Position numbers and translations under genes: made by a program. Source: a virus. From it: a DNA stretch of 23,265 nucleotides. The notes beneath the pieces are model-generated. The model had not been told where the DNA came from and did not search any database. It was given only the letters and a program-made list of their open reading frames with translations. Where the stretch lies: positions 1 to 23,265 of IMG/VR virus record IMGVR_UViG_3300035204_000589; one strand, written 5' to 3'. Below are positions 1 through 23,265 of this stretch, piece after piece (position 1 is the first letter of the stretch; each line of letters begins with the position of its first letter).

Positions 1-1
1 C

Positions 2-1876
2 TATATTGGTGGCGTCGTGGAGACGCTAACACTCCCCGGAACGGGCGACACGACGATTACGCCAGTCACAACGCAGGGCACAGTTATCCCGTCGCCGTAT
101 TCGTCCGCCGAGGTCGATGAACTTCAGTTTGCACAGAGCAACGACTTCCTGTTCATCGCCCACAAGGACCACCGCCCCGCGCAGCTCACGCGCACCAGCG
201 ATACGCAGTGGGCCTTTGACGACGTTGACTTCATCGACGGGCCGTATCTGGACGAGAATGTCATCGATACCGACACCATCACCACAACGGCAAGGTCCCT
301 GGGGGATCGAACGAGTCTAACGCTGTCTGACGCCGCGATTATAAACGACGGTGATGGCTGGAAGTCAACAGACATCGGGCGGATCGTGCGGTTCAAGAGT
401 ACGGGTGGGAGTAACGACATTCCCGGCTACGTCGAAATAGACGACATCCAGTCGCCGACTGTAGCCGCCGGAAAGATACTCCAGCAGGTCTATGGAGCAG
501 TAGGGGCTAAATATAAGTGGCGGCTCGGCGCGTGGTATCAAGGGAACTACCCGCGCGCTGTGTCTTTCGCTGAGCAGCGACTTTGCTTTGGCGGGGAGCC
601 CGACGCCCCGAACTTCATCACGACTAGCAACACAGGCAAGTTCAATGTGATGAGGCCGACTGCGCTTAACCATGAGGCCACAGTCGAAGACACGCACTCG
701 CTACGGGTCGCCATCGCAGACAACCACTTGCAGACCGTTCTATGGCTCAGCAATGCGCGGACCCTGCTGGCTGGGTCGGAGTCGGCAGTGTTCGCGATTC
801 GCGCTTCGGTCGATGGCGAAGCGTTTGCGCCGACCAACATCAATGCCGTAAAGGTCGCGGCCATTGGCAGCGATGCAGTACAGCCCGTGAGCGTTGCAGA
901 TCGAGTTGTCTTCCCTACTCGCAACGGGCAGGGCCTTCGCGGCATGGTTGCGGACTCCCAGGATGCCGAGAACTCTGTGCCGGATGATGTGGCTATATTG
1001 GCGCGGCATGTGTTCGGTCGCATCGAGCGGATCGAAGAGATCGCATACCAGTTCGATCGGCGAAGCGTCGTCTGGATGGTTCGCAGCGATGGCGTCCTGC
1101 TCGGCTGCACTTACGTCCCAGAGCAGCAGGTCTTCGCCTGGCACCAGCACAAGCTAGGCGGATCGTTCGACGGTGGAGATGCAGTAGTCGAGTCAGTTGG
1201 CGTAGCGCAGGCAGGCGGAACAGGCCACGACCGCGTGTGGCTCGTCGTGAAGAGGACGGTTGGCAGCACCACTGTGCGCCATGTCGAGTTCTTCGAGGAT
1301 GAGTGGACGGATGGCGTGGCGACTTCGCAGCGATACGTGGACTCGCATCCCGCCGCGTACTCAGGGGCGGCAACCACGCAATTTGGCGGATTTGCTCACC
1401 TGGTTGGCGAGACAGTTCAAGTGCTTGGCGATGGAGCGGTGCTCGAAGACGCGGTCGTGGAAGAGGCTCCTGCTGGTTATGGTCGAATTGTTACGGATCG
1501 CGAGTACACCGACCTCGTCGCTGGGTACGGGTACACGTCAACCTTCGAGTCGCTTCCGCTAGAGATCCCAGACCAACGCGGAACATCGATGGGCAAGGCG
1601 AAGCGTGCCGATCATGTGGTGCTGCGTCTCTGGGACTCGCATACGGGCGAAGTGGCGACGATTGGATGGGATGGCGAGCCGCGCAGTTGGTCCCCGGTGA
1701 TTCAGCGTGGCGCAGGCGACGTTCACGGCAGCCCGGTTGCGCCGTTCACGGGCGACAAGAGTGTCAACGTCGAGGGCGAGTCCACGATGGACTTACGCAT
1801 TCGGATACGGCAGACGCAGCCGGTGGCTTTTAACTTGTTGGCAATGACCGTAGAGGGCGAGATAGGCGGGAATTGA
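2..1876 (+). CDS. Tail tube protein B-like structural protein, 5' end cut by window
   Basis: The reading frame is open from the first bases. The GTG at 17 is only an internal valine codon candidate, so I treat the gene as truncated on the left. The visible part (about 625 residues) begins with a Tyr-Ile-Gly-Gly segment. It continues into a block with the pattern LQFAQSNDFLFIAH, followed by a 'W.FDDVDFIDGPYL' segment. That pattern is typical of the large podovirus tail tubular/nozzle proteins (T7 gp12 role), whose N-terminal 100 or so residues with an 'RPGT.F' region usually precede it and would lie outside. The rest is beta-rich with no enzymatic motif. The protein would form the lower tail tube to which fibres attach. 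It is followed without a gap by the gp13-like gene (stop and next ATG overlap by one base), matching T7 late order. The role is inferred from motif memory and gene order. Confidence 0.8.
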   Translation, partial: YIGGVVETLTLPGTGDTTITPVTTQGTVIPSPYSSAEVDELQFAQSNDFLFIAHKDHRPAQLTRTSDTQWAFDDVDFIDGPYLDENVIDTDTITTTARSLGDRTSLTLSDAAIINDGDGWKSTDIGRIVRFKSTGGSNDIPGYVEIDDIQSPTVAAGKILQQVYGAVGAKYKWRLGAWYQGNYPRAVSFAEQRLCFGGEPDAPNFITTSNTGKFNVMRPTALNHEATVEDTHSLRVAIADNHLQTVLWLSNARTLLAGSESAVFAIRASVDGEAFAPTNINAVKVAAIGSDAVQPVSVADRVVFPTRNGQGLRGMVADSQDAENSVPDDVAILARHVFGRIERIEEIAYQFDRRSVVWMVRSDGVLLGCTYVPEQQVFAWHQHKLGGSFDGGDAVVESVGVAQAGGTGHDRVWLVVKRTVGSTTVRHVEFFEDEWTDGVATSQRYVDSHPAAYSGAATTQFGGFAHLVGETVQVLGDGAVLEDAVVEEAPAGYGRIVTDREYTDLVAGYGYTSTFESLPLEIPDQRGTSMGKAKRADHVVLRLWDSHTGEVATIGWDGEPRSWSPVIQRGAGDVHGSPVAPFTGDKSVNVEGESTMDLRIRIRQTQPVAFNLLAMTVEGEIGGN

Positions 1877-2322
1877 TGTGGCGTGAGACGACATACGACG
1901 ACATCGTTCGCATTGCTGTGGATAGCAGTAGCGATGCGAAGCGCGTGCTCGGCGCTTTCCCTGACACTGACGGGACTCATGCTCTTTTGCGGCGTGATGC
2001 ACAGACATGGGAAGAGGGTGGCGAGGTCCTTGCGATCGTTGGCCTGACGGAGATGTGGAACGGAGTCTGCTCTGTCTGGACACTGCTCACGGATTCCGCG
2101 CGCAGTCGAGGGGTGGCCCTGTCGCTGCACACATTGCGGCTGCTGGAGGATCTTCACATCACCCGTGGATTCGACCGCATCCAGGCAACGTGCATCACCG
2201 GAAGCACCGTGGAGTCCGAGTGGCTGAAGCGGCTTGGCTTTGCGTTCGAGGGCACGATGCGCGGATACGGCCCTGACGGCGCAGACCACGATCTTTACGC
2301 GAGGGTTCTATGGACCCGGTGA
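1876..2322 (+). CDS. GNAT-fold internal virion protein, T7 gp13-like
   Basis: The product is 148 residues. ATG at 1876 overlaps the preceding TGA as TGATG and has an AGGCGGGA site just upstream; a TTG three bases earlier is a less likely start. The second half has an N-acetyltransferase-like layout. An 'SARSRGVALSLHTLRLLEDL' helix stands where the acetyl-CoA loop would be, and a 'WLKRLGFAFEGTMRGYGPDG' strand-turn segment is typical of the C-terminal GNAT core. T7 gp13 and its relatives sit at exactly this place, between gp12 and gp14. They are virion-associated or assembly proteins with a GNAT-like fold and no proven acetyltransferase reaction. It could instead be an active acetyltransferase. 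The 3' end overlaps the next gene by 13 bases. Confidence 0.7.
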   Translation: MWRETTYDDIVRIAVDSSSDAKRVLGAFPDTDGTHALLRRDAQTWEEGGEVLAIVGLTEMWNGVCSVWTLLTDSARSRGVALSLHTLRLLEDLHITRGFDRIQATCITGSTVESEWLKRLGFAFEGTMRGYGPDGADHDLYARVLWTR

Positions 2323-2783
2323 CATTTGCATTCGGCGCTCTCGGCCTCGCAGGCTCCATTGGCAGCGGGGTCATGCAGGCCCAGGCAGGGGCAGATGCGC
2401 TCTCGGCTGCCAAGGGCGATGCCAAGCGGCTAGAGGCAATCGGGCGCGAAGAGGCCAACGACAGGCGTCGTGCAACGCGCAGGCTCATTGGTAGGCAGAA
2501 GGTTGCCTACGCCGGTTCAGGTATCGAGATCGGCACAGGCACGCCGCTCGATGTTCTTGCGGACACGGTGGCCGAGGAAGAACTCGCTGCACTTCGCGTC
2601 GAGCAGGCGAGGCGAGAGCAGGCGCGGTCTCTGCGGTATCAGGGCCGTGCTGCAAAGCGGTCGGCAGATGCTAGTGCGTTCGGAACGATTCTCGGCGGTG
2701 TCGGCCAAGCGGGCCTGCTCGCATACGATCAATTCGGCGGGACCGACCCAGACGGCGGGACCGACCCAGGCAAGGGGAGTTAG
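2310..2783 (+). CDS. Internal virion protein, T7 gp14-like ejectosome component
   Basis: The product is 157 residues. ATG at 2310 has a GAGGG site and overlaps the end of the gp13-like gene. It opens with a Gly/Ala-rich hydrophobic segment (about residues 5-25). A basic helical stretch follows, then a 'GSGIEIGTGTPLDVLADT' segment, and then a helix rich in Glu/Arg/Gln. A second Gly/Ala segment (FGTILGGVGQAGLLAYDQF) is near the C-terminus. Small internal core proteins of T7-like phages have this amphipathic and Gly/Ala-rich composition and gene position. In T7, gp14 leaves the capsid and inserts in the outer membrane as the first part of the DNA-ejection channel. The C-terminus carries a duplicated GGTDP unit. 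The function is inferred from position and composition. Confidence 0.68.
   Translation: MDPVTFAFGALGLAGSIGSGVMQAQAGADALSAAKGDAKRLEAIGREEANDRRRATRRLIGRQKVAYAGSGIEIGTGTPLDVLADTVAEEELAALRVEQARREQARSLRYQGRAAKRSADASAFGTILGGVGQAGLLAYDQFGGTDPDGGTDPGKGS
2735..2769 (+). repeat. 18-bp tandem duplication at the 3' end of the gp14-like gene
   Basis: The unit CGGCGGGACCGACCCAGA (2735-2752) is followed at once by 17 of the same 18 bases (2753-2769). It encodes two copies of Gly-Gly-Thr-Asp-Pro plus one variable residue, just before the stop codon. The reading frame is kept, so copy number could change by slippage without breaking the protein. Confidence 0.9.
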
Positions 2784-2786
2784 CGG

Positions 2787-5153
2787 GTGCCCAAGATCCC
2801 CACAGCGCAGACGCAGACCGGGCGAATCCCCTTCGCGATAACGGCTGACCCTGAAGGTATCGTGAGGCGAGGTCGTCAGCAGGCCGGACTTCTGGAGCAG
2901 GGCGGTCAGTTGGCGTTTGCGTTTGCCGAGCGGCGTGCCAAGCAGATCAGCCGCGAGCAGCGAGATACGGCCTATGCCAAGTATGCCGTTAAGGTGTCCG
3001 AACTCGCTCAGGAGGTCGGGAAGCAAGACGACATCCACGGGATGGGCGAGACCTTCGACCAGAAGAGTCAAGACGCGATCGATGAGATCGCTAAGCCGCT
3101 TAATCGCCGCGCTAGAGAGGAGTTCATCTCCGATGCTACTCGGCTGCGCGCTTCTCAAGGCGCGTCGGTTCGCGGCGCTCAGTACAAGCGCGAGTCCGCA
3201 GCGGGCATCACGACGCTGAACGAGAATCTGGAGTCGGTCACCGAGGCCATTCTCGTCTCGCCGAACGACATAGCTACGCAGAACCTCTTGATTCTTGCGC
3301 GGCAGTTCATTCGCGATAACGAGTGGGTGCTCGAAGAGGACAAGGAAGCCGGAATCGAACGATTCTTGGAGGGGATCGACAAGCGCAGGGTGCATCGCCT
3401 GTTCAACCTCGCCGAATCGTCAGACGATCAGGCCGAGGCGCTTGAGCACTTGGCGACCGTCGAGGAATTGCTTGATTCGCCGGATGGGCTCCAGAATCTC
3501 TCGGATGAAGACAAGACCGGCCTGCGTGATTCGCTCAACAGGCGTCGTAACAACGCTCTGCGCGAGTTTTTCACTGACGAGGTCAGGGCACAAGCCAAGA
3601 GCATTCGTCACCTTGAGACGATGTCCGACGCTGACGCAGTTGACGCAACGACAAGCGAACTCCTAGATCTCGGCGTCATCAGTGCCGACAAGGCGATTCA
3701 GTGGGACTCGGCCACTGACGCATTCAGGGACAAGCAGGTATCGGCACACAGCGGAGCGGAGTCGGTCAAGCTGGCGGTGCGAACTGGCACGTCCCTGTCG
3801 GAGCATGACCGCAAGGATGTTGACGCTTACGATGAGGAAATCTTCGTTCCGTCTCTGGAAGGGCTAACGCCCGAGGAGCAGCGTGAGCGCACCGTTGAGG
3901 TGTACGGTGCCGTCGATGTCATACCGACGCGCATCGCCCGTGGTCTCGCTCGGGCTGCCAATAGTGATTCTCCGGTGCTGCTAGCAATGGCCGCGCAGGA
4001 CTTCATTGCGTTACGAGAAGCGTCTCCGCAGGGCATGAAGGGCGCCGAGTCGGAAATCGGCAAGCCGGGAGTCGTCACGCTAGAGAACGTCTCCGAGTCG
4101 CTGCTGATGGGCGATACCGCAGAGAACGCCCTGGAGCGCGAGCGCGAACGCGAGAAGCTGTACGCAAGCGAGTTGGAAGGTCGCCGCATCAAGTACGACT
4201 CTCTTCAGGAAGACAAAACCGACGCAGAGTTCTTGGTCAGCAAAGAGGCTCGCTTCGCCTTGGAGCGCGAAGGGCTGTTCAACGACGTTGATGTTCAGGA
4301 GTTCCCGCCAGGGTTCCAGGTGATGTTCGCGAAAGCCGTTTGGAGAAATTACGCGATCGACCCGAACATCGACCGTGCCAGGGACCGTGGCTTGCGCGAC
4401 GTTGGGCGCGTGTGGGGCATGACGAATGTTGGTGGCGTTGAGCGGCTGATGCGCGCAGCTCCCGAGAAGATGTACCAGATGCCTTCCGAGGCCATTGCTC
4501 ACCAGTTGGATGTGTACCTCGAAGCAGCGGGTGCCGAGATTCCCGACGGTATGCGACCGATTCTGGTAAGCGATAACGACACGATGACGTTCATTGACCC
4601 TCAGACTGGAGAGCTTGCCCCAGAGTATGCCGTCGTCTTGATGAGCGAAGACGAGTTCGGGCACGTTTCGCAAGGGCAACTGCTTGACGAGAACATGGAG
4701 CAGTATCGCTTTGCCCCCGACCCTCATCACTACGAACGAGCGAAGCGCCGTGCGGATGAATATATGGCCAGGGGCGACAGGGAATCGCGACTCGCCCGCA
4801 ACGAGAAGATCAAGGACTTCATGGAGCACATGGAGCAGCGTGCCCATGATGTCGTACATCAAAAGCGGGAGCCACTCCACAAGGAGTACACACCGGAAGA
4901 GCGCGCTGCGAACCGGGCTGCTATGGCGCAAGACATCAAGGAGATAGTAACGATTGATGAGCGAGAGCGGGCCGCAGTGGAAAATGTGATTTTCGGCGCT
5001 GTCGAGCCGCTGGTCGATGCGACGGTCGGCACAGCAACGGTGCTGCGGAAGCTCCCGCGCCAGATGCACGAAGCGGCCATTCACGCGGCTAAGAATATGA
5101 ACGGTTTTGGCAGGCGACACTTGCGCCGCCCGGAAGAGGCAAGTGCCGAGTAA
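2787..5153 (+). CDS. Large helical internal virion protein, T7 gp15-like
   Basis: The product is 788 residues. It starts at GTG 2787, four bases after the previous stop, with AAGGGGAG about 8 bases upstream. It has no membrane segment. Most of the protein is charged and helical, with long Glu/Arg/Lys/Gln runs including an 'EREREREK' stretch near residue 450. The early part resembles the N-terminal core of podovirus internal proteins (QRDTAYAKYAVKVSELAQE). T7 gp15 (747 residues) has similar length, composition and position and forms, with gp16, the periplasmic tunnel through which DNA enters the cell. I see no lysozyme or protease motif. The last 11 bases overlap the next gene. The assignment rests on order, size and composition rather than on a signature motif. 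Confidence 0.68.
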   Translation: MPKIPTAQTQTGRIPFAITADPEGIVRRGRQQAGLLEQGGQLAFAFAERRAKQISREQRDTAYAKYAVKVSELAQEVGKQDDIHGMGETFDQKSQDAIDEIAKPLNRRAREEFISDATRLRASQGASVRGAQYKRESAAGITTLNENLESVTEAILVSPNDIATQNLLILARQFIRDNEWVLEEDKEAGIERFLEGIDKRRVHRLFNLAESSDDQAEALEHLATVEELLDSPDGLQNLSDEDKTGLRDSLNRRRNNALREFFTDEVRAQAKSIRHLETMSDADAVDATTSELLDLGVISADKAIQWDSATDAFRDKQVSAHSGAESVKLAVRTGTSLSEHDRKDVDAYDEEIFVPSLEGLTPEEQRERTVEVYGAVDVIPTRIARGLARAANSDSPVLLAMAAQDFIALREASPQGMKGAESEIGKPGVVTLENVSESLLMGDTAENALEREREREKLYASELEGRRIKYDSLQEDKTDAEFLVSKEARFALEREGLFNDVDVQEFPPGFQVMFAKAVWRNYAIDPNIDRARDRGLRDVGRVWGMTNVGGVERLMRAAPEKMYQMPSEAIAHQLDVYLEAAGAEIPDGMRPILVSDNDTMTFIDPQTGELAPEYAVVLMSEDEFGHVSQGQLLDENMEQYRFAPDPHHYERAKRRADEYMARGDRESRLARNEKIKDFMEHMEQRAHDVVHQKREPLHKEYTPEERAANRAAMAQDIKEIVTIDERERAAVENVIFGAVEPLVDATVGTATVLRKLPRQMHEAAIHAAKNMNGFGRRHLRRPEEASAE

Positions 5154-8100
5154 CCGCGAGCTACGCAAAGCGCCGTTTGCGCTGAATCCGGCTGAACCAC
5201 AGCAGATGCAGGCGCAGGAGCGCCCGTCGTTCGGCGATACAGCCTCGGCTGCATGGCGACTCGAAAACACCATGTTCGCGGCGTATGACATGATGCGCGA
5301 GCAGGTTGCATCGCGTCACGATGCGCCCGCGCCCGAAGGATACGACCCGTTCGACGGCATCAGGGGGACGATCTTCGAGGAGTACCCAGAGGCGCTAATC
5401 GACGTTGACTCACCCGCCGAGAAGACCAGACGCGAACTGAAGCTGATGCGCGAGCTGAAGGACAGGGAGACGCTGGCGGCAAGCGGGGCGTTGGGAATCG
5501 CGGCGGCTTTCGGGAGTGCTGTGCTCGATCCGCTCATCCTTGTGCCTGTAGGCGGGCAGATCAAGGCAGTGCGGGGAGCCGCTGTTGCCGGGAAGGTTGC
5601 TGCTGCTGGGAATACTGCCCGCGCTGGGCAGCTTGCTCGTATCGCTGCTACCGGCAGCGTTCCTGCGGAACTCGTATCACCGTTAACGGCGGGCATCGTG
5701 ACGGCCCGCGCCGCGATTGTTGGCGAGACGGCTGTGGAGTCGTTGCTCCATGCCTCGCAAGAGACGCGGACGTTCGGGGAGTCGGCACTCAACATCACTG
5801 CCGCGACGTTCCTTGGCGGCTTGCTCGGCAGTGGCATTGGCAAGCTATCAAAGAAGTCCCGTGAAAAGGCGCTTGCACAGATCGAGCACGACCTCGTCGA
5901 GATCGGCGGCGGTACGTCCGAGTTCGATGTCCCAAAGCTCACGCAGCAAGATCTTGTGCAGCCGACAGACGGGTCTATGAGCGGGGCTGAGATCAAGCTG
6001 AGGCGGGCTCTTGGCCCTATTCACGCCGAGAAGATCTTCACAGCCAAGGGCGTCCAAGTGATGTCCGCTCCTTACGTTCGCGTGATGGGCAGGAGCCCTT
6101 CGATCAACTCCAAGAAAACCATGATGGATCTCGCGGACCCGTCTGGATACGTTGATACCAGTGGCGTCCAGCTTCGGTCGTCTGCGGAGTCTGAGGTCAT
6201 CCAGCGCGTTGACGGAACGCTTAGCCAACTCCTTCCCGAAGGTGACAGGCTCTATATCGACTACAGGCTGCGTATGGCAAGCGAGGGCGGGAAAGCCGCA
6301 AGGGCCGTTAAGGCGGGTGGTCGGCCTCGACGCGCAATGATCCAGGCTGCCGACAAGCTGACCGGCCAAGCGAAAAAGGAAGGCGTCCTCGAATACCATG
6401 AGTTCATGGAGTTGGCTGGTAGTGCGAGCCGATCGGAAAACAGTGGCATCGCTGAAGTGGACGAACTTGGGCGCATTTGGGACGAGAAGGTTTACAAGCC
6501 AATCTGGGAAGAACTGACGACCCATAAGGACTTCGAGGGGTTTCTCGATCCAGAGGTTGCGAAGCTCGATCCTGCTGGCGGTCGCCGATACTTGAGGCGC
6601 GTCTACAACCGAGAAAAGATGATCGCCAACGAGGGGCGATTCAAGGAGAAGGTGAAGCTCTGGCTGCGCGGAGAGATCGACGACGACGAGATCGACGCGA
6701 TACTGAAGAGGGCTGGGCTTGAGAAGGCAACGCGCGGCGTAGAGGTAGAGGGAGTTGCCCCGATGGCTCGCCATACGTTCACGCCTGAGCAGTCTGCCGC
6801 GATTGAGAAGGCGCTAGACCTTCACGCTTACAACATCTTCAAGCACCTGACGGACTCTCCGCTCAAGCGAGTGTCGTATTCGCGCGAAACGATCGGCAAG
6901 AGCAGCCCTTTCAAGTCACGGGCTCTCACGTTTCCCGATGAGTTTGTCGAGGAGTTTTTGGAGCAGGACATTCAGGTTCTTGGCGAGCAATACCTTCGGA
7001 CCATCGCACCGGACATGGCCATGTACCGGCGGTTCAAGGATGTCTCGCTAGACGAGAGGTTGAGCCTTATCTCGAAGGAATACGCCGAACTGCGAGTAGG
7101 CGTTAGCCCGAAAGAGGCGGCGCGGCTTCACAAGCAAGAATTGGAGGACGTGAAGCTGATTAGCGGCGTTGCCATGTTGCTGCGCGGGACTTACGCGGTT
7201 CCCCCAATGCACCCTACGGTTACGGCTGCGCGCACGATTCGGGGAATGAACTACCTGAGTATGTTGGGTGGCGTGACGATCAACGCCATACCGGACCTCG
7301 GGATGCTGGTCTTGCGTAACGGCTTTCTCAGGACGTTCCGTGTCGGCTTCGCCCCGCTCGTTACGCACATGAAGGCGGCGAAGCTGTCGAAGGTCGAACT
7401 CCGCAAGATGGGTGCGGCGGTGGAACTCGTTCTCGACTCACGCTCACGCATCATGGCGGACATCGGCGACGAGTTTGTTCAGAACAAGACCCAGAAGCTA
7501 GTCAGTAACGTCTCGCGCAACTTCTCACTCATCAACCTACAGGCGCAGTGGAACTCTGGTCTAAAGGGAATTTCTGGGATGCTGGAGATGACCAACGCGA
7601 TCGAAGAGATTCTTGCGGAGGGCACGGGCAAGGCGACGGCGAAGGGCATTGACCGGCTGGAGTTCGCGCGGCTGGGGCCTGAAATGCGAGCGTCCATACG
7701 CGAGCAGTTGCTCAAGGCTGACGGGTTCAAGTCGGACGGGCCGCTGAAGTGGTCGAACACCGAGGCATGGGACGATCCAGTCGCAGCGTCGGAGTTCAGT
7801 TCGGCGATCCGGCTCCTCGTAGACAATACCATCCTCACTCCAGGGATCGCATCGGCTCCGCTTGAGCTGTCCACTGAAACTGGTCGCACGCTGTTACAAT
7901 TCCAGCGGTTCCAGTTCGGCGCGACCAATACGATTCTGCTGTCAGCCCTCCAGCAATCGGACCTGCGTGCTGTGCAGGGGATCACAACGATGATCGCGCT
8001 TGGGTCTGTGGTTGAACTCATCAAGAACCGCCTGAACGACCGGCCTCAGCCTGAGACGATGGAAGACCTTGTTCAAGCTGGCATCGACCGCTCAGGCGTC

Positions 8101-8421
8101 GTGGGCATCTACGGGAACGTCTACAACTCTCTCGCGCGTGCAACAGGTAGCGACACGCTCTCCAGCCGCTACGCGGCACGCAACCTCATGTCGTCGCTGA
8201 TGGGGCCTTCGGTCGGCACGCTCGAAAGCGCGAGCAGGCTAGCGATCCAAGGGCGTCGTATGGAATTCTCGGAGAGCGACCTCAACACTTTGCGTCGGCT
8301 GCTCCCGTACAATCAAGTGCCGTATCTCCTGGGGATATTCGACAAGCTGGAAGAAGGCACCGCAGACGCACTCAACTTACCCAAGAAGCGCAAGCGTGGG
8401 CGCAGCAGGAAGGTTCTGTAA
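5143..8421 (+). CDS. Very large internal virion protein, T7 gp16-like position
   Basis: The product is 1092 residues. I chose GTG 5143 because GGAAGAGG lies directly upstream and it overlaps the previous gene by only 11 bases; an ATG at 5107 is possible. A long Gly/Ala-rich hydrophobic region at about residues 110-240 contains segments such as LAASGALGIAAAFGSAVL and ITAATFLGGLLGSGIG, consistent with membrane insertion during ejection. The rest is helical, with a second hydrophobic patch near residue 710 (MLGGVTINAIPDLGMLVL). T7 gp16 (1318 residues) is the largest ejection protein and carries an N-terminal lytic transglycosylase. I do not see that domain's catalytic pattern here, so cell-wall opening may be done by another protein. 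The C-terminus is strongly basic (KKRKRGRSRK). Its stop overlaps the fibre gene start by one base. Confidence 0.68.
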   Translation: MPSNRELRKAPFALNPAEPQQMQAQERPSFGDTASAAWRLENTMFAAYDMMREQVASRHDAPAPEGYDPFDGIRGTIFEEYPEALIDVDSPAEKTRRELKLMRELKDRETLAASGALGIAAAFGSAVLDPLILVPVGGQIKAVRGAAVAGKVAAAGNTARAGQLARIAATGSVPAELVSPLTAGIVTARAAIVGETAVESLLHASQETRTFGESALNITAATFLGGLLGSGIGKLSKKSREKALAQIEHDLVEIGGGTSEFDVPKLTQQDLVQPTDGSMSGAEIKLRRALGPIHAEKIFTAKGVQVMSAPYVRVMGRSPSINSKKTMMDLADPSGYVDTSGVQLRSSAESEVIQRVDGTLSQLLPEGDRLYIDYRLRMASEGGKAARAVKAGGRPRRAMIQAADKLTGQAKKEGVLEYHEFMELAGSASRSENSGIAEVDELGRIWDEKVYKPIWEELTTHKDFEGFLDPEVAKLDPAGGRRYLRRVYNREKMIANEGRFKEKVKLWLRGEIDDDEIDAILKRAGLEKATRGVEVEGVAPMARHTFTPEQSAAIEKALDLHAYNIFKHLTDSPLKRVSYSRETIGKSSPFKSRALTFPDEFVEEFLEQDIQVLGEQYLRTIAPDMAMYRRFKDVSLDERLSLISKEYAELRVGVSPKEAARLHKQELEDVKLISGVAMLLRGTYAVPPMHPTVTAARTIRGMNYLSMLGGVTINAIPDLGMLVLRNGFLRTFRVGFAPLVTHMKAAKLSKVELRKMGAAVELVLDSRSRIMADIGDEFVQNKTQKLVSNVSRNFSLINLQAQWNSGLKGISGMLEMTNAIEEILAEGTGKATAKGIDRLEFARLGPEMRASIREQLLKADGFKSDGPLKWSNTEAWDDPVAASEFSSAIRLLVDNTILTPGIASAPLELSTETGRTLLQFQRFQFGATNTILLSALQQSDLRAVQGITTMIALGSVVELIKNRLNDRPQPETMEDLVQAGIDRSGVVGIYGNVYNSLARATGSDTLSSRYAARNLMSSLMGPSVGTLESASRLAIQGRRMEFSESDLNTLRRLLPYNQVPYLLGIFDKLEEGTADALNLPKKRKRGRSRKVL

Positions 8422-9314
8422 TGACCATCTCATCCACAACCAAATCGGCACGTTACACAGGGGACGGCACAAGCTCGCCACTCTCGACTGTGTTCCGGTG
8501 CTTCGCATCATCCGAGATCGAGGTCTGGAAGCTCACTCGCGCAACAGGCGTGTGGGAGCAGTTGACCGAAGACACGGAGTACAGCGTCACGCTGACGGTG
8601 CCCGATGGCACGCAGGCTTCCGCAGTCGGCTCTGTTGTTCCGATTTCTCCAGGCACCAACTTCCCAGCATCGGTCGATTGGGAGATCCGCCGCGCGCTGC
8701 CGCTGACGCAGACGCTCGACCTCAACGAAGGGGACGCGCTTCCCGCGATCTCCGTCGAAGGCGCTTTCGATCGTCAGGCGATGCACGCGCACCAGCTCAA
8801 CAAGTGGGTGCTACTCGCAGAGGCATCTGGCGCGGCGCAGTCGGAGCTGAATGTCCGCGCCGTGGATTGGACAAAGACGTATGACTCGGTGCGGCTTGAG
8901 CTGTTCGGCGTATATCCAAGCACTGCGGCTCGCATCCGAGTGAAGATCGACGACAACTCCACCGGCACGCCCGTTGGGTCTGGGCTGTTCAGCTCATGGA
9001 TCACGTTGTTTGGGCATGATGCGTCCGTGAATGGCGAACGCACCTCGACATGGGCCACAGATACGGGAATTCTGGTCGGTGCGAGCCTTGTTGAAGGCGT
9101 GAATGGGAGCCTCACGATTCACAGCAGAGACGAGAAACTTTACGCAACGGGTCAGTACGTCTACACGGACTCTGTGGAATCTTCGGTCTGCGTGGCAACG
9201 ATGGGCGGCACGGCCACGGGCTCATACACCCATCACGGCTTTTATGTCGATGGAAGCGGCAGCGGCACCACAGTAACCGGGCTTGTCCGACTATGGGGAA
9301 TGCCCAAGGCATAA
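8421..9314 (+). CDS. Tail fibre protein with T7 gp17-type N-terminus
   Basis: The product is 297 residues. ATG 8421 overlaps the previous stop, with AGGAAGG upstream. Residues 1-135 match the T7 tail-fibre N-terminal domain pattern that docks on the tail: 'YTGDGTSSPLSTVFRCF', 'Y.VTL.VPDGTQ', 'IRRALPLTQTLDLNEGDALP' and then 'FDRQAMHAHQLN'. Residues 148-297 are a separate beta-rich domain ending in 'GLVRLWGM'. The protein is short for a fibre: there is no long triple-helical shaft, so the receptor-binding tip follows almost directly after the anchor. The C-terminal domain recurs in the secreted protein encoded at 9733-10593. It is expected to be the host-recognition protein, possibly with a further partner protein bound to it. 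Confidence 0.85.
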   Translation: MTISSTTKSARYTGDGTSSPLSTVFRCFASSEIEVWKLTRATGVWEQLTEDTEYSVTLTVPDGTQASAVGSVVPISPGTNFPASVDWEIRRALPLTQTLDLNEGDALPAISVEGAFDRQAMHAHQLNKWVLLAEASGAAQSELNVRAVDWTKTYDSVRLELFGVYPSTAARIRVKIDDNSTGTPVGSGLFSSWITLFGHDASVNGERTSTWATDTGILVGASLVEGVNGSLTIHSRDEKLYATGQYVYTDSVESSVCVATMGGTATGSYTHHGFYVDGSGSGTTVTGLVRLWGMPKA

Positions 9315-9325
9315 GGAGAGAGACA

Positions 9326-9730
9326 ATGCGAAACTTTATTGCGCTGGTGGCTTTGGGCTTGCTCATGGCCGCATCAAGTGTGCAGGCAGCGGATTGGTAT
9401 CAGGGGCCTGGCGAGACGGGGCGCGTCGTAACAACGCCGAGCCCAGGTCAGACGATCTACATTTCGACTGCCGGTGCTCCATCGTCGTTGGTGAGCGTGC
9501 GGCGCTGTCAACGCTGGACGATCACGGTGTTTGGCTCTGGCGCGAGCGTAATGCCGCAAGCGTGCTGGTCGAATGCTGATTGTGCAACGTCTGGTACGAA
9601 CGAGGACCTGATCGCCACTGCGCTCACGGGTGATACGACGAACAGGTTCATGTCTAGCATCGTTCCGTTCCAGTGGATTCGGCTGGATACGTCCAGCGTC
9701 GTGAACGTACAACTCGTATGTGGGTGGTAG
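9326..9730 (+). CDS. Small secreted protein of unknown function
   Basis: The product is 134 residues. ATG 9326 is preceded by a strong AAGGAGAG site at 9313-9320. Residues 1-21 form a clear Sec signal peptide (MRNFIALVALGLLMAASSVQA), with cleavage expected after VQA. The mature part is about 113 residues, beta-rich, with four cysteines that could form disulfides in the periplasm or outside the cell. It ends in 'WIRLDTSSVVNVQLVCGW', which resembles strands of small phage fibre or decoration domains. I do not recognise a family. It lies between the tail fibre and the fibre-like secreted protein, so a role at the cell surface or bound to the fibre is possible. A signal peptide is unusual for a virion protein assembled in the cytoplasm. 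Confidence 0.72.
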   Translation: MRNFIALVALGLLMAASSVQAADWYQGPGETGRVVTTPSPGQTIYISTAGAPSSLVSVRRCQRWTITVFGSGASVMPQACWSNADCATSGTNEDLIATALTGDTTNRFMSSIVPFQWIRLDTSSVVNVQLVCGW

Positions 9731-9732
9731 CC

Positions 9733-10593
9733 ATGAGATACCTTGCTCTTGCATCACTCGTTAGTTTGACCTTGGCGATGGCTGGTCCTGCAATTGCCGG
9801 GTCTACCGGCACAGTAATCGGCGGTGGTGGTGGTGGTGGCGATGTCGCGAACCCGATGACCTCGGACCTCGACGCAGGCAACAACGACATCACGAACGTG
9901 GGCGACGTATCGGCTGATTCGTTTACGAGCAGCGCGGACGATGGCTCGCGTGAGATGTCGCTGTCGGAGAACACTTCATACACATGCAGTGCGTCTACCG
10001 ACGAGTTCCGGCTTTACAACGAGGGCGACGTTCTCAAATACTGCGACGAAGGTGGTGAGTCGAATGTTGTGAGCCGCGTCCTGCTGGATACTGAGACAAC
10101 GACATCTGCTGTGAATGACATCACTGTTTCCTACGCAGACTGGCAGACAGAATACAGCGTGCTGGAACTGGAACTCATCGGCGTATGGTGTACTACCGAC
10201 GGCGAGGGGATGCGCGTCCGGTACGACAATAACGGCGTGGAAACAGCAGGCGATGCATACGTTGGCAAGACGTTTCATGATCCCGGCGTAGCCACCGAGA
10301 CCCTCGTAGAAGGGGCCGCACTGCGTACCGACACCACAGAGGAGATCGACGCAGCCGCAGCCTCTGGCGTTACCGGAACCGTCGTAGTGCGCTCACTTGG
10401 TACGGCTACCAATTCTGCCTTCAGGATGGTCGCCGACTGGGCCTATCTTGATTCTGTCGACGAGGCTATTACTGCCCAGCGCCTTTACGTCTCTGGCGAC
10501 GGCATGACATCGTTCGATGGCTTCTATCTGGATTGCACTGCCTCTAGCACGATCAACGGAACGGCGCGGATCTGGGGTTTGCAGACGTGGTAA
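9733..10593 (+). CDS. Secreted fibre-like protein sharing the tail fibre's C-terminal domain
   Basis: The product is 286 residues. The ATG at 9733 follows the previous stop by two bases; an ATG at 9718 is the alternative. Residues 1-22 are a typical Sec signal peptide (MRYLALASLVSLTLAMAGPA then IAG). A seven-glycine linker follows, then a 'NPMTSDLDAGNNDITNVGDV' segment that is common in phage fibre shafts. Residues 134-286 align by eye with residues 148-297 of the tail fibre at 8421-9314. Shared features are DW...Y followed by LEL.GV, 'GVTGTVVVRS' against 'GVNGSLTIHS', 'YLDSV' against 'YTDSV', 'GFYLD' against 'GFYVD', and the ends 'ARIWGL' against 'VRLWGM'. It looks like a fibre tip exported from the cell. 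It could be a decoy, a receptor blocker or an adhesin. A start downstream of the signal peptide, giving a cytoplasmic virion protein, is the alternative. Confidence 0.72.
   Translation: MRYLALASLVSLTLAMAGPAIAGSTGTVIGGGGGGGDVANPMTSDLDAGNNDITNVGDVSADSFTSSADDGSREMSLSENTSYTCSASTDEFRLYNEGDVLKYCDEGGESNVVSRVLLDTETTTSAVNDITVSYADWQTEYSVLELELIGVWCTTDGEGMRVRYDNNGVETAGDAYVGKTFHDPGVATETLVEGAALRTDTTEEIDAAAASGVTGTVVVRSLGTATNSAFRMVADWAYLDSVDEAITAQRLYVSGDGMTSFDGFYLDCTASSTINGTARIWGLQTW
9823..9840 (+). repeat. GGT triplet repeat coding a polyglycine linker
   Basis: Five GGT codons and one GGC in a row, next to another GGC, encode seven glycines directly after the signal peptide region of the fibre-like secreted protein. 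Changes in copy number would keep the frame and only alter linker length. Confidence 0.85.
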
Positions 10594-12266
10594 AGCGGCT
10601 CATAGCCGTCGCGTTACTGCTGTTCGCGCTACCCGCCTCAGCGGAAATTATCGTTGTCCATATCGGAGACGATGGTACGCGGGGGCGCATCTCTGCGTAT
10701 CGGGTCGCTGGAATAGACGTAGTCGCTGACTCGGGCGAGCACCTCACCACCACGAACCTCGATGCGATGGCTTCCAGCGGAATCCGATTCGATCATTTCC
10801 GATCCGAACCTCGCTGCTCGCAGACCCGCGCTGCATTGTTCACGGGCGGGAGTCCGCGCAGGCCGTACAACCTGACATCGCACAACACAGGACCGAATAA
10901 CGATACCAGCGTAACGATTGACCATGACCACCCATACAACCTGGTCCCGCAACTCAAGGCCGCAGGTTACAGCGTGGGTTTGGTCGGGAAGTTCCATTTA
11001 ACTAGCGAAGTTGACCTCGACAACAATCCGCACGACTACTTGATGGAGATGGGATTCGACTGGTTCGATGCGATCATCCCAGGGAACCCAAGCCAAGACC
11101 TCGGGCAAACGCATCAGCACACGTCGAACAATTGCTTCGGGCATAACCACTGGTGGGGCGTCGGCGAGGGCGGTGCGAAAACCCTCTACGGCGACGGCAG
11201 TGGCGGCAGTAGCGGCTACACGAACCTCGTCATCAAGGACTCGGTGGTCGCGAAGATCGGTACGATCGACTCGGCGTCGGAGAAGTGGGTGCTATTCGTC
11301 GGCTGGAGCGCGCCACATGGTCCGTGGGATGCAGGGTTGGCTGCTAACACATGCGACTACGACGACGATGGAACGCCGGAAGCGGCTCGCAATGACCGGC
11401 CCCCCGGAAGCGCAGCAACCAACGACATTGCCGTGTATAACGACGCTTTCGAGAAGATGGACGAATACATTGGCGACGTGAACGCGACTCTCGATCTCGC
11501 TGCTGGTGGCGATGCGGACACATCGGTCTTCTTCTTCGACAACGGTGCGCCGAGCGCAGGAGCAACGACGGAGTGCTACAACAGCAGGGGGATGAAGGGC
11601 ACGCCCTACCCATGCGGCACCGAGCCTGGGCTGTTGGTTCAGGGCGGCGCGAGCCCGCAGAACGGCATCGTCACGTCGCTGCTGACGGTGCCCGACATCT
11701 CGGCGACGTTGGTTGATCTCGCTGGCGGCACCTATCGCGGGCGTCCTGACGGCATCAGTTTCGCCGACTGCATCGACGGAACGACTGCACCGGGTAGCTG
11801 CCCAGAGCTGCGCGACGTGGCGTGCTCCACCCAGTGGGCTCCGATGGGTGGCAACACGGACGGCACAATCGCTCGCCAACCACTCGCTGCCGACGCAGCG
11901 GGGGAGTGGGACGACTGGAGCCCCGGCTGCGTCACTCGCAGTTGCGGAAGCAACGAGTACCTGCTTGCACGCGCTCACGATGTGGACGGCACGGACCCGA
12001 CGTTGTTCTGCGAGCACCTATACGAACGCACGTCTACCAGCGATTACCTCTCAACCTCGCCACTACTGGAGACGGACGGCGAGGACACGGGAATCCCGGT
12101 TACGTGTACCAGCGGCGCAGACAACCTGAACGATGGGAAGATCGCGCTCAGTGCGGCCCCGTCGAGCGATGCGGAGTGCGCCCTAAAGCTCTTGCAGCCC
12201 GCGCTTGACGGGATGAGCCACAACAACGGAGCGCACACGCCGCTGCTGCGTGGAGGCAGTTTCTGA
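10587..12266 (+). CDS. Secreted type I sulfatase (alkaline-phosphatase fold)
   Basis: The product is 559 residues, full family length. GTG 10587 overlaps the end of the previous gene. Residues 1-19 form a Sec signal peptide ending LPASA. Family motifs occur in order. They are the metal-binding Asp pair in 'VVHIGDDG' (residues 28-29), the active-site signature 'CSQTRAALFTG' with Cys77 as the residue normally oxidised to formylglycine, 'VGKFHL' (Lys135, His137), 'SAPHGPW' (His244), 'FFFDNG' (Asp318, Asn319) and Lys337 in 'RGMKGTPY', followed by 'PDISATLVDLAG'. Such enzymes hydrolyse sulfate esters, often on polysaccharides. Activity would need a host maturation enzyme, since none is in the window. 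The signature has Gln in place of the usual Pro/Ala at the third position. The substrate is unknown. Sulfated capsule, exopolysaccharide or lipopolysaccharide of the host is an inference. A sulfatase in a phage late operon is unusual. Confidence 0.87.
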   Translation: MVKRLIAVALLLFALPASAEIIVVHIGDDGTRGRISAYRVAGIDVVADSGEHLTTTNLDAMASSGIRFDHFRSEPRCSQTRAALFTGGSPRRPYNLTSHNTGPNNDTSVTIDHDHPYNLVPQLKAAGYSVGLVGKFHLTSEVDLDNNPHDYLMEMGFDWFDAIIPGNPSQDLGQTHQHTSNNCFGHNHWWGVGEGGAKTLYGDGSGGSSGYTNLVIKDSVVAKIGTIDSASEKWVLFVGWSAPHGPWDAGLAANTCDYDDDGTPEAARNDRPPGSAATNDIAVYNDAFEKMDEYIGDVNATLDLAAGGDADTSVFFFDNGAPSAGATTECYNSRGMKGTPYPCGTEPGLLVQGGASPQNGIVTSLLTVPDISATLVDLAGGTYRGRPDGISFADCIDGTTAPGSCPELRDVACSTQWAPMGGNTDGTIARQPLAADAAGEWDDWSPGCVTRSCGSNEYLLARAHDVDGTDPTLFCEHLYERTSTSDYLSTSPLLETDGEDTGIPVTCTSGADNLNDGKIALSAAPSSDAECALKLLQPALDGMSHNNGAHTPLLRGGSF

Positions 12267-12418
12267 TGACTCGCCGCGAACTCTTCCTGCTTTGGCTCGC
12301 ACTGCTCGTTATCGGCTTGTGTCTTGCGGTAGCGGGTGCGGGGCGCGGCAATTCTTTTTTCAAAGGAGAACAGCATGGAATCGAAAAGCAAGTGGGAGAG
12401 CAAGACGCTCTGGGCTAA
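12266..12418 (+). CDS. Single-helix small membrane protein overlapping the holin gene
   Basis: The product is 50 residues. ATG 12266 overlaps the sulfatase stop as TGATG, and GGAGG lies about 9 bases upstream. The N-terminal part is 'MTRRELFLLWLALLVIGLCL', one transmembrane helix with positive charges before it. A polar tail follows, whose codons overlap the holin start in another frame. It could be a second holin, an antiholin or a spanin part. No family is recognised. The tail may be partly incidental because it lies over the holin ribosome-binding site. Confidence 0.5.
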   Translation: MTRRELFLLWLALLVIGLCLAVAGAGRGNSFFKGEQHGIEKQVGEQDALG

Positions 12419-12560
12419 CGCGATTGGTGGAGCGGCCCTGCTGGGGACAGCCGCAGGATTCGATGTGTTCGAGTCTGGGCAACAGGAGGCCCTGGTAGGC
12501 GGCATCATGGTCATCATTAACATCATCTTGCGCTTCTTGACGAAGACCGCACTCGCGTAA
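12375..12560 (+). CDS. Holin-like small membrane protein
   Basis: The product is 61 residues. ATG 12375 is preceded by an AAAGGAG site (12362-12368). After a short charged start (MESKSKWESKTLWAN) there are two hydrophobic stretches, about residues 13-31 (with many Gly/Ala) and 40-56 (LVGGIMVIINIILRF). A short basic end follows. This is the layout of small two-helix phage holins with a 'KT.W.N....' N-terminus and a 'VNIILRF.TK' C-terminus, which form pores in the inner membrane at lysis. The position after the tail genes and among other small membrane proteins fits a lysis cassette. No endolysin gene is next to it; the nearest candidate peptidase is at 22637-22942. Confidence 0.72.
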   Translation: MESKSKWESKTLWANAIGGAALLGTAAGFDVFESGQQEALVGGIMVIINIILRFLTKTALA

Positions 12561-12562
12561 TC

Positions 12563-12856
12563 GTGGCTGGCGGCGACGAGCACAAATTCCTTGGCTGGAT
12601 GGGCGACGCATGGCCAGGGCTCGCGGCGTTCGTGGCTTTCTGCGTGGGGCGAGGTGATATGAATCGGCGGGTCGCGCACAACGAAAAGGAAGTGTCTCGC
12701 GTCGAAGGGGATCTCCACAAGTCGCGCGACCACGATGCTGAGTTTCGTCGCCAGACACGGGCAAAGCTCGACGAGATCGAGGGCTCTGTTTCGGAGATCA
12801 AGGCCGATGTCGCAGTGCTGCTCGATCGCGTGCCACAGCGCAATGATCCAGCCTGA
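12563..12856 (+). CDS. Membrane-anchored coiled-coil protein
   Basis: The product is 97 residues. The GTG at 12563 follows the holin stop by two bases but has no good ribosome-binding site; ATG 12599 is an alternative start. There is one hydrophobic segment (about residues 17-30, WPGLAAFVAFCVG). A long charged helix with heptad-like spacing follows (EKEVSRVEGDLHKSRD, AKLDEIEGSVSEIKADVAVL). A membrane helix plus a coiled coil downstream of a holin resembles phage inner-membrane spanin subunits or the small holin-associated proteins found in many phages. Topology and function are inferred. The stop overlaps the next start as TGATG. Confidence 0.55.
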   Translation: MAGGDEHKFLGWMGDAWPGLAAFVAFCVGRGDMNRRVAHNEKEVSRVEGDLHKSRDHDAEFRRQTRAKLDEIEGSVSEIKADVAVLLDRVPQRNDPA

Positions 12857-13230
12857 TGCCAGAGAAGGTGGTCTACTGGGCACCGCCCGACGACTTGCGG
12901 GTCGAGGTCCGGTTCTACGTCACCGATTACGACGCGAACCCGATGAGATGGAACGCGATCACGCCGTTCGATGTAGGCGAGACTCCGCTACCCCCGGCGT
13001 GCTTGGACCCGGTGCCTCCACTATTCTGCGAGACTCACGGCACGTGGAACTTCGGAACCATCGTGGTGCCCGAAGAACCGTATGCGTTTCACGCGGTACG
13101 CGAGGATCAACATACCGGCTGGACGAGCCTGCAAAGCAACGTGGTACTGGTGCCTGAGCCTGCAACAACGCTTGCGCTGCTGTTCGGTTGCCTGCTCGCT
13201 TACGGTTTCAAACAAAGGAGATCTACATGA
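12856..13230 (+). CDS. Protein with a PEP-CTERM-like C-terminal sorting signal
   Basis: The product is 124 residues. ATG 12856 overlaps the previous stop. Residues 1-95 look like a single beta-sandwich-type domain with two cysteines and no enzyme motif. The C-terminus reads 'VPEPATTLALLFGCLLAYGF' followed by KQRRST: a Val-Pro-Glu-Pro motif at residues 99-102, a hydrophobic helix, then a basic tail. This is the layout of the PEP-CTERM signal that exosortase recognises in bacteria with complex extracellular polymers. The protein has no N-terminal signal peptide that I can see, which PEP-CTERM proteins normally need. The tail may therefore act only as a membrane anchor, or export may occur by another route. 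It sits between membrane-protein genes of the lysis region. Confidence 0.62.
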   Translation: MPEKVVYWAPPDDLRVEVRFYVTDYDANPMRWNAITPFDVGETPLPPACLDPVPPLFCETHGTWNFGTIVVPEEPYAFHAVREDQHTGWTSLQSNVVLVPEPATTLALLFGCLLAYGFKQRRST

Positions 13231-13538
13231 AGCTCAGAACTCGACTCTACGATGCGGGGATGCTGTTCCTCGTTTGCTTGCTTTGCGTATTCCTGGGCAC
13301 GGCGTGCGCGTGGAGCGTGGGCAAAAAAGGCATTCAGGCTTCTGCTGGGATTGCCCGCGCCGACGCGGTAAATGAAGTCGAGTCTGAGGGATTCTCCGAG
13401 GGCGGCGTGGAGGTCGCGAGCGAGACGGTCAGGATACTCGGGGACTTGGCTATCGCCGTGCTTCGGATGCCGTTCATGGCCCTACAGGGGGCCGCTGACG
13501 GTGCGCTTCAGCCGCTCGACGAGCGCATCGACGAGTGA
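13227..13538 (+). CDS. Small membrane-anchored or lipoprotein-like protein
   Basis: The product is 103 residues. ATG 13227 has AAAGGAG at 13214-13220 and overlaps the previous stop as ATGA. Residues 11-28 are hydrophobic (GMLFLVCLLCVFLGTACA). The end 'LGTAC' is a poor but possible lipobox with Cys27 as the lipidated residue. The rest is acidic and helical with a second weakly hydrophobic stretch (LGDLAIAVLRMPFMAL). A lipoprotein next to a helix plus coiled-coil protein would fit an outer/inner spanin pair, but the sequence is not Pro-rich as many outer spanins are. No family is recognised. Confidence 0.55.
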   Translation: MKLRTRLYDAGMLFLVCLLCVFLGTACAWSVGKKGIQASAGIARADAVNEVESEGFSEGGVEVASETVRILGDLAIAVLRMPFMALQGAADGALQPLDERIDE

Positions 13539-13705
13539 CGCAGGCGCAGCAGATCCTCGCTGGGTTGGCTGCTGCCGCTGCGTTGGTGCAGGGGATCGAC
13601 AATGTGGTGCGTGCGCTCAGCCCGCCGCAGGTGGACGGGCCTTCGTGCGCGGCGACGATCGAGGCTTTGAGCGTTTCGCTTTCGATGTGTGCTCGGTGCG
13701 ACTAG
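13535..13705 (+). CDS. Short ORF at the end of the rightward late operon
   Basis: The product is 56 residues. GTG 13535 overlaps the previous stop as GTGA, the coupling used throughout this window, but no clear ribosome-binding site is present. It has an Ala-rich hydrophobic stretch (ILAGLAAAAALVQGI) and three cysteines near the C-terminus. Its last 89 bases overlap the leftward gene at 13617-13832 on the other strand. It may be the last late gene or simply an open frame. Confidence 0.35.
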   Translation: MTQAQQILAGLAAAAALVQGIDNVVRALSPPQVDGPSCAATIEALSVSLSMCARCD

Positions 13706-13832
13706 CGTCACCATCTGCGTAGTACGGGCAGGTCGACCACTCTTCGATCGGCGGGCACGGGCACTCGAAGACGTGCATCTCATGGTCCGTACACCAGAAC
13801 TCGTCGCACGCGCTACACGGCACCCAGGTCAC
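13617..13832 (-). CDS. Small cysteine-rich zinc-ribbon-like phage protein
   Basis: The product is 71 residues. GTG at 13832 overlaps the stop of the upstream gene as GTGA. The first half carries 'VPCSACDEFWCTDHEMHVFE', then CPCPPIEEW and CPYY: many Cys and His residues in pairs, consistent with binding one or two zinc ions. Small phage proteins with the same 'C..C..FWC..H' and 'CPCPPIEEW' pattern are common in non-structural gene clusters and have no known function. The last 25 or so residues are Lys/Arg/Ser/Pro-rich and probably disordered. The 3' end runs into the convergent rightward ORF. A start further upstream would only read the neighbour in another frame. Confidence 0.55.
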   Translation of the reverse strand: MTWVPCSACDEFWCTDHEMHVFECPCPPIEEWSTCPYYADGDASRTEHTSKAKRSKPRSSPRTKARPPAAG

Positions 13833-14092
13833 TTCAGCATCTTCTCGTTCTGCACCACTCGATTCCGCATGATCTGAAGCTCTTCCCTTAGCTTCTCGTT
13901 TTCCTTTGCGAGTTCGCCGTGGGTGCTCATGGCGAGGGCTTTCCAGTGTTTCACTTCGTCCACTAACTCGCTGATATCGGCGACCGCATCGTTGTTGCCA
14001 CATGAGCAGGGGGATAGGTCGCACCCGACAGCATGGCGTCGTAGAACCAAGTGCTGAAGGGCTCGTAGGCCGCCTGCATATTCTCCGCTCAC
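13829..14092 (-). CDS. Small coiled-coil protein, unknown function
   Basis: The product is 87 residues. I chose GTG 14092 because a GGAGGGGGAG site lies just upstream and the start overlaps the previous stop as GTGA. An ATG at 14182 would only add residues read out of frame from the neighbour. The N-terminus has 'GCDLSPCSCGN', a possible metal site. The C-terminal half is a charged helix with heptad spacing (ELAKENEKLREELQIMRNRV). It belongs to the run of small leftward genes that carry Cys clusters plus coiled coils. Function unknown. Confidence 0.55.
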   Translation of the reverse strand: MSGEYAGGLRALQHLVLRRHAVGCDLSPCSCGNNDAVADISELVDEVKHWKALAMSTHGELAKENEKLREELQIMRNRVVQNEKMLK

Positions 14093-14523
14093 GGCTCCCC
14101 CTCCATCAGCTCGCGGAGCTTGGCCCACCAATGATCCCCACAGCACGCGCCCGACCCGCAGCGGCACTGATCCATGTTCCATCCCCCCACGAACTCGCGG
14201 ACGCGGTGGAGGGTGGCCTCGGCTTTCCGCAGCCTTTCCATCAGCTTGCTTTCTTCGTTGCCAAGAAACTCGATGTGCTCTTCTGCTTCGCGCAGCCGCT
14301 CGACTATGCGCTCGAAGGCTTCGAGATGTCTGCTGAGTGGTTCTTCGTAGTCACGCAGGCATTGCCGCACCATCCCCACATCCCGATCGAGTTCACTCTG
14401 CTCGGGCTCGCAGCTCAATGCTGCGATGCCAACAGGGCACTCGACATCGTGAACATCCATCCAGGCTCCATCCGTACCGCGTACCGGACGGCATCCCCGC
14501 AAGCATTCACTCTTCTCGCTCAT
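14089..14523 (-). CDS. Coiled-coil protein with terminal cysteine clusters
   Basis: The product is 144 residues. ATG 14523 is preceded by AAGGAGAG. The N-terminus has Cys7, Cys11 and a 'DVHDVECPVG' segment. Residues 45-110 form a long charged helix with heptad spacing (ERIVERLREAEEHIEFL, EESKLMERLRKAEATL). The C-terminus has 'CRCGSGACCGDHWW', then 'AKLRELMEGE', an ending seen in many small phage coiled-coil proteins. A zinc-binding end on a coiled coil suggests protein or nucleic acid binding. Function unknown. It overlaps the upstream gene by 17 bases. Confidence 0.58.
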   Translation of the reverse strand: MSEKSECLRGCRPVRGTDGAWMDVHDVECPVGIAALSCEPEQSELDRDVGMVRQCLRDYEEPLSRHLEAFERIVERLREAEEHIEFLGNEESKLMERLRKAEATLHRVREFVGGWNMDQCRCGSGACCGDHWWAKLRELMEGEP

Positions 14524-14785
14524 CGCTCTCTCCTTCGACCGGCTCATACGTGGCCTCGAAAATGTCGGGCTTGCAGGGGTAGAACTCGCCTGCCACACCC
14601 TTGATGATCCAATCTCCGGGGCTCGCAGTAACTTCGCCTTCGAGGGTCTGGATTACGAGGAGCGGCGCACCTTGCAGGTCACGTCCTACTCGCTTGTTGC
14701 AGGCTACGAAGTTGTAGACCTGATCCTTCGTTGCCTCTGTGAACTGCGCCGCCTCGATCACAACCGGCTTCTTACGGAACTTCAT
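14507..14785 (-). CDS. Conserved phage protein of unknown function (PGDWIIKGVAGEF type)
   Basis: The product is 92 residues. ATG 14785 has a GGGGGAGGG site upstream. It begins 'MKFRKKPVVIEAAQF' and contains 'SPGDWIIKGVAGEFYPCKPD' followed by IFEATYE. Both are hallmarks of a small protein found in many unrelated tailed phages, normally among early or accessory genes. No function is established to my knowledge. The fold is probably a compact beta-rich domain. It lies within the leftward operon and overlaps its neighbours on both sides (4 bases upstream, 17 downstream). Confidence 0.75.
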   Translation of the reverse strand: MKFRKKPVVIEAAQFTEATKDQVYNFVACNKRVGRDLQGAPLLVIQTLEGEVTASPGDWIIKGVAGEFYPCKPDIFEATYEPVEGESDEREE

Positions 14786-15384
14786 CCCTCCCCCTCTGCC
14801 GCTGACATGGCGGCGTCGATGGCTTGGCGCAGTGTCTCGCCCTCATAGCATGGATTGATGAACCACCGGCAGCCATCTTGCGGGTCATCGGTAATGTCGC
14901 AGACTTCGCCTGTCGCACCGTGTTCGTCCAACCAATCCAACCTCCGCGAATCCGCCCGCGCCTCTTCGAGCTGGGCTTCGAGGGTGGCTTTCTCCTCCTC
15001 GGCCTGCGCCAGCGGTACAAAATCGCATGGCCCCATGTCTGTCTGGATGGATACCAACCGCTGCCGCTTGCTTTCTGCGAGCTTCGCTTCCGCCGCCTCG
15101 GCCCAGGCGATGGCTTCTTGTAGCTCCCGCTCCACTTCGTCGAGGGCTTGGAGGGTGCGATGTCGCAAGTCGAAGTTGTGCTGTTCATTCGTTGGCATCT
15201 TGTTTACGAGGCCGCGCAAACGCTCCACCGCACTCGGGGTCTGGTCAGTCATCACTTCGTCGAGGGCTTGGCGTATCAGCATGGGGTCGTTCTCCGGGTA
15301 GGTGATCCAGTGGTCGTCAAGTCCTTCGTTGACTGCACGCCGCAGCCGCTCCACGGCGCTCTCGATGTCGGGCGGGTTAGTCAC
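14782..15384 (-). CDS. Helical protein with an internal duplication and a C-terminal phage domain
   Basis: The product is 200 residues. GTG 15384 is supported by GGAGGCG 8 bases upstream and by its overlap with the previous stop; longer starts only read the neighbour out of frame. Residues 9-44 and 51-84 are two copies of one unit: 'SAVERLRRAVNEGL' to 'RQALDEV', and 'SAVERLRGLVNKMP' to 'LQALDEV'. A coiled-coil region follows (residues 85-147, Ala/Glu-rich). The C-terminal domain has 'ADSRRLDWLDEHGA' to 'LRQAIDAAMSA', a module common at the end of small phage proteins. Function unknown. The duplication is also visible as a 19-base exact repeat in the DNA. Confidence 0.62.
   Translation of the reverse strand: MTNPPDIESAVERLRRAVNEGLDDHWITYPENDPMLIRQALDEVMTDQTPSAVERLRGLVNKMPTNEQHNFDLRHRTLQALDEVERELQEAIAWAEAAEAKLAESKRQRLVSIQTDMGPCDFVPLAQAEEEKATLEAQLEEARADSRRLDWLDEHGATGEVCDITDDPQDGCRWFINPCYEGETLRQAIDAAMSAAEGEG
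15133..15271. repeat. Pair of 19-bp direct repeats, 120 bp apart
   Basis: CACTTCGTCGAGGGCTTGG occurs at 15133-15151 and again at 15253-15271 on the plus strand. Both copies encode the Gln-Ala-Leu-Asp-Glu-Val end of the duplicated unit in the leftward gene at 14782-15384. Related shorter copies of CGTCGAGGG occur in neighbouring genes where LD or LDA motifs are coded. Confidence 0.85.
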
Positions 15385-15772
15385 TGGCTCGCGCCTCCAG
15401 TCGCCGCCGCAGATGCTCCACTTCCGCCTCCAGCTTTCCCCGCACGAATGCTGCCGTGGCGAGTTGGTTGACGAGGGCGGCGTAGTCACTCGCTGCACCA
15501 TCGACGCACACGCGAAGCTGTTGCAGCCATGCGAGGTCGGCGGTCTCGCCTGCGGGTTGCTGCCCGGCCTTGATAGCCTTGCCTTCCGCCTCGATCCATT
15601 CGTAGATCGCGGCGAATGCGGTGGGCTGACTGCTCTCGATGTGCGGCTCCACGTAGCCCGCTTCGAGTTCGGAGATGCGCTCCCGCACTGCGTCGAGGGT
15701 GGCAATAGCCTCGTCGTAGGCGTCGAGGGCGCTCTGGAACCAGGCGTCGAGGGTTTCTAGGGGTTCGCTCAT
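15377..15772 (-). CDS. Helical protein of unknown function
   Basis: The product is 131 residues. ATG 15772 is preceded by GCAGGAGGCAGC, the best ribosome-binding site in the area. The protein is almost all helix: 'MSEPLETLDAWFQSALDAYD', then 'ATLDAVRERISELEAG', a short middle section with one Trp pair, and a C-terminal 'GKLEAEVEHLRRRLEAR' coiled coil. No catalytic motif is visible. The LDA/LDE repeats resemble those of the gene downstream, so the two may have arisen by duplication. Its stop overlaps the next gene's GTG start region. Confidence 0.58.
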   Translation of the reverse strand: MSEPLETLDAWFQSALDAYDEAIATLDAVRERISELEAGYVEPHIESSQPTAFAAIYEWIEAEGKAIKAGQQPAGETADLAWLQQLRVCVDGAASDYAALVNQLATAAFVRGKLEAEVEHLRRRLEARASD

Positions 15773-16071
15773 GCTGCCTCCTGCCCAGCTCGAATCCGCC
15801 GAATCCGCTTGCGGGTCTTTCCCGGTGGTGTACCGGGCCGCATGTCGCCGACCTGTTCGTAGCGACCGGATTGCTCCAGCGCGTCCATCCACCGATAGGC
15901 GGTGCGGCAGCGGACAGACCTGCTCTTGGGTATCGGCAGGCCGAGTTCGCCCCGCGCCTCATCGAGCACGGCACTCACCTGTTTCCAGTCGAGCCCCCGC
16001 TCGCCTGCTGCGTTGACGGCGTCAACCAGGAGAATGGCGACAGGTGCGATAGCGTGGCGGCGGTCGCTCAT
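15769..16071 (-). CDS. Small basic protein, possible winged-helix DNA-binding fold
   Basis: The product is 100 residues. ATG 16071 overlaps the upstream stop as ATGA, with AAGGCGG about 10 bases upstream. A first helix (IAPVAILLVDAVNAA) and 'GLDWKQVSAVLDEARGELG' are followed by 'SRSVRCRTAYRWMDALEQSG', which has the spacing of a winged-helix recognition helix. The tail is strongly basic (KTRKRIRRIR). This suggests a DNA-binding protein, but the fold is a guess from pattern. It lies directly after the AAA ATPase gene, so it may work with that recombination or replication protein. Confidence 0.5.
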   Translation of the reverse strand: MSDRRHAIAPVAILLVDAVNAAGERGLDWKQVSAVLDEARGELGLPIPKSRSVRCRTAYRWMDALEQSGRYEQVGDMRPGTPPGKTRKRIRRIRAGQEAA

Positions 16072-17039
16072 GCCAATGCCGCCTTCTTCGCCGTCGCCAT
16101 CTCGCGCAACTTCGCCCGCTCCTCGTCCGTCCACGGATGCGATTTCCAGAGATCCATCACGGCATTGAGTCCGGCTGCCCCGCTAGCCCCTGAGATCCCG
16201 TCTAAGGCGGCTTTCAGGTCATCCGAGGGCTGAGTGGGCTGTTCGGCCTGCGCCTCTCCTGAGGGCTCCTGCGCGCCCTGAGAGCCACCCGCTGCCCACT
16301 TGGCGATCAGCTTGCCCGTCTCCTCGGAGAGTGGCTGCCCTGGGGGGAAACAGTCCCGTAGGTTGTTCGGGAGTTTGAGGATTGCGCGCTCCGCTTTCTC
16401 TGCCGGGTTCCATTCGGGGACGCCACCGGAATTCGGGGGCAGCAGGCAGGAGACCACCATCTCGTAGATGAACTCTTCGCCGCCGATCGGCTGCCAACCG
16501 AGTTGGAGCGGTTGCTTGCCGGGCACGGGCTTCGTCTTCTCTTTGGCGCGGAAGCAGAAGACTCCGTTCACTCCGAGTTGTAGCACCGTGTCGATGAGCT
16601 TCTGGCGATCTCGCTTCGGGCGAATCCAGGCCGCGAATTTTACGCGCTCGCGCTTCTTCATGTCGTTGCCCGCCATGCGGATCATCTCGTTTTCCTGATA
16701 CTCCAAGAAGCCGCCTTCGCCAGTATGCTCGTGAGTCATTGAGTCGATGACGAGGATCCTCGCTCCCTGCTTCACGGAGTATTCGATTGCCGCCTTGTAG
16801 TCGAGCGATGAAAACGGCGGCATCATGTCGATGTGCTTGAACTTAAACTCGTCGGCGTAGTGGAGTGCTCGACGTGCTTCGGTGTCTATCACGTAGATGT
16901 CGCCGCCGACCGCTTGTTGCATTCCGGTGGCGAGCCTGAGTGCCGAGTAGGTCTTGCCTGAGCCTGACGGCCCAACGATCCCAGCGAGCATCGGCACCCG
17001 CTCTCGCTTCGCTTCTTCGTGGCTGAATGTTCGGGTCAT
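16068..17039 (-). CDS. AAA/RecA-fold ATPase, Sak4-like recombination protein
   Basis: The product is 323 residues. ATG 17039 has an AAGGAGG site; the longer start is not supported. Walker A is 'GPSGSGKT' at residues 23-30 and Walker B is 'ILVIDS' at 95-100. A 'YVIDTEARRALHY' segment lies between them. The C-terminal part, from about residue 250, is a Gln/Pro/Gly-rich linker and a helical end (LNAVMDLWKSHPWTDEERAK). This is the layout of phage AAA_24-type ATPases, a group that includes Sak4-like single-strand annealing or RecA-like recombinases. The PD-(D/E)XK nuclease gene two places upstream fits a two-part recombination module. A role as packaging or replication ATPase cannot be excluded. 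Confidence 0.75.
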   Translation of the reverse strand: MTRTFSHEEAKRERVPMLAGIVGPSGSGKTYSALRLATGMQQAVGGDIYVIDTEARRALHYADEFKFKHIDMMPPFSSLDYKAAIEYSVKQGARILVIDSMTHEHTGEGGFLEYQENEMIRMAGNDMKKRERVKFAAWIRPKRDRQKLIDTVLQLGVNGVFCFRAKEKTKPVPGKQPLQLGWQPIGGEEFIYEMVVSCLLPPNSGGVPEWNPAEKAERAILKLPNNLRDCFPPGQPLSEETGKLIAKWAAGGSQGAQEPSGEAQAEQPTQPSDDLKAALDGISGASGAAGLNAVMDLWKSHPWTDEERAKLREMATAKKAALA

Positions 17040-17320
17040 TCGTAATCCTCCTTGTCGCACCCTGACGGGCGATTCCACTCACCTATCTTGTGGAAGAACG
17101 CGTCCTCGATCTCCTCCCGGCACGACTCGTCAACAAGCAGCCGGACCTCTTCTTGGGCCGAGTAATGGGCAACTACAATCTCCCAACGCGATACGCCACT
17201 ATCGAGCGAGGACACCTGCACAAGCGCGACAACGTAGTCAAGGTTAAGCGTCACCTCCTTGTCGGCTGCCGTGCGAATGGTAATCATCGACCCTGCTCGC
17301 CTGCCCTCTTTGTTCGCCAT
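17036..17320 (-). CDS. Small protein of unknown function
   Basis: The product is 94 residues. ATG 17320 overlaps the nuclease stop by one base, with GGAGATGGGA upstream; a second ATG 33 bases later is possible. The first part is 'MITIRTAADKEVTLNLDYVV', a strand-rich region, then an acidic helical end (DESCREEIEDAFFHKIGEW). No motif is recognised. Its place between a nuclease and a recombination ATPase suggests an accessory role in DNA metabolism, by context only. Confidence 0.52.
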   Translation of the reverse strand: MANKEGRRAGSMITIRTAADKEVTLNLDYVVALVQVSSLDSGVSRWEIVVAHYSAQEEVRLLVDESCREEIEDAFFHKIGEWNRPSGCDKEDYE

Positions 17321-18135
17321 TATCCCATCTCCTCCATCTCCAATTCCTGAGCCATCATCCAACCGGGCGCGTGCACGTCCACCGTCCCGCTGACCGGCCC
17401 AGGCCAAAAGTCGCGCTCCGTTCCCTGCTTCAAGCACCGCGCCCAGATGTCGATTGAGCGTTGCCACCTGAGTTCTGAGAGCTGGCGGAACTCACCGTCA
17501 AGCACCACCGGCACCACCACATGCGGCTCCACCGTCTGCACGAAGACGAAGCGCATGGAGCAGCGTTCGATGTCGGCGTTCTCATGCTGCGCGACTGCGT
17601 GTCTGTACGCAGCGTCCTGAAGCAGCGCGTGCGAGTTCGCGATCTCTCTCGCGGCCCGATCCGGTGTGTACGCCTGCGCCGAGGTCTTCAAGTCGTCAAC
17701 GTACAGCTCGGAACGATGGTCGACGACCCCCGAGCAAAGCACCTCGGTCCCGTCGCTTGCGCGTTCACTCCACTCGAACCGCTCCTCGACATTGCCGTCA
17801 AGTACGACGCCGACGTTGCCCATCTCCTCGCGGATACGCTCGGCTCCCTTTCGGAAGCGTTGCCACTTGGCGGCGATCATCGGCGTTTTGCCGTCTGCGA
17901 TGGCCTGGTCGCGGAACTCGCGTGCTTCCTTCGTGCGGAAACTATCAGCCTCGACGAGCACTACGTCGCCCATGTCGCCCGTGATGGCTGCGTGCCATAG
18001 CCTTCCCTCTGTCTGCGCGTCGGTGGACGGCGGCTTCATGTTGCCGAGCAGGCGATGCGCTGCCCATGCTGAGCGAGGGGATTCCGTTGTGAGCCTGTGG
18101 GCGATCGAGGGTGAGAGGCGGGGTGTTTCAGGCAT
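17320..18135 (-). CDS. PD-(D/E)XK nuclease, RecB/Cas4-like exonuclease
   Basis: The product is 271 residues. ATG 18135 has GGAGAT about 10 bases upstream and overlaps the previous gene by 8 bases. Motifs of the RecB-type nuclease core appear in order: 'SPSIAHRL' at the start, His48 in 'TEGRLWHAAI', Asp139 in 'SGVVDHRSELYVDDLKT' with the Asp148-Leu-Lys150 catalytic pair, then 'QDAAYRHAV' (the Q...Y motif, Gln173 and Tyr177). Such enzymes degrade DNA ends in a metal-dependent way and in phages often supply single strands for annealing proteins. The nearby Sak4-like ATPase fits that. The Cas4-type Fe-S cysteines are not evident. Confidence 0.78.
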   Translation of the reverse strand: MPETPRLSPSIAHRLTTESPRSAWAAHRLLGNMKPPSTDAQTEGRLWHAAITGDMGDVVLVEADSFRTKEAREFRDQAIADGKTPMIAAKWQRFRKGAERIREEMGNVGVVLDGNVEERFEWSERASDGTEVLCSGVVDHRSELYVDDLKTSAQAYTPDRAAREIANSHALLQDAAYRHAVAQHENADIERCSMRFVFVQTVEPHVVVPVVLDGEFRQLSELRWQRSIDIWARCLKQGTERDFWPGPVSGTVDVHAPGWMMAQELEMEEMG

Positions 18136-18325
18136 CGTCGTCGATCTCCAGAACGAGGCATTGCACAATGCAGAGCATGTTCGACTCCATGTCACCGACG
18201 CAGGCCGGTGAGCCGAACAACCTCCACCCGCTACGCAGTAGGGCATTCACCTCGCTGTCGTGAAACTCTTCGCAATTCGGCTTCGCGTTATCCATCCACG
18301 TAGTCACGGTTTTCACACGCTGCAT
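18128..18325 (-). CDS. Small protein of unknown function
   Basis: The product is 65 residues. ATG 18325 overlaps the upstream stop as ATGA and has GGAGG upstream; the longer start is a shadow of the upstream gene. It contains 'NALLRSGWRLFGSPACVGD' and 'LCIVQCLVLE'. The pattern 'LL..GW.L....' with a hydrophobic strand resembles small phage proteins of the kind that end in 'VYVLGR', but I cannot name a family. The tail is acidic. Confidence 0.5.
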   Translation of the reverse strand: MQRVKTVTTWMDNAKPNCEEFHDSEVNALLRSGWRLFGSPACVGDMESNMLCIVQCLVLEIDDDA

Positions 18326-18537
18326 CAGTACCTCCATTCGTCTGAGTAGTAGTCTTCGATCCGCTCTTCGATCTCTCGAAGGTCGGGGTGAACGCACGGC
18401 GCGTCGTCGGGGAGCCCGTCCCATTCGGGGTCGACCATGTCGCCGCCTTCGATCTCGTACACGTCTGGGTAGTAGCCGCCGCACTTGCAGCAAAGCACCC
18501 ACTCGAAGTCGTCTCCTGCGATTGTGACGTTCGTCAT
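18325..18537 (-). CDS. Small acidic protein with a cysteine cluster
   Basis: The product is 70 residues. ATG 18537 has GAGGAGA upstream. It contains 'VLCCKCGGYYPDVYEIE' (Cys16, 17 and 19), and Cys48 and His50 later, which could form a small zinc site. The C-terminus is a strongly acidic helix (REIEERIEDYYSDEW). The high acidity is a common feature of phage proteins that mimic DNA or bind host proteins, but nothing specific is recognised. It is near the start of the leftward operon. Confidence 0.55.
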   Translation of the reverse strand: MTNVTIAGDDFEWVLCCKCGGYYPDVYEIEGGDMVDPEWDGLPDDAPCVHPDLREIEERIEDYYSDEWRY

Positions 18538-18656
18538 GTGGTCTCCTCGGAGTTCAGCCGGGGGTGCCTACGCAAAGCCAGCACCCGCTGTCGCCGCGTT
18601 TCCCCCCGATGCGTTCCTTCGTAAACGCACGAGCACGGCGAACCCCCGGCCTTCAC
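18534..18656 (-). CDS. Possible short basic ORF at the start of the leftward operon
   Basis: The product is 40 residues. GTG 18656 has no clear ribosome-binding site, but the stop overlaps the next ATG as ATGA. It is Arg-rich, with 'EGTHRGETRRQRVLALRRHP' in the middle and two Cys near the N-terminus. It may be real or may be an untranslated leader. I leave it as a weak candidate. Confidence 0.28.
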   Translation of the reverse strand: MKAGGSPCSCVYEGTHRGETRRQRVLALRRHPRLNSEETT

Positions 18657-18662
18657 CCCCGT

Positions 18663-18749
18663 TTAGCGCGTGTGGAAGTCGATGACGGCAGCGGCCAAGT
18701 AGCCGAACGCGAAGCCGCCGAGGAATCGGGTGTAGAGGTAGAAGATCAT
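18663..18749 (-). CDS. 28-residue membrane micro-protein at the head of the leftward operon
   Basis: The product is 28 residues: MIFYLYTRFLGGFAFGYLAA, then AVIDFHTR. ATG 18749 is preceded by AAGGAGC at the right distance. It forms one hydrophobic helix with Gly-rich faces. It is the first gene downstream of the divergent control region, so it would be made early. Small one-helix phage proteins of this kind often affect host membrane processes, but no function can be assigned here. Confidence 0.48.
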   Translation of the reverse strand: MIFYLYTRFLGGFAFGYLAAAVIDFHTR

Positions 18750-18878
18750 GTCGCTGCTCCTTCGTCGGTCGTTGCCGACAGGGGCAGAATACAGGCAGCG
18801 CCTCACACCGCAAGCCTTCTTAGCAAAATAATTCTAGCCGCCCTTGCGTTACACCTCGGGTTGCGTCAGGCTTGCCGC
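18750..18878. promoter_or_regulatory. Divergent control region between the leftward and rightward early operons
   Basis: This 129-base gap is the only clear divergent gap in the window. It lies between the micro-protein gene (-) and the Cro-like gene (+). A weak leftward promoter candidate reads TTGCGG (18808-18813 complement), a 16-base spacer and TATTCT (18786-18791 complement). An AT-rich patch (18821-18836) stands out in GC-rich DNA and could be an operator or promoter for the rightward operon. TTGCGT occurs twice as a direct repeat at 18844 and 18861. The exact promoters cannot be proved by eye. Confidence 0.5.
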
Positions 18879-19109
18879 ATGGCAAAACAGCATCCGATCA
18901 AGATCTACTGCAAGGAATGGGAGATGACCCAGAGCGAGTTCGCGCAGATGGTTGACGTGTCTCATCAGCGGATCTCCCAGATCGTCCGCAACGAATGGCC
19001 CCCTGGCCGTGAGTTGGTCACGCGCATCGTCGCCATGACGAACGGCGAGATCAGCTACGAGGATCTGCATGAGTGGAATCCGCCGCGCAAGCGGAAGGCG
19101 GGTGCGTAG
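18879..19109 (+). CDS. Cro-like helix-turn-helix regulator
   Basis: The product is 76 residues. ATG 18879 is the only sensible start, giving 'MAKQHPIKIYCKEWEMTQSE'. A helix-turn-helix follows: 'MTQSEFAQMVDVSHQRISQI', with the usual Thr-Gln-Ser-Glu-Phe-Ala opening and a 'VSHQRISQIVRNEWPPG' recognition part. The C-terminus is basic. Such small proteins (Cro, or YdaS-like) repress or switch early promoters. Placed at the divergent region it is likely to control both operons. No partner CI-type repressor or integrase is in the window, so a lysogeny switch is not shown. The ribosome-binding site is weak, which may keep its level low. Confidence 0.75.
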   Translation: MAKQHPIKIYCKEWEMTQSEFAQMVDVSHQRISQIVRNEWPPGRELVTRIVAMTNGEISYEDLHEWNPPRKRKAGA

Positions 19110-19112
19110 CGG

Positions 19113-19844
19113 ATGGCGCGCAGGGGGCGTGGCTACCGCTACTGGTTCAAGGTGAAGATCGACATCCTCGACGACCCGAAGCTCCAGTCGTGCTCAGCAG
19201 ACTGCTTCCGGTTCTACATCCGGCTGCTCGCGATGCTAAAGCGGACTGACAGTCAGGACGGCGAAATCACACTTTCGCGCCAGGCGCTCAACGCCTGCGC
19301 AGGCCGTGAACAGCGCCGCCACAGCTTGCGCGTAGCTTCTGAAGGAGCTGCGCAGGGGCTCTACGCAATGAGTACAGACGGCGACGACACCGTCATCTGT
19401 GTCCGTAAGTGGCCGGAACATCAGGAAAACAGATCCCCAAAGACTCCCCGCACATCGACAGAGGTAGATAAGAGAGAGAGAAGAGGAGAGGAGAGGGGGG
19501 CGGACGCTTCGCTTTTGCCCCCCGGAGCCTACCGGCTCTCCCCCCCGAAACTTCAGGACCTGATCGAGATGCGTCCCCACGGGAAACTCTATTCCGAGTA
19601 CGAGGTCGAGTGCTGGGTGGCGCACAAAGCGCCGGTCGTGAAGGCCAAGGGCTACAAGCAGATTCCGCGTGCGCTAGCGAACTGGTGGCAGCGCGTGGAT
19701 GGCCCGGAAGTTCGCAACGCCGTCCAGTGGGCCAAGGACTGCCGGATGCAGGAAGCGATGGCCGAGATGGACAAGCAGTACGCAGACGACGAGCCCTTTG
19801 AGCTAACCCCTGACCAGCTAGCGGAGGCGATGGATGGACTGTAA
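19113..19844 (+). CDS. Replication-initiator-like protein (replisome organiser type)
   Basis: The product is 243 residues. ATG 19113 follows the regulator by three bases, with AAGGCGGG upstream. The N-terminal domain (1-105) has 'WFKVKIDILDDPKL', a helix 'CFRFYIRLLAMLKR' and a beta turn ending 'DTVICVRKWPEHQ', the pattern of winged-helix domains of phage replisome organisers. A basic, low-complexity linker follows (DKRERRGEERG), encoded by a purine run. The C-terminal domain contains 'KGYKQIPRALANWWQRV'. It precedes the RadA/DnaB-like ATPase, as initiator and helicase genes often do. The family is inferred from layout and order, and the DNA within it may hold the origin. Confidence 0.6.
   Translation: MARRGRGYRYWFKVKIDILDDPKLQSCSADCFRFYIRLLAMLKRTDSQDGEITLSRQALNACAGREQRRHSLRVASEGAAQGLYAMSTDGDDTVICVRKWPEHQENRSPKTPRTSTEVDKRERRGEERGADASLLPPGAYRLSPPKLQDLIEMRPHGKLYSEYEVECWVAHKAPVVKAKGYKQIPRALANWWQRVDGPEVRNAVQWAKDCRMQEAMAEMDKQYADDEPFELTPDQLAEAMDGL
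19470..19523 (+). other. 31-base purine run followed by a GC hairpin; candidate replication origin
   Basis: Positions 19470-19500 contain only A and G (AGA and GAG repeats ending in six G). Directly after comes a perfect 7-bp stem: GGGGGGC (19495-19501) pairs with GCCCCCC (19517-19523) around a 15-base loop. Both lie in the linker region of the initiator-like gene, as the lambda origin lies inside gene O. Clear iterons are not visible, so the origin role is a hypothesis. Confidence 0.4.
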
Positions 19845-20838
19845 GCCCAACGAGCGCGCGGCCTACTGGCTCGACCAACTGCGCGGAATGCCCGAAGCCG
19901 ACCGGAAGGAATTCTGCGAAGCCATCCCAGACCTCTCGAAATTCGAGGACGATCTCATGGAGGCGGGATGCCCGCTCGACGAGATCGACGAACTGCTCGG
20001 AGAGTTCCAGACCTACCGCAACATGGTCGATCCAGATCCGAGTGCAGCTCTCGCTATGGCACTCATCGAAGCGATCGACACACCTGGAGAGACTTCCGAA
20101 GTCTCGGCCCTCGACGACATCAAGCACGAACTCAAGCCGAAGTTCCCGACCAGCGTCGGACAAGTGAACGCCCTGACCGAAGGCGGTGGCTATGGGCTCA
20201 CCACGGTGGGCGGTTCGGCCAAGGTGGGCAAGACGCTCTTCGCTTTCGGGACTGCGGTTGAGGCGTGTAAGGCCGGGTGGCGCGTGGTCTACCTCAACGC
20301 TGAACTCGACAAGAGCGAGGCGGCGATTGCGTTGGCGCGTTACTGCGGCGGCATGATTCCGCCCTTCGTGAAAAACAACTTCACGTTGGTCAACCCCGAG
20401 ATCGGGTTCCGCCCGCACGATGCCGTTGCTCGCGCTCACGAAGCATTGCAGTTCTACGACAACCGGATGCTCATCGTGATGGACTCGATCAATGCACTTG
20501 CGGAGTTCACACTCGATGGGACGAAGGGGCGCATGGACTATTGGGCCGCGAATGCGTTGTGGCGAAACTTCGCCGTGCGCGCGACCCGCAAGAGCTTCGG
20601 TAAGATCGCCTTCCTGTGTGTGTCCGAGTTAAACAAGGACGGCGGCATCAAGGGCGGCTCGCTCGAATACAAAGCCGACCTCGTTGTTCGTATCAGCGCA
20701 GACACAAGCAACACCGAGTACGTGGACATCGACGTTCGTCGTTCACGCTCAACCGCATCGGGCGAGTTGGGAAAGTTCCGACGAGTCTGGAACAGGGGTC
20801 GCTTCGACGCGATACCCGGAAGTTGGAGGAATAACTAG
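19834..20838 (+). CDS. RecA/RadA/DnaB-like ATPase
   Basis: The product is 334 residues. ATG 19834 overlaps the previous gene by 11 bases, with GCGGAGG upstream. Walker A is 'GGSAKVGKT' (residues 126-134) and Walker B 'MLIVMDS' (212-218). 'VVYLNAELDKSEAAIALAR' is typical of the RadA/DnaB-type core ('.E.....') that follows strand 2. 'FLCVSELNKDGGIKGGSLEY' (260-279) resembles the K-rich motif of RadA/Sms. The N-terminal 110 residues are helical with no recognised domain. It is probably a replicative helicase-like or recombination ATPase acting with the initiator-like protein upstream. A DNA primase domain is not seen. Confidence 0.75.
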   Translation: MDCKPNERAAYWLDQLRGMPEADRKEFCEAIPDLSKFEDDLMEAGCPLDEIDELLGEFQTYRNMVDPDPSAALAMALIEAIDTPGETSEVSALDDIKHELKPKFPTSVGQVNALTEGGGYGLTTVGGSAKVGKTLFAFGTAVEACKAGWRVVYLNAELDKSEAAIALARYCGGMIPPFVKNNFTLVNPEIGFRPHDAVARAHEALQFYDNRMLIVMDSINALAEFTLDGTKGRMDYWAANALWRNFAVRATRKSFGKIAFLCVSELNKDGGIKGGSLEYKADLVVRISADTSNTEYVDIDVRRSRSTASGELGKFRRVWNRGRFDAIPGSWRNN

Positions 20839-20839
20839 C

Positions 20840-21127
20840 ATGAAGTTCAAGCCAGCAGCAGGATGCTTTCTCATTCGCAAAGACGAGAAGGAAGGGCAGA
20901 CGCAGTCGGGGATCATCATCCCCGAAGCAGCACAGGACAAGGTGAGCACGGGCACGGTCGTCGCGGTGGGCGAAGGCGAGATGTTGCAGAGCGGCATGGC
21001 CAACCCGCCGCTGCTCAAGGTGGGCGACCGGGTGTGGTTCAACAAGTACGGCGGAATCGAGGTCACGCTGGGCGACGAGGAGTTGTCGGTCATCAAGGGC
21101 GGCGACTTGGTGGGGTATGCGCGCTGA
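20840..21127 (+). CDS. groES: GroES-like co-chaperonin
   Basis: The product is 95 residues. ATG 20840 has GGAGGA at 20825-20830. It matches the Cpn10 fold through 'FLIRKDEKEGQTQSGIIIPE' (including the mobile loop SGIIIPEAA), 'GTVVAVGEGE', then 'VGDRVWFNKYGGIEVTLG' and the end 'VIKGGDLVGYAR'. Length is the same as bacterial GroES (97). Cpn10 caps the GroEL chamber, and phages such as T4 (gp31) encode their own version to fold their capsid protein with host GroEL. No GroEL gene is in the window. Here it is in the early/replication operon and not next to capsid genes. Overlap with the next gene is TGATG. Confidence 0.92.
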   Translation: MKFKPAAGCFLIRKDEKEGQTQSGIIIPEAAQDKVSTGTVVAVGEGEMLQSGMANPPLLKVGDRVWFNKYGGIEVTLGDEELSVIKGGDLVGYAR

Positions 21128-21516
21128 TGCCTGATCGCCCGTGGAAGCGAATGGAACGATGGGTGGCCGGTGCAATCGGTGGCCGTAGGCGTGGCGCGCA
21201 TGTGGGGGACGGCTCCTCTGGTAGCGGCAAGTCGGACGTAATCCTCGACGGCTTCTCAATCGAGGTGAAGCTGCTCAAGGCTCCGTCCATCGCGAACTAC
21301 TACTCGGCGCTCAAACAGGCGATGGACGCGCGAGAGGACAAGGCCGAGATCCCCGTCGCCTTCGTCGCCAAGGGCGGAAGCCCATACGGCAACGCGATGG
21401 GCGTGATGCGACTGAGTGACTTCGAGGTCACGCGGTTCAACCGGAACGGTGCCGACCCGATTGTGCTGATGCTCGCGGAAGATCTCTGCGCTCTGCTGCG
21501 GAGTGACGATGGCTGA
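21127..21516 (+). CDS. Small PD-(D/E)XK nuclease, possible Holliday-junction-resolvase type
   Basis: The product is 129 residues. ATG 21127 overlaps the groES stop. The core motif is 'GKSDVILDGFSIEVKLLK': Asp37, then Glu46-Val-Lys48, the D...ExK catalytic pattern. The N-terminus 'WKRMERWVAGAIGGRRRGAH' is basic, as in small phage endonucleases with a 'ALGGRR' start. Residues 58-100 contain the helix-strand part 'YYSALKQAMDA' and 'IPVAFVAKGG'. The length suits a resolvase or VRR-like endonuclease that cuts branched or damaged DNA. The substrate cannot be told from sequence. A run GSSGSGKS mimics a P-loop by chance. Confidence 0.72.
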   Translation: MPDRPWKRMERWVAGAIGGRRRGAHVGDGSSGSGKSDVILDGFSIEVKLLKAPSIANYYSALKQAMDAREDKAEIPVAFVAKGGSPYGNAMGVMRLSDFEVTRFNRNGADPIVLMLAEDLCALLRSDDG

Positions 21517-22273
21517 CCGCCGCCTGGTGTGCTGGTTCTCATGCGGTGCGACGAGCGCGGTTGCTGCGAAGCTCGCTCTCGAAGAGGCGCGCGGCATGGA
21601 GACGCATGTCTGCTACTGCGACACGGGCTCGGAGCACCCTAGTAACGAGAAGTTCCTGCGAGACGTATCGGCGTGGCTCGACCACCCGATCACCATTCTG
21701 AAGTCCGAGAGGTTTAGCGACATCTGGGACGTGTTCAAGAAGACGCGCTGGCTGGTTGGTCCCAAAGGCGCTCGCTGCACGGTCGAACTCAAGAAGGAAC
21801 TGCGCGTGGCATTCTCGCGGCCCGACGACCTGCATGTGTTCGGCTACGACGCAAGCGAGCGGAAGCGGGTAGCGCGGTTTCGGGAGAACAACTTCGAGCT
21901 TGACTTCGTGGCCCCGCTGCTTGAGCGCAGGATCACTAAGGCCGACTGCCTTCGCAGGATTGAAGACGCGGGGATCGAGTTACCGGAGATGTATCGCCTC
22001 GGCTACCCGAACAACAACTGCATCGGATGCGTGAAGGGGCAGCAGGGCTACTGGAACAAGATCCGTGTCGATTTCCCGGCGGTGTTCGAGCGCATGGCGA
22101 AGGTCGAGCGCGAACTCGATGTGGCGATCAACAAGAGCTACGCGGGCGACAAGAAGCGCAAGCGCGTGTTCCTAGACGAACTCGACCCCGACGCTGGCCG
22201 TGGCCTGCCAATGGGGAACTTCTCATGCGGTGCGATGGGCTGCGCCGAACAACTGGAGCTGCTTGATGGCTAA
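21509..22273 (+). CDS. PAPS-reductase-like PP-loop enzyme with cysteine pairs
   Basis: The product is 254 residues. ATG 21509 is the better start (GGAG 6 bases upstream); GTG 21503 is the alternative. The PP-loop 'SCGATSAV' is at residues 11-18, followed by 'VCYCDTGSEHPSNEKFL', the usual strand and DTG...E..N pattern of the PAPS reductase/DndC group. Cysteines Cys90 (ARCTVELKK), Cys171/Cys174 (NNCIGCVKG), Cys240 and Cys245 could bind an iron-sulfur cluster. The family covers sulfate assimilation (reduction of PAPS) and also DndC, which puts sulfur into DNA. The order after a nuclease and groES does not decide between them. DNA or tRNA sulfur modification and sulfur metabolism are both possible. 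Confidence 0.8.
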   Translation: MADRRLVCWFSCGATSAVAAKLALEEARGMETHVCYCDTGSEHPSNEKFLRDVSAWLDHPITILKSERFSDIWDVFKKTRWLVGPKGARCTVELKKELRVAFSRPDDLHVFGYDASERKRVARFRENNFELDFVAPLLERRITKADCLRRIEDAGIELPEMYRLGYPNNNCIGCVKGQQGYWNKIRVDFPAVFERMAKVERELDVAINKSYAGDKKRKRVFLDELDPDAGRGLPMGNFSCGAMGCAEQLELLDG

Positions 22274-22640
22274 ACTCCTAAAGCCCTATCACCCAGCAAT
22301 GGGGCATCACTACAACGAGAACATGGAATGCGAAAACGGTCGGTGCATAGAGACCTGGGATTCACACCAACTCAACCCGCAGCCATGCGAGTTCAACGAC
22401 CCGGAAGGCAAGCGGTCGGTCTATGGCTCGGGCAGGGCGAGCAGGCGAGTGAACCGACTTTGCACTGCGTACTCGGAGGACGATCGGGTAACGCTTGAGC
22501 ACTACGAGCGATCCAAGAAGAAATTCAGTGTGTTCGCGCAGATTCACGGCTACGACCCGGCAGAGTTGAGGCGAACACTTCGCCGCGCTCGCGACCAGCG
22601 GAAGAAAAGGATCAGGCTTGGACTGGAGGAGCCAAAGTGA
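22266..22640 (+). CDS. Protein with a Cys/His zinc-binding motif, unknown function
   Basis: The product is 124 residues. ATG 22266 overlaps the previous gene by 8 bases, with GGAG 7 bases upstream. Cys22, Cys27, His34 and Cys41 in 'MECENGRCIETWDSHQLNPQ' then PC form a C-x4-C-x6-H-x6-C pattern that could bind zinc. The second half is strongly basic and helical (LRRTLRRARDQRKKRIR), so DNA or RNA binding is likely. No family recognised. It is the third in a chain of overlapping genes starting at groES, so it is co-expressed with the PP-loop enzyme. Confidence 0.6.
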   Translation: MAKLLKPYHPAMGHHYNENMECENGRCIETWDSHQLNPQPCEFNDPEGKRSVYGSGRASRRVNRLCTAYSEDDRVTLEHYERSKKKFSVFAQIHGYDPAELRRTLRRARDQRKKRIRLGLEEPK

Positions 22641-22942
22641 TTGCGATCAAGAGGGGTGTGCGATTCGTCAGCGGTACGACGGCGATGTGTCACGCGACGA
22701 TGATTGTCGCGAAGGTGTGCGAAGAGTTCGGCGTTGACTGCGTCGTGACTTGCGGAGGCGAGCAGCACGAACCGCCGAGCAAGCATTTCTACGACCAGGC
22801 CCTCGACTACCGGACGCGAGATCTCGCCGATCGGCAGACCAGGGAGCAATTCCTGAACCGAGTGCGGGCTTTGCTTGGCGATGGCTACGACGCGCTGCTG
22901 GAGAGCGACCATCTCCATGTCGAGTGGGACCCGAAGTCATGA
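22637..22942 (+). CDS. M15-family-like metallopeptidase, candidate lysis enzyme
   Basis: The product is 101 residues. GTG 22637 overlaps the previous stop as GTGA, with GGAGGA upstream. It has the M15 zinc pattern: 'SKHFYDQALDYRTRDL' gives His50 and Asp57 (H-x6-D), and 'LLESDHLHVEWDPK' gives His92/His94 near the C-terminus, where the third zinc ligand lies. The family includes D-Ala-D-Ala peptidases and phage endolysins that cut the peptide part of peptidoglycan. The short length is typical of compact phage versions with a 'SDHLHVE.DP' ending. It is far from the holin cluster and in the early operon. It may be the endolysin or may act on something else. Confidence 0.68.
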   Translation: MIAIKRGVRFVSGTTAMCHATMIVAKVCEEFGVDCVVTCGGEQHEPPSKHFYDQALDYRTRDLADRQTREQFLNRVRALLGDGYDALLESDHLHVEWDPKS

Positions 22943-23187
22943 CCATGATCTCTCGCGCGCTCATGGAGCGAGTCGTCGATGGCCCTGCGGTCAGCCCGAG
23001 GACCGTCACGAAAAACGGTGTGACCGTATCTGTCTCAGCGGCGGGTGGAATCACACGCGCCGAACTGTCTACCGGAGATCCGAGGGGGCTCTACCTGCGA
23101 GTGGTTGGCGTAGGTGGCAGCCCTCAGTCGGCGATATCGGGTGCGTATCGGGAGCTGGCGCGAATTGGGGATCTTGTGAGGCGGTAG
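22939..23187 (+). CDS. Small protein of unknown function
   Basis: The product is 82 residues. ATG 22939 overlaps the peptidase stop as ATGA; ATG 22945 would also work. The ribosome-binding site is poor, so translation may be coupled to the upstream gene. It looks beta-rich in the middle (KNGVTVSVSAAGG, LYLRVVGVGG), with a short helical C-terminus. No motif recognised. Confidence 0.48.
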   Translation: MTMISRALMERVVDGPAVSPRTVTKNGVTVSVSAAGGITRAELSTGDPRGLYLRVVGVGGSPQSAISGAYRELARIGDLVRR

Positions 23188-23196
23188 GATCGGAGT

Positions 23197-23265
23197 ATGC
23201 TCCGCTCCGGTATGTCCTACCTCCTCGGGGCTGCCCGCTCCTGTGGTCGGCGGCGGGTGGCCCCA
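23197..23265 (+). CDS. Possible start of a further gene, cut by window end
   Basis: An ATG at 23197 opens a frame that stays open to the window edge (23 codons, MLRSGMSYLLGAARSC onward). The upstream CGGAG is too close to be a good ribosome-binding site, and the ATG at 23212 is another start. It may or may not be a gene. The 78 bases after 23187 hold nothing else clear. Confidence 0.22.
   Translation, partial: MLRSGMSYLLGAARSCGRRRVAP

Follow-up and report, generated by a model that had tools for sequence, protein, structure and literature searches.

A phage gene behind the tail fibre encodes a predicted exported relative of the fibre's own tip domain

The phage sequence analysed here (IMG/VR record IMGVR_UViG_3300035204_000589, positions 1 to 23,265; this whole stretch of 23,265 nucleotides is called the window) encodes, shortly behind its tail fibre P0001, a protein (P0002) in which a relative of the fibre's tip domain stands behind a predicted Sec signal peptide. 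That the phage encodes a putatively exported relative of its fibre tip, as a sequence-only reading had proposed, is borne out by the homology of the two tips, by leaders that are also present in three related phages, by an excess of cysteines and by tight gene packing. The relatives are metagenomic phages (G001, G002 and G003) with a tail-tube protein 40-51% identical to that of the window. The features of the locus are as follows.

8421..9314, + strand: tail fibre P0001, 297 aa, from a tail-protein match and homology to fibre A of G001
8421..8819, + strand: virion-anchor domain of the fibre, P0001 residues 1-133, from the ends of PHROG and tblastn matches and alignment
8838..9311, + strand: tip domain of the fibre, P0001 residues 140-297, from homology to the P0002 C-terminus and hhalign
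9314..9320, + strand: AGGAGAG, Shine-Dalgarno-like, 5' of the first exported gene, by direct reading
9326..9730, + strand: P0003, small predicted exported protein, 134 aa, signal peptide 1-21, 4 Cys
9733..10593, + strand: P0002, predicted exported fibre-like protein, 286 aa, ATG at 9733, stop at 10591-10593
9733..9798, + strand: predicted Sec signal peptide of P0002, residues 1-22, AIA^GS, from reading, detector and shuffle control
9820..9840, + strand: polyglycine linker of P0002, G30-G36, by direct reading
9850..10068, + strand: shaft-like stretch of P0002 (NPMTSDLDAGNNDITN...) and Cys-pair module (C85, C104)
10105..10590, + strand: tip domain of P0002, residues 125-286, from homology and the AF2 model
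10587..12266, + strand: predicted exported sulfatase, 559 aa, signal peptide 1-19, GTG start, PF00884
12336..12560, + strand: holin-like gene 3' of the cassette, phrog_297 holin, E = 0.0022

The cassette thus listed follows the tail fibre and precedes the lysis genes. All three genes in the interval from the fibre to the holin-like gene carry signal peptides, and they are tightly packed, with a 2-bp gap between P0003 and P0002 followed by a 7-bp overlap between P0002 and the sulfatase, whose GTG start lies inside the 3' end of P0002.

The C-terminal domain shared by P0001 and P0002, located correctly in the sequence-only reading by eye, was recovered by pairwise alignment and by BLASTP (P0001 102-294 versus P0002 96-283, 201 columns, 25% identity, E = 2e-14). 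A tblastn search across the entire record matched just the P0001 and P0002 sites (E = 4e-13), and the domains alone reached a Smith-Waterman score of 150, versus a mean of 37.1 (SD 7.0, maximum 85) for 1000 shuffles. The common domain spans approximately residues 140-297 of P0001 and 125-286 of P0002. Its earlier description as a duplicated copy holds as far as a homologous tip in a predicted exported protein is concerned, but the copy is not recent, since the two tips are 27% identical, below the 41% between the fibre tips of the window and G001; nor does the duplication extend beyond the tip, the rest of P0002 belonging to an exported protein that has other C-termini in the relatives. P0002 also matched fibre A of G001 (BLASTP, E = 7.6e-8). 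Its tip contains two cysteines, C153 and C268, and the fibre tip has none at the equivalent places. Because their identity is so low, the two tips may bind different ligands.

At their N-termini the two proteins are of different kinds. Residues 1-130 of P0001 match the phrog_13893 tail protein (E = 5.7e-11) as well as the fibres of Pelagibacter and epsilon15-like phages, and nearly all PHROG and tblastn matches of P0001 stop around residues 120-149, the alignment with fibre A of G001 being full-length (44.7% identity). P0002 had no match to the anchor PHROG and begins with a signal peptide instead of a virion-anchor domain. From its C-terminal place after the anchor and its lectin-like predicted fold, the tip would be the receptor-binding part of the fibre. 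AlphaFold gave a poor model of full P0002 from two sequences (pLDDT 43.6), and a domain model of residues 113-286 (AF2, 41 sequences, pLDDT 72, pTM 0.70) was used in its place; this rise in confidence supports the homology weakly, since the two models are unequal both in length and in depth. The domain model had 60 matches in BFVD at E<=1e-3, including named tail-fibre proteins, and aligned with the galectin-9 N-CRD (Z 8.8, rmsd 3.2, 122 aligned) and, tied with it, with a GH32 C-terminal sandwich (Z 9.1, 3.8 A over 126); Foldseek against the PDB returned nothing at E<=0.001, whether for the full-length or the domain model. As modelled, the tip may be a jelly roll resembling those of lectins.

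By hhalign profile-profile comparison only, the window tips are remote members of a marine '...YGI' tip family, with a global score of 23.5 versus maxima of 10.1 among 40 column shuffles and 6.4 among 22 other virion segments; direct HMMER comparison of this family with the two window tips gave 1.4 and 3.1 bits, within the range of shuffles. Direct searches for P0002 relatives found none in viral_contigs (also with a two-tip profile), none by tblastn in 50,697 phage records and none in genome_contigs, and the fibre tip alone found no relative in viral_contigs. The marine relatives carry tandem tip paralogues without signal peptides in the post-fibre slot, as do HTVC034P and marine contigs at the equivalent slot, where these leaderless proteins are presumably virion parts. 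A similar layout is found in HTVC010P-type pelagiphages (phrog_14820) and their host-recognition island, with tandem '...YGI' tips in the same slot that are remotely homologous to those of the window; unlike P0002, none of the 50 ORFs of this family has a signal peptide, P0002 being the only one with a leader among 55 tip ORFs. Lectin and C1q-like genes are described for variable regions of HTVC010P-type pelagiphages in two reports (PMC3909814, PMC10504331).

The signal peptide and the polyglycine stretch pointed out in the sequence-only reading are both present. Judged by reading and by our heuristic detector, the P0002 N-terminus, MRYLALASLVSLTLAMAGPAIA^GS, is a textbook Sec signal peptide with n-, h- and c-regions and an AxA cleavage site; 7 of 500 shuffles of the leader residues passed the detector. 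The cleavage region AIA^GS contains no Cys and therefore, by reading, no lipobox, and the predicted mature protein has 264 aa. In the G001 counterpart, TGIVIGGGGGG follows the signal peptide, and the shaft-like and Cys-pair region of P0002 recurs in the exported proteins of G003 (BLASTP, 35% over 85 aa, E = 3.8e-5) and G002 (G002 versus G003, E = 3.6e-5). Across phages, the detector called 11 of 12 cassette proteins versus none of 20 virion proteins, and its one miss, the G003 sulfatase, has a leader that is clear by eye. Cysteines are 12 times more frequent in the mature cassette proteins (80 of 3702 residues) than in virion proteins (24 of 13657), as expected outside the cytoplasm (Mann-Whitney on Cys per protein, P = 3e-6, with proteins that are related to each other). 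Their number is even in all eight small and modular cassette proteins; the sulfatases, with 13, 13 and 7, likewise have an even count once the catalytic Cys is set aside. Two leader-bearing proteins are poor in cysteine and form exceptions, one of 768 aa in the phage vir555 (3 Cys) and one of 298 aa in G003 (1 Cys). Export of P0002 is thus well supported at the level of prediction, and its function we infer.

A post-fibre cassette is found in all three relatives, consisting of an exported protein of ~133 aa, the homologue of P0003, and an exported modular protein, the counterpart of P0002, which has a signal peptide in each of them. The P0003 homologues of all three (33-46% identity) have signal peptides too; a P0003 profile matched four of six records, with no homologue in L003 or vir555, although both have leader-bearing proteins in the slot, and a search of phage records found no relative. 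One match in genome_contigs, by reading a bacterial solute-binding protein, resembled the signal peptide only and was rejected. An exported sulfatase is encoded by two of the three relatives (three of the four phages with the window), G001 having none. The fibre of G002 is a tipless anchor of 166 aa, and the next gene encodes a 541-aa exported protein containing DUF3383 (E = 1.9e-10), which we take to be a phage structural domain. More distant by its virion genes, vir555 also has leader-bearing proteins after its fibre, one of which weakly resembles chondroitinase-B (E = 0.034, below the cut-off).

Export of post-fibre proteins as a general rule in these podoviruses was rejected on a survey of 110 loci, three of them (L001, L002 and the window) belonging to the window itself. 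Upstream of the fibre 2 of 567 genes were called by the detector, versus 20 of 312 at positions +1 to +6 downstream, and with a looser detector score runs of leader genes straight after the fibre were confined to the window and vir555 (L005). L088 has leader-bearing genes from position +4, and several pelagic loci have a single small one. The greedy gene caller overlooks some genes, such as the L003 array and the P0003 homologue of G003, which were both found by reading.

Like other PF00884 sulfatases, the window sulfatase combines a family match (E = 2.8e-22) with residues kept in three sulfatase homologues (D28, D29, C77, R81, K135, H137, H244, D318, N319 and K337), presumably those of the active site; it differs from other members in being phage-encoded, in lying within an exported cassette and in its CSQTR motif. 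This motif departs from the maturation motif CxPxR, which reads CTPTR in G002 and CSPSR in G003, and activation of the window enzyme is uncertain because of the Q.

The P0002 counterparts of the relatives carry other C-terminal domains, and because of this the tip, found in the exported protein of one of the four phages, looks acquired; exporting the tip would then not be the reason why the cassette is kept. In a maximum-likelihood tree the P0002 tip was nested within the fibre tips (UFBoot 79 and 86), yet AU tests did not reject its placement outside all fibre tips (p 0.36), as sister to the fibre of the window (p 0.41) or outside the fibres of the window and G001 (p 0.26). The direction of transfer from fibre to exported protein is therefore drawn from parsimony over the four phages rather than from the tree.

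We tentatively propose, as a reading that we rate somewhat short of an even chance, that P0002 is a Sec-exported, fibre-like adhesin for the receptor glycan of the fibre, which together with the sulfatase masks or alters receptors and reduces re-adsorption. P0002 would leave the cytoplasm late in infection and fold with disulfides outside it; whether still in the periplasm or once released at lysis, its tip would bind the host surface glycan that the fibre binds too, and the sulfatase would alter a sulfated glycan. Receptors on the infected cell and on debris would be masked or altered, so that progeny are likely not wasted. We infer that the gene is expressed late, that P0002 is in fact exported and cleaved, that it binds glycan and shares its ligand with the fibre, and that receptors are masked. 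Superinfection exclusion, a decoy role and surface attachment of the secreted sulfatase, as suggested in the sequence-only reading, are each compatible with the anatomy; in a diderm host, a Sec substrate would be held in the periplasm up to lysis, and this speaks against earlier blocking of receptors on the outer surface. Points against masking are the low identity of the two tips, the single occurrence of the tip among the four phages, the lack of a sulfatase in G001 and the Q in the motif of the window enzyme.

The closest known systems are Llp of T5, an exported receptor blocker whose gene lies downstream of pb5, and Cor, which resemble P0002 as exported phage proteins with a disulfide encoded beside a receptor-binding gene (PMC9586334). 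Both are small lipoproteins without kinship to the receptor-binding protein, whereas P0002 has no lipobox, a 264-aa mature form, homology to the fibre tip and a sulfatase as neighbour. Searches of an open-access library listed no paper that describes an exported copy of a fibre tip.

Alternatively, the exported proteins could bind and desulfate glycans of a capsule or matrix, the tip serving as a carbohydrate-binding module, so that progeny diffuse or the infected host gains nutrients. We regard this as unlikely, though deserving serious weight: it fits the lectin-like fold, the sulfatases of three phages and the leader-bearing post-fibre proteins of vir555, of which the one chondroitinase match is below its cut-off, but it leaves the kinship of the binding domain to the fibre's own tip unexplained.

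It is rather improbable that the adhesins are virion parts, either joining the particle once exported, at lysis or later, or keeping an uncleaved leader, and acting as second receptor-binding proteins. Podoviruses with several fibres or spikes encode such proteins, with a tip and no virion-anchor domain, after the anchor-bearing fibre, and P0002 is like them in these respects, except that a Sec leader replaces the short attachment peptide. The leaderless tip paralogues of HTVC034P and the marine contigs and the G002 arrangement speak for this reading; against it, tailed phages assemble in the cytoplasm, the cysteine excess and the co-exported enzyme point to a place outside it, and P0002 has no anchor domain of its own. 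A further reading to which we give little credence is that receptor-binding parts are made in two compartments, with a virion anchor fibre and Sec-exported disulfide adhesins that at lysis join the anchors or coat free receptors; the tipless anchor fibre of G002 with its exported protein carrying a virion-type domain would be its extreme case.

As doubtful is the view that these are cargo (moron) genes modifying the host surface, for host benefit or in lysogeny. The likeness to lom- and bor-type genes, which are exported genes near the tail fibre, favours it; against it, the PF00589 integrase was absent from all four records, possibly incomplete, with 14 of 14 control genomes positive, and the cassette is fitted closely into the interval from the fibre to the lysis genes. 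Least probable is that a tip gained by recombination beside the fibre gene is now drifting without function: recombination between neighbouring genes is easy and just one of four counterparts has the tip, but even at 27% identity the domain is still open, aligned end to end and equipped with C153 and C268.

Progeny phages are lost to debris and to cells that already carry an infection. A Sec-exported relative of the fibre tip, beside an enzyme that may alter receptors, would be a solution by 'competition by self' and would differ from Llp and other known exported blockers, which have no relation to the receptor-binding protein. As the conserved cassette shows, predicted exported proteins can occupy the variable slot behind podovirus tail fibres, which is commonly taken to encode virion parts; this matters for the annotation of receptor-binding proteins.

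The left part of the window, a viral record of 23,265 bases, encodes a tail-tube B protein (phrog_376, E 5e-122; ∼35% identity to that of HTVC010P-type Pelagibacter phages), internal virion proteins and a tail fibre. The fibre anchor domain matches tail-fibre PHROGs as well as podovirus fibres or tailspikes (Pelagibacter, epsilon15-like and other phages), and PHROG and sequence searches with the fibre returned no match to its C-terminal domain, or tip. Three tightly packed genes follow on its 3' side:

8421-9314: tail fibre, anchor (residues 1-133) plus tip
9326-9730: P0003, small exported-type protein, first of the three
9733-10593: P0002, fibre-like protein, second
10587-12266: sulfatase (PF00884, E 2.8e-22), third; a holin-like gene directly after
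12856-13230: protein without signal peptide, with a PEP-CTERM-like ending unusual for a phage protein (PF07589, 19.8 bits versus a cut-off of 20.7)
20838-21127 and 21503-22273, right half: GroES-like and PAPS-reductase-like proteins, by reading

The sequence-only reading had proposed that the fibre tip recurs in P0002 behind a Sec signal peptide and a polyglycine linker, and both parts hold. BLASTP pairs the two C-terminal domains over 201 columns (E 2e-14, 25% identity), with an alignment score of 150 versus a maximum of 85 in 1000 shuffles, and tblastn of the whole record recovered the match (E 4e-13) and no third place with the tip. The P0002 N-terminus, MRYLALASLVSLTLAMAGPAIA^GSTGTVIGGGGGGGD, combines a Sec leader of textbook type, with cleavage site AIA, and the polyglycine linker; P0003 and the sulfatase likewise carry textbook leaders.

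Direct searches with P0002 (viral_contigs, 50,697 phage records by tblastn, genome_contigs) found no relative, nor did a two-tip profile or the fibre tip alone match viral_contigs. A tail-tube profile built from the window and locus L003 yielded 10 loci, three of them close and extending past the fibre (L166, L168 and L169; 51, 42 and 40% tail-tube identity to the window). All three of these metagenomic phages have a cassette of leader-bearing genes after the fibre, as called by a greedy gene caller on records that may be fragments, so that the cassette is known from four phages:

G001 (L166), closest relative: two fibres in tandem, of 299 and 325 aa, each anchor plus tip (L178 1480-3384, minus strand); two leader-bearing products, a P0003 homologue (131 aa) and a 219-aa protein in which TGIVIGGGGGG follows the leader; no sulfatase
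G002 (L168): tipless, anchor-only fibre (18330-18830, 166 aa), directly followed by three leader-bearing products: a P0003 homologue (134 aa), a protein of 541 aa and a sulfatase
G003 (L169): tip-bearing fibre of 336 aa; the leader-bearing products are a P0003 homologue (133 aa), proteins of 298 aa (phrog_8198, E 1.2e-8) and 366 aa, and a sulfatase

A P0003-family profile hit these four of six records examined, and neither L003's record nor the more distant vir555; runs of leader-bearing proteins also follow the fibre there (L003 12586-13757; L005 9084-14724). A Cys-pair module recurs in P0002 and in its counterparts in G002 and G003 (BLASTP E 3.8e-5 for P0002 with G003, 3.6e-5 for G002 with G003); the G001 counterpart resembles P0002 solely in its leader and polyglycine layout. 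The C-termini of these proteins differ among the four phages, and the fibre tip is found only on P0002; the tip profile located both G001 fibres, the G003 fibre, and no place in G002, L003's record or vir555. P0002 and the window fibre are 27% identical in the tip (window fibre versus first G001 fibre, 41%), and the P0002 tip is nested among fibre tips in a tree, without significance. The simplest history would be a common ancestor with an exported modular protein, the fibre tip being gained in the window lineage; neutral capture of the tip is a rival reading, as is a cassette of cargo genes. At its maturation motif the window sulfatase reads CSQTR versus canonical CxPxR (CTPTR in G002, CSPSR in G003).

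Leaders and cysteine content both support the predicted export. An in-house leader heuristic, other than SignalP, was positive for 11/12 cassette proteins versus 0/20 virion proteins, and for 2/567 genes upstream of the fibre (110 loci with a fibre anchor); between 0 and 45 of 500 same-residue N-terminus shuffles passed. Its one miss, the G003 sulfatase (MIARLLICVLLLIAAPAVAVVDQ), is leader-like by eye. Independently of the leader, mature cassette proteins contain 2.16 Cys per 100 residues (80/3702) versus 0.18 (24/13657) in virion proteins (per-protein P 3e-6, which overstates independence since cassette proteins are mutually related), and 21/917 versus 7/3114 in the window alone; exceptions are the G003 298-aa protein (1 Cys) and a 768-aa leader-bearing vir555 protein (3 Cys). 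Cys numbers are even in 8/8 small and modular proteins and odd (even plus the catalytic Cys) in 3/3 sulfatases, as would be expected from disulfides. One rival reading has the exported adhesin assembled into the virion afterwards; the leader-bearing G002 protein at L168 19287-20909 holds DUF3383 (PF11863, E 1.9e-10), which we take to be a phage structural domain.

Marine relatives commonly encode, behind the fibre, members of a tip family ending in YGI, arranged as up to five tandem copies (three to five paralogues in L144, L145, L111, L159, L101, L137, L123 and L150). This family aligns end to end with the two-tip window profile (score 23.5, P 1.8e-4; maxima of 10.1 in 40 column shuffles and 6.4 in 22 segments of other virion proteins). 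Among 55 distinct tip ORFs in 188 loci, the detector found a signal peptide on P0002 alone. AlphaFold, given an alignment that included the YGI family, predicted a jelly roll of moderate confidence (pLDDT 72.0, pTM 0.70). The model has 60 BFVD matches (E<=1e-3), of which the first is annotated as a T7-type tail-fibre protein and others as side-tail-fibre or uncharacterised. PDB matches were weak and tied: a GH32 C-terminal sandwich (Z 9.1, 3.8 Å, 126 aligned) and the galectin-9 N-CRD (Z 8.8, 3.2 Å, 122 aligned). A lectin-like sandwich is thus likely, and sugar binding only suggested.

By its sequence, P0002 is an exported-type adhesin bearing a relative of the fibre tip; its gene is grouped with those of a small exported-type protein and a sulfatase, and the group lies just upstream of lysis genes. 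The available text of earlier work offers a precedent in T5 Llp, an exported blocker whose gene likewise adjoins that of the receptor-binding protein (PMC9586334), and describes lectin and C1q-like genes within variable regions for host recognition in HTVC010P-type phages (PMC3909814, PMC10504331). In that of a phage survey of retroelement-diversified proteins, signal peptides occur on bacterial versions and are missing from phage ones (PMC6199706), which makes the P0002 leader more notable. A remaining rival is that the cassette processes matrix. Under the adhesin reading, the cassette would be expressed late and P0002, working in the periplasm or getting out at lysis, would bind through its tip the same glycan as the fibre; it may thereby mask receptors, while the sulfatase would alter that same glycan.

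Follow-up and report, generated by a model that had tools for sequence, protein, structure and literature searches.

A phage late-operon gene for an S1-like sulfatase with a putative formylglycine motif, and its relatives in other phages

Genomic Context of the Sulfatase Gene

The IMG/VR virus record IMGVR_UViG_3300035204_000589 is a linear fragment of 23,265 bp, and the window (the whole stretch of DNA that was analyzed) is the entire record. A complete open reading frame with a GTG start, at positions 10587-12266 of the plus strand, encodes a 559 aa S1-like sulfatase. Tail, internal virion and tail fiber genes lie upstream of it and a holin-like gene (a weak match) lies downstream, in agreement with an earlier reading made from the sequence alone (the sequence-only reading), which had placed the gene in a phage late operon. 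The features of this region are as follows:

2-8421, plus strand: tail protein and internal virion proteins, the late operon context (phrog_376, 5e-122; phrog_418; phrog_342, 8.8e-63)
8421-9314, plus strand: tail fiber protein (phrog_13893 tail protein, 5.7e-11), without a signal peptide by the signal rule
9293-9730, plus strand: small protein with a signal-peptide-like N terminus (simple rule), first of a putatively exported run; counterpart at 12835-13314 of contig L002, 36% identity
9673-10593, plus strand: fiber-like protein with a signal-peptide-like N terminus and a C-terminal domain in common with the tail fiber; overlaps the sulfatase start
10587-12266, plus strand: S1-like sulfatase, 559 aa (Pfam, fold and full active site; see below)
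10587-10643, plus strand: Sec signal-peptide-like N terminus, VVKRLIAVALLLFALPASA, predicted cleavage before E (pattern of charge, hydrophobic core and AxA)
10668-10673, plus strand: D28 and D29, metal ligands (invariant in 92 sulfatases)
10815-10829, plus strand: C77-S-Q-T-R81, putative formylglycine motif with Gln at +2 (C and R invariant in the alignment)
10989-10997, plus strand: K135-x-H137, sulfate-binding residues (motif comparison)
11316-11318, plus strand: H244, catalytic histidine of an APHxP motif (motif comparison)
11538-11543, plus strand: D318 and N319, metal ligands (motif comparison)
11595-11597, plus strand: K337, active-site lysine (motif comparison)
12266-12418, plus strand: predicted membrane peptide of 50 aa; its ATG and the stop of the sulfatase gene overlap in TGATG, as read off the sequence
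12375-12560, plus strand: holin-like protein (phrog_297 holin, E 0.0022, weak)
12856-13230, plus strand: lysis-region open reading frame; PEP-CTERM sorting signal at its C terminus (TIGR02595, 23.2 bits, cutoff 16)

The fiber-like gene product directly upstream of the sulfatase and the tail fiber have a C-terminal domain in common, 25% identical over 202 aa (E 3e-14). The same gene order occurs in L002, another IMG/VR contig, in which the virion protein is 35-39% identical to the 1,104 aa protein of this record. A scan for promoters and terminators in the record returned matches at chance level only. Elsewhere in the record, a PAPS-reductase-like gene (phrog_424, 1.5e-55) lies at 21503-22273, in the early/replication region, and a repressor-like HTH gene lies at 18564-19109. 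On the minus strand, at 16068-17078 and 17320-18246, a phrog_1366 AAA ATPase and a gene resembling exonuclease VIII form a probable recombination module.

The sulfatase gene is native to the phage. Its start overlaps the stop of the preceding gene (GTGGTAA), both neighboring open reading frames are overlapped, and no break in gene overlap or composition was found at its borders. Its codon usage and the average over the remaining genes of the record correlate at r 0.947, which is among the highest values of the genes tested. Relatives of the gene are also present in independent phage contigs. For these reasons an assembly chimera or bacterial contamination, which the sequence-only reading had named as an outcome that would overturn it, is very unlikely.

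The PEP-CTERM open reading frame suggests that the host is Gram-negative and carries genes for exosortase and exopolysaccharide: in a 2006 survey, every PEP-CTERM bacterium possessed both an outer membrane and genes for EPS (PMC1569441). The product may be sorted by a host exosortase, judging from this C-terminal signal; the simple rule gave no obvious N-terminal signal for it.

Fold and Active Site

The identity of the protein as a sulfatase is well supported; its activity, substrate and timing are putative. It matches the Pfam Sulfatase family (PF00884, alkaline phosphatase superfamily) with 79.8 bits against a cutoff of 25 (E 2.8e-22). An AlphaFold2 model built on an alignment of 70 sequences, which replaced a single-sequence version with a pLDDT of 31, has a mean pLDDT of 71 and a pTM of 0.81, with most of the core at 85-95 and several loops below 50. 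This model aligns with human arylsulfatase B (a 4-sulfatase, 1FSU) over 418 residues (Z 38.9, rmsd 3.7), and with S1_19 carrageenan sulfatases at Z 38. Residues 17-555 are aligned, and these comprise both the N-terminal alpha/beta domain and the C-terminal sheet of the S1 fold. The predicted fold is silent on the substrate, because the scores of many S1 subfamilies differ by no more than a few Z units.

The ten canonical catalytic and calcium residues of type I sulfatases are all present: D28, D29, C77, R81, K135, H137, H244, D318, N319, and K337. Among these are the cysteine that is the nucleophile precursor (C77) with an arginine at +4 (R81), the calcium ligands D, D, D, N (D28, D29, D318, N319), and the K, H, H, K residues (K135, H137, H244, K337). 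The type I assignment made from the sequence alone is thus borne out by the Pfam match, the fold comparison, and motifs that are all present in order. The S1 sulfatases of SulfAtlas (1FSU; the S1_19 carrageenan enzymes 9HH2 and 6PSM; and Pedobacter PyuS, 7STT) have the same fold, including the C-terminal sheet, and are also alike in catalytic residues and in carrying a secretion signal, whereas the phage protein is 16-23% identical to them and differs in its Gln at +2 and in a cysteine-rich, divergent C-terminal part. PyuS has been described as having formylglycine and the calcium ligands D, D, D, N (PMC8746622).

The protein could instead be an inactive superfamily member, or one that is no sulfatase, acting by binding only or as a phosphoesterase. 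Its long branch and the Gln at +2 would fit this. Nevertheless, this protein and the other phage sulfatases keep all catalytic and metal residues, and a Cys in the nucleophile position argues against the Thr-based phosphotransferases of the superfamily. We therefore consider this reading, which had been raised beforehand as a possible refutation, extremely improbable, since a complete active site is not like that of an inactive member.

A Glutamine in the Formylglycine Motif

The formylglycine-generating enzyme (FGE) is described as reading CxPxR (PMC4505483), and the consensus is given as (C/S)xPxR (PMC4505483; PMC8746622). The motif of the phage protein, CSQTR, departs from the strict form (C/S)x(P/A)xR in having Gln rather than Pro or Ala at +2, and the assignment is therefore limited to S1-like, with putative maturation. 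This glutamine is a feature that the sequence-only reading did not mention. Among 85 bacterial relatives, the +2 residue is P in 81, A in three, and Q in one. It is Q in five of the 14 phage sulfatases, this one included, although these five are not independent counts, because L013 is closely related to L026 and, by eye, L118 seems near to both.

The sole bacterial CxQxR case is a plasmid-borne arylsulfatase of Rhizobium indicum (WP_138334123; L004), about 28-31% identical to the phage protein and with the same motif, CSQTRAA. It differs from the phage protein in being bacterial and in sharing its operon with an FGE gene, directly behind which it is encoded. This adjacency suggests that a CSQTR motif may be maturable. 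No FGE gene was found in this fragment or in the other sulfatase-bearing phage records, all of which are fragments; maturation would thus have to come from a host enzyme.

Predicted Export

The predicted signal peptide, VVKRLIAVALLLFALPASA, would be cleaved before E according to a simple rule, and the mature chain would then start at the first beta strand. The export proposed by the sequence-only reading is upheld to the extent that the pattern is there. By this rule, none of the virion structural genes of the record has a signal peptide, and three consecutive positives then follow (9293-9730, 9673-10593, and the sulfatase). Contig L002, from a distantly related phage, behaves likewise, with none up to the fiber and then three in a row (12835-13314, 13317-13727, and 13731-14006). 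The rule is indicative only, because it also flagged two further open reading frames of the record, 13188-13538, adjoining the lysis genes, and 15769-16134, the start of which is doubtful. Several stand-alone phage homologs have no signal peptide by the same rule.

Related Sulfatases in Other Phages

Searches of viral and genome contigs with the lone sequence gave no match, and profiles were needed. Profile scans of IMG/VR recovered at least 13 further phage sulfatases (L013, L014, L022, L023, L026, L112, L115, L116, L118, and L120-L123), ten of which Pfam confirms; a whole-record family search also confirms L013, L014, and L026. Two bacterial-type candidates of 827 aa (L024 and L025), as well as L003, were left out as possibly cellular. 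For eight records (L013, L014, L022, L026, L115, L116, L118, and L122), the phage context is given by genes for terminase, portal, major head, virion or baseplate proteins; for L023, L112, L120, L121, and L123 it comes from homology, weak tail matches or record classification. The 13 phage sulfatases of full length, about 25% identical, all retain the ten active-site residues, and the incomplete L026 lacks only the last. Retention at such divergence argues for selection on catalysis. In the tree, the phage sulfatases lie to the same side of a branch whose support is 88%, a value below threshold, and their branches are long, so that one origin or several would fit.

In some of these phages the sulfatase is part of a larger protein. 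It forms the C-terminal part of two homologous proteins of 1,727 and 1,753 aa (L122, 5022-10205, and L123, 390-5651), the former encoded directly upstream of two baseplate wedge genes. In L023 and its 69% relative L112, the sulfatase is preceded by a domain that in L023 also occurs in the product of the next gene (31%, 2e-22). The occurrence of sulfatase domains in proteins of tail and baseplate operons ties the activity to the interaction of the phage with a surface.

Searches of proteins against 50,697 phage records gave few matches, and among those inspected, which were not all of them, there was no believable phage sulfatase. A sulfatase from Campylobacter phage A11a was rejected as a phage gene on account of its enterobacterial-type neighbors, and matches in fecal "Bacteriophage sp." records were rejected as Bacteroides-like sulfatase clusters. 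The A11a sequence (MG065691.1, 80118-86969; flagged UNVERIFIED) is apparently enterobacterial chromosomal DNA with a yidJ-like sulfatase and its neighbors. Among the predicted viral structures in BFVD, no phage protein with the sulfatase fold was found, only those of giant viruses. The giant-virus sulfatases (Yasminevirus, Satyrvirus, and Tetraselmis virus 1) share the fold and are encoded in a viral genome, but these are eukaryotic viruses, not phages. The rarity that the sequence-only reading claimed for a phage sulfatase accordingly stands for the curated phage matches inspected, which are bacterial DNA, and for BFVD, and does not stand for IMG/VR with its further genes. In MW202485 and L015, the corresponding position holds an apparent GDSL/SGNH esterase, which was considered as a parallel and set aside, its Pfam support being weak (no match; E 0.016).

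Proposed Role of the Phage Sulfatase

We propose that the gene encodes a most likely active, calcium- and formylglycine-dependent phage sulfatase that would be exported late in infection and act on envelope or matrix polymers, a reading to which we give an even chance of being right. A late extracytoplasmic enzyme is favored because of the gene position and the export signals; export, maturation and metal use are putative, as they are read from motifs. The exopolysaccharide-making Gram-negative host suggested by the nearby PEP-CTERM gene would suit this proposal. The sulfatase would be made late in infection together with the products of the tail fiber and lysis genes. C77 would be turned into formylglycine by a host FGE or anSME, and the Sec pathway would export the protein. 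At or before lysis, it would take sulfate esters off the host envelope or an extracellular polymer (capsule, exopolysaccharide, or O-antigen), and the layer that holds fibers and virions would be stripped or loosened, such that progeny could leave debris and matrix without re-adsorption. In effect, this would be a receptor- or matrix-modifying enzyme. The roles named by the sequence-only reading (changed adsorption, release from matrix, and nutrient supply) are plausible. We infer the substrate, the timing and the benefit from context, and the substrate could alternatively be a small sulfate ester or phosphate ester, since superfamily members are promiscuous and PyuS has phosphatase activity (PMC8746622). 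The departure of the Gln at +2 from the FGE consensus, the lack of an FGE gene in the fragment, and a signal peptide judged by a simple rule count against this proposal.

The main alternative is that the sulfatase is bound to the virion, where it would desulfate a surface polymer at adsorption in the manner of tailspike depolymerases, with the hydrophobic N terminus serving as an attachment or assembly element. Phage tailspike or capsule depolymerases and esterase tailspikes are likewise encoded beside tail fibers and would likewise act on surface polysaccharide, although a sulfatase would take off sulfate instead of cutting the chain, has another fold, and needs maturation by the host. The gene directly follows the fiber genes and overlaps a fiber-like gene, several stand-alone homologs are without a signal peptide, the sulfatases of L023 and L112 are fused to a tail-type domain common with the next gene, and the 1,700 aa proteins of L122, encoded just before two baseplate wedge genes, and of its homolog L123 point the same way. 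For the fused relatives a virion-bound role is probably right. In the protein studied here, however, the textbook signal-peptide pattern, also seen in the two preceding genes, speaks against it, and Pfam finds the sulfatase domain only, with no recognizable virion-anchoring domain, unlike the relatives of the L023 type; for this protein we thus regard virion attachment as plausible and rather unlikely.

An auxiliary metabolic function, in which freed sulfate would feed sulfur assimilation together with the PAPS-reductase-like gene, is suggested by the presence of that gene in the same record and by a review of viral sulfur genes that names both sulfatases and PAPS genes (PMC10029852). The sulfatase and PAPS-reductase-like genes lie a long way from each other in separate operons, however, and phrog_424 was found in none of eight other sulfatase-bearing phage records (fragments). 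Sulfate, moreover, is rarely limiting within a lytic cycle, and we hold this function to be improbable. There is a still slimmer case for lysogenic conversion or biofilm modification, in which a prophage-expressed sulfatase would alter the host surface and, for example, exclude superinfecting phages. The repressor-like HTH gene, the exported neighbors, and an internal virion protein distantly related to those of phages such as TL-2011b would allow a temperate cycle, but the gene lies inside the late operon rather than as a moron expressed in lysogeny, and no integrase was seen in the fragment.

Phage Sulfatases and Sulfated Surfaces

To our knowledge, the enzymes with which phages attack surface sugars cut chains or remove acyl groups. 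The sulfatase family itself is old. In the open-access literature searched, no description was found of phages using it with intact active sites and with export signals or tail and baseplate fusions; phage sulfatases received only a passing mention there, in a review of viral sulfur genes (PMC10029852). Our broader proposal, which we consider just as apt to prove right as wrong, is that phages own diverse and unnamed sulfatases of the formylglycine type that are armed by the maturing enzyme of the host, that some of these are exported before lysis whereas others reside in tail or baseplate proteins, and that part of them use C-x-Q-x-R as the maturation site. If true, a sulfate-removing phage enzyme would imply that sulfated bacterial surface polymers are a barrier or receptor for phages, and the success of the phage would hinge on a host maturation enzyme. 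The 14 concrete genes now make the question of a sulfated-polymer barrier testable; they are also candidate sulfatases for sulfated polymers and point to a little-noticed tool for sulfated surfaces.

The phage sulfatases bear as well on PHROG 19870, a family annotated as of unknown function, which matches the protein studied here (1.4e-6), L022 (6.8e-20), and L122 (1.4e-9). As several phage sulfatases are matched, PHROG 19870 is probably a sulfatase-like family.
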